In this document: one piece after another, positions 1 through 64,000 of the stretch | Position numbering within the stretch: the stretch's first letter is position 1 | Layout: each line of letters opens with the position of its first letter | Assembly (NCBI RefSeq): GCF_003852235.1 | Contig: NZ_CP027732.1 | Span: 2,232,001 to 2,296,000, forward strand | Origin: Pseudomonas sp. R4-35-07 | Lineage (GTDB): Bacteria > Pseudomonadota > Gammaproteobacteria > Pseudomonadales > Pseudomonadaceae | Direction: 5' to 3' | DNA: 64,000 nucleotides | Made by a program: the position numbers and the translations under genes | The notes under the pieces: model-generated | The model's input: the letters and a program-made list of their open reading frames with translations, nothing else | What the model was told of the DNA's origin: nothing | Databases searched by the model: none

Positions 1-96
1 CCCTTGGCTGAAAGGAACGTTTGCAAAAGCGCCCATGGACGCAGCAGCGCCCAGTGCACTGCCTGCTTGCAGAAAGCGGCGACGAGATAGAAGCAT
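1..96 (-). CDS. Tat-exported protein, N-terminus only (cut by window edge)
   Basis: The first 32 codons of a leftward gene are visible, starting at the ATG at 96-94 behind an AGAGG ribosome site. The peptide begins MLLSRRRFLQAGSALGAAAS, with a twin-arginine SRRRFLQ motif, a hydrophobic stretch and small residues, so it is very probably a Tat signal peptide. The mature protein lies outside the window and its function cannot be told. It follows the MFS transporter and dehydrogenase genes in the same direction, so it is probably the third gene of that operon and may be a periplasmic enzyme acting on the transported compound. Confidence 0.75.
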   Translation of the reverse strand, partial: MLLSRRRFLQAGSALGAAASMGAFANVPFSQG

Positions 97-183
97 CGCA
101 AAACCTCTTGTTATTATTTTTACATCGCGATACCAACGCTCCGATAGGGAAGCGCTGGCATCGTAGCCTTGATTAAGAAGTAT

Positions 184-1512
184 CTACTTGGCGATCATGG
201 ACGCGCCCAGCTCGGCTTGTTCGCGCTGACGCTTGCGACCGACCACCAAAACCATGACTCCGGCCAATGTGCAGAGGGCTGCCAGCGGCATGAGCGCCAG
301 GGCATAACTGCCGGTTGCATCGTGGATCGCACCGTAGGCATTCACCATCAGGCCGCCACCGATCAGGTTGGCCATCGCGCCGACTGCCGCGAGCCCTGCG
401 GCGGCGGTGGAGGATGACAGCCAGCCGGAAACCAGTGCCCAGAATGGGCCTTTCATTGAGTATGCCCCGACCAGAACCATGGTGAGCATAATGACGGTCG
501 CGATCAGCGAGGAGGTGAACAGCGTCATGAGCAACCCAGCCGCGATCAGCAACAAGGTCGTTGCCGTGTGCCAGCGACGTTCCCCGGTGCGATCGGAACT
601 GCGTCCCCAAAAGATCATGAGTACCGAGGCGATGCCATAGGGAATGGCGTTCACCAGGCCAATCTCCAGGGAACTCAACCCGAAGGTCTTGAGCAGCTGA
701 GGGGCCCATACGCTCATGGTGCTGCCAGCGGCGGACGCGCCCGAGTAAATCAGTGCGAGCACCCAGATGTCTTTATGGCGCAGCAGCTTCCACAAGGAGA
801 TATGCCCGATTGCAGTTTTTTTCGAGGCTTCTTCAGCCAGGCGTTTAGCCAACCAGCTACGCTGTTCATCAGTGAGCCACTTGGCTTGCTCGGGGCGATC
901 CGTCAGCACAAACAGGCAGGCAAGTCCCAGCAATACAGCGGGTATGCCTTCTAGAATGAATAGCCAGTGCCACTCGCGCATCCCCATCCAGCCATCCAGG
1001 CTGAGCAAAAGGCCGGACAGTGGCGAGCCAATGAAGTTGGCCGCAGGAATAGCCACCATGAAGATCGCGACCATCCGTGCACGATAAGCGGAGGGCAGCC
1101 AGTAGGTGAGGTAAAGAAGTACGCCAGGGAAGAAGCCCGCCTCGGCGGCGCCGAGCAGAAATCGCATCACATACAGCGAATGGGCGCCCTGCACGAACGC
1201 TGTACCCGCAGAGATGAGCCCCCACGTGATCATGATCCTGGCGATCCAGATACGCGCGCCATATTTTTGCATGGCCAGGTTACTGGGTACTTCGAGGAGG
1301 AAATAAGCAACGAAGAACAAGCTGCTCGCGAAACCAAAAACTTTCGCCGTCAGGCCCAGGTCTCCGTTCATCTGCAGCGAAGCCATGCCGATATTGCCGC
1401 GGTCTATGATCGCGATCAAATAGCAGATGATCAGGAAGGGCAGGATTCGCCAGGCGACCCTGTGCATCGTACTGCGCTCTAGCTCGCTTATGGGGGACGT
1501 TGCTGTAGTCAT
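184..1512 (-). CDS. MFS transporter, anion:cation symporter (ACS) type
   Basis: This 442-aa integral membrane protein has about 12 hydrophobic segments and the usual central cytoplasmic loop (about residues 205-245, rich in E, K and R). The N-terminal segment ending in IIDRGNIG and the stretch LLGAAEAGFFPGVLLYLTYW are typical of the ACS family, which imports organic acids such as tartrate, phthalate or 4-hydroxyphenylacetate. The substrate is not evident. The gene lies 79 bp downstream of the hydroxyacid dehydrogenase gene and upstream of a Tat-exported protein gene. Together they suggest uptake and oxidation of a hydroxy acid. Confidence 0.85.
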   Translation of the reverse strand: MTTATSPISELERSTMHRVAWRILPFLIICYLIAIIDRGNIGMASLQMNGDLGLTAKVFGFASSLFFVAYFLLEVPSNLAMQKYGARIWIARIMITWGLISAGTAFVQGAHSLYVMRFLLGAAEAGFFPGVLLYLTYWLPSAYRARMVAIFMVAIPAANFIGSPLSGLLLSLDGWMGMREWHWLFILEGIPAVLLGLACLFVLTDRPEQAKWLTDEQRSWLAKRLAEEASKKTAIGHISLWKLLRHKDIWVLALIYSGASAAGSTMSVWAPQLLKTFGLSSLEIGLVNAIPYGIASVLMIFWGRSSDRTGERRWHTATTLLLIAAGLLMTLFTSSLIATVIMLTMVLVGAYSMKGPFWALVSGWLSSSTAAAGLAAVGAMANLIGGGLMVNAYGAIHDATGSYALALMPLAALCTLAGVMVLVVGRKRQREQAELGASMIAK

Positions 1513-1591
1513 GAGGCTCTCCGATTGTTATTTTTTCTGGAGTGTCGCGTTTCATTTTGAGGTTCCCGTTTTTCAGGGAAGACAGTGGGGA

Positions 1592-2584
1592 TCACTCCAC
1601 AGCTGAACAGACATCGAATAGGTGTCGGTTGACAACGCAGCGAGGATCCAGAGCCTTGCCCGCCCACACATCGAAAATCTGTTGAAGCGCAACGAGGCCT
1701 ACGCGGTCGCGTGCCTCGGAGGTATTTGCGCCGACGTGTGGCGTGGCCACGAGTGTCGGCAGGCCCCAGAGTGGGCTGTCGGCAGGGGGCGGCTCCGGAT
1801 TGAAGGTGTCCAGGCCGGCGCCGGCTATCTTGCGTTCGCTCAATGCCTTGACCAGTGCCCCGGTATCAATCAACTCGCCCCGGGCGGTGTTGATCAGGAT
1901 GCTGCCCGGGCGCATGCGCGCCAGCTGTGCAGCCCCGATCAGATTGTGGCTGGAGTCGGTCAGAGGGCAATGCAGGCTGATGATATCGCTCTCGGCCAGG
2001 AGTCGATCGAAATCGTCCTCGCGCTCCACGTGAGCGCGTTGCGGTAGTTGCTTCAAGTAGGGGTCGTAGACCTTTACCTTCATGTTCAAAGGGGCAACCA
2101 GGTCCATCAGGATGCTGCCAATCGAGCCCAAGCCAACCAGTCCGAGCGTCTTGCCAAACAATTCAATGCCGTTCGCCGAGGACTTATCCCAGTGACCGTC
2201 GCGCATGCGTGCGTCCAGCAATGCGGTCTGGCGCGCCACGCTGAACATCAGCGCGAAGGCGAGTTCGGCCACGGACTGCGCGTTGGCGCCGGCAGCGATG
2301 CTGACCGGAATGCGATGGTCTGCGGCCGCCTGAATATCAATGGTGTTGTAACCCACGCCGTGCTTAGCAATAGATTTGAGGTTGGAGGACGCCTCAATCA
2401 TGGCGCGGGTCAATTGCCCTTGGCGGACAATGATTGCATCGGGTTGCTCCGCACGGATTATCGCTTCCAGCTCTTCAGAAGAAAGGTAGGGTGTTGTGGG
2501 GATTACCCTGACGCCTTGGCTCGCGGCCAGGTTCATGGCGTCAGTGGCGAGTTCGGGCCCGGTAAGCAGGATGGTTCGGGTCAT
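1592..2584 (-). CDS. D-2-hydroxyacid dehydrogenase (phosphoglycerate dehydrogenase-like)
   Basis: This 330-aa cytoplasmic NAD-dependent oxidoreductase carries the Rossmann motif GLVGLGSIGS. Other family signatures are INTARGELID and ATPHVGANTSEA, which supplies the catalytic His; the Arg and Glu partners lie in the same C-terminal block. The length is that of single-domain family members, with no ACT domain, so a serine-biosynthetic SerA role is unlikely. I chose the ATG at 2584 because AAGG lies upstream, homology starts at MTRTILLTGPE, and a longer in-frame reading has no family similarity. It is the first gene of the leftward operon and divergent from the RraA-type gene, so a catabolic role is likely. 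Confidence 0.87.
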   Translation of the reverse strand: MTRTILLTGPELATDAMNLAASQGVRVIPTTPYLSSEELEAIIRAEQPDAIIVRQGQLTRAMIEASSNLKSIAKHGVGYNTIDIQAAADHRIPVSIAAGANAQSVAELAFALMFSVARQTALLDARMRDGHWDKSSANGIELFGKTLGLVGLGSIGSILMDLVAPLNMKVKVYDPYLKQLPQRAHVEREDDFDRLLAESDIISLHCPLTDSSHNLIGAAQLARMRPGSILINTARGELIDTGALVKALSERKIAGAGLDTFNPEPPPADSPLWGLPTLVATPHVGANTSEARDRVGLVALQQIFDVWAGKALDPRCVVNRHLFDVCSAVE

Positions 2585-2828
2585 GACAGGTACCTTGTTT
2601 TTATGGTTGTGGCTGACGGTCGAAAATGATGCATTGCAGTGAGTCAACACTACCATAATGAAATGACGTTGCAATATTGATGATGAAAATACGAAGATGT
2701 GCAGATTGCTGGTGCGAATTTGATGTTGATTTTGAATAAATGAAATGTAATTCTGAAATTAAGGTTTGGCTGCTTGGCCAACGACTGCGAATAAATTCAA
2801 TAAAACAACGTCAATAGAGGTAGGTCGC
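2585..2828. promoter_or_regulatory. Divergent promoter region of the dehydrogenase and RraA-type genes
   Basis: This 244-bp AT-rich gap separates two divergent operons. It holds TGACGTTG at 2664-2671 and its exact reverse complement CAACGTCA at 2806-2813, one near each end. These could be operator half-sites of a shared regulator. An 8-bp pair can arise by chance, and no promoter was assigned with confidence. Confidence 0.35.
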
Positions 2829-3503
2829 ATGAGCATTGGATTCAGGGTTTTGGAACGTGCGCGCAAGGTCGATGCCGAGTGGGTCGCACGTTACCGGGAA
2901 GTTCCAGTGGCGAATGTCAGCGACTCAATGAACCGCATGACCGCCGGTGGCGCCAAGCTTCGTCCTATGCATCGTGCCGGTGTGCTGGCTGGCCCGGCGC
3001 TCACGGTCAAAGCCCGTCCGGGCGACAACCTCATGCTGCATTACGCACTGGATATAGCGGAGCCGGGTGATGTGGTGGTCGTCGATGCTGGGGGCGATCT
3101 ATCCAATGCCTTGATCGGCGAAATGATGGTTGCTTACGCCATCAAGCGCGGTGTCGCGGGTATCGTTATCAATGGCGCGATTCGAGATTCGGCAGTCATC
3201 GGCGCGGATGATTTTCCCTTGTTCGCGGCAGGCATTTCACATCGCGGCCCTTACAAGGATGGTCCGGGTGAGATCAACGTGCCCATTGCGATCGATGGTA
3301 TGGTGATTGAGCCCGGCGATCTGATTATTGGCGATGATGACGGCCTCTTGTGTGTGCCATTCGATCAAGTCGGCGAAGTCTATGAGTGGGCGGCTGCCAA
3401 GCATGCCGCCGAGAGCAAGCAGATGGAGCAGATTGCTATAGGCACCAACGACCGTACCTGGGTACTGGAATCGCTGAAGAAAAAAGGTTGCCTGCTGCCG
3501 TAA
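2829..3503 (+). CDS. RraA-family aldolase-like protein (HMG/CHA aldolase type)
   Basis: This 224-aa protein belongs to the RraA/class II pyruvate-aldolase family, which includes 4-hydroxy-4-methyl-2-oxoglutarate aldolase. GIVINGAIRDSAVI carries the Arg-Asp pair that binds substrate and divalent metal in that family. The stretch DGMVIEPGDLIIGDDDG is the second family signature. The ATG at 2829 is preceded by AGAGGTAG; an ATG-less upstream extension has no family similarity. The gene is divergent from the hydroxyacid dehydrogenase operon and 59 bp upstream of an MFS exporter gene. A role in cleaving a 4-hydroxy-2-oxo acid fits, but this family also includes the RNase E inhibitor RraA, so the reaction is inferred. 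Confidence 0.83.
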   Translation: MSIGFRVLERARKVDAEWVARYREVPVANVSDSMNRMTAGGAKLRPMHRAGVLAGPALTVKARPGDNLMLHYALDIAEPGDVVVVDAGGDLSNALIGEMMVAYAIKRGVAGIVINGAIRDSAVIGADDFPLFAAGISHRGPYKDGPGEINVPIAIDGMVIEPGDLIIGDDDGLLCVPFDQVGEVYEWAAAKHAAESKQMEQIAIGTNDRTWVLESLKKKGCLLP

Positions 3504-3562
3504 TCTGCCATTGATGCGTGCGGGGCGGGCATTACTGTTACTTGTCAATCAGGAGCAATGAC

Positions 3563-4786
3563 TTGCCTGACCCCCACACCACGCACCGTAGTCAGTGGCC
3601 TGCATCCGTGAGGGCGCTGGCACATCGCAATTTTCAAATCTATTTTGCAGGGCAAGCCGTTTCCACCCTAGGCAAGTGGGTTCAACAAGTCGCGTTGTCG
3701 TGGTTGACCTATCACCTGACAGGCTCGGCGGTGCTGCTCGGCGCTATTACCTTCCTCAGTCTGGCGCCACAGCTGCTGATTGGCCCTTTGGCAGGCGCCT
3801 GGACGGATAGGCACGACAAGCGTCGCCTGCTGATTATCGTGCAGACCGTCCTCGCTCTACAGTCCTTGGCACTGGCGATTCTCGCCTATGGGCAATGGAT
3901 GAACGGCCTGACTATTGCGCTCATGGCTTTGCTGCTCGGATTGCTCAATGCCGTGGAGACTCCGCTCCGTCAGGCGTTGATCACAAGCTTTGTTCCTGAT
4001 CCGGCCGACCTGCCCAATGCCCTCGTACTTAACGCCATGTTAATCAATGCGGCTCGCTTTGTCGGGCCACCCTTGGCCGGTGCCTTGATTGCCTTGGCGG
4101 GGGAGGCAGGCTGCTTTTTACTGACTGCCCTGGCGTTTCTGTGTCTGCTGATCGGGCTCATGAAAGTGCGCGTGACGCCAAGCCCAAGAGCCAGTGGCTC
4201 AACAGGTGAAGTGTTTCGAGAAGGGGTGCGTTATCTCTGGAGAACGCTTGAAGTTCGGCGGTTGATGGTCAGTGTCGTGATTATCAACCTCCTCGCGTCC
4301 TGCTATACCGCGTTGCTGCCCATTTTAGCCAAGACAGTTTATGAGGGGGATGCTCGCACGCTTGGGTGGCTATGGGGCGCTGCAGGTGCCGGCGCTTTCC
4401 TGGCGACCGTCGTGTTAGCGGTAAGCGGTTCAGCGTCGAGGTTGCAGCATTTTATATTGGCTGGAGCGGTGTTATGCGCAATGGGCTTGCTTGGGCTGGC
4501 TGTGCCTGGCCATCTACTGCTGGCGTTAGTGTGTTTGGCAGTCCTCGGGTTTGGGATCACCGTGAGTAATGTGAGCAGTAATATGCAACTGCAAAGTGGC
4601 GCGCCCAGCGCACTTCGCGGACGAGTCATTGCGTTTTACATCGCATTGCGTTTCGGTTTCGAGGCCATTGGGGGGCTGTTTGCGGGACTAATTGCGGCCC
4701 ACCTGGGGGCGCCTTTGACGCTTGGCATAGCTGGTGGACTGTTGTTAATGATCGTTATTGGTCGTGAAATCGCCAATCGTGGGTAA
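3563..4786 (+). CDS. MFS transporter, EntS-like (MFS_3) exporter
   Basis: This 407-aa inner-membrane protein has about 12 membrane segments. Its N-terminus LAHRNFQIYFAGQAVSTLGK and the loop GPLAGAWTDRHDKRR are typical of the EntS-like MFS_3 group, mostly exporters. I chose the TTG at 3563 because AGGAG at 3551-3555 lies seven bases upstream and the only nearby ATG (3558) is out of frame. It is probably co-transcribed with the RraA-type gene. The substrate is unknown. A small TGCCC/GGGGCA hairpin just after the stop could weaken transcription. Confidence 0.82.
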   Translation: MPDPHTTHRSQWPASVRALAHRNFQIYFAGQAVSTLGKWVQQVALSWLTYHLTGSAVLLGAITFLSLAPQLLIGPLAGAWTDRHDKRRLLIIVQTVLALQSLALAILAYGQWMNGLTIALMALLLGLLNAVETPLRQALITSFVPDPADLPNALVLNAMLINAARFVGPPLAGALIALAGEAGCFLLTALAFLCLLIGLMKVRVTPSPRASGSTGEVFREGVRYLWRTLEVRRLMVSVVIINLLASCYTALLPILAKTVYEGDARTLGWLWGAAGAGAFLATVVLAVSGSASRLQHFILAGAVLCAMGLLGLAVPGHLLLALVCLAVLGFGITVSNVSSNMQLQSGAPSALRGRVIAFYIALRFGFEAIGGLFAGLIAAHLGAPLTLGIAGGLLLMIVIGREIANRG

Positions 4787-4812
4787 CGTGCCCTAGGGGC
4801 AGTCTGAAATAG

Positions 4813-5545
4813 AAGCTGGAGCGGGTCTGCGATGACACCCGGCGTATTGCTCAGGGGCAACGGCGCTGGTTGGGGATCGGATTCGCGCCGTCGACGCTGT
4901 ACGGCGCGCTACCTGAGCTTATCCGACGCCTGCGCAGCGATGGCGGTATCGAGCTGGGCCTGTCGGAAATGGTCATGTTGCAGCAGGTCGAAGCCCTGAA
5001 AAGTGGGCGTATCGATATCGGTTTCGGGCGCATCCACATCGACGCCGCCGTGGTGCAAAAAAGTTATACATCAGGATCCCCTGGTCGTGGCGCTGCCCGC
5101 CGGGCACCACTTGCTGGGCGCGACGGTAAGCATGGAGCAATTGGCCCTCGAACCCTTTGTACTCTATCCTGGCAATATTCGCCCCAGCTATGCCGATCAT
5201 GTGCTGCGGCTATCTGCCCGGCATGACTTGAAGGTCCGTGTGGCGCAAATGACCAATGAACTGCAGACCGCCATCGGGCTAGTAGCGGCGGGTATTGGCA
5301 TTTCCCTGGTACCGGCTTCGGTGCAGCGTTTGCACCGCGACGATATTGGCTACTCGCCCTTGTTGGAACCTTTGGCGACTTCGCCGATTATTGTCAGTTA
5401 CAGGGCAGGGGATGAGTCGGCGTTGCTGCAGCAGTGCCTGACGTGGATCGCCAAATTAGCTGCATCGATGTCGCTCGCCGCTGAAGTTCAACAGGAGACA
5501 TCTTCGAGGCACCGGGATGTTGCGCATCAAACATCGGACCTGTAA
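4813..5545 (+). pseudogene. LysR-type regulator remnant (CatR/BenM-like), 5'-truncated and frameshifted
   Basis: The reading frame starts directly after a stop codon at 4810-4812 with residues LERVCDDTRRIAQGQRRWLG, typical of the linker after the DNA-binding domain of CatR/BenM-like LysR proteins. The whole helix-turn-helix (about 90 codons) is missing. The effector-binding domain then shifts frame inside a run of six A at 5057-5062: removing one A restores the continuous reading VVQKVIHQDPLVVALPAG. The second frame runs to a stop at 5545. Two independent lesions make it a pseudogene; an error in the A run could explain only one of them. Confidence 0.85.
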
Positions 5546-5774
5546 GAGCGATCTGGAAGTTGGAACGACTTTCATCTGGACTCACATGGAGCGCATGTTC
5601 CAGCTCGGGTGCGCTGCTTCTTGGATTACCTTGTCGAACCCTTCCGATACTGAGACAGCGTTGGTTAAGGGGAACTGTTTACAGTGACAGCTAATGAGTA
5701 CACAATTCAGGCCATAAAGAAACTGTTACATTCTGAAACCCTAAGACTTTCAAGAATTTGGAGGGTGAGTAATG

Positions 5775-5792
5775 GTCCCGTCCGCTGCGCCA
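5775..5792 (+). other. 3' end of tRNA-Asp, possible att site
   Basis: The 18 bases GTCCCGTCCGCTGCGCCA match the T-arm 3' strand, acceptor stem, discriminator and CCA of a Pseudomonas-type tRNA-Asp(GTC) as I remember it. No other part of the tRNA precedes it. Such fragments are left at the distal end when an element integrates at the 3' end of a tRNA gene. The strong terminator 40 bp downstream could be the original tRNA terminator. If so, the inserted DNA would lie to the left of this site, with the intact tRNA gene outside the window. Confidence 0.5.
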
Positions 5793-5831
5793 TATTTAGC
5801 TTCGAGGCCCTTGAACTCCTTGAAGCGAAAG

Positions 5832-5859
5832 AAAGCGACCTTAACAGGTCGCTTTTTTT
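5832..5859 (+). terminator. Rho-independent terminator
   Basis: AAAGCGACC (5832-5840), loop TTAACA and GGTCGCTTT (5847-5855) form a perfect 9-bp stem followed by a continuous T run. It would end rightward transcription; it may have served the tRNA gene whose 3' end lies just upstream. Confidence 0.85.
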
Positions 5860-6078
5860 GCTCTTTTTTCAGGTGCGGTACCACGGAAATAGCATCCGTG
5901 AGCCGCTTTTTTCGTTTTCCGAATTCCACTGAAATCCATCTCCAGCCACGGTTTTCAAGTACGTATTCAAGTACACCGCTGGCACAGCCCTTTACGATTC
6001 CTTGTGCATCAACTTTCGGATGGGTCCTTCTACCGCTGGGTTGTATTCCCTTGCTTGATGCGGCCAGGAGTGTTCGGG

Positions 6079-6124
6079 ATTGCGGTGTGTCGCTCAGTCT
6101 ATCTATTGACCGACACACCGCAAT
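6079..6124. repeat. Perfect 14-bp inverted repeat
   Basis: ATTGCGGTGTGTCG (6079-6092) and CGACACACCGCAAT (6111-6124) are exact reverse complements around an 18-base loop. It lies 78 bp past the end of the leftward permease gene. There is no T run, so it may be an intergenic repeat or an RNA-stabilising hairpin and not a typical terminator. Confidence 0.7.
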
Positions 6125-6201
6125 GCTGGGCAAGCAGGCTTATCTGCATTGTCAGTTCGGCGGGTGCTGTTCAGGATTGGCGCAGAGGCCTCGTTAGCAG
6201 C

Positions 6202-7617
6202 TCAACCGAATTGACTTGCCGATTCAACTGCGGTTTTTGGCTTCCTGCTACGTGTCAGCTGATAAGCAATTGCCAGCCATATGAACCACCCCGGCATGAC
6301 CATCAAGGCAACGCGGGTGTCAGGTCTTAGTGCCAGCAGGCACAGAACGAAGCCCAAAAAAGCCAGTGAGAACCATGCCATCGGGACGCCGCCCGGCATC
6401 TTGTAAGACGACTTGGCGTGAAGCTCAGGATGCTTTTTGCGATAGGCAATGTGGGACGCGAGGATGGTCGACCACGTGAAGATCACCAGAATCGCTGACA
6501 CGGTGGAAACGATGGTGAATGCCGTCATGACTTCCGGAACGATGAACAGCACGAGTACACCCGCCAGCATCAACAGGGTGGTGAAGGCCAGGCTCAGCAG
6601 CGGCACACTGTTGCCCGACAGTCGCCGAAAAATACCCGGGGCGTTGTCCTGATTCGCCAGCCCGAACAGCATACGGCTGGAGGAGAATAAGCCACTGTTG
6701 GCCGATGACGCGGCGGATGTCAGGACCACGAAGTTAACGATGCCGGCTGCTGCGGGAAAGCCGGCGACGAGGAAAAGTTCGACAAAAGGACTTTTTACAG
6801 GTGACACCTGTTGCCAGGACGTCACGGCAATAATGCAGCCCAATGCCAACACGTAGAACAGGATGATTCATAGCGGAATCGAGTTGATTGCCTTGGGTAG
6901 GGTCCGCTCCGGAGACCGGGTTTCTGCCGCAGCGGTGCCGATCAGTTCGGTGCGGGCAAAGGAAAATATCGCCATCTGGAAGCCGGCAAAGAAACCCAGC
7001 ACGCCATGAGGGAATGCAGCCTGCTTATCCACCAGGTGGCCCAGGGACGCGGTAACGCCACTGGGGGATACGAACGAGCTGGCAATCAGCACGATGCTCA
7101 CGCCGATAAGCGTCACCACGGCGATGATCTTGATGATCGCGAACCAGAATTCGACTTCACCGAAAAGCCTGACCGTCAGCACGTTCAGGGCGAACAGTGT
7201 CGCGAGCATCCCGATAGCCGGTATCCAGGCGGGCAGGTGGGGGAACCAGTACTGGAAAAAGCCTCCCACCACGACGGCATCGCCGATCACCGCAACGCTC
7301 CAGCTCAGCCAATACGACCAGCCGAGAAAAAATGCGGCGCGGGGCCCCAGGTAGGCGCCGGCGAAATCCGCAAAGGTCTTGAAATTCAAGTTGGAAAGCA
7401 GCATTTCGCCCATGGCACGCATGACGAAGTAAACGAACAGGCCAATGATCATGTAGATAAGGATGATCGAGGTGCCGGAGAGGGCGATGATCTTTCCGGA
7501 GCTCATGAACAAGCCCGTGCCAATGGCGCCGCCCATGGCCATTAACTGGATGTGACGATTGCTGAGCGTGCGCTGCAGCGCAGGCTGCTCAGCCCGCTCT
7601 GATGAATTCGATTTCAT
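6202..7617 (-). pseudogene. Amino-acid permease (CycA/AAT family), one in-frame nonsense codon
   Basis: The frame codes for an amino-acid permease of the AAT/APC family: the N-terminus RTLSNRHIQLMAMGGAIGTG is diagnostic, and about 12 membrane segments follow. It resembles D-serine/D-alanine/glycine transporter CycA and related permeases. The single frame is interrupted by TGA at 6870-6868. Homologues read roughly NSIPLRIILFYV there, so a CGA to TGA transition is the likely lesion. Both halves (249 and about 220 codons) are otherwise intact, so decay is recent, or the base is an error. The gene lies downstream of the damaged cyclodeaminase gene. Confidence 0.85.
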
Positions 7618-7764
7618 TTCAAAACCTCTTGATCTTATGTTTTTGAGTTTTGGCAGAAAAGTGGATATCCAGCGCCATTGTCAGGAGGCAATGGCGGGTG
7701 ACGGTGTTGTTTTATGTGGACAGTGACGGCCCCCAGTTCAAATGCCGGGGGCGTCACTCGCAGG

Positions 7765-8430
7765 TCAACTGGCCGTGCGCAGATGGGCGGCTTTGGCCGG
7801 CTGCTGATCCGGCATCTGGAACAGGTTCTTTATATTTTCAGGCGTGGGGACCAGGTGGATGTGCCGACCGACCTGATGTTCGTGCGCCATCGCCTGCAGG
7901 TAGCGAAGCGACGAGAAATCCTCAAGGGCAAAGCCCACGGAATCGAAGACCGTCACCTGTTCATCGTTCTCGCGTCCCTGGACGTCGCCTTGCACGATTT
8001 GGAAAAACTCGACGACGGGCGAGTCAGCCTCCAGTTGCTGAATATCACCTTCAATCCGCGTTTGAGGTTCAAATTCCACGATGACCCGGGCGTTGCGCAG
8101 GATGTCGGCGTGCAGTTCGGTCTTGCCCGGGCAGTCGCCGCCGACGGCATTGATATGCATGCCGGGCTCGATCATCTCGGGCGTCAGGATCGTTGCGTAG
8201 GCCTTGTCGGCGGTCACGGTGGTGACAATGTGCGCGCCCTTGACCGCCTCCTGTATGGAGTCGACGTGAATCACGTTGATCGTCGGGAAAGCCGCCAGGT
8301 TACGCAGCAGCTTGAGTGAGGCATCGCGATCAATATCGAAGATGCGGATTTCGCTGATGCCCAGCATTTCATGGAAGGCAAGCGCCTGAAACTCGCTCTG
8401 AGCGCCATTGCCAATGAGCGCGGGTGCCGG
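7765..8430 (-). pseudogene. Ornithine cyclodeaminase/mu-crystallin family, 5'-truncated
   Basis: About 220 C-terminal residues of an ornithine cyclodeaminase-family enzyme remain. They begin at the dinucleotide-binding motif ALIGNGAQSEFQALAF and continue through IRIFDIDRDASLKLL and INAVGGDCPGKTELHADIL. Family members have about 320-350 residues, so roughly 130 N-terminal residues are missing. Upstream of about 8421 the sequence switches to unrelated ICE-type coding sequence in another frame. The gene seems to have been cut by the element to its right and is unlikely to be functional. The best start inside the remnant is the ATG at 8367. Confidence 0.85.
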
Positions 8431-8515
8431 TGTGGATCGGCGGGAGGCCGGGCTTGCGCAAGGTCAGTTGCAGGTCGGGGCTGATCCGCACCCACCAGCC
8501 CTCGCGCAGCGCCAT
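8431..8515 (-). pseudogene. Truncated ICE reading frame at the element junction
   Basis: A reading frame starts at the ATG at 8515 with MALREGWWVRISPDLQL and runs into the cyclodeaminase remnant, where it loses coding sense. A short frame MDINRLPRRLRRLI (8559-8515) precedes it, and its TGA overlaps the ATG. The two may once have been a single frame. I do not recognise the product. Its position directly after parA suggests an ICE gene cut off at the junction. Confidence 0.45.
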
Positions 8516-8548
8516 CAGATCAAGCGGCGCAGGCGGCGCGGCAAACGA

Positions 8549-9400
8549 TTAATGTCCATGCGGGCGTCCTCCACGACCAGTGACCGTGGCGAAACGCTCC
8601 ATCCAGGCCGGGAACAGTTCACCCGCCAATGCGCGCATTGTTTCCAAAGCAGCGGGGGCAGCGCGGCCTGACGGCTTACGGTATTCGACCCGATGCACCG
8701 GCCACTGCTGGGTAGCGGCGCGCGGATAGGCATCAATCGCCGGCACCGCCGTGTGCAGCACCTGGACCCCGCCGCTATGGCCGAACACCTGGCGCAGTGC
8801 CCGTTGAATTTGCCGCGCATCGGCCGAGACCGGGTGCACACGGTTGATCAACAACCGCAGCGGCGGCGGCTGGATGCCCAAGTGACGGTAGGGCGCAATA
8901 TCGTCCAGCAACTGCAAGGTGCCCCGGCGCAGTGCGCGCGCTGCGAGGATCTCCGGGGTCACCGACGACAGCGCCAGGTCTGCCGCCAGCACCGCCATCT
9001 CCAGCAGCACACTGCGCGCGCCCTGGGTGTCGATCAGCAGCAGATCGTAATACGCTTCAAAAGTCGGCAACAGGTTGCGCAACCGCAAGCGCCCATCGGG
9101 GGCATGCAACAGCAAGGTGCCGAGCTGCCCCAATTCGTCGTTGGAGAGGATCAGATCCAGGCCGGGAATGCTGGTGCGCGACACCAACCGCTGCAGGTCA
9201 TGCTCGTTCAAGGCCAGCAACTCATAAGCGCCGGCACATGCTTGGCGAGTCAGGGCAAAGTAGCTGGACAGGGTCGGCTGCACATCCAGATCCAGCAGCA
9301 ACACGCGCAAGCCGGCGTCGGCGACAAAGCCGCCGAGATTAGCCGCCGTGGTGGTCTTGCCGACACCGCCTTTGGTGGAAATCAGGGACACAACACGCAT
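8549..9400 (-). CDS. parA: ParA/Soj-family ATPase, ICE type
   Basis: This 283-aa cytoplasmic P-loop ATPase of the ParA/Soj family carries the deviant Walker A motif STKGGVGKTTTAANL near the N-terminus, DLDVQPTLS, and the Walker B-like LLLIDTQGA. In PAPI-1/PFGI-1-type ICEs, Soj-like proteins help maintain the excised element. Two ATGs compete: the one at 9406 directly abuts GAGGGGAG, while the one at 9400 has a better spacing of six bases, so 9400 was chosen. It follows alpA by 12 bp in the same direction. The rest of the conjugation machinery is absent. Confidence 0.88.
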   Translation of the reverse strand: MRVVSLISTKGGVGKTTTAANLGGFVADAGLRVLLLDLDVQPTLSSYFALTRQACAGAYELLALNEHDLQRLVSRTSIPGLDLILSNDELGQLGTLLLHAPDGRLRLRNLLPTFEAYYDLLLIDTQGARSVLLEMAVLAADLALSSVTPEILAARALRRGTLQLLDDIAPYRHLGIQPPPLRLLINRVHPVSADARQIQRALRQVFGHSGGVQVLHTAVPAIDAYPRAATQQWPVHRVEYRKPSGRAAPAALETMRALAGELFPAWMERFATVTGRGGRPHGH

Positions 9401-9412
9401 GGTCATCTCCCC

Positions 9413-9628
9413 TCAGTTGCGCTCGGCGCGGCGTTCGGCGATCCACTGTTCAACCTCCAGCGAATCCCAGCCCACCGCACGGATGCCCAGTGGAATGCTT
9501 TTAGGGAAGCGCCCGGTACGCATCAGAGCGTACAAGTGAGCGCGCTTGAGGCCGGTTTTATGCTCGACATCCACCCGGCGCAGTACCCGGCGCTCGGCGT
9601 GGGAGGCTATGGAGGTGTTATCAGTCAT
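9413..9628 (-). CDS. alpA: AlpA-family regulator
   Basis: This 71-aa small DNA-binding protein has the MerR-like winged helix of the AlpA family: RRVDVEHKTGLKRAHLYALM then FPKSIPLGIRAVGWDSLEVEQWIAER. AlpA proteins control integrase and excision functions of prophages and ICEs. The ATG at 9628 has GGAG eight bases upstream. The GTG at 9637 would be an alternative. It is coupled to parA, as in many Pseudomonas ICEs. Confidence 0.87.
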   Translation of the reverse strand: MTDNTSIASHAERRVLRRVDVEHKTGLKRAHLYALMRTGRFPKSIPLGIRAVGWDSLEVEQWIAERRAERN

Positions 9629-9742
9629 GGTGATCACTCCGGAAGGCTTGTATAGGGTGATCGGTATTCAATAGCCTGCCTCAGCCGACGGCTACCGCAA
9701 CTACGGCGCGTCCCACCGCAAGTGCGGCACCGGCCAGCAGGC

Positions 9743-10477
9743 TCAAGCGGCCAAGCTGCGGCGAGCGGCCGCGAAATGCTTTTGCATCGTGCGCTCGGTA
9801 ATACTCACCCGCCCGCCGTGGTAGGTCATGACTGTCTGGATGATCGCCGCGTCACTGTCGAACTGGCTGTAACGCTGGCCACCGGGCGAGCTGCCGCGCA
9901 GCGCCGTCAGCAGGCCGTCGATGATGTTCAACAGTGCGGAGCGGCCGCGATCACTGAGTTCCTCGCCGGGCGGCGGCAAGCGCCGGATCTCGGCTAAACT
10001 ACGTTTGAGCAGGGTATTGCGTTCCTTCAACTGCGCGGTTTTATCAGCGCACATGTCGAGCTGCACTTTCAGTGCCGTGTGATTAGCGGACATCTCCTGC
10101 AATGCCGCCCAACTCAGGCCACGGCGTTCGGCCGGGCCATACAGGAAACGCGGTTTTTCTTCCGGGTAGTTTTGCTGCATCCACGCCTTCAGATGCACCT
10201 CGCATACGCACAGGCCCGGGTCATCGAGTAGGCTCACGTCCCGGCAAATGACGCCGTGTTTGCCGAAGGGCAGATCACCGTTGTGCAGCCCGCAATAAAG
10301 CCGCTCGCTATTCAAATACAGGGTTGGCCAGCGTGGAAAGTCGTCCTGGGTCGGGCGCAGACGGTTACCGAGTTGGGCCAGGATCAAGGGTTCGAAGCGG
10401 TGCAGGTTGCTCCAGCGGATCGCCGCTTCAATCGGGTGGTAATAGGCTTTGATTAACGGAGTAGGTAGTTTTCGCAT
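9743..10477 (-). CDS. ICE-associated protein of unknown function
   Basis: This 244-aa protein begins MRKLPTPLIKAYYHPIEAAI, a start I associate with a protein family found beside alpA and parA in Pseudomonas ICEs. Residues about 125-170 (LSWAALQEMSANHTALKVQL and following) are predicted to be coiled coil. The C-terminal part (VSITERTMQKHFAAARRSL) could be a helix-turn-helix-like segment. No signal peptide or membrane segment is seen. The ATG at 10477 has AAGG upstream. Function unknown. Confidence 0.7.
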   Translation of the reverse strand: MRKLPTPLIKAYYHPIEAAIRWSNLHRFEPLILAQLGNRLRPTQDDFPRWPTLYLNSERLYCGLHNGDLPFGKHGVICRDVSLLDDPGLCVCEVHLKAWMQQNYPEEKPRFLYGPAERRGLSWAALQEMSANHTALKVQLDMCADKTAQLKERNTLLKRSLAEIRRLPPPGEELSDRGRSALLNIIDGLLTALRGSSPGGQRYSQFDSDAAIIQTVMTYHGGRVSITERTMQKHFAAARRSLAA

Positions 10478-10483
10478 GATCAA

Positions 10484-10996
10484 TACCTTGCATGAAAAGT
10501 GAAGTCATCAATCAATTCCTAGTTTGGGCGGCCATGCTGACAATGAAATAAACGAGGCGTGTGCCAGCAGCCGTCGCGGGTAGCATCTAACGAAACGGTG
10601 GAGTTTGGGGGGCGAAATACCGGCCAACGCCAAATACGCGCCCGGTAGACATGCTCGAAGAGCCGATACCCCTGGCGGCATCTGGAAGTGCAGGTTTTCC
10701 ACACGGCAGCGCATGGAAAAGTTGCCGTAGGACCACACCGACGCCAACCGCGAATCCGCGCCGATGCGTGTCAGCGGCCGGTCACCTGGCTCGCCACAGC
10801 TATCATCCTGCGGGCGTGGCGGTGGCCAGGACGCAACATCGTCTGACGGGGCGCACGGGAATGGGGCAAGAGAATAGGGTGATGACTCCATTCGGCACCC
10901 TAGGAGTAGGACGAAAACGGGCGCGGTGCCTGGCTGAACCGCAGCGCCCCCCGTCAGGCAGGGGCTCAAGGTCTGGAGGGACAATCGGTTGTCCGA
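10484..10996 (-). other. ICE segment with one doubtful reading frame
   Basis: The only long frame (10508-10984, leftward) contains a stretch around SVWSYGNFSMRCRVENLHFQ ending AWPPKLGID that reads somewhat like protein but has no clear start, ribosome site or recognised domain. It may be a degraded ICE gene or non-coding. Nothing else is evident. Confidence 0.35.
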
Positions 10997-11347
10997 TTAG
11001 GGCGTGACGGACCACAGCATCAGGCGGGTCGCTGTTGCGGTCAGTTCAAGATCGTCCTCACCGTTGAGGATGCGTGTGAACGCCCCCCACTGAGGGTCGA
11101 AATATTCCCCGAAATCGTCGCCGCCGAGCTCGTTGCGGGCCAACGCCCACCAGTCGTCGAACGCGTCGATATCGGGATTGCAGCCGACCGCGTAGGCAAT
11201 CACTTTTTGGCGTCCATCGGCTTGGCGCTCGCCCCGCTCGGCGAGCCAGTAGACACCTTGGTCCTTGACCAAAATGATGCAGCATTGATTGGCGATGGCC
11301 TCTACCAGCACCGGCTTCAGATCGCTGCCTTTGAAGAACAATGACAT
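10997..11347 (-). CDS. DUF3085-type ICE protein
   Basis: This 116-aa protein begins MSLFFKGSDLKPVLVEAIAN and contains VYWLAERGERQADGRQKVIA and AYAVGCNPDIDAFDDWWALA, typical of the DUF3085 family found on Pseudomonas ICEs and plasmids. AAGGAG lies six bases upstream of the ATG at 11347, which fixes the start; the longer open frame to 11590 is not supported. It is probably a soluble cytoplasmic protein of unknown role. Confidence 0.8.
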   Translation of the reverse strand: MSLFFKGSDLKPVLVEAIANQCCIILVKDQGVYWLAERGERQADGRQKVIAYAVGCNPDIDAFDDWWALARNELGGDDFGEYFDPQWGAFTRILNGEDDLELTATATRLMLWSVTP

Positions 11348-11579
11348 GGAGGTCTCCTTGCAACAGCGGGACCTCCTACCGCAAGGGTGGGCGTCCCTTG
11401 GGTTGACGGAAGGATGAAGGTATGAGGCGGCCGATACGCCATTGACGCACCGCGGTCTTGAAGGCTTTGACCGCCTGGGACGTTGCTGGCGATGCCAGCG
11501 AACATGGCGGCAGCGTGGTCGGGGTGAGTGGCAGCCGGCATCCGTTAAACCGCATGAGGGACGTACCGGTTTATGGCGG

Positions 11580-11882
11580 TCAGTACTCATCTAGCAGGAA
11601 CACTTCGGTAAAGTTCCGGGCTGATTCGGTGAAGATACGGAGGTCGAATCCATCGCCGACGGCGTAGGACGACAGCAGGTAGCCGCCGAGGGCCACGGCC
11701 GCACCGTTGTAGCGTCGATGCTCTTCGCGCACATCGTCCCAATCACCGCAGATATGTCGGCGCACATAGGGTAGCGGGTCGAGCCGGTCCTGTCGGATCA
11801 GGGCGTCCACAGAGCTGGAAAAGCTCAGGCCGTCCAAGGAAAAACGGGGCTTGGGGGAGCGCACATGGCGCTGCGCAAACAC
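11580..11882 (-). CDS. Small ICE/plasmid-type protein
   Basis: This 100-aa protein has the pattern SSVDALIRQDRLDPLPYVRRHICGDWDD...AVALGGYLLSSYAV...LRIFTESARNFTEVFLLDEY. It resembles a family of about 100-residue plasmid and ICE proteins that share a GDWG-like core and a C-terminal LL-EEY motif. Some of these carry misleading restriction-modification names. Function unknown. It lies about 230 bp upstream of the DUF3085 gene in the same direction, consistent with an ICE accessory operon. Confidence 0.6.
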   Translation of the reverse strand: MFAQRHVRSPKPRFSLDGLSFSSSVDALIRQDRLDPLPYVRRHICGDWDDVREEHRRYNGAAVALGGYLLSSYAVGDGFDLRIFTESARNFTEVFLLDEY

Positions 11883-13090
11883 TCCGTGGTGCTGGGTCTC
11901 GGTACTTTAGCAGGGCAAATATCCCGACGCGGCGGTCAGCGTCACACTCGCGCCGGGGGAGGCCGGCTCTCCGCACGTATCCAATCCAATGGGGACACTT
12001 TGTTCGTTGAAGGTAACTGCGCCACTCCTGCTGCGTTGTGCGTTCGGAACGGTTGGTTTCCTTGACCGCAAATAGCAGGTAGCGCACCGCTTCAGGATAA
12101 CGACGTATTTGGCATGGCGTTTGTTCTTCATGAGGTGCGTGTTGGAACCGTGAGGCTTTTGCCAAAATTATCTAATACATAGCGTTTATCGATGAGGTGA
12201 TAGCTGCGAAGGCCAACGCTATTTCATCGCGGTCGTGTCTATCAATGCGATACGGCGTGCCGGTAATCGCTTTCAGCGCCGAGAGGACCATTGGCATATT
12301 CCGGCATATGCTCGGGTCATCTGCAAATGTCTCAGGCGGGTGAGGATGGCCGTAGGATGTCTGCAACCATGGGGATCCCCTGGGCGCATTGATATCGCCC
12401 TTGCTGGCGAATATTGGATCTATGGGCAACGCAGTGGTGCGAGCGATTGCCTGTGGCGATGTAATTATTGTGCGCTACATGCCATGTACGTGCTGGCGAG
12501 TTTCCTAGTGCTCTTTTTGGGACTGTCTCGCCGTCAAGACGATTGGTTCAGGGGCTGATCACTGCTGGGGATATATGTCCTAGCGATAATCAGGTTTGTG
12601 CATCTGCTTGAGCAGGAGGTAGAACGGCCGGTACGAAAAATCACAGCTCCCGTTATCGTAGATGATCAGGTCCCTTTTATTGTTTGGCTAGGGCAAATGC
12701 CTGATGTGAGGCTTTGTTTTAGCCTGGCCCGTACCGAATTGAATCTGCTTCAGCAGTTTTTATCCATTGACCTGTTGCAAATATCTCTAAGCTTAAGTCG
12801 AGCGGGGAGAGAAGAATATTTGATTTCAGGTGTGTGATTTCCTGACGGGTAGGAGCATTTTTATACATGACGTCTAGTTAGTTGGCCAGCCGTTCTCAGT
12901 TGAGATATTTTGCCTTCAATCTGAGTCCGGCCTGCCGCAGGAGCGTAATGGGTGAGCGCGAACCAGGCTGACGCTAAACGATCTTAATCCTGTGGTATAC
13001 AGAGCTCAGACTGCTCAGACCTCGACGTGCAATCATTCGGTTTTGTGAGTGAAGAAGATATGCCTCTTCAACTCCAATTCTAGCGAAGGC
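11883..13090. other. Gene-poor junction between ICE remnant and T3SS island
   Basis: No gene is well supported in these 1.2 kb. A leftward frame ending at 12172 (with ALKAITGTPYRIDRHDRDEI) and a rightward frame at 12598-12837 are open but have no recognised domain and no clear ribosome site. The base composition shifts from GC-rich on the left to AT-rich on the right, which marks a probable boundary between two acquired segments. Confidence 0.5.
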
Positions 13091-14230
13091 TTAACTGGCT
13101 AGTTCAGCTCGTTTTTTAATTAGATTGCTTGAGGTCGTGTCAGGTTTGTGATTTGGCACGTTCGGTAAGCTCAGCGCTTCTTGTGAGAATACATTAAATT
13201 TGTCGCTTGATTTAATGCCGGAAATGGCGATATTTATTTCTTTAGCCTTAGCAAGCTGCGCCTGCATAGTGTTTTCAATATTTGATTTTAATTTTAGAAT
13301 TTTATTGTTTGTGAGTTCTAGGATCGTATTGGTATCGGTGATAACTTTATTTGTCATATGTAACAGCTGTATATGATCGATTCTATCAGCGAGTTCGACC
13401 GCATTCTCACGTTGGTTTTGTAGTTCAATAATACTCTTTTCAATAAGATTGGCTTTATATGGAATAGACTGCAGCTCCGAAAAATTTGATTTATATGAGT
13501 TTACCAGTGGCTGGGTATTGTCACTAACGAGATCTTTCCTGCGTTCGGCAACCGTAATAACTGAGAGCGCTAAAACTTCTCGGTGATCTAGCAGGCTACT
13601 TTCCAGAGTCTTGATTTCGGTATTTTTCCTTGACATCTTCCCCTCAAGCGCTGAAATGCTTCTATCGGCATTACCCCAGGCTGGCGACAGTGAGCCCCGC
13701 TCACCATACATGTCGATTATGTTGCTTTTAGTTTTTTGATGCGAAGCTATTTTTTGCTTAATAGCATATTTATCCCCATTCAAGTTATTGATTTTTTCTT
13801 CTAGTTTAAGGATGTTGGAAAAACCACTACCCAACTCATTCAAAACCCCCCCAACTTCAGCTCTGAATTCAATACCTATATTGTTGTGAAGAATAGAATT
13901 TGAAATTTTCTGCACATGCTCATGGTGCCCATTCATCATTTTCTGCAGTCCAGTCAGTTCATTTTTCGCTTGGGTTATTCCTTTGTTGTATATTTCTACA
14001 GCGCTAAGTGCATGCGTCTTCGCAAGATTTGTATTGACCTCTTGAGGCATAAACTGCTTCAGTTCAGGGTGCTTTCCAACTTTCCTCGAAAGTAACTTTA
14101 CGATTTTTTCGGGAATGTTTTGTGTTTCTTTCAGGCCCTCAGCAATACGTAACGTTCTGCCTGAAGAAATGTTGCCTCCCGTTATATTGTGAAACTTGAT
14201 GCTGATACGATCTGTGACACTTAGCGACAT
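13091..14230 (-). CDS. Coiled-coil protein, candidate T3SS substrate
   Basis: This 379-aa, Lys/Asn/Ser-rich protein has long heptad-like stretches, for example residues about 75-125, 140-205 and 245-330 (KNELTGLQKMMNGH, LIEKSIIELQNQRENAVELA, NNKILKLKSNIENTMQAQLA). It has no signal peptide or membrane segment. I do not recognise a family. The N-terminus MSLSVTDRISIKFHNITGG is Ser-containing and unstructured, as in many type III substrates. The gene is strikingly AT-rich, divergent from the T3SS operon and next to a TTTC-box array. The ATG at 14230 with GGGAA upstream is preferred over an upstream TTG. An effector or translocator-like role is inferred from location only. Confidence 0.6.
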   Translation of the reverse strand: MSLSVTDRISIKFHNITGGNISSGRTLRIAEGLKETQNIPEKIVKLLSRKVGKHPELKQFMPQEVNTNLAKTHALSAVEIYNKGITQAKNELTGLQKMMNGHHEHVQKISNSILHNNIGIEFRAEVGGVLNELGSGFSNILKLEEKINNLNGDKYAIKQKIASHQKTKSNIIDMYGERGSLSPAWGNADRSISALEGKMSRKNTEIKTLESSLLDHREVLALSVITVAERRKDLVSDNTQPLVNSYKSNFSELQSIPYKANLIEKSIIELQNQRENAVELADRIDHIQLLHMTNKVITDTNTILELTNNKILKLKSNIENTMQAQLAKAKEINIAISGIKSSDKFNVFSQEALSLPNVPNHKPDTTSSNLIKKRAELAS

Positions 14231-14621
14231 AAATTCCCACTTGTTCGATTCGTTAATTGATGAGCCAGGCAAGTACTAAACTATTTAAATTTCTCCAATA
14301 TTTCAGTAATAGAGTTAAGTCCATATGCTTGGCTGTGGCGAAGCAGCATTAAATTGTGTTTTGGGGCCTGGGTAGAGTATAAAATCGCATAGGTCAGTAA
14401 ATTCCGTCAGGTATTTTCTATTGTGTCAGCCAAAAAACTTAAAGTTGCATAAAGCGATTCAGCTAGCATTGCTCTTGCGTCTAGTTAAACCTCGGTTTTT
14501 AATACCTGCATGAATGATGCGTATGAATGAAATCATCCTTGAGGATGTGGGATTTCTAACGCGGTTCAATTTTTGAGTAGTGCCTTCGCTAAGAGTATGA
14601 GACGCTTCTCGATTCAGCAAG

Positions 14622-14650
14622 GAAATTTCTATATAGTGCATGGAGGTTTC
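14622..14650. promoter_or_regulatory. Two-box TTTC array (GAAATTTC type)
   Basis: The palindrome GAAATTTC (14622-14629) is followed by a second TTTC at 14647-14650, exactly 21 bp from the first TTTC (14626). It is a shorter version of the arrays upstream of invF, the hilA-like gene and the second fimbrial operon. It may serve the leftward coiled-coil gene, whose start is about 390 bp away, or assist the invF array. Confidence 0.45.
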
Positions 14651-14843
14651 TGTGGGCTCGCATGTTCATAGCAGCACAGGTCTGTGCATAATCACACTTT
14701 GGAAAATATGACATCTAACTCCTCGTAACATGTGTCCATTCTAATTTTTTATTCGTGTGCGGAAGGGGTGCGATTGTTCTATTGGTGGAATACGTCCGCT
14801 GCAGTTGCAGTTGTGATAACTGCTCCCCTGAGACGTCTGCGTT

Positions 14844-14893
14844 GAAATTTCTCATGGGGCAAGGGAAATTTCCGAAGCGATTATAGGGGTTTC
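14844..14893 (+). promoter_or_regulatory. Three-box TTTC array upstream of invF
   Basis: TTTC boxes lie at 14848, 14869 and 14890, each 21 bp from the next. The first two are inside GAAATTTC palindromes (14844-14851 and 14865-14872). Twenty-one bp is two helical turns, so bound dimers would lie on one face of the DNA. The same layout recurs at 34525 and 58605. I infer a binding site for the response regulator encoded in this island. Confidence 0.6.
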
Positions 14894-15212
14894 TCGATAG
14901 AGCGGCAGGTATTTGCATGCAATAATTAATGAGCTGGCCGATGGTGTATTGTTAACGTTGCTTATGGCCGCCGTCAGGAGCAACAAGGTGAAAGCTGCCT
15001 CTACGGTTAGAGAGCGGTCGAGCAATGATTTAGTAATCTCTTAATTATGTGTTCAGGTTCCCCGGGGAAGAATTGTTTCGTATCTTGCGGATGGGTGGGG
15101 GCAGGTTTCAGTGATGGACGAGCTGGGTAGATCATCATACTTTTTTGGTGCCATCATAATCTACTCAAGTTTTATTGCTGATTAATAAGTATGCTTATGT
15201 TTGCTTAGGTTG

Positions 15213-15992
15213 ATGGGTATCAATATGTCTATATATGAAGGTTCTTCCGTACGTACGGGAAGCTCATGGCCTACAGATTTCGCATCGGTCAAAGATGGGC
15301 TTTTTGCTTGGCGTTTGACTGTCGGGACTGAAGACATATCCCTAATCAATGTTTCATCTGAGGACGCATGCCAAGAGCACTACGATTTTTCCGCCGGGTG
15401 GCACGGCTTGCTGGTCGGCACCGGGTTTGAGGTGATTTGCGGTGCAGGCCATGTGCAGTCTGTGAGCCTCGCTACGTTGGCTCGATTGCAGTTGTTCATT
15501 GATCAGTCGGGAGTGCTGCCTGGCGAAGATGTAATTACATCGCAGTCGTTTAATTCTATTGCCCTGGAAATTACCAACTGGCAATCAGATATTGAGTCTT
15601 GGTACCTAGAGCAAGGTTGGTGTGCTTCGCACAGTTATTTGCGGTTGGCGGCCTACCTGCGCCGAACGGAGGCCTATGGGTTGGTCAGCTTTTTATGGGG
15701 TAGTGGCACCGGTGCCGAAAAGTTGCACAGTTTGGCCAAGCGTTATGGGGTGTCAGTGCCTCATTTTCGCCGCTTATGCCGTCGAGTTATTGGGAAAACC
15801 ACCAAAACCCAATTGCGTGATTGGCGTCTTGCCCGTGCATTAATGGATTTGACAGAAGGTAAACATACGCTTGTCGAGATTGCTTTGAATCACGGCTTTT
15901 CTTCTTCCGCACATTTTTCTCGGGAAATGAGTGAGCTGCTTGGGGTGTCACCGCGAGGCTTGTCTGATATCACCAAGTTGGCAGCTAAATGA
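15213..15992 (+). CDS. invF: AraC-family T3SS regulator (InvF/MxiE type)
   Basis: This 259-aa transcription factor has a C-terminal AraC DNA-binding domain. The two helix-turn-helix motifs fall around LHSLAKRYGVSVPHFRRLCR and LVEIALNHGFSSSAHFSREM. The N-terminal domain is weakly conserved, as in InvF. In SPI-1 systems InvF acts with the chaperone SicA to activate the translocator and effector genes; both proteins are encoded here. Its position as first gene before invG matches Salmonella. ATGs at 15213 and 15225 are both possible. The stop overlaps the invG start (ATGA), so translation is coupled. Confidence 0.85.
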   Translation: MGINMSIYEGSSVRTGSSWPTDFASVKDGLFAWRLTVGTEDISLINVSSEDACQEHYDFSAGWHGLLVGTGFEVICGAGHVQSVSLATLARLQLFIDQSGVLPGEDVITSQSFNSIALEITNWQSDIESWYLEQGWCASHSYLRLAAYLRRTEAYGLVSFLWGSGTGAEKLHSLAKRYGVSVPHFRRLCRRVIGKTTKTQLRDWRLARALMDLTEGKHTLVEIALNHGFSSSAHFSREMSELLGVSPRGLSDITKLAAK

Positions 15993-17629
15993 ACAGTGTT
16001 ATAATGAAGTTACATACTAGATTAGGCTTGGGGTTTTTGTTTTTTCTAACCTCGGTTACCAGTGTATATGCCGCTGACGGGTACGTTGCGCGGCAAGATA
16101 ATTTGCGAACCTTTTTTGAGGCCTTCTCAGGCGAGCTGGGGAAGCCGGTGGTCGTGAGTAAAGGCGCTGCACGCCGAACAATTACCGGAGAGTTCGTATT
16201 CAAGCAGCCTGAGGTTTTGCTAGGAAAGCTGTCTCGACAAATGGGCTTGATCTGGTATGACGATGGTCAATCGATCTATTTGTATGAGGCCTCTGAGGCA
16301 AAGAGAGCGGTTGTTTCCTTGCATAATATAACAGTGACGAAGCTCAATGCTTTTCTGCGACGTTCTGGCCTGGATGATGCGCGGTTCCCTTTACGCAGCG
16401 ATGGCCTACGTACTTTTTATATTTCCGGGCCACCCATTTACGTAGATTTGATTAGCCAAGCTGCCAAGCTGATGGATGAGAACAGCTCGGATCTTGAACT
16501 GGGGCGACAGCGTATTGGCGTGATTCGTCTGCAGAATACATTCGTCGGCGACCGCTCGTATGCGCTGCGTGACAACAATGTGGTTATTCCCGGTATGGCA
16601 ACCGTTATTGAGGGTTTGTTGCGTAATGAACAGCGGGCGGTTGAGGGGGTGGATTCGACCCGACCGGGCTCAACAAAGCTGTCGGATTTTACGCTGAAGG
16701 AGCTGGCAGAGAAAGCTCCGCAAGACGCGAGCGAACTGCCCCGTATTATTCCAAGGGAACTAGCGGCCGGGAATATTCGTGTCATGGCTTATCCAGATAA
16801 TAACAGCCTTTTGGTCAAGGGCTTGCCTGAACAAGTGCGCTTTATAGAAAATCTTGTAGGGGCCCTAGATGAAGAGAAACGCCATGTTGAACTTGCGTTG
16901 TGGATTATTGATCTGCAAAAAGAAGATCTTGATCAGTTAGGCGTGAGCTGGCAGGGCTCGGCAAACTTAGGTGGGAATATCTCTGTTTCCCTAAATGGAG
17001 GTTCTCTCAGTACCCTAGATGGTCAGAGCTTCGTCGCATCGGTGCTTGCACTGGAGCGAAAAGACCGGGCTCGTGTGGTTTCACGTCCCGTGTTACTTAC
17101 CCAGGAAAATACGCCGGCCATCTTTGATAATAATCGTACGTTCTATACGCAGCTGATCGGTGAACGCAGTGTGGAGCTGCAGCACATAACGTACGGTACC
17201 TTGGTCAGCGTGTTGCCACGGTTCTCTGCTGATAATCAGATCGAAATGTCGTTGAGTATTGAAGACGGCAATGAAGTTAAGCAGGCAGAAAACGGAACCC
17301 AAGGTGCTATTTTACCTACAGTAGGGCGCACCCATATCAGTACAGTGGCGCGTGTGCCTGCTGGTAAAAGCCTGTTGGTGGGTGGTTACACTCGAGACGA
17401 GAGCGGTGAGCAAATAGGGCGGATCCCTGTGCTCGGTTCTATTCCGTTTATTGGGCGCTTGTTTAGTTATCGGCAGTCCCGGCAAACGAATACTGTTCGG
17501 GTCTTTTTGATCGAACCGAAGGAAATCACTTCCCCTCTTGAATCACATGGAGATGTGCTGACTGGGACAGCGAACTCCGGGCGTTGGGGTGCAGAGGATG
17601 CCAAGCTTCTGAAGGCGTTAGGCCGCTGA
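15989..17629 (+). CDS. invG: T3SS outer-membrane secretin SctC (InvG)
   Basis: This 546-aa secretin forms the outer-membrane ring of the needle complex. A signal peptide (LGLGFLFFLTSVTSVYAADG) is followed by N-terminal N0/N1-type domains (about residues 35-180). The C-terminal secretin domain includes VELALWIIDLQKEDLDQLGV, then RPVLLTQENTPA and VPAGKSLLVGGYTRDE. The length is close to Salmonella InvG (562 aa). It overlaps invF upstream and invE downstream by ATGA. No InvH-like pilotin gene is evident nearby, although InvG-type secretins normally need one. Confidence 0.94.
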   Translation: MNSVIMKLHTRLGLGFLFFLTSVTSVYAADGYVARQDNLRTFFEAFSGELGKPVVVSKGAARRTITGEFVFKQPEVLLGKLSRQMGLIWYDDGQSIYLYEASEAKRAVVSLHNITVTKLNAFLRRSGLDDARFPLRSDGLRTFYISGPPIYVDLISQAAKLMDENSSDLELGRQRIGVIRLQNTFVGDRSYALRDNNVVIPGMATVIEGLLRNEQRAVEGVDSTRPGSTKLSDFTLKELAEKAPQDASELPRIIPRELAAGNIRVMAYPDNNSLLVKGLPEQVRFIENLVGALDEEKRHVELALWIIDLQKEDLDQLGVSWQGSANLGGNISVSLNGGSLSTLDGQSFVASVLALERKDRARVVSRPVLLTQENTPAIFDNNRTFYTQLIGERSVELQHITYGTLVSVLPRFSADNQIEMSLSIEDGNEVKQAENGTQGAILPTVGRTHISTVARVPAGKSLLVGGYTRDESGEQIGRIPVLGSIPFIGRLFSYRQSRQTNTVRVFLIEPKEITSPLESHGDVLTGTANSGRWGAEDAKLLKALGR

Positions 17630-18762
17630 TGGTTACCTCTATACCCTCGGCCGGGCGCTCTCCTCAGCATCAACAGCAACTGCATATCAAGCGAGAAAGC
17701 CGAGAAGCGAAAGCGCAACAGTCTCAGGCAGCGGCCGAGAATGGAGCTGATTCCCAGATTGAGGACACCTCGCCAGGCGCGCAACTGCAAAAATTTATGC
17801 AGAGCGTTGATGAGCTTTCAACAGGGATGCGCAGTTTGTTGAATCGTCGTCGCTTTGAGAGCAAAGGAGAAAGTCTTAGCGATAGTTTTGAGCGTGTACT
17901 CGAAGAAGACCTTCTTCCGAGGGTCCAACAGATTTTAAGTATTGCCAAATCGGGCGGGCAGTCGCTTGAACTATTGCTTCAAAAAGCACGTAGCCTGTTC
18001 GCTGATGACAGCGACCTGGCGCTGGTTCTGAGTGAATTATTGCGGCGTCGAAATCTGGATAAGGCTCAGCGCAAACAGCTTGAGCAGATGCTGGAAACAT
18101 TGGTGGTCCAAGCGCCGCCCAAGCGTCTGCGGGCGGGTATCAATTGCGCGTTGAAGGCAAAACTGTTTGGCAAGGCAATGGCTCTCAAGCCGGGTTTTTT
18201 GCGCCAAAGCTACCGTGAGTTTCTTGAAAATGAACATGGGCCAGTCTTGGACTATGAAAATTGGATCGCGCTGTATGGTTATACGCAGCGTACCGTCGTG
18301 CTGGATTTTATCGAGGCGGCGCTGTTAACCGATATAGATGCTCAGGAACCGAGCTGTTCTAAAACTGAGTTTGGCGAGCTACTGAAGAAGCTGAATCAAC
18401 TCAAATGCCTACGCTCGGCTGATCTTCTATTCGTGGGACGGATGCTCGGAGACGAAATAACCAGGCGTTACAACGGCTGCGAGTCTGACTGGTTGCTGTT
18501 CCTTATTGGCTTGTTGCAGGCGCCCGAAGAGTTGGACGAATTGCTGTATGGAGTGCTAGGGGAGGCGGTGATTCTGGCTGAACCGCATCAACGCGCGGCT
18601 TTACTGGGGGCGGTGCGACGCGGATGTTCTCTTTTGCCGCCAGCTTTATACGAGGATGACGAGATACCTGGTTTGCTGCAAGAGCGGTTTGAGGTCTTGA
18701 TGAGCATCGCTTTTGAAACGGAAGTTTTAGCCCGGCGGCGCTGCTGCCCCGACAGTTTATAA
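17629..18762 (+). CDS. invE: T3SS gatekeeper SctW (InvE)
   Basis: This 377-aa protein of the InvE/MxiC/YopN gatekeeper family controls the order of secretion of translocators and effectors. The first about 60 residues are Gln/Ser/Ala-rich and likely disordered, holding the secretion signal. The rest is helical, with LDKAQRKQLEQMLETLVVQA and DEITRRYNGCESDWLLFLIG. The start is the ATG at 17629, overlapping the invG stop. The size and place between invG and invA match Salmonella InvE (372 aa). Confidence 0.9.
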   Translation: MVTSIPSAGRSPQHQQQLHIKRESREAKAQQSQAAAENGADSQIEDTSPGAQLQKFMQSVDELSTGMRSLLNRRRFESKGESLSDSFERVLEEDLLPRVQQILSIAKSGGQSLELLLQKARSLFADDSDLALVLSELLRRRNLDKAQRKQLEQMLETLVVQAPPKRLRAGINCALKAKLFGKAMALKPGFLRQSYREFLENEHGPVLDYENWIALYGYTQRTVVLDFIEAALLTDIDAQEPSCSKTEFGELLKKLNQLKCLRSADLLFVGRMLGDEITRRYNGCESDWLLFLIGLLQAPEELDELLYGVLGEAVILAEPHQRAALLGAVRRGCSLLPPALYEDDEIPGLLQERFEVLMSIAFETEVLARRRCCPDSL

Positions 18763-18782
18763 CGTGGAAGCACTACGCTCTT

Positions 18783-20837
18783 ATGCTTAATTCTTTGCTA
18801 CGCAATATTCAGTCGCGTCCGGAATTGTTGATCCTGACATTGATGATCATGATCATCGCCATGTTGATCATTCCATTGCCAACACCGTTGGTGGACTTTC
18901 TAATTGGCTTGAATATCGTCATTTCCATTTTGGTGTTCATGGGTTCTTTCTATATTGAGAGGATTCTTAATTACTCGACATTCCCTTCGTTGCTGTTGAT
19001 TACAACCTTGTTTCGCTTGGCGTTGTCCATCAGCACCAGTCGCTTGATTCTCACGCAGGCTGACGCAGGCGATATCGTTGCGTCGTTCGGCCAGTTTGTG
19101 ATTGGCGACAGCCTAGTGGTGGGGTTCGTCATTTTCTCAATTGTGACGGTGGTGCAGTTCATCGTCATTACAAAGGGTTCGGAGCGGGTTGCAGAGGTTG
19201 CAGCGCGGTTTTCCCTTGATGCGATGCCTGGCAAGCAAATGAGTATCGACGGCGATCTTAAGGCCGGGGCAATCACCTCTGACGAGGCGAGCGAACGAAG
19301 AAGTGTGCTGGAGCGTGAAAGTCAGCTGTATGGCTCATTTGACGGCGCCATGAAGTTTATCAAAGGCGATGCTATCGCCGGGATAATCATCATTTTCGTC
19401 AACTTCATCGGCGGTATCGCCGTCGGTATGGCGCAGCTGGGGATGGACCTTTCAACCGCGCTTTCGACATTCACCATGCTGACCATCGGCGATGGATTAG
19501 TCGCCCAAATACCGGCTTTGCTCATCGCTATCAGCGCTGGCTTTATTGTGACCCGCGTCAATGGTGATGATGCGAATCTAGGCCGAAACATTGTTGCCCA
19601 GGTACTTGGCCATCCATTTGTGATCGGCGTAACTGCGGTGTTGGCCCTGGCTGTAGGCTTGCTTCCTGGTTTCCCTACACTGACATTTGCCGTACTGGCA
19701 CTGGCGCTGGGGTTATTACTTTTTTTCCGTCACAGGGCTACGCTCAAGGCGCAGACCGGTACCTCATCCGATTCGGGTACGGCAGAGGGTAGTGCCAGAG
19801 AGGAAGGTGCACTGGGTTTGATCGAAGATTTGGAAGCCACTGCGAGTGAAACCGTTCCTCTTATTCTCTTGGTCGCACCGACGCAAATAGAAGACTTGCG
19901 CGTGCACCGCCTTGGAGAGCGCATACGTAGCCAGTTCTTTATCGATTATGGAGTGCGTATCCCCGACTTGAGCCTGCGAAGTGTCGAAAATATGCCCGTT
20001 GACCAAGTATGTGTACTGATCAACGAGGTGCGCGCAGATCAGTTCGATATTCATTTTGAGCGGTTGCGCGTCCTTAACCATTCTGATGAGCTTGAAGGTC
20101 TGGGGCTGGACCTTACGGTGGGTCAGGACAGTAATAAGCAGGTCTCGATTTGGGCGGGGATGGAAGACAAGACACGTCTCGTCGCGCTGGGTTACGACCT
20201 GAGGCCTGCCTACGATGAAACCTATCATTGCCTGGTTGCGCTTTTGGCGCGCAACGTCAACGAGTTCTTTGGCGTGCAGGAAACCAAGACATTACTTGAC
20301 CAGTTAGAGGCTAAATATCCCGACTTGCTCAAGGAAGTCTATCGGCATGCCAGCGTGCAGAAAATCGCTGAAATCCTACAGCGTTTGCTCTCTGAGCGTA
20401 TTTCAGTACGCAATATGAAGCTCATTTTGGAAAGCATCGCCCACTGGGCCTCTCGAGAAAAAGATGTATTGACGTTAGTGGAACACGTACGTGGGGCATT
20501 GGCGCGTTACATCAGTAATAAATTTACCGTGCAGGGTAAGTTGCGGGCCCTGATGTTATCGGCAGACTTTGAGGATGTAGTGCGTAAGGGCATTCGGCAA
20601 ACGTCAAATGGTTCTTTCCTAAACTTGGAGCCCACCGACAGTGATGGATTGTTGGATCGCCTTGTGCTGTCCATGGATCGAGTTAAAATTCCGCACAAGG
20701 ATATGGTGATTCTCTGTTCTGTCGACGTGCGTCGCTATATTAAGCGTCTCGTTGAAGCGCGTTATCGGGAATTAGATGTTATGTCCTTTGGTGAAATTTC
20801 CGATAGTGTGTCGGTTGATGTTCTACAACAGATATAA
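18783..20837 (+). CDS. invA: T3SS export-gate protein SctV (InvA)
   Basis: This 684-aa FHIPEP/FlhA-family export-gate protein has about eight membrane segments in residues 15-320. The family signature falls around RFSLDAMPGKQMSIDGDLKA. A linker at about 325-350 is followed by a cytoplasmic domain that forms the nonameric ring docking chaperone-substrate complexes. It is one residue shorter than Salmonella InvA (685). It lies between invE and the chaperone gene invB, as in SPI-1. Confidence 0.96.
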   Translation: MLNSLLRNIQSRPELLILTLMIMIIAMLIIPLPTPLVDFLIGLNIVISILVFMGSFYIERILNYSTFPSLLLITTLFRLALSISTSRLILTQADAGDIVASFGQFVIGDSLVVGFVIFSIVTVVQFIVITKGSERVAEVAARFSLDAMPGKQMSIDGDLKAGAITSDEASERRSVLERESQLYGSFDGAMKFIKGDAIAGIIIIFVNFIGGIAVGMAQLGMDLSTALSTFTMLTIGDGLVAQIPALLIAISAGFIVTRVNGDDANLGRNIVAQVLGHPFVIGVTAVLALAVGLLPGFPTLTFAVLALALGLLLFFRHRATLKAQTGTSSDSGTAEGSAREEGALGLIEDLEATASETVPLILLVAPTQIEDLRVHRLGERIRSQFFIDYGVRIPDLSLRSVENMPVDQVCVLINEVRADQFDIHFERLRVLNHSDELEGLGLDLTVGQDSNKQVSIWAGMEDKTRLVALGYDLRPAYDETYHCLVALLARNVNEFFGVQETKTLLDQLEAKYPDLLKEVYRHASVQKIAEILQRLLSERISVRNMKLILESIAHWASREKDVLTLVEHVRGALARYISNKFTVQGKLRALMLSADFEDVVRKGIRQTSNGSFLNLEPTDSDGLLDRLVLSMDRVKIPHKDMVILCSVDVRRYIKRLVEARYRELDVMSFGEISDSVSVDVLQQI

Positions 20838-20846
20838 GGATAAGTC

Positions 20847-21251
20847 ATGAATTTAGATATTGGTGTGCTCGTACGAGGAGCATTGGAACATAGTGGCTGT
20901 ACTGGGGGCCAGATCGGTAATTTTGATGGTTACTCTACTATTGCCTTGGAGCTGGACGGGCTGCCGAGCGTTTATATTGGTTCAGAAAATAATGACTTTT
21001 GGATCTGGTCTGAACTGGGTGAGTTTTCTGCTTCCCAGATATCCTACTGTTCGGATGCGCTGCTGACTGAGTTGATGCGTCCTTGCGACTATGCGCGTCC
21101 TCGGCAGGCACAGCTGCTGAATCTTGATGGTGTGTTGGAACTGCGAGTATTGCTCGGTGAGATGGCATTGGGCGATCCCCAACATATGGCCGCGGCGCTC
21201 GATCAATTCCTAGAAAGTCTTACAAATTGCAGTGAAGCTCTTCGTCAGTGA
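20847..21251 (+). CDS. invB: T3SS effector chaperone (InvB/Spa15)
   Basis: This 134-aa small acidic protein has the class IB T3SS chaperone features, including [20 protein letters not shown] and a C-terminal amphipathic helix [19 protein letters not shown]. In Salmonella, InvB binds SipA and other effectors near the N-terminus and brings them to the export gate. The SipA-like protein at 32.4 kb is its likely main client here. AAGGATAAG precedes the ATG. The stop overlaps the GTG start of invC. Confidence 0.9.
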
Positions 21252-22540
21252 AGCGTAGGACAATACTGCGCTGCGGCGCTCATCCACAACGAGCCGCGGG
21301 GCCGATCCTAGAGGCGCGTTTACGCAATGTGGTTATTGGCGAGCTCTGTGAGGTGCGGCGACACTGGTTGGATGAGACGTCCGTCGCTAAGGCGCAAGTC
21401 ATAGGCTTTCGCGCGGATACGGTTTTACTGAGCCTGTTGGGTGAAGCGCGAGGTTTATCCCGCGAATCCATCTTATTGCCCACGGGAGGGGGCGCCCAGC
21501 TCAATTGCAGCGCGCAATTATTGGGCACGGTCATTGACGCCAGTGGTCAAGTTGTCGAACGTCTGTCGGAGCCGGCAAGCGGCAGGGAGAGCGTGCTTCT
21601 ACCACTGGATGCTGACCCTCCGCCTTACTTTCAGCGCCGATCAGTGCGTGAACCGCTGATAACCGGCATACGCACGATCGATGGCGTTTTAACCTGCGGT
21701 GTCGGGCAACGCGTGGGCATTTTTGCATCCGCCGGTTCGGGTAAGACTTCCTTGATGAATATGTTAATTGAACATTGTCAGGCGGATGTCTTCGTCATCG
21801 GTTTGATCGGCGAGCGAGGTCGTGAAGTGACGGAGTTTGTCGAGGCATTGCGCCTTTCACCCAAGCGCAGTCGCTGCATAGTCGTTTATGCAACCTCTGA
21901 TCAAGCATCCGTTGATCGCTGTAATGCTGCGCTGCTGGCAACCACCGTTGCCGAATACTTTCGCGATCAAGGGGGGAGGGTAGTGTTGTTCCAAGACTCC
22001 ATGACACGTTATGCCAGGGCTAGGCGAGACCTGGCACTGGCGGCGGGTGAGGCACCCGCTCGGCGGGGTTATCCAGCCTCTGTATTCGATTGTTTACCGC
22101 GCCTGCTGGAACGGCCAGGCGTAACAGAGAGCGGTAGCATCACGGCCTTTTGCACGGTACTGCTGGAAAGCGATGACGAACCTGATCCTATTGCTGAGGA
22201 GATCCGCTCTATCCTCGACGGTCATATCTACCTCAGCCGTACACTTGCGGAAAAAGGCCAGTACCCCGCGATCGATTTATTACGCAGTGCCAGTCGGGTT
22301 GCGGCTCAAGTTACTGATACCGACCATCAGCGCTTGGCAGCGAAATTGCGGGAGATGCTCGGGCGTCTTGACGATCTGCAGATACTGATCGATCTAGGCG
22401 AGTACAAGCCTGGGCTCGATGCTAAAAATGATTTCGTCATGGACCGTTCGGAGGCAATACGCGAATGGTTGTCCCAACCTATGGCTGAAGAGTGTGCGTG
22501 GAGCGAGACACTGGATAGTTTGCAACGCTTGGTGAGTTGA
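21248..22540 (+). CDS. invC: T3SS ATPase SctN (InvC/SpaL)
   Basis: This 430-aa F1-beta-like hexameric ATPase strips chaperones and unfolds substrates at the base of the apparatus. The Walker A motif is [17 protein letters not shown], the Walker B segment is [20 protein letters not shown], and [14 protein letters not shown] is also present. Length is equal to that of the family (431 in Salmonella). The start is a GTG that overlaps the invB stop. An 86-bp gap separates it from spaM. Confidence 0.96.
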
Positions 22541-22626
22541 TGTTCCCCAATCAATATCCAATCAAGACTTAAAGCGGCTTGACCCCCCAGTATTAGCTGC
22601 CGAGAAAGGCGGATACAGGAGCAGCT

Positions 22627-23082
22627 GTGAGCCATATTCATGGTATGACCCGCTTGCTGCGAGGTGTGGCGCAGCGCCAACGGCGCCACGAGGCCAACAT
22701 GGCTCGGATTAGTGAGCGCATAACGCGTCTTTCAAGGCAAGTAGATGAAATGGATGAGCGTGTATGTAGTTTGAAGGCGTTATTAGCTTCTCATGATCCG
22801 AGCTCAAAACGGCTGGACAGGGGAGAGCTGTTCGAGGTCCAGCGCCGCCAAGCAGTTATTCGTCGCCAGATGCATGTGCTCGCCTTAGAGCGTTCTCGGT
22901 TGCTGGCCGATAAGCAGATAGTAGAACCGGAACTGGCCAACGCCCGTGAAGCGTACCTAGTGTGTGTGAAAAAGCAGCAGAAATACCAACATCGGCTGGT
23001 GCAACTTAAGCGTGCGCGTAGGCTCGCCGCATTGTGCCGTGATGAACTAGAACAGGAGGAGCTAACCCCATGGGCGAAGTAA
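22627..23082 (+). CDS. spaM: T3SS stalk protein SctO (SpaM/InvI)
   Basis: This 151-aa, almost entirely coiled-coil protein (LRGVAQRQRRHEANMARISE...ITRLSRQVDEMDERVCSL) has the size and position of SpaM/InvI, the ATPase central stalk related to FliJ. Sequence conservation in this family is weak, so the assignment rests on context and coiled-coil form. The GTG start at 22627 has AGGAGC four bases upstream. The end overlaps spaN by 13 bases. Confidence 0.88.
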   Translation: MSHIHGMTRLLRGVAQRQRRHEANMARISERITRLSRQVDEMDERVCSLKALLASHDPSSKRLDRGELFEVQRRQAVIRRQMHVLALERSRLLADKQIVEPELANAREAYLVCVKKQQKYQHRLVQLKRARRLAALCRDELEQEELTPWAK

Positions 23083-24068
23083 ATATCCCCCCGTCCCTCA
23101 GCATTAAAGTGGTCCCACTGTCTGTTGAGGATGACGCTATTGCGGATCAGCTCGACCAAGCTCTAGAGTTCGCAGTTAGGGAGGATGACTTGATAAAAGA
23201 CCAAGTTGATCAACTGCCGGAAACATTGAGAGCGCTGTTGGCGCATGTCCCTGTTGTCTTCGCGGGCGGCGACCAAAATATGCTGGATAAGGCGCAAAAA
23301 GTACAGGTGAGTGTCGATGTACAAAAGAGTCCATTGAGCTCGATAAAAGCACCGGCAAATACGCAAGCACTGGAATCAGATGTTCACCACTCAAAGTTCG
23401 CAGTAGATTCGTTCCAACAGGTGGAGAGCCCAGCGCCGCGCTTGAAGTTTCATCGGCCAGCGCTTGAAGGTTTTGTAGAGGCGGGCGCTGCCGCCTCTAA
23501 GGTGAAAAGGATCGCCGTGGAAAAGCCAGTACATGAGCGAGTTTCGGCAGCGATACCAGTAATGAATGGCCCGGTGGAACGGGCATCGGGTGACCAGGTG
23601 GTTATTCACCAAGGCCTCGACGTCTGGAGCTTAGCCACAGCGCAAACCGCGACTAATGACACCCCATCACAACCTGAGCTTGTCCAGTCGATCCCTGCTG
23701 CGCGGTCAGGCGCTTACTTGAGTATTGGAAGTACTCCCTCCGAAATCGTCGGGCCTCAGCCGCGTACGCAGCTCCCAGGGGAGCAGCGCATACAAACGGA
23801 AGCTGCACCGATCGAAGGGGGGAGCAAACTCGTTTATGAGTTCAACTCTCCAAAAGCGTTTGGCCAAGTGGTGGTGCAACGACAGGAGCATGATTCCGGC
23901 ATGCGGCTACAGATCAGTAGCAATGATCCAGGGCTTCATCGTGAGCTATTACACCACTTTCCGGCGGCGCGTGAGCCCTCCTGGCGATTGACTCAGGATC
24001 AAGGCCAGGGCGGAGGAAACGGGCATCGCTACGAAGAAGAAGAGTCGGCCGAGGAGCAAAGCGGATGA
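23070..24068 (+). CDS. spaN: T3SS needle-length regulator SctP (SpaN/InvJ)
   Basis: This 332-aa protein is hydrophilic and probably disordered for most of its length, with a more compact C-terminal part (about residues 255-315: LVYEFNSPKAFGQVVVQRQE, RLQISSNDPGLHRELLHHF). This matches the ruler/substrate-switch proteins SpaN/InvJ, which act with SpaS to stop needle export. The family is poorly conserved and the name comes mainly from gene order. It overlaps spaM upstream and spaO downstream. Confidence 0.87.
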   Translation: MGEVNIPPSLSIKVVPLSVEDDAIADQLDQALEFAVREDDLIKDQVDQLPETLRALLAHVPVVFAGGDQNMLDKAQKVQVSVDVQKSPLSSIKAPANTQALESDVHHSKFAVDSFQQVESPAPRLKFHRPALEGFVEAGAAASKVKRIAVEKPVHERVSAAIPVMNGPVERASGDQVVIHQGLDVWSLATAQTATNDTPSQPELVQSIPAARSGAYLSIGSTPSEIVGPQPRTQLPGEQRIQTEAAPIEGGSKLVYEFNSPKAFGQVVVQRQEHDSGMRLQISSNDPGLHRELLHHFPAAREPSWRLTQDQGQGGGNGHRYEEEESAEEQSG

Positions 24069-24982
24069 GACAATTGTCCTTGCGTCGTTACGATCCGAAA
24101 GAGCGCAACGACGAGCGTCTACTTGCACTTTGGGGTTCTGCTGGTAATGAGTTGAAGGCCGCTTCACTGTGCTCTGCTACGCAGTATTTGCATTTCGAGG
24201 CCGAGGCGCTGCAAGGCCGCTGGCGTGGTCTGTTGGAACCCCGTGAATGGCTGGCTGCGGCAGTACCTGGCCTCGCAGGCTATGCGCCGCAGGGGGTAAC
24301 TAACGAACGTATTGTTGAATTATTTGCTGCATCGCCCCAACCGCTGGACTTGCCGTTTAATGAGTTGGCGATTAAACGTGTTATTTCGTGCGAGATACAA
24401 AGAGGAGCGGACTACGGCGTTAAAAAATTACCCAGTATACAGACCCCATTTGGTCAACTTTGGTTATCGGCCTTGCCTGAGATATTCACACCGATGAATA
24501 ACTCGCTTGAGCGCAGACTAACGAAATTATCTTTTCCTATAAGTGTGGTACTTGGCTATACCGACGTGAGTATGCCCATCCTGCGTCGATTGGCTAAGGG
24601 CGGCGTACTGTTACTGGCCGATAAGGCGCAATACTTCACCATGGCGGGCCGTCGCCTTGGCCACTTTGATCTAACCGGAGAGGGAATACACGTGCACACG
24701 CTCGAAAAGACACATGAAAAAAACAGGCTTAATTCGGTCGTTGATCTGGGGCATTTACCGGTGCGCCTGGAGTTTGTGCTGCAAGAAAGCGTACTTGACC
24801 TCAGCGAGCTGAAAGCACTGAACGAAGGAGGGATTCTGCCCCTCGTGCCAGGTGCTGAGCGGAGTGTTGAGCTGCGAGCCAATGGCCTTCGCTTGGCGCG
24901 AGGAGAATTAGTTCAACTCGATGGCAGCCTGGGCGTTGAGTTAATGGAGTTGTTTATTGAAGGTAACGAGCATGTCGAATGA
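24065..24982 (+). CDS. spaO: T3SS sorting-platform protein SctQ (SpaO)
   Basis: This 305-aa cytoplasmic sorting-platform (C-ring analogue) protein is nearly the same length as Salmonella SpaO (303). The C-terminal SPOA-type domain is visible as LPVRLEFVLQESVLDLSELK...ANGLRLARGELVQLDGSLGV. It overlaps spaN by ATGA and spaP by 11 bases. A strong internal start at codon 210 is described separately and would give a short second product. Confidence 0.93.
   Translation: MRQLSLRRYDPKERNDERLLALWGSAGNELKAASLCSATQYLHFEAEALQGRWRGLLEPREWLAAAVPGLAGYAPQGVTNERIVELFAASPQPLDLPFNELAIKRVISCEIQRGADYGVKKLPSIQTPFGQLWLSALPEIFTPMNNSLERRLTKLSFPISVVLGYTDVSMPILRRLAKGGVLLLADKAQYFTMAGRRLGHFDLTGEGIHVHTLEKTHEKNRLNSVVDLGHLPVRLEFVLQESVLDLSELKALNEGGILPLVPGAERSVELRANGLRLARGELVQLDGSLGVELMELFIEGNEHVE
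24692..24982 (+). CDS. spaO: Probable internal translation product SpaO-C (SctQ-C)
   Basis: In frame with spaO, a GTG at 24692 (codon 210) is preceded by GGAGAGGG at 24677-24684 with seven-base spacing, a far better ribosome site than that of many genes here. It would yield a 96-aa C-terminal domain protein. Salmonella SpaO and Yersinia YscQ make such a short form from an internal GTG or ATG at nearly the same place, and it joins the sorting platform. The match in position supports a conserved dual product. Confidence 0.7.
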   Translation: MHTLEKTHEKNRLNSVVDLGHLPVRLEFVLQESVLDLSELKALNEGGILPLVPGAERSVELRANGLRLARGELVQLDGSLGVELMELFIEGNEHVE

Positions 24983-25643
24983 CATCTCAATGATTGCACT
25001 GCTGTCGTTCGCGACACTGTTGCCATTTCTGATTGCGTCAGGAACCTGCTATATAAAGTTTTCGATCGTTTTCGTCATGCTGCGTAACGCCTTAGGGTTG
25101 CAACAAGTACCCTCAAATATGACATTGAACGGCGTCGCGTTGCTGCTCTCGTTTTTCGTAATGATGCCAGTGGTGCATTCAGCTTATAGCTATTACCAGG
25201 AGCACCCGGTTAGTTTCAACAGCGTCGACGCAGTCGTCGAGTTCACCGATACCGGTCTGCAGGAATACCGTGTCTATTTGGAAAAACACACCGATCCTGA
25301 GTTAACGCAATTTTTTGAACGCGCCCAGCTTGAGCGAGAGGATCGAGTAGAGAGAGAGCAAGGTTATGCCGACGCCGAGGCGCCGCGTGCCTCTTTATTT
25401 TCGTTGTTGCCAGCTTATGCGCTAAGCGAAATAAAAAGTGCCTTTAAAATCGGATTTTATTTGTATCTTCCCTTTGTCATTGTTGATCTTGTAATTTCAA
25501 GTATCTTGCTGGCATTGGGGATGATGATGATGAGTCCGGTAATTATATCGGTCCCGATAAAGCTCATTCTATTCGTTGCATTGGATGGCTGGACCCTGCT
25601 TTCCACAGGGCTAATTGGTCAATATCTTGAATTGACTTTTTAG
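24972..25643 (+). CDS. spaP: T3SS export-gate protein SctR (SpaP)
   Basis: This 223-aa FliP-family core export protein of the inner membrane has about four membrane segments and the family block [20 protein letters not shown] followed by [20 protein letters not shown]. SctR, SctS and SctT form the entry pore of the secretion channel. The ATG at 24972 has GAAGG upstream and overlaps the end of spaO, indicating coupling. Length matches Salmonella SpaP (224). Confidence 0.95.
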
Positions 25644-25654
25644 GGAGACGCCCA

Positions 25655-25918
25655 ATGAACGATTTGGTATTTGTCGGGAACAAAACGCTTTATTTGATCC
25701 TCATGCTTTCTGCCCCTCCCGTGATTGCCGCGACGGTGGTGGGGTTGCTGGTTGGTTTGTTCCAGACAGTGACCCAGTTGCAAGAACAGACGCTCCCCTT
25801 CGGTTTCAAATTGCTGACGGTCAGTTTATGTATGTTTATGTTGTCTGGCTGGTACGGGCAAACGTTGCTCAACTTTTCTCGTGAAGCGTTCCGCTTGGCG
25901 TTGCGCCATACAGGTTAA
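25655..25918 (+). CDS. spaQ: T3SS export-gate protein SctS (SpaQ)
   Basis: This 87-aa protein has two membrane helices joined by the conserved loop [20 protein letters not shown], typical of the FliQ/SpaQ family (Salmonella SpaQ is 86 aa). It is part of the SctRST export pore. AGGGAGACG lies just before the ATG. It is four bases from spaR. Confidence 0.95.
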
Positions 25919-25921
25919 TGT

Positions 25922-26698
25922 ATGGTATTGCCCTTATTCTTCGATTTACATCTCTGGTTGGCCGGGGCGGCCCTTGGGTTTGCACGATTGGCCCCGGTGT
26001 TTTTCATGCTGCCATTCCTCAATAGCGGTGTGCTATCCGGTGTGGCTCGTAACGCTGTAATTGTGCTGGTGGCATTTGCGCTTTGGCCGTATTCCGCTGC
26101 TGAGTTGCCGGCCATGGATAGCTTGCACTACATGGGGTTGATGCTGCGTGAGGCAGGCGTCGGCGTGCTCCTCGGCTGCTTGCTTTGCTGGCCGTTCTGG
26201 GCATTGCATGCCCTCGGTTGTCTGATTGATAACCAGCGCGGGGCCATGCTGAGCAGTACTGTAGACCCCGCTAATGGTGTGGATACCTCAGAACTGGCGA
26301 ACTTCTTCAATTTATTTGCAGCGGCGGTTTACCTTGAAGGTGGCGGCTTGCTGCTGATGGTTGAAACGTTGAAAGCAAGTTATCAGCTCTGCGATCCTTT
26401 GGGGGCATGCCTGCCTGGCCTCCCGCCTGTATTAGGAATGCTTGACGGCTTGGTCACCCGTAGCCTGTTATTGAGTGCACCCGTCGTAACCGTACTATTG
26501 CTCAGTGAAGTCGTGCTCGGCTTGTTGTCGCGTTTTGCACCTCAGATGAACGCTTTCTCAGTGTCGCTGACGATTAAAGGCAGTATCGCACTATTGATGG
26601 TTCTGTTGTATTTCGGTGCTTACTTGCCAGATGAAATTCTCCGACTCGCTCATAATTCACTTGGGTTTGCTTCTTGGATAGACGCGGGAGTCGATTAA
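25922..26698 (+). CDS. spaR: T3SS export-gate protein SctT (SpaR)
   Basis: This 258-aa FliR/SpaR-family inner-membrane protein has about six membrane segments and conserved stretches such as GFARLAPVFFMLPFL and DNQRGAMLSSTVDPANGVDT. It completes the SctRST pore. Its TAA is followed immediately by the spaS ATG. Length is near Salmonella SpaR (263). Confidence 0.94.
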   Translation: MVLPLFFDLHLWLAGAALGFARLAPVFFMLPFLNSGVLSGVARNAVIVLVAFALWPYSAAELPAMDSLHYMGLMLREAGVGVLLGCLLCWPFWALHALGCLIDNQRGAMLSSTVDPANGVDTSELANFFNLFAAAVYLEGGGLLLMVETLKASYQLCDPLGACLPGLPPVLGMLDGLVTRSLLLSAPVVTVLLLSEVVLGLLSRFAPQMNAFSVSLTIKGSIALLMVLLYFGAYLPDEILRLAHNSLGFASWIDAGVD

Positions 26699-27730
26699 AT
26701 GTCTGCGTCTTCAAAAACCGAGAAGCCCACAGCAAAACGCCTACGGGACGCGGCAAAGCGCGGCCAGACATTTAAGTCCAAAGACTTGGTGACTACCTGT
26801 TTGATGCTGTGCGGCATTGCCTTTTTAGTGGGCAGCGTATCGTTGCTGGAATTAATGGCGCTCTACCGGCGCTATATTCAAAGCGGTTTCAGCCTGGACC
26901 CATCGGTCTATATAATGGGGCTTGCTTTACACGCGTTTAAAGTTGTGGCGCCTATCATACTGGTTTGCTTGCTTGCATCCGGCCTGCCGAGTTTATTGCT
27001 CAGCGGGTTCCAGTTAGCCTCCGAAGCGCTGAAGTTGAACCTGGGGGCCCTCAACCCAGTAAATGGTTTTAAAAAGCTATTCAGCCTGCGTACCGTCAAG
27101 GAAGCGATTAAATCGCTGTTATACCTCATCAGCTTTGTTGTCGCGGTAAGCGTTACTTGGCAGGTTGTACGTGATCGGATTTTTTCGCTCGTCTATGCGC
27201 CTATCGGTGGGCTATTTGCCGTATGGGGTAGTCTCTTACTCTCGTTGATGCTGATATGGCTCGCCTGCATTCTGCTGATCGTACTGTTGGATATGCTGAT
27301 CGAATATTTCCTGTTCATCAAGGAACATCGAATGGATAAGCAGTCGGTAAAAAATGAGCATAAGGAGCAAGAAGGCAGCCCTGAAACGAAAGGTCGGCGC
27401 CGGGAACTGCATCGAGAGTTACTGTCCGAGCAGATCAAGTCAGATATACGCAACTCCAAGGTAGTCATTGCTAACCCTACCCATATTGCGGTGGGTATTT
27501 ATATGAACCCAGAAGTACTGCCCATTCCTTTTATCTCCGTGATGGAAACCAATCAGCGAGCCTTGGCGGTGCGTGGTTATGCTGAAAAAGTGGGGGTGCC
27601 AGTGGTGGCTGATGTGGCGTTGGCGCGGCGTATCTTCAAAACGCACACGCGTTACAGCCTGATCAAACTGGACGAGGTCGAGCAAGTGCTGCGGCTGTTG
27701 CTGTGGCTTGAGCAGGTGGAAAACGCCTGA
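26699..27730 (+). CDS. spaS: T3SS autoprotease/switch protein SctU (SpaS)
   Basis: This 343-aa FlhB/SpaS-family protein starts with TEKPTAKRLRDAAKRGQTFK, followed by four membrane segments and a cytoplasmic domain. The autocleavage site NPTH is present with Asn at residue 259 (codon 27473), matching the Salmonella site. Cleavage between Asn and Pro permits the switch from needle to translocator export, together with SpaN. It is the last gene of the spa block; sicA follows after 89 bp. Confidence 0.96.
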   Translation: MSASSKTEKPTAKRLRDAAKRGQTFKSKDLVTTCLMLCGIAFLVGSVSLLELMALYRRYIQSGFSLDPSVYIMGLALHAFKVVAPIILVCLLASGLPSLLLSGFQLASEALKLNLGALNPVNGFKKLFSLRTVKEAIKSLLYLISFVVAVSVTWQVVRDRIFSLVYAPIGGLFAVWGSLLLSLMLIWLACILLIVLLDMLIEYFLFIKEHRMDKQSVKNEHKEQEGSPETKGRRRELHRELLSEQIKSDIRNSKVVIANPTHIAVGIYMNPEVLPIPFISVMETNQRALAVRGYAEKVGVPVVADVALARRIFKTHTRYSLIKLDEVEQVLRLLLWLEQVENA

Positions 27731-27819
27731 GCCCTACGTATGAGTGATTTGTGAATGAACCAAAAGCTAGAGCTTGGCTTAATGAACCTGTCCGGCGAAC
27801 CGGCAAAGGAGTTACGTAA

Positions 27820-28311
27820 ATGAGTTCGCAGATGTCAGATGATGACGAAGTAGCAGCGGATGTAATGCAAGCCGTTCTGGAGGGCGCAACCCTGCAGGAC
27901 CTGCATGGTATTTCAGAAGGGCAAATGGAGAGCCTCTACGGCTATGCCTATGATTTTTACTGTCAGGGACGATTGGAAGACGCGGAAAAGTTTTTCCGGT
28001 TCCTGTGCATTTATAACTTTAACAATACCGATTACTGGATGGGGCTCGCCGCTGTATACCAAATGCAGAAGCGCTTCGAAAAAGCCTTGGATATGTACAC
28101 GGTAGTGTTTGCACAAAGCAAAGCTGATTACAGCTCGATGCTGCATGCAGGGCAATGTCAACTTTCCTTGAGAAGAGTGGGCAAGGCTCGACGATGTTTT
28201 GAACTGGTCATTGAGCGAGGAACCGCTGAGTTGTGCGCAAAGGCACAGATCTATCTGGACGCGATGCGCCAGGCTGCAGCTACCAGCGCTAACGAGGACG
28301 ATGATGAATAA
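27820..28311 (+). CDS. sicA: Translocator chaperone SctB-type (SicA/IpgC)
   Basis: This 163-aa class II chaperone has three TPR repeats (YGYAYDFYCQGRLEDAEKFF, YWMGLAAVYQMQKRFEKALD, MLHAGQCQLSLRRVGKARRC), typical of SicA/IpgC/LcrH. It keeps the translocators SipB and SipC apart and unfolded before secretion. In SPI-1 systems free SicA also binds InvF as a co-activator. AAAGGAG precedes the ATG. Its end overlaps the sipB start. Confidence 0.94.
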   Translation: MSSQMSDDDEVAADVMQAVLEGATLQDLHGISEGQMESLYGYAYDFYCQGRLEDAEKFFRFLCIYNFNNTDYWMGLAAVYQMQKRFEKALDMYTVVFAQSKADYSSMLHAGQCQLSLRRVGKARRCFELVIERGTAELCAKAQIYLDAMRQAAATSANEDDDE

Positions 28312-30091
28312 TATCAATGCGGTGAGAGATACGCGGGTTTTGGGTGCATACCTGAATCAGGAGCAGCGTGTGGACACCGAGAAAGCAAGTTTCGCCAGTC
28401 CGGACTTTGTCCGGCGGGCGCAAGACTCGGCGCAGCAATTGGCGACTGTGGTCTTGGGCCAGTCCACGGAGCAAGGCCGATTTGATCCGTCTGCACCGAT
28501 GCTGCGTATGCCGGTACAAAATGAAAAAAAAGAAGGCATGAGTTCCCAGGAGCATTTCATGCTCGTGCTCGCGGCTGTCATGGAGCTTGTCGAGGGGGTC
28601 ACCACGGCTACCCTTAAGCGCAATCTGGAAATCCTGCGATCGTTCGCCGCCGCGCACGCAGAAAGTAGCACCAAGCGTTCCGAGGAGTTTCAAGGCGCCG
28701 TGGACGCTGCGTCCGAAGCAATAACGGATGCCGAACAAACTGAAAAAAACCTGAACAGCGCACTCGGCGCTCAGAAAACGGCCCAGGGTGCGCTGGATCA
28801 TGCGCAAGCCGAATTGGATGCAATGGATCCGGATGATCCGCTGTATGCAGCGGCGCAGGCCAAGCGTGATAACGCAGCCAAGCAACTGAGCCAGGCAAGC
28901 GGTCAAGTTAAAGCGGCTACCTCTGCGCACAACGATGCTTTGGTGAAGGCAAATGCCAAGCAGGCTGAAGCTGAAGCACTGAAAGAGCAACTGAAAGGAA
29001 AGCAAAGCCTGACAGGGCCAGACAGTGCCAACGCTGAAAAAACCTTAAATAATACCGGGCTCTTGCTTAAGTTGATGTTGAGCGTTGCGCAAATCATGTC
29101 GGAGGCGATCGAGGCGGACAACCAGGCGCAGTTTGAACTTAACAAATCAATGAGCAAGGCACGCCAAGCCTATCTGGAGAAAAAGTCCGACGAGTACCTG
29201 GAAGAGGTACGCAAGGCCGAAGAAATGCAAAAGGCCATGGGGTGCCTGGGGAAAGTCTTGGGTGGGATCCTTACGGCAATTAGTGTCGTGGGCGCGGTAT
29301 TCACAGGTGGCGCGAGTCTGGCAGTCGCAGCTGTAGGGCTCGCACTCATGGCCGGCGATATGGTGAGCAAGGCACTGTTTGACTTCTCCTTTATGGAGGC
29401 CGCACTCAATCCAATCATGGAGCATGTGTTCAACCCTATCGTTCAAGCGTTGGGCAAAGGTATCACCGAGTTATTAAAAGCTGTGGGTGTGGATTCGGCG
29501 GCAGCCGAGATGATCGGCATGATTACCGGCGCCATTCTCGCTGCGGCAGCAATGGTGGGCGCTGTCGTCCTGGGCGGCGCTGCTGCCGGCAAAGTAGGGG
29601 CGAAGATAGCCCAGAGCAGCATCAAGAAGAGCATTGAGCAAGCCCTTGGCAAATTGATGGATAAGCTGGTACCGGACCTAGTCAAGCAATTCGCGCGTGG
29701 GGCCGGGCGTGGCATGGGCCACGCTGTAAGTAAGGTCGGCACCCAGGCGCGTGAGTTTTTTGGGCTCAAGAGTGATGCGGCTTCAATACAGCGATATTCG
29801 AAAATACTTGATGGTATGAGCACGGGCGTTCAAACCGTAGGCGCGACCTCTACGGCATCAATGAATGTCGTCAAGGGGCACAGTGAAATGAAGGCTGCTG
29901 AAGCCTTGTCTGAAGTTGAGTTGAGTCGCGCGGATATTGAGCAACTTCAACAGATGCTGACTAAATTGATCCAAATGATCCACGAGGCTGTCCAGGACGT
30001 GCAGCGTCAGTTTATGAAAGCGATCGATAATCTGGAAAATCAGTTCGCAGTGGCGCACTCAGTCGTTAATAAAATTAACCGTTCGGTTTAA
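28304..30091 (+). CDS. sipB: Translocator SctE (SipB/IpaB family)
   Basis: This 595-aa protein, close to Salmonella SipB (593), has an Ala/Gln/Lys-rich coiled-coil N-terminal half (about residues 110-270). Two hydrophobic hairpins, around GGILTAISVVGAVFTGGASL and MIGMITGAILAAAAMVGAVV, insert into the host membrane to form the pore. A C-terminal amphipathic helix follows. Adjacent ATGs at 28301 and 28304 both overlap sicA; 28304 has the better spacing from GAGG. This is a hydrophobic translocator that needs SicA. Confidence 0.93.
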   Translation: MNNINAVRDTRVLGAYLNQEQRVDTEKASFASPDFVRRAQDSAQQLATVVLGQSTEQGRFDPSAPMLRMPVQNEKKEGMSSQEHFMLVLAAVMELVEGVTTATLKRNLEILRSFAAAHAESSTKRSEEFQGAVDAASEAITDAEQTEKNLNSALGAQKTAQGALDHAQAELDAMDPDDPLYAAAQAKRDNAAKQLSQASGQVKAATSAHNDALVKANAKQAEAEALKEQLKGKQSLTGPDSANAEKTLNNTGLLLKLMLSVAQIMSEAIEADNQAQFELNKSMSKARQAYLEKKSDEYLEEVRKAEEMQKAMGCLGKVLGGILTAISVVGAVFTGGASLAVAAVGLALMAGDMVSKALFDFSFMEAALNPIMEHVFNPIVQALGKGITELLKAVGVDSAAAEMIGMITGAILAAAAMVGAVVLGGAAAGKVGAKIAQSSIKKSIEQALGKLMDKLVPDLVKQFARGAGRGMGHAVSKVGTQAREFFGLKSDAASIQRYSKILDGMSTGVQTVGATSTASMNVVKGHSEMKAAEALSEVELSRADIEQLQQMLTKLIQMIHEAVQDVQRQFMKAIDNLENQFAVAHSVVNKINRSV

Positions 30092-30103
30092 TGAGGTTTG
30101 TCT

Positions 30104-31315
30104 ATGTCTATTAATATTGGATCCGCCTCTCAAGGGCCCATTGTAAACACCAAAGCGGTTGATGCGAGCCGACATAACGAAAGCCGTCTTGCGATCGCTG
30201 AGACGCTTTCTTCCGATGCAGTAGTCTCTGGTGCACAGGTAACTGTCGAAAATCCGCAAATAGAAAAAATACTGAACTTCATCAAGGAAGCCGGACTCGC
30301 TGAGCTACCCACACTGGCTGAGCAACAAAAGCTCAGGATTGCATTGTATGAGATGGTGCCTGAGGCTTTACGACTGGCCGACAAGCTCGGCCCTAAAACC
30401 GGGAATGTCGGGGAAATCAGCCAGGCAACCGAGGTATCCATCGAGAGCAATTTTGCAGAAGCCGTTCGCGCCGCAACTGAGAAACCGGAAAAAACTGAGG
30501 CGTTCCTTGACCCGCTGACGCTGACGGGGCGACAAGCGCTGCTGTATCAACTGTTATTGTTTGTCGAGTTCGAGGCGAGGGCCGCAAAAGGTAAACAAAA
30601 ATCAGCCTATGCGATCATGTCTTTCGAACAGATGCTGTCAAAGGCAGCGGCCAAAGTTCAAGAAGGTAAACAACTGTTTCATGCCGCCATTGCCAACAGT
30701 GCAACGTCGCTTTCGATGACGGTGGGTGGTGCTGTCGCTTCTGCTAAAGCCATTCATACAGAAAGTGTCACACTGAAAAAGAATAAAATGCCCGCGAATG
30801 ACCTGGGGCTGAAGATTCAAAATAAGAATCTGACCATTGATTCCGGCGGACTTCAAATTAATCCCCAAGATAATCTTAAATCATTAACTCGTCACAAAGG
30901 AGCGGGCACCGAAGAAATGCAACTCGCGCCGAGCGGGCACCAGACGACAACGGAAGAGCGAGCAATCATGAAGCGCGACCTGCTGGATGATCAGGCGCGT
31001 GTTAATGAACTGGAGCAGATGCACCAGCAAGTCATGCTCAAAGCGGAAAAGCTAAAGCTGGTAGCGCAAACGCTGATGAGTAGTGGGCAAGTGCTGGGTA
31101 TGACTATGAACAGCGCACTACAGATTGAAGCCATGGCCCTGCAGGCAGATCAGATGATTAAAGAAGCGGCCAGTTCGGTGATGAGCTCGCTGTCGCAGTC
31201 GTCTGGTACGGAAGAAGGCTATAGCCGCGATCTGATCAAGAAATTACTTGAACTTTATGACAGTTATCGTAAAGCAGATGTGGCGGCTTTGAATCATATT
31301 GCTAGCAAAATCTAA
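30104..31315 (+). CDS. sipC: Translocator (SipC/IpaC family)
   Basis: This 403-aa protein (Salmonella SipC is 409) has a central mildly hydrophobic segment near residues 195-215 (AIANSATSLSMTVGGAVASA) and a helical C-terminus rich in Gln, Met and Lys (MTMNSALQIEAMALQADQMI). In Salmonella, SipC joins SipB in the translocon and its C-terminus nucleates actin. Whether this one does is unknown. GAGG lies before the ATG at 30104; it is 12 bp after sipB. Confidence 0.88.
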   Translation: MSINIGSASQGPIVNTKAVDASRHNESRLAIAETLSSDAVVSGAQVTVENPQIEKILNFIKEAGLAELPTLAEQQKLRIALYEMVPEALRLADKLGPKTGNVGEISQATEVSIESNFAEAVRAATEKPEKTEAFLDPLTLTGRQALLYQLLLFVEFEARAAKGKQKSAYAIMSFEQMLSKAAAKVQEGKQLFHAAIANSATSLSMTVGGAVASAKAIHTESVTLKKNKMPANDLGLKIQNKNLTIDSGGLQINPQDNLKSLTRHKGAGTEEMQLAPSGHQTTTEERAIMKRDLLDDQARVNELEQMHQQVMLKAEKLKLVAQTLMSSGQVLGMTMNSALQIEAMALQADQMIKEAASSVMSSLSQSSGTEEGYSRDLIKKLLELYDSYRKADVAALNHIASKI

Positions 31316-31359
31316 ATTTAATTTCGCTATCGGCCGGTATGGTCAAAATTAGGATACGT

Positions 31360-32418
31360 ATGTTTGGTATAGCCGTTGTTACGGGGGCTTCGATACGCCC
31401 TTCGAGTGTGTATGGGTTAAGTGAGTCAGGTTCAGTGCGAGAGGATACGGTCAGCGCCAAATTAACGACGGGTGTGGAAAAAGACCGGACTGAGAAGAAT
31501 CGACACGACCTTCTGCGCAGTGTTCAGCTATGGTCGAATAGCGTCGAAGCACTTCAGCTCAAACTTAGAATGGTCGATATCAATAAGGGCGATGGTTCTC
31601 GAAAGCTAAGGGAATTGCTGGAGGAGGCGCTTGTGTCTAAAACCAGCGCGTTGTTAGACGTAAAGAAGGCGTTGTTTTCTGGTGCTTTTGATTTGGTGAG
31701 GCTTGAGGGGTGTCTAAGGCCAATAAATACAGCGTTGCAGTTAAATTCTACGGTACCGCCAGATATGAGGCGGAGCGGGGAGGTTGAGAAAAGTTTAGAA
31801 GATAAAATTGTAGAACTCATTGAGCAGTTAGATAAAGAATATCAAGCGTCTTATTTTTTTGTTGTTGAGCAATATGCCGCCTTGTATTCCGATTTTAATA
31901 AGAATATCACTGCGGAAATGTCTGGTTGGATCGATGCTGATGACAAAACAGTTTATGTCTGGGTTGGTGAGATTGAGGCAGCATTGGAGGACATACTCGC
32001 TAAGTACAAGCGCCATCCTACAGGTGTTTTGTATCCGCCTCAGGAAGATGGTCATGTGAGTGTGGTAAGCCGCGAAGAAGCGGAGAAATGGGTCCAAGAA
32101 CTTGGCTCCGGTGTTATCGTTGAGAATGACGATGGGGGCTGCATCATAATGATGGATTTAAGCCCTATACAAAAAATGATAGACACGTTGCCAGATGATA
32201 CCGCAGGAAGTGACTACGCCTTTTTGGATCACGCGAAGTATTCAGCTTGGCAAACAGGTTTTGGTAGCCAAGAGGAAGAGCTAAAAAACACGCTTCAACA
32301 GTTCACAAACAAACTGGACTCTGCAGCAAGCTTGGTGAGAAGCTTTATTCAAACGTTGTCATCAAGCATTAGCGCAATTGAGCAGACCAATAATCAGATT
32401 ATGAATAATTTGAAGTAG
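31360..32418 (+). CDS. sipD: Needle-tip protein (SipD/IpaD family)
   Basis: This 352-aa hydrophilic tip protein (SipD is 343) shows the family fold pattern: an N-terminal helical region (TEKNRHDLLRSVQLWSNSVE) and a central alpha/beta part (EMSGWIDADDKTVYVWVGEI). The long C-terminal coiled-coil helix ends LSSSISAIEQTNNQIMNNLK. It caps the PrgI needle and controls translocon assembly. The ATG at 31360 has AGGA five bases upstream; an ATG at 31339 would add seven residues and lacks a ribosome site. Confidence 0.9.
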   Translation: MFGIAVVTGASIRPSSVYGLSESGSVREDTVSAKLTTGVEKDRTEKNRHDLLRSVQLWSNSVEALQLKLRMVDINKGDGSRKLRELLEEALVSKTSALLDVKKALFSGAFDLVRLEGCLRPINTALQLNSTVPPDMRRSGEVEKSLEDKIVELIEQLDKEYQASYFFVVEQYAALYSDFNKNITAEMSGWIDADDKTVYVWVGEIEAALEDILAKYKRHPTGVLYPPQEDGHVSVVSREEAEKWVQELGSGVIVENDDGGCIIMMDLSPIQKMIDTLPDDTAGSDYAFLDHAKYSAWQTGFGSQEEELKNTLQQFTNKLDSAASLVRSFIQTLSSSISAIEQTNNQIMNNLK

Positions 32419-32427
32419 GCAGCTGAT

Positions 32428-34119
32428 ATGAGATCAACTTCTCCTTCAAATATTGCCATACCGTTTCGCAGGGCTAATTCTCTTATCCGAAATCATTTGG
32501 ATGGAAAGGTGGTTAAAGGAGGTAATGCAGACAAGCAAGTACAATTTTTATCAAGGGCTGACACTGCGGCGCGTCAACATTATTTAAGAAATGCAGTGGG
32601 TGCTGGATCATTGGACTCATTACTTGGAAAGCACAATAGTTTGAAGGGTGCTTTGGATGAGTTGGCATCGAACTATAGGGAAGCACATTTTTCCTCCAGA
32701 GCCAATAGTTGTTACCAAGAACTTAGCGCTTCGCAATTGCGTGAAATTAATGATTTGCAGCGGGTGGTAATTGTGAGTGCTGCCAATATGCCATCGATCG
32801 CCGTGACGTTGTTTGGCGAGCTTAATACCTTTTTGGAGGATAATGCAGGTAAACTAAAAGAAGGAATTTCGCTTATCGCGTCTGACTCAAAGTCTGCCTC
32901 GCTGGTTAAAAGTTTTGACGCTTTAAAACAGTCTGTGGCGAAGCAGGTACGTTATGAAGAAGCCTACGGGTTTTATGCTGATGTTAACAAAAATTTTGGT
33001 AAGCCTGCTATCTCCGCATATTTGAAAAATAGGGAGGTTTCCATTCCTACTGGTTCCGTATTGCCTGAAGGTAAAATCATGAGCCAGTCGGCCGCTGAGA
33101 CGATGGCTGATCTGAGAAGAACGAATACAGAGGGTAAAACAGGCGGTGTGCTGGATTTCGTTTCACTTTCTGAGGTGGTAAAGTTCGTAATGACCGAAGT
33201 GGATCTTCGCCGTCCACTGATTGAGAAATCGCCGAAAGAGCTGGTGGGCGACGGTGGCTCTGGGACCGATCGCTCGACCTCCGCGCCCGAAAGAAGAGGC
33301 CGAAATGCGCCAGGCACACCAGGAATCACGAACTCAAATGTGCAGAACATTAATATTAGCGCAGATTTATTGAGAGCTCTGGCAGGCGCGGCAAATAGCC
33401 ATGAGCCAACTGCCATAAATAAAAAAACTTCAGAGCAGAGCGTGCCTGATGAATCAATACCTGCTGGAACTGATGCGCTAGACATGCCGCAGGACGTTAA
33501 CGATAAGTCGAATGTTGCAGAGCTGAATTCGCTACCGCCGCCGCCGCCGCCGTCACAGTCGCCGTTGAATCGTCAAAGTTCAGTTAGTGCGCTGATTAAA
33601 AAGTTTGACGGAGATCGAAATGATACCCTTGATCGGGAGACTCTCAACAGCCCTGAACACGATAAAAAAAATGATGATGTTGAACTCCGACATAAACTCA
33701 ATCCAAACTCGCCAGCGAGTGTATTGAGTTTTGGAAATGTAACATACGTACCTTGGACTGATCGGGACTTTAGTAAACGCGGCAGCATTATGCTCGATGC
33801 GCGCGAGAGCCTGGCTGCAATACTCAAGGCTGTGAGTTACTCTTTGCAGGTTTCTAGTGCTGACACGAAGAATCAACGGCATGCTGTTAACCTGCTTAAG
33901 CGAGATTTGAGTAATTTTGACGATACCCAAAGTCTTTCCAGTGCCAGTTTTGAGACGTTAAGTCAAATGCTGAACAGCGGCCGCATGAATAAATTTGCAT
34001 TGGATCTGAAAAGTGGATTGAAGTCATTTGAAAATAACAATATTAAAATGCGACGTAACTATGAAAACGTGAGGCAAACAATGGAAAAACTGCAAGCATT
34101 ATTCGCGTTCATTGAGTGA
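32428..34119 (+). CDS. SipA-like effector with proline-rich segment
   Basis: This 563-aa protein sits exactly where sipA lies in SPI-1 (after sipD, before iacP). Weak but ordered similarity to Salmonella SipA (685 aa) is visible. Near the N-terminus SLDSLLGKHNSLKGALDELA parallels the SLDALF...EALKEVF region. In the middle there is a NVQNINISADL-type stretch. In the C-terminus IMLDARESLAAILKAV parallels the DARETFLGVIRKAL region of the actin-binding domain. Residues 370-375 are six prolines encoded by six CCG repeats (33535-33552), not a known SipA feature. InvB is the likely chaperone. Identity as an effector is likely; actin binding is inferred. Confidence 0.72.
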   Translation: MRSTSPSNIAIPFRRANSLIRNHLDGKVVKGGNADKQVQFLSRADTAARQHYLRNAVGAGSLDSLLGKHNSLKGALDELASNYREAHFSSRANSCYQELSASQLREINDLQRVVIVSAANMPSIAVTLFGELNTFLEDNAGKLKEGISLIASDSKSASLVKSFDALKQSVAKQVRYEEAYGFYADVNKNFGKPAISAYLKNREVSIPTGSVLPEGKIMSQSAAETMADLRRTNTEGKTGGVLDFVSLSEVVKFVMTEVDLRRPLIEKSPKELVGDGGSGTDRSTSAPERRGRNAPGTPGITNSNVQNINISADLLRALAGAANSHEPTAINKKTSEQSVPDESIPAGTDALDMPQDVNDKSNVAELNSLPPPPPPSQSPLNRQSSVSALIKKFDGDRNDTLDRETLNSPEHDKKNDDVELRHKLNPNSPASVLSFGNVTYVPWTDRDFSKRGSIMLDARESLAAILKAVSYSLQVSSADTKNQRHAVNLLKRDLSNFDDTQSLSSASFETLSQMLNSGRMNKFALDLKSGLKSFENNNIKMRRNYENVRQTMEKLQALFAFIE

Positions 34120-34169
34120 TCAACTTCACGGCTTGTTCAAGCGCAGTAATATGAGGTGGAGGGCGTGGG

Positions 34170-34430
34170 GTGAATGAAATTGATCCAGAATTTAGTATGC
34201 TACGAGCACTATTAGCCTATCACTTCAGGCTTGCTCAAGAAAAGATAACTAGCAAGACACTAATTATTGAGCAGCTTATGGCGGATTCGTTAGACTTGAT
34301 TGATATAGGCTTGCAGTTGAATGAGGTATTTAATATTGATTTGAATGTGTCGCTGGTAGCGACTAGTCATAGCGTGGAGGATATGTATTTGCACGTTAGA
34401 ACAGCGCTCGCGCTGAACGAAAATACGTAA
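34170..34430 (+). CDS. iacP: Acyl carrier protein of the T3SS locus (IacP)
   Basis: This 86-aa acyl carrier protein has the phosphopantetheine attachment motif ADSLDLIDI with Ser40. It starts at a GTG (34170); the nearby ATG at 34174 is out of frame. In Salmonella, IacP follows sipA and affects secretion or lipid modification of translocators. The same order here supports the name. It is the last gene of the first T3SS block; the hilA-like promoter follows. Confidence 0.88.
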   Translation: MNEIDPEFSMLRALLAYHFRLAQEKITSKTLIIEQLMADSLDLIDIGLQLNEVFNIDLNVSLVATSHSVEDMYLHVRTALALNENT

Positions 34431-34524
34431 AGTAATGCCGTAAAGCGTCCTAAAAAAATAAAAAATCCAATTATGCAACTTAAGCATCAATCATTCTATG
34501 AGCCTGTGCGCTACTAGCGCGTCA

Positions 34525-34594
34525 GAAATTTCTTGTGTCGTGCTGGATGTTTCCGGCGCTATTGTGGTCGTTTCTTATCCACCCGGCGCCTTTC
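34525..34594 (+). promoter_or_regulatory. Four-box TTTC array upstream of the hilA-like gene
   Basis: TTTC boxes begin at 34529, 34550, 34571 and 34591, with steps of 21, 21 and 20 bp. The first is inside GAAATTTC (34525-34532). Aligned with the invF array, the spacer positions also match at many bases. A possible -10 element, TATAGC, lies at 34605-34610, with the hilA-like start at 34667. This is the probable promoter of the hilA-like/iagB/prg/org block. Confidence 0.58.
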
Positions 34595-34666
34595 TTGCCT
34601 CTAGTATAGCTCCATCGATTTTGGGTAGTCGTTTTGGCGGCGCATTATACTGGCGAGGTTAGAAAA

Positions 34667-35278
34667 GTGACTGACATAGTTAATCCTTCTTTTACTGAAG
34701 ATGTGGCATTTGGAAAGTGGGTTTGGAGAAAAAACAGAGGTCTTTGGTTAGGCAGTGAGTGTGTGCATTTGCCTCCTAAAGAATCCAGGCTCCTTGAACT
34801 ATTGCTTGCCTCTGAGGGGCGGGAGCTGAGCAAGGATAGGTTGCTGGATAGTATCTGGCCACATCAGGCGGTGGGGGAGGAGTCTCTTAGCCGTTGTATT
34901 TATATCTTGCGCAAAATACTGCGCTCTTCAGATAGCAAAAGTTATATCGCAACCATCTATGGCAAAGGCTATCGGTTTGTTCGGCCTGTTATATCCATAC
35001 CTGAAACCACGCACTCGATCGCGATTGCGCACTCTGTGAAGTTAACCCCGAATGGTGCCAGTAGTGGTCGTTCAGATTCCGCTCACGCGCCGTCTAGTGT
35101 CACCGCACTTATCTGCGACACTCAAATGCTGGATGAGCTGGGTGGATTGCAGAACGGTCGACGTATGTGTTTAGAGCTGGTCAACCAATGCGGCACCTTG
35201 ACACTGCGCCGATTGAATCCCTCCGCTCCAGAGCCTATTGAACGGTTCACTTCTGGGGCGAGTCGGAGTGCTGCCTAA
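34667..35278 (+). CDS. HilA-like regulator without the TPR domain
   Basis: This 203-aa protein has an OmpR/ToxR-type winged-helix DNA-binding domain in residues about 10-105. The stretch EESLSRCIYILRKIL followed by YIATIYGKGYRFVRPV closely matches HilA. Salmonella HilA has 553 residues with a long C-terminal TPR/regulatory region. Here only about 90 residues follow, with no TPR pattern, so this is a naturally short form. The GTG at 34667 has GAGG eight bases upstream; a TTG at 34634 is possible. It likely activates the invF and prgH blocks, as HilA does, and lies first in the iagB-prg-org operon. Confidence 0.82.
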   Translation: MTDIVNPSFTEDVAFGKWVWRKNRGLWLGSECVHLPPKESRLLELLLASEGRELSKDRLLDSIWPHQAVGEESLSRCIYILRKILRSSDSKSYIATIYGKGYRFVRPVISIPETTHSIAIAHSVKLTPNGASSGRSDSAHAPSSVTALICDTQMLDELGGLQNGRRMCLELVNQCGTLTLRRLNPSAPEPIERFTSGASRSAA

Positions 35279-35426
35279 GCATGAGAATATATAAAAAAGT
35301 TGAACTTGCAGTCCATTCGAGCGCCGCACCATTGTCCGGTGGATCCAGGTTTTTTGAAGAGTGTCCTGTTTGTCTTGTCAGCCAAAGACGCCTGCGAGAG
35401 TCGGCCAGGTTCGCGGGGAGGCTGCT

Positions 35427-35882
35427 TTGACCCGATATCTCTTGGTCGGCCTGCTACTGTTGACAAGGCCTTCTTGGGCGGATGCTTTCTGCTGGGAACA
35501 GGTGGGAGCGTCCTACGATATTGAACCAGAGCTTCTTTTTGCTATAGCACAAGTCGAGTCTTCGCTGCGAACAGATGCGCTGAATCATAACCATGATGGT
35601 TCGCGGGATATTGGTTTAATGCAAATCAATAGTCGCCATCTACCGTGGCTCAGTGAGATGGGTATCGACGAAGGCCGACTATTAAATGACCCCTGCTTGA
35701 GCATCGCTGTGGGTGCCTCAATACTGAAAGAGTTTATTGGGCGCTTTGGCTATAGCTGGGAAGCTGTCGGCGCTTACAACGCTGGAGGTTCTGCTTCTAG
35801 GGCAACGTCACGGCAGCGTTATGCCAAGCGTGTCCAGGAGCGTTATCACATGATGCGCAGTGATTTGAATCTTGATGGATAA
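35427..35882 (+). CDS. iagB: Lytic transglycosylase (IagB)
   Basis: This 151-aa SLT-type muramidase opens the peptidoglycan for the needle complex. A signal peptide (MTRYLLVGLLLLTRPSWADA) is followed by FAIAQVESSLRTDALNHN with catalytic Glu44. Family motifs DIGLMQINSRHLPWL and AVGAYNAG follow. I chose the TTG at 35427 because GGGAGG lies just upstream and the signal peptide starts there. Position directly after the hilA-like gene is the same as in Salmonella. Confidence 0.92.
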   Translation: MTRYLLVGLLLLTRPSWADAFCWEQVGASYDIEPELLFAIAQVESSLRTDALNHNHDGSRDIGLMQINSRHLPWLSEMGIDEGRLLNDPCLSIAVGASILKEFIGRFGYSWEAVGAYNAGGSASRATSRQRYAKRVQERYHMMRSDLNLDG

Positions 35883-35964
35883 TACTTCTATCCATCAAGA
35901 TTTAATATCGAGTTGGCATTAATCTATGTCCATATCGCGCGATGTAAAACGGTGGAAGGGCAAT

Positions 35965-37134
35965 ATGTTGTTAGGCGAAAAAGAGCAAGGCACCACGAAC
36001 TTCGGTTGCGTGCTACGTGTTCTGGATGGGCCGCTGTGCGGCTGTGAGTATGAGTTGCGTGATAAACAAAACCTGTTCGTCGTCGGTATGGAAAGAGAAT
36101 TTTTCAACGATGAATCAGCCGTTTCCTTTCCTGAGCACTCATTTTATATACCGCTGGAGGGCAGTAGTAGTAATTTTGAAGTGCTTGTTGAAGAAACTGC
36201 ACAGTCTGGCGTCATGGTGCGTATATTCGGTGAGGAAGTAGTAGAGCGATCTTTAACTTATCAAGTCATTCACCGTGTAGGTAGTTTGCGTATTGCTTTA
36301 CGTCCGATGGATGCAGACTGGGTTGACGGTTTGTTTGACGAGCCTGCGCCCGAAACGTTTGCACGGACAATTTCTAATAGGCTCTCGGTGAAGAGCGTAA
36401 TAGCGATGCTACTAAGTGGCGTAGTATTGATCGCCTGCTTCTGGTGGGAAAGCCGGCCAACGCCAGTGGTGAGTGTGAAGTCTGTCGTTGGCGGGGTCAG
36501 CAGCCCTTACAGAATTATTAAAGGCCGCGATGACAAGATTTACATGTTTGCTTCAAGCGAGCGCGAGCTGAGCTGGGGGCGACAGGTCATGATGCGAAAC
36601 AATAGTACTGGCATCGATGTGAGGTCGATACGCGAGGAAGCAAAGCGTGTTGAAGGCGAGTTGCTTCGTCATTACACCGGTTTAGCATTCCATCGACTCG
36701 ATCTGAATAATCCTGAATTTCCCCGTCTGGTTCTGAGTAAGGAGCGTGCTCACTTAGACCTGGCCGCTGGCGAGGCGCTTAGGACTTTCTTGTTAAAGGA
36801 CATGCCTTATGTGCAGTCAGTAAAAATCGAGCGACGCAGCGACCTGGAGCTAGAGGCACTGGCAAAAGATGGTTTGCAGCGCTTGGCTGTTCCATTTGAA
36901 CGAATGCATCACCCGGCTGGCGTCACGTTTAAGGTTAGAGGTGCGTTGAATGACGGTGAACTAAATAACGTACGCGAGCTGGTTGAGTCGTTTTATCAGC
37001 AATGGGGAGGACGTTATGTTTCATTTGCGCTAGAACTCGATGACGATTGGTTGAAAGGCAAGTCCTATCAGCTAGGTTCACAAGGTTATATAAAAATGAG
37101 TCCGTCTTCTTGGTATTTTCCCGCACCGACTTAA
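35965..37134 (+). CDS. prgH: T3SS inner-membrane ring protein SctD (PrgH)
   Basis: This 389-aa protein (Salmonella PrgH 392) has a cytoplasmic FHA-like domain (FGCVLRVLDGPLCGCEYELR), one membrane segment (VIAMLLSGVVLIACFWW) and periplasmic ring domains. These end in a block very like PrgH: WGGRYVSFALELDDDWLKGK then GYIKMSPSSWYFPAPT. The ATG at 35965 is preferred because GGAAGG lies six bases upstream; an ATG at 35926 would add 13 residues. With PrgK it forms the inner-membrane rings. Confidence 0.93.
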   Translation: MLLGEKEQGTTNFGCVLRVLDGPLCGCEYELRDKQNLFVVGMEREFFNDESAVSFPEHSFYIPLEGSSSNFEVLVEETAQSGVMVRIFGEEVVERSLTYQVIHRVGSLRIALRPMDADWVDGLFDEPAPETFARTISNRLSVKSVIAMLLSGVVLIACFWWESRPTPVVSVKSVVGGVSSPYRIIKGRDDKIYMFASSERELSWGRQVMMRNNSTGIDVRSIREEAKRVEGELLRHYTGLAFHRLDLNNPEFPRLVLSKERAHLDLAAGEALRTFLLKDMPYVQSVKIERRSDLELEALAKDGLQRLAVPFERMHHPAGVTFKVRGALNDGELNNVRELVESFYQQWGGRYVSFALELDDDWLKGKSYQLGSQGYIKMSPSSWYFPAPT

Positions 37135-37154
37135 TAAATTTGAGGTAATAAAAC

Positions 37155-37418
37155 ATGGCAAACACTAATAGCCCTAAACCGGCAGCGCCTAGTGGCTGGT
37201 TGACCGAAGTTTCACAAGATTTCGATGAGTCGGTGACGGATCTTAAAAAGGAATTGGATGCTTCATTGGATAAGCTAAAGGGTGATGCTTCAGATCCCTC
37301 CCTACTTGCTGATTATCAAGCTCGGTTGTCGGAGTATAATTTGTTTCGTAACGCACAATCGAACACCGTAAAGGTATTCAAAGATATTGATGCTGCGATT
37401 ATTCAAAACTTCCGTTAG
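37155..37418 (+). CDS. prgI: T3SS needle subunit SctF (PrgI)
   Basis: This 87-aa needle protein is a helical hairpin with SGWLTEVSQDFDESVTDLKK, the conserved turn containing ASDPSLLADYQARLSEYNLF, and C-terminal DIDAAIIQNFR. Salmonella PrgI is 80 aa with the same ends. TGAGG lies before the ATG. It needs high expression; a GC-rich hairpin follows before prgJ. Confidence 0.94.
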   Translation: MANTNSPKPAAPSGWLTEVSQDFDESVTDLKKELDASLDKLKGDASDPSLLADYQARLSEYNLFRNAQSNTVKVFKDIDAAIIQNFR

Positions 37419-37451
37419 TGCTTAATTGATCTCCTTTTTTCACATCTTGGG

Positions 37452-37466
37452 GCCCCGTACCGGGGC
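37452..37466 (+). promoter_or_regulatory. Hairpin between prgI and prgJ
   Basis: GCCCCG, loop TAC and CGGGGC form a compact GC-rich hairpin in the 70-bp gap between prgI and prgJ, the only sizeable gap within this operon. It has no T run after it. It may protect prgI mRNA or reduce read-through, helping to set a high needle:inner-rod ratio. Confidence 0.4.
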
Positions 37467-37488
37467 TGGTTAAGTTTAGAGTGTATTT

Positions 37489-37791
37489 ATGTCCGGCTTA
37501 GAACTAATCGCTTCTCCTAGCGCACAGGTGAGCTTTTTAAACAACCCCGCCAGTGATGCGTCAGAATCTTTGGAGGGCCGGCTTATCCAGGCCTTTTCTG
37601 AAAAAAGCGTGGAAGCAGAACACTATGTATCCGCAATCAACTCAATTTTGTCGCGTCCGGGAATGCTCAGCGACCCAGAGGTTCTCTTCGAACTGCAACA
37701 GCAAACCGCGAATTATAATCTCGATATCTCCATGGTCAGTACACTTACACGTAAGGCCGTGGGGGCCGTTGAGGCATTGATGCGCTCATGA
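37489..37791 (+). CDS. prgJ: T3SS inner-rod protein SctI (PrgJ)
   Basis: This 100-aa protein, nearly identical in length to Salmonella PrgJ (101), ends in an amphipathic helix ([39 protein letters not shown]) that is typical of inner-rod proteins and needle-like subunits. It links the export gate to the needle. Its stop overlaps the prgK start (ATGA). Confidence 0.91.
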
Positions 37792-38513
37792 TGCTGCGGT
37801 GGCTATTACTCGGATTGGTGTTCTTGGGGTTGGTAGGCTGTCGTCAGGCGGATCTGCTGGACGGATTAGATCAGCACCAGATAAATGCTGTTATCGCTGT
37901 ACTGCAGCGTAACAATATTGAGGCGGTCAAAGTCGATCAGGGCAAGAATGGTTATAGCGTCCACGTCCGCCAGTTGGATTTTACCGCTGCAGTTGACTTG
38001 TTACAATTGCATGACCTGCCACCCAAGCCTCGGCTTGAGGTTGCACAAATGTTCCCACAGGATTCGCTGGTTGCTTCGCCCCGAGCAGAGAAAGCCAGAT
38101 TGTTCTCAGCCTTGGAGCAACGCCTGGAACAAACATTGGCCACACTGGAAAAGATTGTCCGGGCCAGGGTGCACGTCAGTTATGACCTAGATGCCGGGGA
38201 AGGAGGCCGTAAGGCTTCGCCCATACATCTTTCTGCCCTGATCGTGCATGAGCGGGGTGTAGACTCACAACTATTGATCGGTGATATCAAGCGGTTTTTG
38301 AAAAACAGTTTTTCGGATGTCAGTTACGACGATATTTCAGTTGTGCTTTCACCTAAAAGCGAAATTCAGCACTTTGCGCCTTCAGCGGCACCCACGAATC
38401 ATAATAAGAATTACCTGCTGGGCGGTCTGATTCTGATGGTCTTATTAGGCGGCCTATCGAGTGCTTATTGGTATTGGTCAGTAAAGCGGCGCCAAACTAA
38501 GGCGGACCTATGA
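37788..38513 (+). CDS. prgK: T3SS inner-membrane ring lipoprotein SctJ (PrgK)
   Basis: This 241-aa YscJ/PrgK-family lipoprotein has a lipobox [12 protein letters not shown] with the acylated Cys near residue 18. The ring-building motif [20 protein letters not shown] follows, then a second domain ([16 protein letters not shown]) and a C-terminal membrane helix ([19 protein letters not shown]). Salmonella PrgK is 252 aa. It overlaps prgJ and orgA. Confidence 0.94.
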
Positions 38514-39073
38514 TGGATTTTGCCCCGCGGTTGAGACATATCATGTTTGATCCTTTGGCCTACCTACATCCAAGTCGTCTGAGCAGGACAATCAATCTTA
38601 GTTCTGCGCGGCAACGGAGCGCGCTTAATGGGATTTTTCTTGACGCACTACCCAATGCGATGCCGGCTACGCCGGAGGTTGATTCTGTGTATGCGCATTG
38701 GGTGAGATATTGGCACCGCCTGCCTCATATTGCTCTGGCTCTGGGGGCGCAGCAATTGCGTCAATACCTGGCGCAAGGAGGGACTTGGTTATGCCTGCCT
38801 GAGCAAGCCCAGGCCTTCGCAGCCTATAAGCTTCGTGAAGCCCGCGAAGAGGAAAAAACGTCTTTGGTGTCTGTGGCCCAAGTCCAGGCATGTGGGCTTT
38901 CCGCATTGCTGGCGTGGAGAGAGTGGGTGCCTGAGGCACTGGTAGCACGGCTGCCGCTACTCTTCCCTGAGAAAATAGTCGAGCTGCAGGGAACCCAGCC
39001 GATACCTTCTGCTGATCTATTAATTTTTAAATTGGCTCTACAAAATGATCAGAATTATTCCCATTCACGATAA
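38510..39073 (+). CDS. orgA: T3SS sorting-platform protein SctK (OrgA)
   Basis: This 187-aa cytoplasmic protein has the position and length of OrgA (199 aa in Salmonella), which links PrgH to the SpaO pods. The family is variable; recognisable features are [13 protein letters not shown] near the N-terminus and the repeated Leu/Ala helices. It overlaps prgK by four bases and orgB by 29. Confidence 0.87.
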
Positions 39074-39746
39074 CCTTCTGATTGAGGATAGCGTCTGGGT
39101 CGCCTCAGTGCATCTGCAGAAGCAAACGCAGGCCGTCGACATTCTTGACCAGGCGATTGCTCAAGCCAATAGCCGTATCCACGCGGCTCAGTGCGAAGCG
39201 GATGCAATTCATCAGCATGCTTTTCGCCAAGGGTATGACAAGGGCGTCTGCGTCCTGGCGCAAGATGTCGTGCATGCAGTGGGCCAAGCAAGTGCTCTTC
39301 AGAAGCGTCTAGAGGTGATCTTGCATCGTACTGCTGTTGATTTAGTCGCGGACTTGCTGGGCCGGCCTGAGTGTTTGGAGGCCATGTTTGCCAGATGGCT
39401 GAAAGAGAGCAGAGCCGACGCCAGCTCGGACCAAGCTATGACCGTGGTATTGCCTCAACGCTTGGATGCGTGTGGTGAGGAGTTTGTGGCTCGTCTACGC
39501 TTGCATTGGAGTGGCACAATGAATGTCGAATTCGTCGACGGGGAATATTACCGATTTCGTTGTGACCAACAATTTGCCGAGCTGAATGGTCGGGCTATCG
39601 GCGAAGAACTGGCCCCGGAATTGATGGTGAAATTAGGCCTATTGACGGAGCAGTGCGGGCGGATTTCTGGCGAGGTCCGGTCTGCTATTTTGCGGTTTAC
39701 CGGGTTGGATGAGTCGATTTGTTTGAATAAAGGGATCATGGAATGA
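39045..39746 (+). CDS. orgB: T3SS stator protein SctL (OrgB)
   Basis: This 233-aa FliH/OrgB-family protein regulates and anchors the ATPase InvC. The N-terminal part (QTQAVDILDQAIAQANSRIH, AAQCEADAIHQHAFRQGYDK) is a coiled coil with the small-residue spacing typical of the family. The C-terminal domain resembles the F1 delta subunit. Length fits OrgB (226 aa). It overlaps orgA and orgC. Confidence 0.9.
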   Translation: MIRIIPIHDNLLIEDSVWVASVHLQKQTQAVDILDQAIAQANSRIHAAQCEADAIHQHAFRQGYDKGVCVLAQDVVHAVGQASALQKRLEVILHRTAVDLVADLLGRPECLEAMFARWLKESRADASSDQAMTVVLPQRLDACGEEFVARLRLHWSGTMNVEFVDGEYYRFRCDQQFAELNGRAIGEELAPELMVKLGLLTEQCGRISGEVRSAILRFTGLDESICLNKGIME

Positions 39747-40168
39747 ACATTGGTGCCATTCGCCCCGCTGGTAGCCAAGCCGTGCTCGCCGCTCAAGAAG
39801 CGATCCTTGATCTGGATCAGCGTGTGCTTGAAGTTGGTGCGCTATCCAAAACCTCTTTGGATGATCCTAATTTCGAAGCGTTCTACCAGAGGTTATTGGC
39901 TATAGCAGACGATGGTTTGAGCGGCGCAACAGTTTATGAGTGCTTACGCGCGTTTGAGGCTGATGGAGCGCATCCTTATCGCACCACTGAAACCCAGGCT
40001 GCAGTTTTGGCCTTGACCCTGCAGCGCCTAAAAGAGGATAGTCTTCAAGATACAGCGCTATATAAGAGTGTCACAGAGGCTCAATCTCGTGTTTTTTCGG
40101 CGAAATTTATGGTTCAGGAATATATGCAGCAAATATTCATGGTGGCTGAAGAGCTGCCCGAATGGTGA
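39743..40168 (+). CDS. orgC: T3SS protein OrgC
   Basis: This 141-aa soluble helical protein has the length and position of OrgC (about 150 aa in Salmonella), which promotes polymerisation of the needle protein PrgI. The family is weakly conserved, so the name rests on order and size. It is translationally coupled to orgB. An 86-bp gap follows before the response-regulator gene. Confidence 0.78.
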   Translation: MNIGAIRPAGSQAVLAAQEAILDLDQRVLEVGALSKTSLDDPNFEAFYQRLLAIADDGLSGATVYECLRAFEADGAHPYRTTETQAAVLALTLQRLKEDSLQDTALYKSVTEAQSRVFSAKFMVQEYMQQIFMVAEELPEW

Positions 40169-40254
40169 GCTCACAATGTGGACGACATCGCGCCTGATCA
40201 CTTCAGAGGTCGCGGGCGCAGTCAATCTTTTAATACCATTATCAGGTGTAGACA

Positions 40255-40881
40255 GTGGGAAAAATACTGATTGTTGATGATCATCCGATACTACGATTAG
40301 CTGTTCGTTTGTTGTTGGAGCGTGACGGGCACGAGGTGGTGGGGGAGGCGGACAATGGGGTCGATGGTGTCAGTTTAGCTCGAGAGCTGAATCCTGGCCT
40401 GGTGCTGCTTGATATAGGTATTCCGAACCTCGATGGGTTGGAGGTAATCGCTCGTATCCAGACATTGGCAACGCCGCCAAAAGTCCTGGTACTAAGTGCA
40501 CAGGAACCTGCTTACCTTGCCCACAGGTGCATGCGGGCTGGGGCTGCCGGTTTTGTGTTTAAGCAGGAGGATCCAGCGGAGCTACTCGCTGGTGTGCGTG
40601 CAGTGTTGTCGGGCTACAGTTTTTTTCCTAGCCAAACGCTCAATGACGTTCGCAATGACGCAGGGAAATCTGACGAGGCTACATTGCTAAGTACGCTGAC
40701 CGATCGAGAGCTCACCGTTCTTCGTTATCTGGCGTTGGGATACACGAATAAACAAATAGCTGATGAGTTACTGATCAGCAACAAAACGATCAGCTCTTAT
40801 AAAATACGCTTGCTTGAAAAATTGAACGCCTCTAGCCTTGTAAGCTTGGCTGAACTGGCGAAAAGAAATTCACTGGTATGA
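40255..40881 (+). CDS. LuxR/NarL-type response regulator (BvgA/EvgA-like)
   Basis: This 208-aa protein has an N-terminal receiver (IVDDHPILRLAVRLLLERDG, phosphoacceptor Asp in LVLLDIGIPNLDGLEV, Lys in GFVFKQED). Its C-terminal LuxR-type DNA-binding domain is LTDRELTVLRYLALGYTNKQ then SNKTISSYKIRLLEKLNA. All key receiver residues are present. The architecture and size equal BvgA/EvgA, partners of BvgS/EvgS kinases, and such a kinase is encoded 2.4 kb away. A GTG start with AGGTG upstream is used. It is the likely protein that binds the TTTC arrays, although that link is inferred. Confidence 0.9.
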   Translation: MGKILIVDDHPILRLAVRLLLERDGHEVVGEADNGVDGVSLARELNPGLVLLDIGIPNLDGLEVIARIQTLATPPKVLVLSAQEPAYLAHRCMRAGAAGFVFKQEDPAELLAGVRAVLSGYSFFPSQTLNDVRNDAGKSDEATLLSTLTDRELTVLRYLALGYTNKQIADELLISNKTISSYKIRLLEKLNASSLVSLAELAKRNSLV

Positions 40882-40993
40882 ACGTTTAAACAACCGCTTG
40901 CGGTAGAGCACTCTGTCATGAGCGCTATTTGAAAGCCTGCTTCAGACGCTATTGATACTTTCGGGTCTCATTTGGCGTCTTGAGGCAAAATAA

Positions 40994-42475
40994 ATGAATG
41001 TTAAAAACGTTGGCGCCGGGTCAGCGCCAGTAGGCGTGTTTCCCAGAACGACTTCAGATCTGCCAGTGCGAACATCGTGCAGTATTCGTAATGTACTAGG
41101 GATTTCCAGCCGCCAGCTAGATGAGTTTTGTTCCGAACATTTTGGAAATATTCTTACGTTGTGTGCATCGTATAGGCAAGCATCAGCGATCATGGCGGGC
41201 CACTTAGAGAACTTACTGGAACAAGTACGCGAAGTCACGCCCGACCAATGTGATAAACATAAAATTGTCAGCAGCCTCACAAATAATTTGCTGGCCAGTC
41301 TGACTCATATCGACTTGGAACAAGCGCAGCGCGCTATAGAAAAAATCCAAAGTCATTTCGATCAGAGCGCATTAGATGGCGCTCTGAATGCGTTGCGTCT
41401 GTCTTATCACAAAGCTACCCATTCAAGCGGTCGAATGGCGCACGCACAAGAAATGCAGAGTGACGTACTGCATTTTTTCCAAGGGCATTCTTTCGAGCGT
41501 CTAGCCGGTTTTCTCGCATATTTTCATGATCACGTTCAAATACTACAAAAAGATGGCACTGGCATTGGCAATCAACAGCATTGGGGGCTGAATGAGATAG
41601 CCACGGCTGCGGCCTTGGGGACCTTGGCCGAAGAGGCAACGGTCGACGTTACGGGGCAAGAAAGTCTTTGCCGGGTTGCGGCTGCGGTTATTCCCAGCGG
41701 CACAGCTTTCGATTTTATGCCAAATATAGGTAGAGACGGAAAACCCGGGCTTGGTACTGTCATTGAAGGCCTGTTGAGAAGTGGTGCACTTTCAATTCCG
41801 GATAATGCAGCATGCGAGGATATCGTGGCGATGGCGTACACTCTTGCCATTTGCGATACACAGCGTAACAACCTATCCGGTCTCGCTAGGCCCACGAATA
41901 AAATTGTGTACACAGTGGCGCCTGCAGTTTATAGGCTGTTGATGGAGTGCGCACAAGAAGATCCCCTGAAATTCGGTACTCTATTTTTTGACAACGGGCG
42001 GCTTAGCGAGGCCGGCCTTGCTCTGTGCAGCAAATTGACAACTACGGTTGAAGTGTTTGAAGAGTTTGCGCCTTATACGGATGCCACAGCTAAGAATGAG
42101 AAAGGGGGGCCTAACAATCCGCTCAGCGTGATTTATACCGAGGGGACTCTGACTGCGCACGAAAAACAGCGTGCAGTACTTGAACTTTTAGGTGGAAATG
42201 GTTTCTTTGGTTCCGCCAATGTGGCAGAGGATATTGAGGGGTTCTCAAAAACATTCCGTCATCCCGTCCTAGAAAAAATAAGAAGACGTTCCATAATGCC
42301 CGATCCGCGAGAAAGTTATATATATGGGTACGCAAAGCTCTCAGAAAAGCTTGGAGCTGAATGTCATGCAGGAAGAGTTAAACTGGATGCTGTGCTTGGG
42401 GAAATCAAGGCTATGGGCGGGTCTGTGTTAGACCGAGAAAAAACAACTGAGAATATCCTATGCTTGCCCTGCTGA
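40994..42475 (+). CDS. Unknown protein, candidate T3SS effector
   Basis: This 493-aa soluble protein has no signal peptide, membrane segment or family that I recognise. The N-terminal about 35 residues are Ser/Gly/Val/Pro-rich and likely unstructured. A helical part follows (LEQAQRAIEKIQSHFDQSAL), then a mixed domain from about 200. It ends ENILCLPC, with two cysteines in the last four residues. TTGAGGC lies upstream of the ATG. Its position, directly after the T3SS operon and before the regulatory kinase locus, makes a secreted effector the best guess. There is no direct evidence of secretion. Confidence 0.6.
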   Translation: MNVKNVGAGSAPVGVFPRTTSDLPVRTSCSIRNVLGISSRQLDEFCSEHFGNILTLCASYRQASAIMAGHLENLLEQVREVTPDQCDKHKIVSSLTNNLLASLTHIDLEQAQRAIEKIQSHFDQSALDGALNALRLSYHKATHSSGRMAHAQEMQSDVLHFFQGHSFERLAGFLAYFHDHVQILQKDGTGIGNQQHWGLNEIATAAALGTLAEEATVDVTGQESLCRVAAAVIPSGTAFDFMPNIGRDGKPGLGTVIEGLLRSGALSIPDNAACEDIVAMAYTLAICDTQRNNLSGLARPTNKIVYTVAPAVYRLLMECAQEDPLKFGTLFFDNGRLSEAGLALCSKLTTTVEVFEEFAPYTDATAKNEKGGPNNPLSVIYTEGTLTAHEKQRAVLELLGGNGFFGSANVAEDIEGFSKTFRHPVLEKIRRRSIMPDPRESYIYGYAKLSEKLGAECHAGRVKLDAVLGEIKAMGGSVLDREKTTENILCLPC

Positions 42476-42574
42476 TGTAGTCCAAGCAATCCATTACATA
42501 ATTTCTCGCGTACCTTGTCTTCATGGCATGGGGCGCGAGTAATACCCATCCAGCTCTGTCAACTGAACTCTAGA

Positions 42575-43003
42575 TTATTTCGTTGCTGGGGTTGGACCAA
42601 GCTTGACGCTGCCATAATATGGAAAATAATCGTAACCGGCGAAGATTGCTTCGATTGCGTTAAGGAAGTCGCGTATGCCTGCGCGCTTACTGACAAAACC
42701 GGAGGCGCCGGCCCGTAAACAATATTCTGCGCAAGGCACTGCGGGATATGTACAAAAAATTAACATGCTAGGAGCATTCGATAACGAAGACATTTGTTTG
42801 ATAATTGCTAACCCCTCTGTTTGATTTTGGCCAATATCAAAAGTTACAAGATCGGGATGATACAGGTTCGCAAGTCTTAGACCGTCTACTCCGTCGCTGA
42901 TGTCGGCCAGAACTTTAATGCCTCGTCTTTCTAACACCGCTCTGATTGCCAGTCGCACGATCGGGTGTTTATCAATAATTATCACACTGTTCGAGTCTAT
43001 CAT
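42575..43003 (-). CDS. Orphan degenerate receiver, no DNA-binding domain
   Basis: This 142-aa receiver is clearly paralogous to the one at 40255 (KHPIVRLAIRAVLERRGIKV, DGVDGLRLANLYHPDLVTFD). The phosphoacceptor Asp (FDIG) and the Lys (SKRAG) remain, but one of the two N-terminal metal-binding acidic residues is Lys (IIIDKHP instead of VDDHP). The frame stops right after the receiver, and no intact LuxR helix-turn-helix follows in any frame. It lies downstream of the hybrid kinase gene in the same direction. It could be a phosphate sink, a modulator, or a decaying duplicate. Confidence 0.8.
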   Translation of the reverse strand: MIDSNSVIIIDKHPIVRLAIRAVLERRGIKVLADISDGVDGLRLANLYHPDLVTFDIGQNQTEGLAIIKQMSSLSNAPSMLIFCTYPAVPCAEYCLRAGASGFVSKRAGIRDFLNAIEAIFAGYDYFPYYGSVKLGPTPATK

Positions 43004-43269
43004 GCGTCTACACCTTAGTTGGAATAAGAATTCTACAAGAACTCGTAAGACTTAACCATGGCGGAAGGGGCTGAAAGACAGTAGGAAAATTCTAGGCGCG
43101 CTAATTGTGTCGCGCGGCGGAAAGATAATAGCGCCAGTTGTAGGCAGGGTTTATACAACGTTTAAGGTGCCTTTAAGCGGTAAGGCGGGCAAACAATTGG
43201 CCGCCTATATCCAAGGATCGGCGTTACGGCCGTAATGAGTACATCGCGGGAGAGGGTGCTTCAGTCCAC

Positions 43270-46200
43270 CTACTCAAAGTGTTTTTTTCTCTGGCGAATC
43301 AGATCGCGTTCTAATCCTACCATTGCCTGATCAAGGGCTAGGACCACGGCCGGTAAATTAGAATCTGACGGGTCAAGGTGACAGGAAGCTTCCAAAGCTT
43401 CACAGTGCTTGATCAGACTGCGAACCTTAACAACGCGAGCACTGCCCTTGATTTTATGAGCAAGCTCGGATAAGCCACGCAGATTGTCGTTTTTATTAAG
43501 CCGTCGTAATTCCTCTAAATCATCGGTGATACTATTAATTAATCCATCCAGCACACGCTTTAATATGTTGAGGTCTCCACCGGTAAGGTGCTCAAGGGTA
43601 TTCAAGTCAAATTTATTGGATTCAGAATAATTAATTTCGTCATGAATGGCTATTGCGGAGCGTTTGATGAAACGCTCTAAGGTATCCAGCTCCACTGGTT
43701 TAAATAGGCAGTCATCCATGCCAGCCGATATGCACCGCTCGCGCTCCTCACGTTGAGCATTAGCAGTAAATCCTAAAATGATAGAGCGCACCCGGTTTTG
43801 AGCGCTCTCAATCACGCGTATTGCTTTCGCAAGCTCATATCCGCTCATCACTGGCATATTGCAGTCGGTAATGATGACGTCAAATATTTTCTGTTTCCAT
43901 AATGCAAGGCCTTCAGCACCATTTTCAGCAAGATGCACGGAGTGCCCCAAGTATATTAGCTGTTCACTCAACAGCAATCGATTGGCGTAGTTGTCGTCAA
44001 CCACTAATACACCTAAAATTGGAGCCGGGTTGGCTGCGGAGCTGTTTAATACTTCGGCCTTCTTTTCCTGCCGTGGTTCGAGCACGTTCAGTGTCAGTCG
44101 GCCAATGGCTTGTGTGCCCTGATCGATTTCGCTGTCGAGCTCCAATTGGCCTCCCATCATTTCACATAGATTACGGGAAATCATTAATCCTAATCCTGTA
44201 CCAGAGCGGGCGTGCTGTCTCGTTCCACCTATCTGGGTAAATGGCTGGAATAAGCGCGCTATATCGTTAGCAGATATACCAATACCGGTGTCATTGACCG
44301 AAAATTCGACCTGTAATTGATCATCTGCTAATAAGCAAGAATGAACAACCACATCGACCCCGCCGTTTTCGGTAAACTTAATCGCATTACTGATTAAGTT
44401 GGAAAGTACTTGTTTAAAGCGCAGCGGGTCAACCAATACGTCGTAATTTATACTTTCGTTAATGTCTAACTTTAGAGTTAGGTTCTTTTGCTTGGCCAGT
44501 CCACTGAATACTCGAATAACAGATTCTACTAGGTCCTTTAGGTTGGCCCGCTCTTGATTCAGACTAAGGTGACCTGTCTCTATACGGGCAATGTCGAGTA
44601 TATCACCAATTAAATCAAGCAAGCCGCGGGCGGAATGATAGGCGACTTCTATTGATGAGCGGTCATATTTTTCTTTATCGCGTTTCAAGCTTAATTCCAG
44701 CAATCCTATGATCGCATTCATAGGTGTTCTGATTTCATGGCTCATAGTCGCAAGGAATGTAGTTTTGGTCCGATTAGCCTCATCAGCATCATTTTTGGCT
44801 TGTTTGAGCTCCTCCAGAAGCAAGTGCCGCTCAGTTATATCTATCCAACCTCCGATTAAGCCTTGATTGGCACCTTCAGAGTTAGAGAAAGGTAGCATCC
44901 AGTGATAGATAGTTTGATGACGTCCAGCAATGTAAACTTCTCGATCACGCAAAAGAGGTTGGCCTGTCTGCAATACAGTTTGGCAATCCTTTTCATAGGC
45001 CGCCGACCTTTCCAATGAGGTTTTTGCTGAACTTAAACCACGAGCAATATCACCCTCGTTTGAAAGCGATTTTACGTAACTGTCATTGCAAATTAATAGG
45101 CGATTTTCTAAATCCCGCACGTAAATTGGATGCGGCGTGCCGTTTATCAGGGCTTCCATAAAGTGAAGCTGATTGCTGAGTTCTCTTTCGGCTGCTCTGC
45201 GTTGCATGATTTGCCGACGTAAGTAAATTCCCCAACCCAATGCGATAGTCAATAGTGTGATAGTGCTAACTACGGATTTAAATATAATCTGACGATAGTC
45301 GCGCCATGATGGGGGCGCAATAACTGCGTTTGTGCGCCACCGGTTGGTAACAGAATCAATAACATCTGGCGGGATGCTTCTTATGGTTTTATCGAGAATT
45401 GCGTAAAGCTGACCTTGCCCCTTAAGTACACTGAGCGACGCTGTCGCAGGTGCAGAGTTTATAATCGATGCAATTTTCAGTGAGTTATCGCGGCTACGCA
45501 AATTGTAGCTGGCAATAGGTGCAGGTAGGATTGTTGCATCTACTGAGCCATCCTCTACCCAAGCAAGGGCCTCAAAATTATTCTCTGCGTTCTTTAAACG
45601 AATGAGCGGGTAATGTTCGCGTAACATCGGCAGAAGCGCATGGCCTGGCGCAACGCTTAACGTCCTGCCTGCCAGAGCCTCCAGCGTATCTGGGTATGCA
45701 CTTTGATTGCGTACTACAAGTGCATAAGGTGCGATTAAATAAGGACGTCCAAATAAAAAAGATTGCATGTTTTCCTGGTTTTTAGGCAGGTCCGTTGCGA
45801 TTTGCACTCTTCCCGCTTTTAAGCTTTCCTGCATTTCTCTAATGTTGGGGTGAGGTTGTATGTTGAATTTTAAGCCCGTTTTTCTCTCAATTAACTTAAG
45901 CAAGTCTCGTGTAATACCAAAATAATTACCATGGATGTCGAAATATGAAACGGGTGCCAGGTACCGGCTCACTGCTATATTTACCACAGGGTTTTTCTTG
46001 ATCCAATCTTTCTCGTCTGCACTTAAATCCAGTGGCTGGAGCGTGAATAAGAGTTTTTCGCTCCAGCGTGTTTGTATTTCAGTTTTTACCTGTTCTGGCA
46101 CGGCCCCTAGGGCGGTATTGATAAGGTTCAGCAAACGCGGGTTATCAGCGTTAATGGCAAAGCTGAAGCCTTCTTGTGCCGGGGGGGCGATATCCAAAAT

Positions 46201-46947
46201 ATCGAGATGGCTGGAATAATTTCGCGAAATAAGGTATTGAGAGGATATAGCATCCCCTAAAAATGCATCAGCTTGTCCAAAGGCGACTGCCGCGATAGCA
46301 TTTTCTGTCGATGTGAACACTTCTATGTTTGCTTGAGGAAACATCCGCCGAGCCGCAGCCTCACTAATATAGTCGGAGTCAATTGCCAAGCGAATACGCG
46401 CGACTTTATCGTCGAAAGACAGGCTAATGCCTATGCGGCCGATTAGAGCGAGTCGATCATCGAGGTAGTTGTTGCTCAGTGCCAAATCTATTCTATTTTT
46501 TTCTCTTCGATTAGCGCTGCCCAATAAATCTATTTCGCCAGTTTTCAGTGCTTCCACGGCTTCCATATGAGTAGCGTAACGGCGAACGTCCACGGTTACA
46601 CCAAGATAACCAGAAATTATCTGCATGTAATCTGCTGTGATACCCTCATAGTCACGATTGGAACTTGATATGTCCAACGGCGGATAATCAGGAAGCGACG
46701 TACCCAGTACCAAAGTCTTCTTTTTCTTTAGCCAGCGCCAACCGTTGTAGTCTAAATTTAACTTCTGGTGATCTTCATTGGTGTGGCTGAAGAGTTCTAA
46801 ATTGTCCACACGACTAGCATGGGCTTCTGGCCCGGCGAATAGCGCGATCCAAAGCGCCGCACAGATATTGAGCGACAGCGTCTTCCTGAATATGTATTTT
46901 GGTGTTGGTTTTTTTTTAATTTGCACGCTTAGGTGAATCGATTTCAT
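43270..46947 (-). CDS. BvgS/EvgS-type hybrid sensor histidine kinase
   Basis: This 1,225-aa unorthodox kinase starts with a signal peptide or N-terminal anchor ending GPEAHA. Two tandem periplasmic Venus-flytrap (SBP_bac_3) domains cover about 60-290 and 300-535. A membrane segment (SVVSTITLLTIALGWGIYL) and a PAS domain (about 590-710) follow. The HisKA motif is ATMSHEIRTPMNAI with His737, followed by the ATPase domain (GTGLGLMISRNL). The receiver (VIITDCNMPVMSG) has Asp1028, and the C-terminal HPt domain (LAHKIKGSA) has His1164. All phosphorelay residues are intact. The order equals Bordetella BvgS (1,238 aa) and E. coli EvgS. The likely partner is the LuxR-type regulator at 40255, by analogy with YsrS/YsrR of the Ysa T3SS. 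Confidence 0.93.
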   Translation of the reverse strand: MKSIHLSVQIKKKPTPKYIFRKTLSLNICAALWIALFAGPEAHASRVDNLELFSHTNEDHQKLNLDYNGWRWLKKKKTLVLGTSLPDYPPLDISSSNRDYEGITADYMQIISGYLGVTVDVRRYATHMEAVEALKTGEIDLLGSANRREKNRIDLALSNNYLDDRLALIGRIGISLSFDDKVARIRLAIDSDYISEAAARRMFPQANIEVFTSTENAIAAVAFGQADAFLGDAISSQYLISRNYSSHLDILDIAPPAQEGFSFAINADNPRLLNLINTALGAVPEQVKTEIQTRWSEKLLFTLQPLDLSADEKDWIKKNPVVNIAVSRYLAPVSYFDIHGNYFGITRDLLKLIERKTGLKFNIQPHPNIREMQESLKAGRVQIATDLPKNQENMQSFLFGRPYLIAPYALVVRNQSAYPDTLEALAGRTLSVAPGHALLPMLREHYPLIRLKNAENNFEALAWVEDGSVDATILPAPIASYNLRSRDNSLKIASIINSAPATASLSVLKGQGQLYAILDKTIRSIPPDVIDSVTNRWRTNAVIAPPSWRDYRQIIFKSVVSTITLLTIALGWGIYLRRQIMQRRAAERELSNQLHFMEALINGTPHPIYVRDLENRLLICNDSYVKSLSNEGDIARGLSSAKTSLERSAAYEKDCQTVLQTGQPLLRDREVYIAGRHQTIYHWMLPFSNSEGANQGLIGGWIDITERHLLLEELKQAKNDADEANRTKTTFLATMSHEIRTPMNAIIGLLELSLKRDKEKYDRSSIEVAYHSARGLLDLIGDILDIARIETGHLSLNQERANLKDLVESVIRVFSGLAKQKNLTLKLDINESINYDVLVDPLRFKQVLSNLISNAIKFTENGGVDVVVHSCLLADDQLQVEFSVNDTGIGISANDIARLFQPFTQIGGTRQHARSGTGLGLMISRNLCEMMGGQLELDSEIDQGTQAIGRLTLNVLEPRQEKKAEVLNSSAANPAPILGVLVVDDNYANRLLLSEQLIYLGHSVHLAENGAEGLALWKQKIFDVIITDCNMPVMSGYELAKAIRVIESAQNRVRSIILGFTANAQREERERCISAGMDDCLFKPVELDTLERFIKRSAIAIHDEINYSESNKFDLNTLEHLTGGDLNILKRVLDGLINSITDDLEELRRLNKNDNLRGLSELAHKIKGSARVVKVRSLIKHCEALEASCHLDPSDSNLPAVVLALDQAMVGLERDLIRQRKKHFE

Positions 46948-47122
46948 GGTAACCCCTCTACAAATGTAGAACAGTACTTGAATATTTGGATGGTTGAGGC
47001 TTTGTTGCAGGATCGCTTTTTGAAATACTACTATAGCCTATTGCTGTAGGTTTTGTGTGTATAGCGATGCCTTTCTTTTGAATTGGGAATTGTAACTTGG
47101 CCAGTATTTGAGGAGTAGTGTA

Positions 47123-47992
47123 ATGAGTGGTTTTGAGAGCGTTAGTGTTAGTAGCAGCGGGGAACAATTGGCGGTGCGAATTTATCCTAGCACATCAGTG
47201 ATCCCGGCACCTGTTCTGGTGCTGTGCCATGGGTTTTGTGGCATCCAGAACGTTGTTCTGCCTGAGTTTGCTTTCGCTTTTGCTCAGGCTGGCTACAATG
47301 TCATTACCTTTGACTATCGAGGTTTCGGTGAAAGTGGAGGTGAGCGCGGCAGGCTTCAGACCAAAATGCAGATAGAAGATATTCATGCCGTTGTTAACTG
47401 GGTAAGCCAGCAACCGTCATTTGATACGTCACGCATTGGTCTGTGGGGAACATCACTAGGTGGCTGTCATGTCATTACGGTTGGGGCGCAGAACCCGCTG
47501 GTCAAATGCATCATCAGCCAAACAGCCTTTGCTGACGGGGAAATATTAATCACTAGCGCAATGAGTATTAAAGAGGAAAGTAAGCTATTTTCGACATTAA
47601 ATCGGATGCAGGAGAAGAAAGAATCAAGCGGTAGGGAGTTATTTGTGCCTCCGTTAATGGTGCTGGATGATGAGCAGTCTCGAGTGTTTTTCGAAAAGCA
47701 TCAAAAGTTTAATCCTCAGCTAAATACAAAAATACCCTTTTTAACCGTCCGGGAAATCATAAACTACAAACCGGTTATCATGGCCATGAGCGTTCGTCAG
47801 CCTGTATTGGTTGTCGCTGCCGAACACGACATTGTTAATCCCCCGGATCAAGCAGTCCGATTGTATGAAGCGCTGCATGCTGAAAAGACAATCATTATGC
47901 TTGAAGGTGCTGGGCATTATGATGTCTATGAAGGTGACACTCATTTTAAAGTTTTAAGACATCAAATTAACTGGCTGGGAATGTATCTTTAA
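47123..47992 (+). CDS. Alpha/beta hydrolase
   Basis: This 289-aa alpha/beta-hydrolase fold protein has CHGFCG (oxyanion region), the nucleophile motif GTSLGG with Ser111, Asp in AEHDIVNPPD and His in GAGHYDVYEG, giving a complete triad. YRGFGESGGERG is the usual loop after strand 4. There is no signal peptide. AGGAG lies eight bases before the ATG at 47123. It lies 27 bp before the metalloprotease gene, so the two are probably co-transcribed. The substrate is unknown; it could be an esterase or peptidase, and an effector role cannot be excluded. Confidence 0.83.
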   Translation: MSGFESVSVSSSGEQLAVRIYPSTSVIPAPVLVLCHGFCGIQNVVLPEFAFAFAQAGYNVITFDYRGFGESGGERGRLQTKMQIEDIHAVVNWVSQQPSFDTSRIGLWGTSLGGCHVITVGAQNPLVKCIISQTAFADGEILITSAMSIKEESKLFSTLNRMQEKKESSGRELFVPPLMVLDDEQSRVFFEKHQKFNPQLNTKIPFLTVREIINYKPVIMAMSVRQPVLVVAAEHDIVNPPDQAVRLYEALHAEKTIIMLEGAGHYDVYEGDTHFKVLRHQINWLGMYL

Positions 47993-48019
47993 CCGCCACA
48001 CCTACAGCAAGGAAGAACT

Positions 48020-49102
48020 ATGGAACCTGTGGCTGCAATTAATGAGATTTTACTGAGTAACGAGCGGACTGTGATTGGGCGTGAAGATACTCGTAGATTT
48101 TTGCGTCTTGTAAGCGATGTGCATAATACCACTGCCGAATTAGTTTTTTCTGGTAAGACGCCGACCGTTGGTGCTACGATTTTTCGATTAGTTACTTTAG
48201 CGCTATCCTCAATATCGTTATCAGCAGGCTCTTGGTTAGGTCCGCCCGGAGCGCTTGCCACGCCATTATCGAACCCATTGTCAGACGATTTATTCAAAAC
48301 ACATATCGAATCTTTTGGGTTTGATGTTGTGTCAAAAGGCTTCGAGAGTCTAGAAGGGGCTAAGCGGGAATTTCTCACGCGAACTATTAATAACGGGATC
48401 TCTGTGGTTACTTCAGTAATAGAGTCTCTAAAAGGTATTGATGATCCGACATTTGATGCCAAGCTTACTGAGTGGGGAGTGGATCCCAGTATACGTCCGA
48501 GACTGTTGGAGAATTACAGAGCGATGCAGTCAATGTTGCTTTGGATGACGGAAGAGGGCGGGCAAGATATTTATCTTGTGGAACCGTATGACAATTCCGA
48601 TCCCACTGCCGCCATTAACTTGGTTCAAGACGGCGAGCAAAGGATTGCGTTTTCTCTACAATTCTTTAAGAAATGCGCCATTCCCGCTGTTAATGCGCTT
48701 TTGCATGAGGTGGCGCATCTCTGCTGTAATAAATTTGATTTCTATTATTTTTCTCGTGAAAAGTCTTGCTTGGATGATCAGTATGCTGAACTGCCTTTGC
48801 ATAGACAGATAAAAGATTTCGCCAGAGGTTTTGAGCAATCCTCCAAGCTTGTGGCAGAGCATATTGAAGGTGAGGAATTTCTTTCCGCTATTGCTCCCAA
48901 AGATAACACAAAGACGCTCACGCAACTTTATAATGAAGATGCTGACACCAAAGTAATGGTGAACTTTATGAATGCCGATTCGGTTAGCGCGTTGGCGATC
49001 GTTATTGCAGACTATAATTTACACCATGATGGCAATGTCCCTTTAAAGGAAACGTCATCCTTTAAATCTCCACCGGAAGCGGGTCTATATGTGGAGAGTT
49101 GA
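48020..49102 (+). CDS. Aspzincin-like zinc metalloprotease, candidate T3SS effector
   Basis: This 360-aa protein without a signal peptide has the zinc motif LLHEVAHL (His229, Glu230, His233). Eighteen residues after His233 comes SCLDDQYAELP, which resembles the D-x-x-Y of the aspzincin (M35) GTxDxxYG motif and would supply the third zinc ligand (Asp252). The N-terminal 180 residues are mostly helical and not recognised. Small metalloproteases such as NleC, NleD and PipA are known T3SS effectors, and this gene lies in the island. Secretion is inferred from context. AAGGAAG precedes the ATG; a terminator follows. Confidence 0.72.
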   Translation: MEPVAAINEILLSNERTVIGREDTRRFLRLVSDVHNTTAELVFSGKTPTVGATIFRLVTLALSSISLSAGSWLGPPGALATPLSNPLSDDLFKTHIESFGFDVVSKGFESLEGAKREFLTRTINNGISVVTSVIESLKGIDDPTFDAKLTEWGVDPSIRPRLLENYRAMQSMLLWMTEEGGQDIYLVEPYDNSDPTAAINLVQDGEQRIAFSLQFFKKCAIPAVNALLHEVAHLCCNKFDFYYFSREKSCLDDQYAELPLHRQIKDFARGFEQSSKLVAEHIEGEEFLSAIAPKDNTKTLTQLYNEDADTKVMVNFMNADSVSALAIVIADYNLHHDGNVPLKETSSFKSPPEAGLYVES

Positions 49103-49838
49103 GATTCGTTTCAATCATTGATTTGTAGGATCTCGCACTGTTTCGTAAGCAGTGCGAGCTGGTTTTGTTGCGGGTGGTACTAAGGATAACGAAGAGTCCG
49201 TAATACATCGGAGGTTTGGCTTAAAATAGCATCCGCTTATAGCGAGATATAAAAGTGGCGCCGAATTCCAAACGTCATACAGTTGCAGAGTTTGTATCGG
49301 TAGTTATTGTCATACCGCAATAGCTGCATGTGTAACTGGTTATCGAACCATAAAGGGCAAAAAATAGTTTTTTTTCGTGCAGAATCTCAGAGGTAAGAAA
49401 GTTCCTCGTCCGACGAGGAAGATTCTTGCCGCTGCATTGAGCGGTCTGATGTTGTGGTGCATCTCGATGTGAAAAAATTATAGACAGTTGGAACGAGCCC
49501 GTAGGCTAAAAGTGTGATCCAACCTATTTCTCATCGTGACTGCGTGGTTGTCCCTAACTTTGCCGCCGGAGCAGGTCTGGTTCCGGTTGGAGTAAAGCGT
49601 CGGGTAGCTCCCATGTGCCTTCCAGTCATTTAGTGCGTTCTTTAAGGGCATAAAGGAGCAATGCCTGTTTAAAAAGGCGCCCTGAATAATTCAGTAAGAA
49701 AATTTACTGTTGATATCTGCCGTTAGTAGTGAGAGAGCACATCAAGCATGTTTTACGAGAGCAATATTATGTGTTGCGATGATATGTTAAGGCTCGGCGA
49801 TTTTGAGTTTTATAATGGTACATTAAAAGAGGTTTGTT
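49103..49838. other. Intergenic region with terminator, hairpin and AT-rich promoter zone
   Basis: No gene is supported in this stretch. It starts with a terminator (separate entry), contains a second hairpin with arms TCCTCGT and ACGAGGA near 49404-49422, and becomes AT-rich before the adhesin gene. An open frame from 49748 overlapping the adhesin start has no ribosome site. The promoter of the adhesin gene is presumably in the last 200 bp. Confidence 0.5.
49132..49168 (+). terminator. Terminator after the metalloprotease gene
   Basis: CTCGCACTG (49132-49140) and CAGTGCGAG (49150-49158) form a perfect 9-bp stem with a nine-base loop, followed by CTGGTTTTGTT. It is 29 bp after the metalloprotease stop and would end the hydrolase-protease transcript. 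Confidence 0.75.
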
Positions 49839-50705
49839 GTGGTGATGCGTTCGATAGTATTAGCAGCGTTGATTTTTTTCTCACATCAGGCCTTAGCAAC
49901 CTGTAGCATAAGTGGTGCAGGCGAATTTAAACTTGGAAAGGATATAGCGCTTTCGAGTAATGTTCCTGTAGGTACTGTACTAAGTAGTCATCGTCAGGTT
50001 ATTACATACGGGGGGTGTCGGGCGGACGGGGTTGCATATTTGGAGGTGCCTCAAAAGCTACAAGTCGGAAGTGGACTATCAGTTGTTTTTTATTACGACG
50101 AGAAGCCAATAAATGGGACTACTGCAAGGCTGGGATTTTTCAATTCTCGCACCGCTAATCACTACTTTGTGTCTTTTGATTTGGTCCGCAGCGCGGGTCC
50201 TGTAGCGGCTGGTGATTTACATGCCGGCGGGATTCGGGCTAAACAGCTAGATTCTGATGGTGTCTCGCTAGGACCAGACCAACCAGGCGCAGTAATTGGT
50301 AGTGCTATTCTCGGAACGTGCGTTGTTACAACCCCAAATATACTTGTTCCTTTGCCGGCGGTAACCAGCTCTGAACTTTCTAGCATAGGCGCAACATTTG
50401 GTGAGGTATTCTTCACTATGGCTGTCAGCTGTAACAGCTCGAGTAAGGTATACGCCGAATTCACTGACTCGAACAATGTATCTAACAGTGGTGAGTCTTT
50501 GGAATTAGGAGCGGGCTCGACGGCAAAAGGGATTAGGTTTCAGATGTTGCTTGACGGCTCTTTGGTAAGGTATAAGCAAAGAAGGGGCTTGGGCGATATT
50601 CAGTCGGATGGCCTAATTCCCATGTCAGTTCGTTATATTCGAGACGGTAATCTCATTCCGGGTAGGGCTGTTGCGCAGTCTACTTATATAATCAGTTATG
50701 ATTAA
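49839..50705 (+). CDS. Fimbrial tip adhesin-like protein, orphan
   Basis: This 288-aa secreted protein has a signal peptide (SIVLAALIFFSHQALATCSI). The N-terminal about 140 residues look like a receptor-binding domain with Cys pairs. A pilin-type domain starts near TCVVTTPNILVPLPAV and ends IRDGNLIPGRAVAQSTYIISYD, the donor-strand-accepting fold of chaperone-usher subunits. No chaperone or usher gene is adjacent; the nearest locus begins 1.8 kb downstream. GTG at 39, GTG at 42 and ATG at 45 (49839-49845) are alternative starts; AGAGG best fits the first. Confidence 0.75.
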   Translation: MVMRSIVLAALIFFSHQALATCSISGAGEFKLGKDIALSSNVPVGTVLSSHRQVITYGGCRADGVAYLEVPQKLQVGSGLSVVFYYDEKPINGTTARLGFFNSRTANHYFVSFDLVRSAGPVAAGDLHAGGIRAKQLDSDGVSLGPDQPGAVIGSAILGTCVVTTPNILVPLPAVTSSELSSIGATFGEVFFTMAVSCNSSSKVYAEFTDSNNVSNSGESLELGAGSTAKGIRFQMLLDGSLVRYKQRRGLGDIQSDGLIPMSVRYIRDGNLIPGRAVAQSTYIISYD

Positions 50706-51331
50706 ATTCTTGACTAAGCCATCTTTTTTTCTCCAGGTGTTTCGAGAAAACCGCTGTCGAACAATAATAGAGCCGTTGAATGTGCTCTTTGAATGCGATA
50801 CTCAGTTGTGGTTGATGATTAAAATTGTAATGCCCCCTACACTCGTGCCTACTGCGATTTGTCAGTAAGCAATGGTGTTGGCGAGCCAATTAAAATTCAT
50901 ATATAAACTAAGCCGCGCTCTTTATTCTGCACTCTGTGTTGCTGCTGCAGTCAGCAAGGATGTTCATGGGGTGTTAGGAGGCGGATTGTAGGAGGGGCAT
51001 AGGGTTGCTGCCCCGCTGAAATAGTTTCTGCCATGGCGACGGCGGCAACCAGCTTTGGTGGTTAGATGCTTGGCTCCGATCGTTTATTGGGTGAGAGGGC
51101 CAAAGGCCCTCTCACCTTGTCCTATTTCCGGCGCTTTGATTTGGATAAATGAAATGGTATCTGCCTCCAATAATACCAGTCCACTTCCTTGCGCGCTAAA
51201 GTCTGCTACATTATCCGGACAAGTCATTTCCTTTTGGGGTGAAGTAAGGATAAAGGCGTTCGATATTTCACGAAGTTGTCCATCTGATTCAGCCTAATAT
51301 ACTGCTATTCGAAGCCGGATGCAGCGGTTCT
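50706..51331. other. Region without a supported gene; hairpin and leftward coding remnant
   Basis: No complete gene is seen. On the minus strand a 70-codon frame without a start reads like protein (ISNAFILTSPQKEMTCPDNV, GLVLLEADTISFIQIKAPEI) and stops at 51084. It may be a remnant of a gene cut upstream. A perfect 12-bp hairpin overlaps its end. Confidence 0.4.
51090..51116. terminator. Perfect 12-bp hairpin, possible terminator
   Basis: GGTGAGAGGGCC (51090-51101), loop AAA and GGCCCTCTCACC (51105-51116) form an uninterrupted 12-bp stem. There is no long T run on either side, so termination is uncertain; it could act in either direction. Confidence 0.5.
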
Positions 51332-52025
51332 TCAATCCCAGCGGGTCGTCGATTTTAGTGCTGCTGGCATTGATTCGACTGGCGCTCTTGGAATGGGCGG
51401 GGCGGGGTAAATAAAATCTAACGGGCTCATTTTGGGTCCATGTTCGCTCGTGTCATTAGGTGTGGGGTTCAGTCTTTCTCGAGTGAGCTTTATATCCTTA
51501 TCATAAAAAATGCTCTTAGCATGATCATCTTCTCTCATACAGCGTTTGTTCACAGCGCTGTCGTTGGCGGGCAGGGTTTCGATTGCTGGCTTGGATAGTG
51601 CCTTTACAGGTTGCTCAGGCCTAGCGCACTTGGAGTGTATAGTATTGTGGTGGTAAACATAATTTTTCTGACCTCTTGCTTGAAGCGCTGACCAGCTGTA
51701 TTCCCGTTTGAATTTCATCCCTATTAAACAGCTTGTATAATCGGCTGATTTTTCTGCTGGAGTCCGCATCGTTAATGTTTCTAAATCCTTGAGTAGTTCG
51801 GTTTTCCTCCTCAATGCCTTAGAATTTTGTGTATAAAGGATTTCGCGGATGTGTTTGACAAATTCTCTTGCTTCGTTTTTTTTCGCGGAGTTGTATAGCT
51901 TTATATGGCTGTTCCGTACTATTTTAATGGTTTTTTTTAAGTCCCCGCTTTTGACTCTTTGATTAACTATTGTTTTGGCTGTTAAGCTCGATATTGCATG
52001 ATGCTGATTTTTCGGATATTTTCAT
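51332..52025 (-). pseudogene. Unrecognised frameshifted gene remnant
   Basis: A leftward frame of about 230 codons stays open from about 52020 to the stop at 51332 but has no ATG, GTG or TTG before 51814. It is Lys/Asn-rich and helical (SGDLKKTIKIVRNSHIKLYN), then Pro-rich near the end (FIYPAPPIPRAPVESMPAA). In another frame an ATG at 52025 begins MKISEKSASCNIELNSQNNS and stops; a one-base shift would join it to the long frame. The join is a guess. It may be a dead secreted-protein gene or a 5'-truncated fragment. Confidence 0.4.
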
Positions 52026-52512
52026 AGAACGTCAAATAGTGATGGTTGTAGTTTGGTTTTCCGTATTTTGGCGTGAGAAAGTTTAGAGTTGCAATTTTCA
52101 GGTGTTTTAGGCCTTACAGGTGCGCTCAGTGGACCTTAGTATTGGGCTTGATACTAAATATACAATTTATGTAGGGGGCTTAATTTCAAAAAACGCTCTC
52201 AGGGTCTACGCATTTAGGGCCGGCACCGGTCGCCGGCTACCAGGCAATGTGGCCTACAAAACCTTAGAAGCCAGAGCAATTCGGACGGAGAGGGCATGCA
52301 GATTTTGGTGGGGAGCTAGAAGCAATTCATCCCGCTCCGAGAAAATTCTGGTCTAGGGCGAGCGAATTCTGACTTGAAATGAGAGCGTGCTGATGTGACG
52401 GGCTTACGGCCGAGTTTAAGATTTTCTGCCCTGTCAGGTATCGCAGCACCTAAATATCTGAAGGCTAAAAAACTCAGTTTATTCTAACTTGGCTATTGCG
52501 AGACCCGCATAA
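52026..52512. other. Region before the first chaperone-usher operon
   Basis: The rightward frame at 52120-52356 has no recognised domain or ribosome site and is not supported. The segment contains the AT-rich promoter zone of the fimbrial operon. No TTTC array like those at 14.8, 34.5 and 58.6 kb is present. Confidence 0.45.
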
Positions 52513-53046
52513 ATGAACTTCAAAGTGTTTTCTGTTGCTGTCTGTTTTGTCAGCCTAAATCTGCCCGTCCTTGCTCTCGCCGCCCAGACTGGACAGATCA
52601 ACATCACTGGCAGAATTATCGAAACGAGTTGCGTACTTGATGCTTCTTCCACCAATGTCAACGTTGTACTGCCGACCGTGGACAAAAGTCAGCTCGCTGG
52701 CGCTCAGAGCGCTACCGGTCGTACCGGCTTCACGCTGCAGGTGACCGACTGCCCGGAGGATGCCAAGGTTTCTGCTGCATTTCTGCCTGATTCCAATGTT
52801 AATCCCTACGGCAACTTGGTAAACAACGCTGTAAACAAAGCCTCCAACGTCGAGGTTCAACTGCTCGATCAAAATCATACCGTCATCAATATCAATACCG
52901 ATGACAATGCTTCCCAGGCTTCACGTGCCGTGGATATCAACGGAAAAGGCAGCTTGCAGTACTTCGCGCAGTACTTCTCCCAAGAGGGGAGCGCGGGTGG
53001 CGGTGATGTTTCCGTCATGGCCAATTTCATGCTGACCTACGAGTAA
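52513..53046 (+). CDS. Fimbrial major subunit (type 1 family)
   Basis: This 177-aa pilin has a signal peptide (FSVAVCFVSLNLPVLALAA) and a mature part that starts like type 1 pilins: GQINITGRIIETSCVLDASS. The paired Cys (SCV and DCP) form the usual disulfide, and the C-terminal penultimate-Tyr motif FMLTYE binds the chaperone. It is probably the shaft subunit of the first locus, followed by its chaperone (48 bp) and usher. Confidence 0.9.
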   Translation: MNFKVFSVAVCFVSLNLPVLALAAQTGQINITGRIIETSCVLDASSTNVNVVLPTVDKSQLAGAQSATGRTGFTLQVTDCPEDAKVSAAFLPDSNVNPYGNLVNNAVNKASNVEVQLLDQNHTVININTDDNASQASRAVDINGKGSLQYFAQYFSQEGSAGGGDVSVMANFMLTYE

Positions 53047-53094
53047 TCGACTCGCCCGGGGTGTTCACCTCGGGCACCACTGAGGTACCCCCTG

Positions 53095-53838
53095 ATGTCA
53101 CCTGTCTCCGCTCGACACTTGCCCTCTTTGATGGCAGGGCTGTTCCTTGCTGCATGCTCGATGTCCAGTGCTGTTGCCGGTGTCATGATCGATGGCACCC
53201 GTGTGATCTATTCCGCGAAGGAACGAGAAGTCACCGTAAAGCTGACCAACAAGGGCCAGAGCCCCGGGCTCCTGCAAGTCTGGATTGATCGTGGCGACGC
53301 CCAGAGCCGACTTCAAGATGCAGACGCGCCCTTTCTCGTTACGCCACCCATTTTCAGGTTGGACCCACAAAAAGGCCAGAGTGTACGCATTGTGTTCACC
53401 GGTGAAACGCTGCCTCAGGACAGGGAAAGCTTGTTTTGGTTCAACGCCCTGGAAATCCCACCTATTCCTCAAGGTGCCAGTGCTGGGGCGAACATGATGC
53501 AAATCGCTGTGCGTTCACGCCTGAAGATGTTCTATCGCCCGGTCGCTCTGTCCGGCGATGTTCGTAGCTCCGTGAGTCGGATGAAGTGGTCTGTGCAGCG
53601 AGTCGATAAGGGCTATGTCCTGCGCGGTGATAACCCGACGCCTTATCACCTGTCGTTTGGTGAGCTGTCAGTGAAGCAGGGCGACAAACGCTACGAAACC
53701 GGCGGCGGCATGATTGCTCCCTTCAGTCAGCAGGATTTTTCTCTCGCCGGTCATACCGGCAGTACTGGTGGCCAGGTGCTCTACCGCTGGATCGGTGATT
53801 TTGGCACCACCGCCGAACAGAGCATCACACTGAACTGA
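53095..53838 (+). CDS. Periplasmic fimbrial chaperone (PapD family)
   Basis: This 247-aa two-Ig-domain chaperone has a signal peptide ending SAVAGVMIDGTR. The first beta strand (GVMIDGTRVIYSAKEREVTV) is followed by the family signature ESLFWFNALEIPP and the conserved basic residues (RSRLKMFYRP) that hold the subunit C-terminus. It works with the usher encoded 58 bp downstream. Confidence 0.92.
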   Translation: MSPVSARHLPSLMAGLFLAACSMSSAVAGVMIDGTRVIYSAKEREVTVKLTNKGQSPGLLQVWIDRGDAQSRLQDADAPFLVTPPIFRLDPQKGQSVRIVFTGETLPQDRESLFWFNALEIPPIPQGASAGANMMQIAVRSRLKMFYRPVALSGDVRSSVSRMKWSVQRVDKGYVLRGDNPTPYHLSFGELSVKQGDKRYETGGGMIAPFSQQDFSLAGHTGSTGGQVLYRWIGDFGTTAEQSITLN

Positions 53839-53896
53839 AATTGACGAGCTGATGTGCCGACAGGTATCACCTCGATACGCGTGCTCAGGTAATCCC

Positions 53897-56494
53897 ATGT
53901 TTTTGACGACTCATGCACCGCATTATGCCGGCCGTTTTTTTGCTGCCCGGCATTGGCTATTTGTTACGACGCTCGGCGCGGTTCTGCCCGACAACCTCGC
54001 ACAAGCCGAGGAAAGCAATGCTGCTCTCGCGTTGTTTAATCCGGCCTTTCTACAAGGCCAGGAAAGAAGTCTGGATATGTCGCGCTTCGAACGCGGGAAC
54101 GGGGCCATGCCAGGCTCATATCGCCTCGATGTCTACGTCAACCAGCAGTGGATGGGACGCCAGGACATTCGGGTGCGTGACGGCGGCGATGGGAAACCGT
54201 CGCGAATTTGCTTTACTCCCGCGCAGGTCTCCAGCCTGGGCATTGACCTCAAGCGCCTGCCTGAAAGCCACGCCCTTGAAAGCGATGACTGCGCGGATAT
54301 CGGCCTCTGGGTCCCTGATGCCCATATCGACATGGACCTGGGGGCATTGCGCCTGGACTTGAGCATTGCCCAGACTTACCTGAACCGCGCAGCACGAGGC
54401 TACGTTGATCCAGGTGACTGGGACCGGGGCGTGACTGCTGCGTTCGTTGACTACAACAGCAATGCCTTTCATAACGATTCACGCGGCTCCAACAGCACAG
54501 AGTTCTACACGGGTATCAATAGCGGTTTGAACCTGGGGGACTGGCGTCTGCGCCACAACGCAAGCTACAACCGCAGCAGTAGTGTTGGCGAATCCCGGAG
54601 TAAGTACAGCGCGCTGAGCACCTATGCACAGCGCGACCTGACCACGCTCAAATCACAAATTACCCTGGGGGATTACTACACGCCATCCGAGCTGTTCGAC
54701 AGCGTATCTTTCACCGGTGTGCAAGTGGCGTCCGATGATCGCATGCTGCCTGATTCCCAGCGTGGATTTGCGCCCTCCATCCGAGGCATGGCGCAAAGCA
54801 ACTCTCGAGTGACCGTGCGTCAAGCTGGCAACATACTTTACGAAACCAGCGTGGCGCCCGGCCCGTTTGTCATCGACGACCTCTACAGTACTGGCTATTC
54901 CGGTGACCTAGATGTCACGGTGACCGAGGCTGACGGCCGTATCCACAGCTTCATTGTGCCCTTTGCTTCGGTGGCACAATTGCTGCGCCCAGGGACCTCG
55001 CGCTACAGCGTCTCTGCCGGTCAATACCGTGATGACCGCTTGCGCAAAGTGCCAACATTCGTCCAGGCAACCTATCAGCGTGGCATTTCCAACCAGGCGA
55101 CGGCCTACACTGGCAGCGTCGTCGCCGACCAGTATCTGGCGGTACAGGGCGGTATGGCGTTGAGTACTTCGGTGGGAGCGTTCGCGTTCGATGTCACACA
55201 GTCCAACGCTTCTGGTCTGCAGTCAAGCGATGAGGGTACTGACCCACTCGATAGCACCGCTAGCGGAAGGAGTTATCGACTGAGCTACAGCAAGCTCGTC
55301 GATAGCACCAAGACTAACTTCGTCGTGGCAGCTTACCGTTTCTCCAGCGAGGGCTACCTGTCCTTTAGCGATTATGCCCGAGCGCAAGACCTGACTGGTC
55401 CGGCACCTAACCGCCAGCGCAGTCGGCTTCAAGTGAACATCAACCAGCCATTGCCTGGCGATGCCGGCAGCCTGTACCTGAGCGGGTCGTCGCAGAATCA
55501 CTGGAATAACGCCAAGAGCCGCGATACCAGCTTCCAGGCCGGGTATTCCAATAGCTATAGCTGGGGAAACCTGAGTCTTTCAGCCAGCCGTACCCAGGGT
55601 AGCAATAACAAGGACGATACCCAGTACATGCTGACGCTCTCGATGCCACTTGGCAGAGATCGCCATACCTCATACCTCACCAGCTCCACGACTTATTCGG
55701 GTAAAGGTGATGTGGGGACTCAGGTTGGGCTGTCTGGCTCTGTGGGGGAGCAGAGCGAACTTAGTTATGGGGTGTATGGCTCGCATGATCGTGCCTTCGG
55801 AGCCAGCAATAGCTCTACGGGGGCCAATGCCCAATACCGTATGGCCAAGACCAATCTATCGGGAAGTATTGGACAGGGGGAAGAGTACAAGCAAGTCGGT
55901 ATCGGCCTTTCCGGCAGCATCGTGGCCCATCCTGGCGGCGTGACCTTCAGTCAGTCCAAAGGTGAAACGCGTGTCATTGTGGAGGCCAGGGGGGCACAAG
56001 GCGCGAGTCTGCTCAACAGCAATGGAGGCGCAATCAGCAGCAGCGGGTATGGAGTGGTGAGCGGCCTGATACCTTATCGTCATAATGAAGTTGTCATCGA
56101 CCCGAAAGGTATGGCGGCGGACGTTGAGCTGGAAATGAGTTCGCAGAATATCGCACCGCGTCATGGCGCAATCGTGATGCTGAAATATCCAACCACTCAG
56201 GGGGCGCCGGTTCTGCTTAACCTGCGTGACGAGGCGGGTAATGCGTTGCCGACGGGGGCCGAAGTACTGGACGCTGAGGGCAATAGCCTGACCTTGGTTG
56301 GGCAAATGAGCCGAGCATTCATTCGTGCAGCGGAGCCGAAAGGTGAGCTGATAGTGCGTTGGGGAGACACGCTCGACGGTCAATGTCGCGTTTTGTACAC
56401 CCTGTCAGCTGCAGCACGCAAAGATAAAGTGGATTTCGAAAAAGTCGACGCGTTGTGCACTAAACAATCAAGCACTTCCGTGGCGCTTAGGTAA
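53897..56494 (+). CDS. Outer-membrane fimbrial usher (PapC/FimD family)
   Basis: This 865-aa usher has an N-terminal signal, then ALFNPAFLQGQERSLDMSRF and GAMPGSYRLDVYVNQQWMGR of the N-terminal chaperone-binding domain. A beta-barrel with the middle plug follows (QSNSRVTVRQAGNILYETSV, APGPFVIDDLYSTGYSGDLD), then the two C-terminal domains ending in a disulfide (Cys in QCRVLYT and ALCTK). AGGTAA before the ATG at 53897 fixes the start. It assembles the fimbria of the first locus. Confidence 0.93.
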   Translation: MFLTTHAPHYAGRFFAARHWLFVTTLGAVLPDNLAQAEESNAALALFNPAFLQGQERSLDMSRFERGNGAMPGSYRLDVYVNQQWMGRQDIRVRDGGDGKPSRICFTPAQVSSLGIDLKRLPESHALESDDCADIGLWVPDAHIDMDLGALRLDLSIAQTYLNRAARGYVDPGDWDRGVTAAFVDYNSNAFHNDSRGSNSTEFYTGINSGLNLGDWRLRHNASYNRSSSVGESRSKYSALSTYAQRDLTTLKSQITLGDYYTPSELFDSVSFTGVQVASDDRMLPDSQRGFAPSIRGMAQSNSRVTVRQAGNILYETSVAPGPFVIDDLYSTGYSGDLDVTVTEADGRIHSFIVPFASVAQLLRPGTSRYSVSAGQYRDDRLRKVPTFVQATYQRGISNQATAYTGSVVADQYLAVQGGMALSTSVGAFAFDVTQSNASGLQSSDEGTDPLDSTASGRSYRLSYSKLVDSTKTNFVVAAYRFSSEGYLSFSDYARAQDLTGPAPNRQRSRLQVNINQPLPGDAGSLYLSGSSQNHWNNAKSRDTSFQAGYSNSYSWGNLSLSASRTQGSNNKDDTQYMLTLSMPLGRDRHTSYLTSSTTYSGKGDVGTQVGLSGSVGEQSELSYGVYGSHDRAFGASNSSTGANAQYRMAKTNLSGSIGQGEEYKQVGIGLSGSIVAHPGGVTFSQSKGETRVIVEARGAQGASLLNSNGGAISSSGYGVVSGLIPYRHNEVVIDPKGMAADVELEMSSQNIAPRHGAIVMLKYPTTQGAPVLLNLRDEAGNALPTGAEVLDAEGNSLTLVGQMSRAFIRAAEPKGELIVRWGDTLDGQCRVLYTLSAAARKDKVDFEKVDALCTKQSSTSVALR

Positions 56495-56522
56495 TGGCTA
56501 CCGTTGAACTATAAGGTTAAAT

Positions 56523-57467
56523 ATGAGTCGCTGTCTGCTTGTTTTCTATTTCGTCAATTTCCAAGGCCGATGTCGGCATCCCGCTCACAGCGCAATTTTT
56601 GCACGGGATAAGGCGATTGGTTCTACCACTAACTGGAAAGAAAACACAAACTCTCAGCGCGTAGGGATGCTATGCCAGTACATGGGCGGGCGTAATGTCG
56701 GCATAGTGAATGGCACGCTTGTATCTGGATACTCAGATGCCTATCAGCCCAGTAATCCCGGTATAGGTATCCGTTTCAGAGCAACTACTTGGTATTCAGC
56801 TTCACAGCAAAGAGCGCTTCCATTTGATATTCCTGGGAATGGGCCCTCCGACTGCTAACCTTGCGTCACCATAATAAAAAATATGAGGGCTTCTGCACAG
56901 CTCGTCGTGGTGGGGCAGGTCTGTGCAGGCATTATTATGTCATTTCCAACCGCCCGCATCAGCTATTATGATTCTTAAGAGAGGGGGCCAATGAACGTGA
57001 AAATCAGCACGTTTCCAAGTATTATAGAAGCATCGTCCTGTAACGTAGATGGCGACATTATTGCCACAATGCCCAGGATTGAAATAAATCGACTCCCAAG
57101 CGTCGGAGCGGTCGCTGAAAGGACGCCTTTCACTATTGGAATGAATTGCGATTCTTCGATTGCTGTTCATATGGTCATCACTGATGCACTTAATCCGGGT
57201 AACATTGGGAATGTGCTGACGCTCAGTTCCGACTCGGAGGCAATGGGTGTGGGGTATCAGATTCTACGCGACAACAGCCCGATCAATTTCGGTCATGCCT
57301 CGTCTATTGCGGGCGCTTTAAATCAATTCAAGATTGTAAGTTCTACAGGTGGCACCGGGGGCCGGTTCCTGATTCCGTTTGATATCCAATATCAACGAAC
57401 GGCGTCTTCGAGGCCGAAAACAGGCACGGCCAATGCCGTTGCGGTGTTTACCATGTCTTATCAGTAG
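56523..57467 (+). pseudogene. Fimbrial adhesin, duplicate copy with two nonsense codons
   Basis: One continuous frame codes for a protein very similar to the adhesin at 57563 (VGSTTNWKASTGSQG-type block, NPGIGVRFRAT, NIGMNCD, GYQILRDNSPINFG, FTMSYQ). TAA codons interrupt it after SDC (56856-56858), where the intact copy has Lys (SCK), and again before ERGPMNVKIS, where the intact copy has VKRGVMDIKIS. The signal-peptide region is also diverged. A short peptide restarting at the ATG at 56991 could be made but would lack the binding domain. It is the dead partner of a tandem duplication. Confidence 0.88.
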
Positions 57468-57562
57468 TATTCAAATCGCACAATTAAGCGTCAGTACTGT
57501 GCGGTGAAAAGGAATGAATTGACTGAAGTTTCGCTCTAGCGAGGCAAAACCTAAAAGGTTGA

Positions 57563-58516
57563 ATGATGAATCTTTATATACTCCCGCTGGTATTTTTGGG
57601 GGCTTTCTCGTCTCTATCAATTGCCGCTGTAAATATTCCCCTCGATAGCGCTGTTTTCGCGCGCGATAGGGAAGTCGGCTCGACCACCAACTGGAAAGCC
57701 AGTACTGGTTCTCAGGGCGTATGGGCGAAGTGTTCATACGAGGTGCGCAGCATAGGAACGGTTAATGGCCCTCTTGTTCCAGGCTTTTCGGATGTTTATC
57801 AGACTAATAATCCTGGCATTGGCGTGCGTTTTCGGGCGACGTCGTGGGATGCAGTTTCAGTACAGCGTACTCTTCCGTTCGATGTTTCTGGTGTTGGAGC
57901 TAGCTGTAAACCCAATCAGGATGTATTAAAACACATGAAAGCGACTGCGCAACTCGTGATAGTCGGCCCCGTCAGCTCTGGAACGATAACTGCATTTCCG
58001 TCCGCCAATGTGACCTATATTGATAAGGTTAAGAGAGGCGTAATGGATATCAAGATTAGCACTGCTCCAACCATAAAGGCGTCGACCTGTGATGTTGATG
58101 GCAATATTGATGTCAAGATGCCAAACATTGGGCTAAATCGCCTTCTGGAAGTTGGATCGGTTGCCGGCAGAACGCCTTTTAATATTGGAATGAATTGCGA
58201 TCCTTCGATTTCTGTTCATATGGTTATGACCGACGCACAGAACCCGGGAAACACTAGCAATGTGCTGTCGCTCAGTCCCGGCTCGGATGCAACGGGTGTA
58301 GGGTATCAAATTTTACGCGACAACAGCCCAATCAATTTAGGTCCTGCCTCGTCTATCGCGGGCGCTTTAAATCAATTCAAGGTTTTAAGTTCCACAGGCA
58401 GCGCCGGAGGTAGGTATCTCATTCCGTTTTATATTCAATATCAACGCACAGCGTCTTCCAAACCGGGATCCGGTACGGCCAATGCAAATGCAGTGTTCAC
58501 GATGTCTTATCAGTAG
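57563..58516 (+). CDS. Fimbrial tip adhesin (two-domain)
   Basis: This 317-aa secreted protein has a signal peptide (LYILPLVFLGAFSSLSIAA). The N-terminal putative lectin domain is at about 25-145 (RDREVGSTTNWKASTGSQGV, NNPGIGVRFRATSWDAV, FDVSGVGASCK). The C-terminal pilin domain runs from about 165 (MDIKISTAPTIKASTCDVDG) to FTMSYQ. It is a tandem paralogue of the damaged copy directly upstream and the last gene of the first chaperone-usher locus. The ligand is unknown. Confidence 0.85.
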   Translation: MMNLYILPLVFLGAFSSLSIAAVNIPLDSAVFARDREVGSTTNWKASTGSQGVWAKCSYEVRSIGTVNGPLVPGFSDVYQTNNPGIGVRFRATSWDAVSVQRTLPFDVSGVGASCKPNQDVLKHMKATAQLVIVGPVSSGTITAFPSANVTYIDKVKRGVMDIKISTAPTIKASTCDVDGNIDVKMPNIGLNRLLEVGSVAGRTPFNIGMNCDPSISVHMVMTDAQNPGNTSNVLSLSPGSDATGVGYQILRDNSPINLGPASSIAGALNQFKVLSSTGSAGGRYLIPFYIQYQRTASSKPGSGTANANAVFTMSYQ

Positions 58517-58604
58517 CCTCCAGAGTGGTTAGTCCAGACCTCCTAGTCTATTGCGAAACCCCAGGTAAAAAATTAGCCAATTTCTAATCAATCGAGGCCG
58601 GCCT

Positions 58605-58674
58605 GAAATTTCCCAAGGTGCATGGGAAATTTCCAGGGTGATCGCAGGGCTTTCCAATAGGCTCGCACTCGTTC
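58605..58674 (+). promoter_or_regulatory. TTTC array upstream of the second fimbrial operon
   Basis: TTTC boxes lie at 58609, 58630 and 58651, again exactly 21 bp apart, with a weaker GTTC at 58671. The first two are in GAAATTTC palindromes (58605-58612, 58626-58633). Spacer bases also resemble the invF array (for example GGGAAATTTCC in both). The fimbrial subunit starts at 58762, about 90 bp beyond the last box. It points to shared control of fimbriae and T3SS. Confidence 0.6.
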
Positions 58675-58761
58675 GCGTGTAAAAATTTACATGCTGGCCG
58701 GCTGGATGCGGATAACGCTATTTGGTTGATATCAGTCTTATTGGATGCGAGGATCGAAGCT

Positions 58762-59346
58762 ATGAAATTTCTTTGGGGTGTATCTGCGTTAACTTGCGTT
58801 CTACTTGGTGGGGTGGGTGTGGCGCATGCAGCAAGTAGTGGAAAAATTGAATTCTCTGGCGAGCTGATTGCGGCAAGCTGTACGGTCGCACCGGGTGCTG
58901 GTTCGTCAGGTAGCAATGGCAATATTAACGTAGATCTTGGGAAGGTTTCACTCAGTGATGTTGGTGATCCCGGTGTGGGCGTCACTGCAGCTACTCATAT
59001 CAACTTGGACATTGATTGTTCATCGGGTGTGGGTGGCTTGAGTACAGTAAAAGTAAAGTTTGACCCGCTTTCTGGCTCTGGAATTGATAGTGCTGACGGT
59101 CGCCTGCTTAAACTGCAAAGTAGTGAAAAGGCGGCAAAAGGTGTCGCCATTGCAATTCTCAATGACAACAATCAAGTTCTAAACCTGAGTGCCAACGAAA
59201 CGATCGATGCAGCGCTGAAGGTTGACGAGGGGAAAGCTACCGCTAACCTGAGCATGCGCGCTGCTTATGCGCTTAATGGGGCATCAGATGATGTTAAAGC
59301 TGGTGTTGGGAATGCGACCCTGCCTTTTACCCTGACTTACGAATAA
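58762..59346 (+). CDS. Fimbrial major subunit, second locus
   Basis: This 194-aa type 1-like pilin has a signal peptide (KFLWGVSALTCVLLGGVGVA) and a mature start SSGKIEFSGELIAASCTVAP. A paired Cys (SCT, DCS) and the chaperone-binding C-terminus ATLPFTLTYE are present. I chose the ATG at 58762 because the signal peptide begins there and GAGG precedes it. It is the first gene of the second chaperone-usher operon and directly follows the TTTC array. Confidence 0.9.
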   Translation: MKFLWGVSALTCVLLGGVGVAHAASSGKIEFSGELIAASCTVAPGAGSSGSNGNINVDLGKVSLSDVGDPGVGVTAATHINLDIDCSSGVGGLSTVKVKFDPLSGSGIDSADGRLLKLQSSEKAAKGVAIAILNDNNQVLNLSANETIDAALKVDEGKATANLSMRAAYALNGASDDVKAGVGNATLPFTLTYE

Positions 59347-59402
59347 AAAATTGCGATGGGGAGGATGATCTCCCCATTTGTAGCTTCGTGGAGGCGAATC
59401 AG

Positions 59403-60158
59403 GTGTTTAATAAGGCGCTATTTAGTTTTTCATTATTTCTATTAACCTTCTTTGTCAATCATTCGCAGGCAGCCATCTCATTGGGTGCCACTCGAGTGAT
59501 TTTCGACGCTAAGCATCAAGAAGCTTCGTTGTCTGTGCTAAATCAAGGTGGTGAGGATGTACTGGTCCAGTCTTGGCTAGAGTCTGACTCAGCAGATTTT
59601 AACATTTCATCCTTTGCGGTCACTCCACCGTTATCCCGCCTATCGAAAGAGGGTCGTCAACAACTAAGGATACTTTACAGTGGAGAGGGAGTTCCATTGG
59701 ATCGAGAGTCAATTGCTTGGCTGAACGTACAGGAAATCCCACAAAAAGTTAATGGGGAAAGTGTTCTGCAGCTTGCGGTACGCCAGCGGATTAAAGTGTT
59801 TTTTCGACCGCCTGGGTTGCCGGGTAGTGCGGTAGAGGCACCGACTCAGCTTAAATGGACGTTAAATAAACGTTCTCAGACTGCCGTACTGAAGGTTGAG
59901 AACCCAAGTCGATTTCATGTGTCGTTGACTGGATTGAGTTTGAGAGGCGCTGGTTACAATGATTTTCTAATGGGGGAGGGGCGTATGGTCGCCCCTAGTG
60001 AGAATGTAGAAATACCAGTCAATCCAATGGCTTCGGCTGCCAGTCTCAAATTGAATTTCAACGTCATTAATGATTACGGCGGACAGAACTCATATACGGC
60101 TGATCTATATATAGATAAAGTCAGTTCCGCTACGCCGAATACATTGGCTGACAAATAA
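59403..60158 (+). CDS. Periplasmic fimbrial chaperone, second locus
   Basis: This 251-aa PapD-type chaperone has a signal peptide (LFSFSLFLLTFFVNHSQA), the first strand AISLGATRVIFDAKHQEASL, the signature DRESIAWLNVQEIPQ and the subunit-binding segment RQRIKVFFRPPGLPG. The GTG at 59403 is preferred because GGAGG lies eight bases upstream; a GTG at 59388 would have no ribosome site. It lies 56 bp after its subunit gene. Confidence 0.91.
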   Translation: MFNKALFSFSLFLLTFFVNHSQAAISLGATRVIFDAKHQEASLSVLNQGGEDVLVQSWLESDSADFNISSFAVTPPLSRLSKEGRQQLRILYSGEGVPLDRESIAWLNVQEIPQKVNGESVLQLAVRQRIKVFFRPPGLPGSAVEAPTQLKWTLNKRSQTAVLKVENPSRFHVSLTGLSLRGAGYNDFLMGEGRMVAPSENVEIPVNPMASAASLKLNFNVINDYGGQNSYTADLYIDKVSSATPNTLADK

Positions 60159-60212
60159 TTTTTATTCGCCAAGTTCTGTTGTACTGTCGAAAGGTTTGTT
60201 CTTGTGTTTTTT

Positions 60213-62783
60213 ATGAAAAAAATCAGTGCTGAAAATCGCTCGGGTCTGTCCGCGCGCGTGCAGGAAAGCACGGCGGCACCTCACGACTTGGCGGATAAAG
60301 GTTTTAGACTTCGTAAGCTCGCTCTTGCAGTTGCCTTAGCGTTACCGGGGGCGGCCTATGCTAATTCCACGGGGAGCGAAGCAAATATTCCAGAGTTCGA
60401 CCTTGCCTTTATTCAGGGCGGAGGCGAACAGCTTGACCTAGCCGAGTTTCTCAGGCAGGACAATGTTGCGCCTGGAACCTATCGTGTTGATATTTATGTG
60501 AACCGAGCTCTGACTGGGCGCAGAGATATTCGTTTTGATATCATTGATAAGTCAGGTAGGACTAAACCCTGTTTGACTCTGGAAGTGCTCGAAAAACTTG
60601 GCGTGGATGTGGAAAAGCTTAAGCGTAATGGTGTGATTGACACGGGCCTGCCGGACCGCTGTTATGACGCGAGTGAGTTAATCGACAAAGCCAGCGTTGA
60701 ATACGATGCTGCTCGACTTCAACTGCATATTGGCATACCTCAAGCGGCTATGCTGCGAAGTGCCAGGGGCTATGTTGATCCTGCCCTTTGGGACTATGGT
60801 GTCAATGCTGGCTTCGTAAACTATCAATTCAGTGGACGTCGCAGTGAAAACTCAGGTAGCACGAGTGACTATTACAGTTTGGGATTGCGTAATGGCTTAA
60901 ATATCGGTCAGTGGCGTCTGCGTAACGAGTCATCTTTGTCGGATGGCAGTGGAAATAAACGGCGCTTTACCAGCAACCGTATTTTTGCCGAGCGCGACAT
61001 CACGTCGTTGAAAAGCCAATTGACACTGGGGGAAACTTACACCAGCTCTCAAACATTTGACAGTGTGCGTTTTCTCGGCATCCAACTGAGTTCAGACGAA
61101 GCCATGCTTCCCGATAGCCAACGGGGCTATGCGCCCGTTATCCACGGGACTGCGCAAACCAACGCGACCGTTGAAGTGAGCCAGAATGGTTACTTGCTAT
61201 ATAGCACTACGGTTTCCCCCGGGCCATTCGAAATTAGTGATATCTATCCCAGCGGATCAAATGGAGATCTTGAAATCACCGTGATCGAGGCGGATGGGAG
61301 TCGCAGTAGTTTCACCCAGGTTTACGCATCTCTACCACAGATGGTACGACGCGGAATGCTGCGCTATAACGCTGCCGCTGGCGAGTATGCGAGTAACAAT
61401 CCTGATGACGCAGCGCCTTCACTGGCGACCTTAGGGTTTGCCTACGGCCTGACCAACGCCACAACCCTTGTGGGGGGCGTGCAGTGGGCTGAGGACTACA
61501 GGGCAACGAATGTTGGCGTCACACAGAACACGCCTCTTGGCGCCTTCGCGATAGATGTCACCCAATCAAATAGTGAAACCCGACAGCAGCGAAACCGAGG
61601 GCAAAGCCTCAGGTTGAACTATGCGAAAACACTCGCCGCTACCAATACGACTTTTACCCTAGCTACTTACCGTTATTCGACTGAAGACTATCGGACATTG
61701 GGCGACCATGTCACCGACCTGCGATTCATGGACGGTAACCACAGAGGGCGTGCGAAAAACCGTTTTGATATAACGATAAATCAGAGTTTGGGCTCGAGGG
61801 GAGGATCGTTTTATCTGAATGGCACTGAACAGCGTTACTGGAATTTACCCGGCAGTTCTCAGCAACTTCGCGTCGGCTATAGCAATAACTGGGGCTCGAT
61901 CAATTATAATATTGACACCTCCTTTAGCCGTAACGATGCCTCTAATTATAAAAATGATAAAAAGCAGGTTGCTCTGTCGATCTCTATGCCTTTGGGAAGT
62001 TCACAGCGATCGTCGCGTGTCAGCTCCAATCTGAATTATGACAATCAAGGGCGTCATTCAACACAGATGGGGCTTAATGGCAATCTTCCGGGGCAAGATG
62101 ATGCTTATTACAACCTCCAGGCAGGGCATGACAGCAGCGGGGGGGGCTCAGGGTCCGCAAGCCTGAGTGCGGTCACCTCAGTGGCTCGGGTGAATGCTGG
62201 TTACAGTCAAGGTCGTGATTATCAGACTTTTAGTGCTGGCGCTTCCGGTTCGGTAGTAGCGCATGCCGGAGGAATTAATCTAGGTCAACCCGTGGGCGAC
62301 ACATTTACCCTTGCAGAGGTGTCTGGGGTATCTAATGCAAAATTTTCCAGCCACGCCGGGGTTATCACCGGAAGGAACGGCTACGCGGTAGTACCCAGCG
62401 CTCAGATATATCGGACCAACTGGCTTACTCTGGATGCCCGTGACCTCGGGGCGGATACTGAGCTGCTGACCACCGCCCAACAACTGGTTCCCCGTCGCGG
62501 TTCCATAACACTAGCTAGCTTCGCGGCGGAAAGTGGGCGCCGAGTACAATTTGAGTTTCGAAGCGTAGACGGTAGCCCTATACCCTTTGGGGCTAGTGTT
62601 CAGGATGAAAATGGCAAAGTGCTAGGCGTTCTAGATCCAAAAGGTATGGCGCTTGCCTTAGTTGACCAGGAAGAATCGACTCTGATTGTAAAATGGAAAA
62701 GCGATAGTTGCCAGGCACATTATATTCTAGCACCACGAAAGCTCGATACAAGATTTGATAAAGTTCAGTTAGCATGCAAATGA
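60213..62783 (+). CDS. Outer-membrane fimbrial usher, second locus
   Basis: This 856-aa usher is homologous to the one at 53897 but well diverged. N-terminal block FDLAFIQGGGEQLDLAEFLR and GTYRVDIYVNRALTGRRDIR is followed by the plug/barrel region (QTNATVEVSQNGYLLYSTTV, SPGPFEISDIYPSGSNGDLE) and C-terminal domains ending in the DSCQAHY and QLACK cysteines. An unusually long N-terminal region (about 50 residues) precedes AAYANS, the probable signal-peptidase site. No adhesin gene follows in this operon, so it may share the adhesin of the first locus. Confidence 0.92.
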   Translation: MKKISAENRSGLSARVQESTAAPHDLADKGFRLRKLALAVALALPGAAYANSTGSEANIPEFDLAFIQGGGEQLDLAEFLRQDNVAPGTYRVDIYVNRALTGRRDIRFDIIDKSGRTKPCLTLEVLEKLGVDVEKLKRNGVIDTGLPDRCYDASELIDKASVEYDAARLQLHIGIPQAAMLRSARGYVDPALWDYGVNAGFVNYQFSGRRSENSGSTSDYYSLGLRNGLNIGQWRLRNESSLSDGSGNKRRFTSNRIFAERDITSLKSQLTLGETYTSSQTFDSVRFLGIQLSSDEAMLPDSQRGYAPVIHGTAQTNATVEVSQNGYLLYSTTVSPGPFEISDIYPSGSNGDLEITVIEADGSRSSFTQVYASLPQMVRRGMLRYNAAAGEYASNNPDDAAPSLATLGFAYGLTNATTLVGGVQWAEDYRATNVGVTQNTPLGAFAIDVTQSNSETRQQRNRGQSLRLNYAKTLAATNTTFTLATYRYSTEDYRTLGDHVTDLRFMDGNHRGRAKNRFDITINQSLGSRGGSFYLNGTEQRYWNLPGSSQQLRVGYSNNWGSINYNIDTSFSRNDASNYKNDKKQVALSISMPLGSSQRSSRVSSNLNYDNQGRHSTQMGLNGNLPGQDDAYYNLQAGHDSSGGGSGSASLSAVTSVARVNAGYSQGRDYQTFSAGASGSVVAHAGGINLGQPVGDTFTLAEVSGVSNAKFSSHAGVITGRNGYAVVPSAQIYRTNWLTLDARDLGADTELLTTAQQLVPRRGSITLASFAAESGRRVQFEFRSVDGSPIPFGASVQDENGKVLGVLDPKGMALALVDQEESTLIVKWKSDSCQAHYILAPRKLDTRFDKVQLACK

Positions 62784-62876
62784 GGGGAGTAAATTTAGGC
62801 GTTATTGCCAGTCTCTATTTTTGTTGAAGGTGTTAATCAGTCATCTCGACAGATATTAAATGTTTAGGGGGTTAAT

Positions 62877-62963
62877 ATGGGAAGCGAAATTATCGGTTGC
62901 TTAATTTGTGGTGCTATTATTTTGATCGGAGTGCTTATGCACTTCGCAAAGTGGAAGGTATAA
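62877..62963 (+). CDS. 28-aa single-pass membrane peptide
   Basis: A 28-codon frame, MGSEIIGCLICGAIILIGVL followed by MHFAKWKV, consists of one hydrophobic helix and a basic C-terminus. AGGGGG lies six bases before the ATG, a very strong ribosome site. It falls between the usher gene (94 bp upstream) and the CDF transporter gene (104 bp downstream). I do not recognise it. Small proteins of this kind often regulate a membrane transporter or kinase. Confidence 0.55.
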   Translation: MGSEIIGCLICGAIILIGVLMHFAKWKV

Positions 62964-63067
62964 GGCACGCCGCTTTATCAGCTCATCTGTCAGGTCGCAG
63001 CTAGTTATCAGACTATTGAGCGGTAATCGCAGTCAGCAGTTAATTGGTATTTTACAGAGAGAGTTAC

Positions 63068-63973
63068 TTGAATAACCGAAGTGAGCAGTCGTTGCTCCAA
63101 CAATCTACCGTCATGATGTTAGCAGTAGCGATCGCTGGGATTGCTACTGGTTTCGTTACGGGCGCTCAATCCGTCCTGTTCGATGGTTTTTTCTCGTTGA
63201 TTGCAACCTTTATCAAAGTATTAATGCTGATTACAGCCAAACTGATCGCCAAGGAAAGTAATCACCGGTTCCAGTTTGGCTTCTGGCATTTGGAACCCAT
63301 GGTGTTACTGATCGAAGGCAGCTTTCTGTTTTTGATCGCAATCTATGCATTTCTTAACGGAGTGTCTGGATTCATCAACGGCGGTCGTGAGATTGAATTA
63401 GGGATGCTGATCATCTATGCGGCAGTGTTTACAGTCGTCGAGTTCGCCTATTTTTTCTACATCCGTTATCGAAACCGTGAGCTTAAATCAACGCTGATTC
63501 AGTTCGATAACATTAGCTGGTTGGTAGATGCGATGTTATCGGTAGGACTGCTTGTCAGCTTTCTCACTGCGTTGTTGCTCACGTCACGGGGCTATGGTCA
63601 TTTGGCCGTATATGCCGATCCGCTGATTTTGATCTTGCTGGCACTGAGTATATTGCCTCCCGCTTTCAATATACTACGTCCGGCCTTGCGTGATGTGTTG
63701 GGCATGGCGCCAGACCAATTGGACAACAAAGTGCGACAGGTGATGGACGCGATTAAAATCGAGTACGGCTTCGAGCATTACGTTTCTTATGTACAGAAGC
63801 ATGGGCGAGCGCGATTTATCGAGATCCATATTGTGCTCTCGACTGATTATCACGTGGAAGCGGTCGGGAACCTGGATACGTTACGTGACGAAATCTCGGC
63901 GAGATTGGGCCACGCAGATTCGGCACGGTGGCTGACGATTTGTTTTACGGGGGACCGGAAGTGGATTGTTTGA
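63068..63973 (+). CDS. Cation diffusion facilitator (CDF) transporter
   Basis: This 301-aa inner-membrane metal-cation/proton antiporter has six membrane segments in residues about 15-210 and a cytoplasmic C-terminal domain (EIHIVLSTDYHVEAVGNLDT). The metal-site Asp residues are seen in VLFDGFFSLIATFIKV (segment 2) and WLVDAMLSVGLLVS (segment 5). The metal cannot be predicted. The start is uncertain: a TTG at 63068 follows GAGAG, and no ATG is available near the N-terminus. It is not related in function to the fimbrial genes and may mark the end of the island. Confidence 0.85.
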   Translation: MNNRSEQSLLQQSTVMMLAVAIAGIATGFVTGAQSVLFDGFFSLIATFIKVLMLITAKLIAKESNHRFQFGFWHLEPMVLLIEGSFLFLIAIYAFLNGVSGFINGGREIELGMLIIYAAVFTVVEFAYFFYIRYRNRELKSTLIQFDNISWLVDAMLSVGLLVSFLTALLLTSRGYGHLAVYADPLILILLALSILPPAFNILRPALRDVLGMAPDQLDNKVRQVMDAIKIEYGFEHYVSYVQKHGRARFIEIHIVLSTDYHVEAVGNLDTLRDEISARLGHADSARWLTICFTGDRKWIV

Positions 63974-64000
63974 TCTCTACGTGGTCGTCACTGAAGTGGG

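Follow-up and report, generated by a model that had tools for sequence, protein, structure and literature searches.

The window analysed here, a 64,000-nt stretch of the Pseudomonas sp. R4-35-07 genome, carries an island of the SPI-1 type, with invF, a secretin, a gatekeeper, sicA, translocators, a HilA-type gene, prgH, a needle gene, a YscJ-type gene and orgA, together with chaperone/usher fimbrial clusters, a two-component regulator and a hybrid kinase (Table 1). The match of the hilA-like gene to the NCBIfam HilA/EilA model falls below the model cut-off. The genes at 35361–40168 may form one operon that runs from array B, described below, through regulator 40255; because the hilA-to-org genes and 40255 are tightly spaced on one strand, array B may also drive 40255. 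A terminator-like hairpin lies at 37451–37467, and such sites number 5 on both strands of the region, versus 6.9 in shuffles. Two island proteins of 493 and 563 aa (40994–42475 and 32428–34119), encoded beside type III secretion system (T3SS) genes and having no Pfam match, are possibly secreted.

Table 1. Island genes, arrays and predicted core promoter elements, in window coordinates.
Feature	Position	Strand	Remarks
Array D	14601..14651	.	20/23 template positions; placed at 14605; 243 bp ahead of array A
Array A	14844..14894	+	boxes at 14848, 14869, 14890; GAAA/TTTC dyads at the first two; upstream of invF
Predicted −10 of array A, AATAAT	14921..14926	+	offset 31 from third box
invF, AraC-type activator	15225..15992	+	ATG at 15225 (searches used 15228 onwards); putative target of array A
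Array B	34525..34575	+	boxes at 34529, 34550, 34571; upstream of hilA-like gene 34634
Predicted −10 of array B, TAGTAT	34602..34607	+	offset 31 from third box
hilA-like gene	34634..35278	+	214-aa frame; HilA-type DNA-binding domain; putative target of array B
Transglycosylase (iagB-like), prgH, needle gene (37155–37418), YscJ/FliF-type, orgA and neighbours	35361..40168	+	closely spaced
BvgA-type response regulator	40255..40881	+	208 aa; receiver and LuxR/GerE HTH; proposed binder of the arrays
BvgS/EvgS-type hybrid kinase	43270..46947	-	1225 aa; proposed partner of 40255
Array F	49397..49447	+	weakest, 18/23; box at 49401; before fimbrial gene 49839
Candidate −10 of array F, AAAAAT	49473..49478	+	
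Array E	52341..52391	+	weaker, 19/23; box at 52345; before fimbrial operon 52513
Candidate −10 of array E, TAAGAT	52417..52422	+	counted from degenerate third box
First chaperone/usher fimbrial cluster	52513..58516	+	
Array C	58605..58655	+	boxes at 58609, 58630, 58651; upstream of chaperone/usher fimbrial operon 58726
Predicted −10 of array C, AAAAAT	58681..58686	+	offset 30 from third box
Second chaperone/usher fimbrial cluster	58726..62783	+	

An earlier note on this DNA had described three TTTC boxes with an exact 21-bp period upstream of invF, two of them inside palindromes, and the same layout at two further operons of the window. We reproduced each of these points: the palindromes are two copies of GAAATTTC, at 14844 and 14865, and the further triples precede the hilA-like gene and the second fimbrial operon. 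Scanning the window for chains of three TTTC boxes at periods 10–39, we found three at period 21, one at 25, one at 38 and none at the remaining 27 periods; with a chance expectation of around 0.02 per period, the 21-bp triples are far above chance. The 5.84-Mb genome holds eight period-21 triples, versus one in the reversed control. Three of the eight are arrays A–C, and the other five, two of which overlap, lie within open frames of at least 364 codons.

Beyond TTTC, the arrays share a Y after each box and RG three bases ahead of the second and third boxes, giving a 23-position template of GAAATTTCY, RG, TTTCY, RG and TTTCY at fixed places. At up to three mismatches, this template matches the genome six times and the reversed control not at all; five matches are in the window (A, B, C, D and C offset by one unit) and the sixth sits within a 340-codon frame. 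Many unrelated genome-wide matches, which the earlier note had named as an argument against an operator, thus did not appear. When a dyad matrix built from two arrays was used to recover the third genome-wide, the left-out arrays A, B and C scored 29.3, 20.5 and 25.7 and ranked 3, 9 and 3, with the arrays used for training, shifted or reverse copies of these, and D ranking higher. The best scores of 30 shuffles under the full matrix ranged from 7.8 to 20.3, so array B is recovered only narrowly.

Arrays A–F are all non-genic, in a region (12170–63044) of which a crude gene list leaves 15.7% non-genic. By matrix score, E lies above 28 of the 30 shuffles and F within the null. Array D may serve the reverse-strand gene at 13091–14272 or be a second invF promoter; of its flanks, viewed in either orientation, the right holds a sigma-70-like match at 14665–14692 and the left AAAAAT at offset 30. 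The gene at 13091–14272 encodes a 393-aa protein without a Pfam or NCBIfam match, for which two relatives were found, one 99% identical and the other a P. chlororaphis hypothetical protein (48%).

The island also encodes BvgA-like and BvgS-like proteins, as the earlier note had stated. Regulator 40255 is identical to Bordetella BvgA at 122 of 206 residues (59%), and its domains and length, its BvgA kinship and the presence of a hybrid kinase with SBP_bac_3, receiver and Hpt domains place it among the BvgA/EvgA/RocA-type regulators; the NCBIfam FimZ and EvgA models match it below their cut-offs. Residues K177, T178, S180, Y182, K183 and R185 of the recognition helix are invariant in 14 aligned sequences. 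Kinase 43270, the presumed partner of 40255, comprises SBP_bac_3, weak PAS_4, HisKA, HATPase, receiver and Hpt domains. The nearest relatives of 40255 (P0035 and P0036) are 97% and 70% identical; the best other matches listed from 398 genomes of the genus reach 61–62%, and among 144 relatives at E ≤ 1e-82 none is closer. Its own genome contains four BvgA-like regulators at E ≤ 1e-40, of which the three chromosomal ones are 61, 54 and 49% identical. The identity of 40255 to BvgA and to a core orphan regulator of the genus (59–61%) exceeds that to the RocA-like regulators found beside arrays elsewhere (44–50%).

Those RocA-like regulators came from the same 398 Pseudomonas genomes, in which the template at up to two mismatches has 15 matches in 14 other genomes, versus 3 for the reversed control. 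We examined 10 of the 14 non-own array neighbourhoods. Four of them have a BvgA/RocA-like regulator with a kinase some 2 kb from the array and show no match to invF or hilA in the 16–18 kb viewed. An usher is present in three of these four Roc-like loci; a REC-EAL gene follows the array (identified by Pfam in L030 and L035, the two loci so analysed), and L032 has a second array upstream of a YadA-anchor adhesin. The probability of finding a regulator within 3.5 kb at 4 of 14 sites by chance is about 2e-6, assuming six such regulators per genome and with four of the sites viewed over 3 kb only. The other six neighbourhoods have no such regulator, the nearest approach being a 32% receiver-type match in L037. 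Arrays L037 and L039 lie within frames, L034 is flanked by DUF1120 genes with an usher gene nearby, and L033, L036 and L038 have no evident link.

The distance from array to core promoter is shared as well. Summed over A, B and C at offsets 15–59 from the third box, the match to TATAAT reaches at least 10/18 at offset 31 alone, and the Roc-like arrays have GAGAAT, GAGAAT, AATAAT, CACAAT and AACAAT at offset 30. TATAAT-like hexamers thus lie 30–31 bp past the third box in A, B, C, L030, L031, L032 and L035. None of 5,000 shuffles equalled the summed −10 match of these seven promoters, which are not seven independent cases because L030 and L031 are closely related. The arrays of L033, L034 and L036 have no −10 hexamer at offset 30. 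Array A has no consensus sigma-70 promoter; the sole match in 14273–15230 lies at D.

Between the predicted −10 and the gene, the leaders of A (14927–15224) and F (49479–49838) are about 300 nt or longer, and D, if it faces left, would have a leader of that size at 14273–14568. An RNA element in the invF leader was considered and rejected, with no Rfam match at E ≤ 1 in 14200–15300, a segment that covers A and D.

Passages of PMC7250471 describe BvgA dimers bound head-to-head 22 bp apart, the last abutting the −35, at promoters with a poor −35. As in the BvgA promoters of Bordetella (fha, ptx and fim), the island promoters have tandem dimer-type sites two helical turns apart (period 21 in A–C), the last of them at a constant distance from the adjoining core promoter (predicted −10 at 30–31), and a poor −35. 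Unlike the Bordetella promoters, they have a period of 21 rather than 22 bp and half-sites of TTTCY rather than the TTTCCTA heptad given in the part of PMC4314077 consulted; other bases follow TTTCY, and the box nearest to the heptad is TTTCTTA, the third of array B. Since the half-site is not TTTCCTA, the operator counts by sequence as a variant within the BvgA heptad class known from the literature; low-affinity BvgA sites without TTTCCTA are also described in the available text of PMC7250471.

The array is probably the activator-binding part of a BvgA-type promoter, with 40255 as the most likely binder. Four lines of evidence argue for this: first, a regulator 59% identical to BvgA; second, a BvgS/EvgS-type kinase in the island; third, arrays beside BvgA/RocA-like regulators at loci without T3SS genes; and fourth, the common −10 distance. 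On these grounds the operator class that the earlier note had proposed is well supported by comparison of sequences. We infer that phosphorylated dimers of 40255, rather than of a chromosomal paralogue, would bind tandem dyads RGAAA/TTTCY spaced 21 bp apart along one DNA face and activate transcription by recruiting RNA polymerase to a promoter that has a −10 and no recognisable −35. With a start assumed about 7 bp after the −10, the dimers would be centred near −85, −64 and −43. Because one promoter type lies ahead of invF, the hilA-like gene and the fimbrial operons, kinase 43270 would switch on secretion and adhesion together, and the island most likely forms a regulon for secretion and adhesion that its own BvgA/BvgS-like pair controls, 'regulon' standing here for what the promoters predict.

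We then compare the island with its homologues. invF was found in 41 of the 398 genomes (40 besides its own), and 29 other invF loci from those 40 genomes contain no array (best score 9.4, with shuffles reaching 11.1). Six other SPI-1 islands were viewed over 60 kb: in five, invF and hilA are present and no BvgA-like regulator was found, and the sixth shows no hilA within that span and a distant regulator match that is split in two. Template scores in these islands peak once at 20/23, inside a coding frame (L197); single matches, even near an SPI-1 island, can therefore be chance. The conservation in homologous islands on which the earlier note had staked its proposal is accordingly missing at invF, but a 22-bp version of the TTTCCTA type appears at hilA.

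This version was seen in the five hilA-bearing islands, which have TCCTAC-type half-sites and TATAGT upstream of hilA, and it recurs in Pseudomonas hilA promoters, where TTTCCTA-type half-sites follow one another at about 22 bp and TATAGT stands near +30. Genes of the hilA family are present in 109 of the 398 genomes; our sample comprised 30 loci (L201–L230) and 20 hand-picked stretches (L231–L250). A half-site/−10 model trained on the island and Roc-like arrays, without hilA sequences and with spacings and −10 offsets fixed after viewing five hilA promoters, placed 15 of the 30 hilA loci above 95% of the null and 9 above 99%. Among the 25 promoters not previously seen, the counts were 13 and 7; by the same model, 1 of 29 invF regions exceeded 95%. 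Each of the 30 loci has a single CTATAGT or CTATTGT within its upstream 400 bp.

A later rule, requiring at least 10 of 15 points for three TCCTA half-sites at 21–22 bp and a −10 at 29–31, passes 42 of 50 hilA-type promoters and 0 to 0.6% of shuffles, a description rather than a held-out test because the rule postdates sight of L201–L230 and ten of the promoters in L231–L250. By class, it passes 20/22 full-length SPI-1 hilA promoters, 5/8 further SPI-1 hilA promoters, 5/8 short forms (one at a site other than its TATAGT) and 12/12 core genes that encode the DNA-binding domain only. Ten of these twelve (L232–L235 and L237–L242), of which the motif positions alone had been seen beforehand, all pass. 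Over 98 other loci (3.87 Mb, both strands), background sites occur at a rate of 0.0012 per 350 bp; of the nine that score at least 11, four are the hilA promoters of the islands themselves. Many hilA promoters have one poor half-site out of three, which in the core genes is the middle one; L246 and L247 reach a score of 6, and L248 is without such a −10. Against an average identity of 46% among the 22 full-length promoters in this region, the half-sites and −10 are conspicuous as a footprint, and given how common this footprint is, BvgA-type control of hilA may be general. Under the same rule, the best score in the window is 9/15, the island half-sites lacking the TCCTA shared by BvgA sites and the hilA promoters.

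Upstream of the small HilA-like genes of L231–L242, which encode the DNA-binding domain only, the third half-site (TTTCCTA or close) and TATAGT lie 30 bp apart in 12 of 12 cases; in the island's own genome (G000:C1:4230569-4230859) such a gene lies far from the T3SS island. Five hilA-like loci (L226–L230) at most about 1.1 kb from an invF match have their own TCCTAC/TATAGT promoter.

The binder at these hilA promoters is likely, from their sequences, to be the core BvgA-like regulator, a relative of which (E ≤ 1e-65) is present in 333 of the 398 genomes and in all 41 that have invF. A GTRGG pair at 22 bp lies upstream of the regulator's own gene in 65 of 80 loci, versus 13 of 80 for the next-best spacing, and TGTAGGA, the form of the dyads there, is TCCTACA on the opposite strand. 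The island template finds no strong array at these 80 loci (best 19/23).

Such a regulator raises the question of whether the island arrays, while of BvgA type, are bound by one of the three chromosomal BvgA-like regulators instead of 40255. This is unlikely, although it is the alternative with most in its favour. The four BvgA-like regulators of the genome could compete for the same sites, every invF genome has a core relative, and in the five islands with BvgA-type half-sites at hilA and no local regulator within 60 kb, a chromosomal regulator would have to serve. Against it, gene 40255 lies within the island, and the island half-sites are unlike the core TCCTA sites, as expected if a dedicated regulator had changed together with them.

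The remaining alternatives fare far worse. The arrays might be sites of the HilA-like OmpR-type protein 34634, with the 21-bp period representing two direct repeats: B precedes the hilA-like gene, A precedes invF, and HilA raises expression of T3SS structural genes in P. fluorescens 2P24, according to the excerpted text of PMC8490769. We consider this very improbable. An array serving HilA or InvF should precede invF wherever this gene and hilA are both present, yet it does so at none of the 29 invF loci, despite hilA being present in five of the six islands, and arrays do stand beside BvgA/RocA-like regulators with no hilA or invF match within 16–18 kb. Binding by the AraC-type InvF itself, suggested by the position of A just upstream of invF, has even less to recommend it: the same two observations oppose it, and the 2P24 InvF site reported in the passages of PMC8490769 consulted has a different sequence. 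Direct HilA or InvF operators were thus rejected on co-occurrence, by the Roc-like loci (4 of 10), the invF loci (0 of 29) and the islands. Hardly more credible is the notion that A and C, which share 38 of 51 bases and are therefore possibly copies of one promoter, are a repeat element or a product of recombination with no regulatory meaning, since B is less alike (34 bases shared with A, 28 with C) yet in the same register, no further non-coding copy exists in the genome at up to three mismatches, and the layout and −10 recur at other loci.

Returning to the BvgA-type reading with 40255 as the probable binder, the described systems closest to it are the Bordetella promoters and, within Pseudomonas, the Roc systems. 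Like Bordetella Bvg, the island pair would control both virulence and fimbrial targets; unlike Bordetella, these are an SPI-1 type T3SS and chaperone/usher clusters. With Roc (RocS/RocA/RocR and cup fimbriae), in which RocA1 controls cupC according to the part of PMC12051241 available, the island shares the array and −10 distance of the four Roc-like loci, a hybrid kinase and adhesion targets; it differs in having its regulator inside a T3SS island, with hilA and invF added as targets. The gene content (invF, hilA and inv/spa/prg/org genes) is that of the SPI-1 islands of plant-associated Pseudomonas, described in 2P24 and F113, and the hilA-bearing islands compared here have BvgA-type half-sites and TATAGT before hilA. 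Unlike the five hilA-bearing islands, this one has an invF array and a BvgA-like regulator, and among the SPI-1 islands compared it alone combines kinase, regulator and fimbriae.

The described Pseudomonas SPI-1 islands keep HilA and InvF, and the literature consulted, seen in part, does not name the activator of hilA; the excerpted text of the 2P24 paper makes no mention of HilC or HilD (PMC8490769). A three-site promoter with a fixed −10 points to a regulator class for hilA. Among the literature matches listed, judged by title and start of abstract, none concerned BvgA-type control of hilA or invF, and we found no paper that joins BvgA, invF, SPI-1, Pseudomonas and type III secretion; as far as these matches go, the SPI-1 link, the island arrays and the hilA footprint are new.

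A broader account, which we offer tentatively and at somewhat less than even chances, is that BvgA-type regulators are a general hilA switch in Pseudomonas, the core regulator acting at most SPI-1 islands, and that this island captured a pair of its own whose half-site has shifted (to TTTCY at 21 bp) and whose operator spread to invF and the fimbrial operons to make a private secretion-plus-adhesion regulon. If true, Bordetella logic, in which one two-component system governs secretion and adhesion, would be tied to SPI-1 secretion in Pseudomonas, and the island would exemplify an operator set that diverged in step with a regulator acquired by capture. As for the core regulator itself, its gene lies next to argG and is preceded, about −136 from its start, by TGTAGGA-type dyads 22 bp apart (L040–L119; 75 of 80 loci in the loose form), an arrangement that probably reflects autoregulation.
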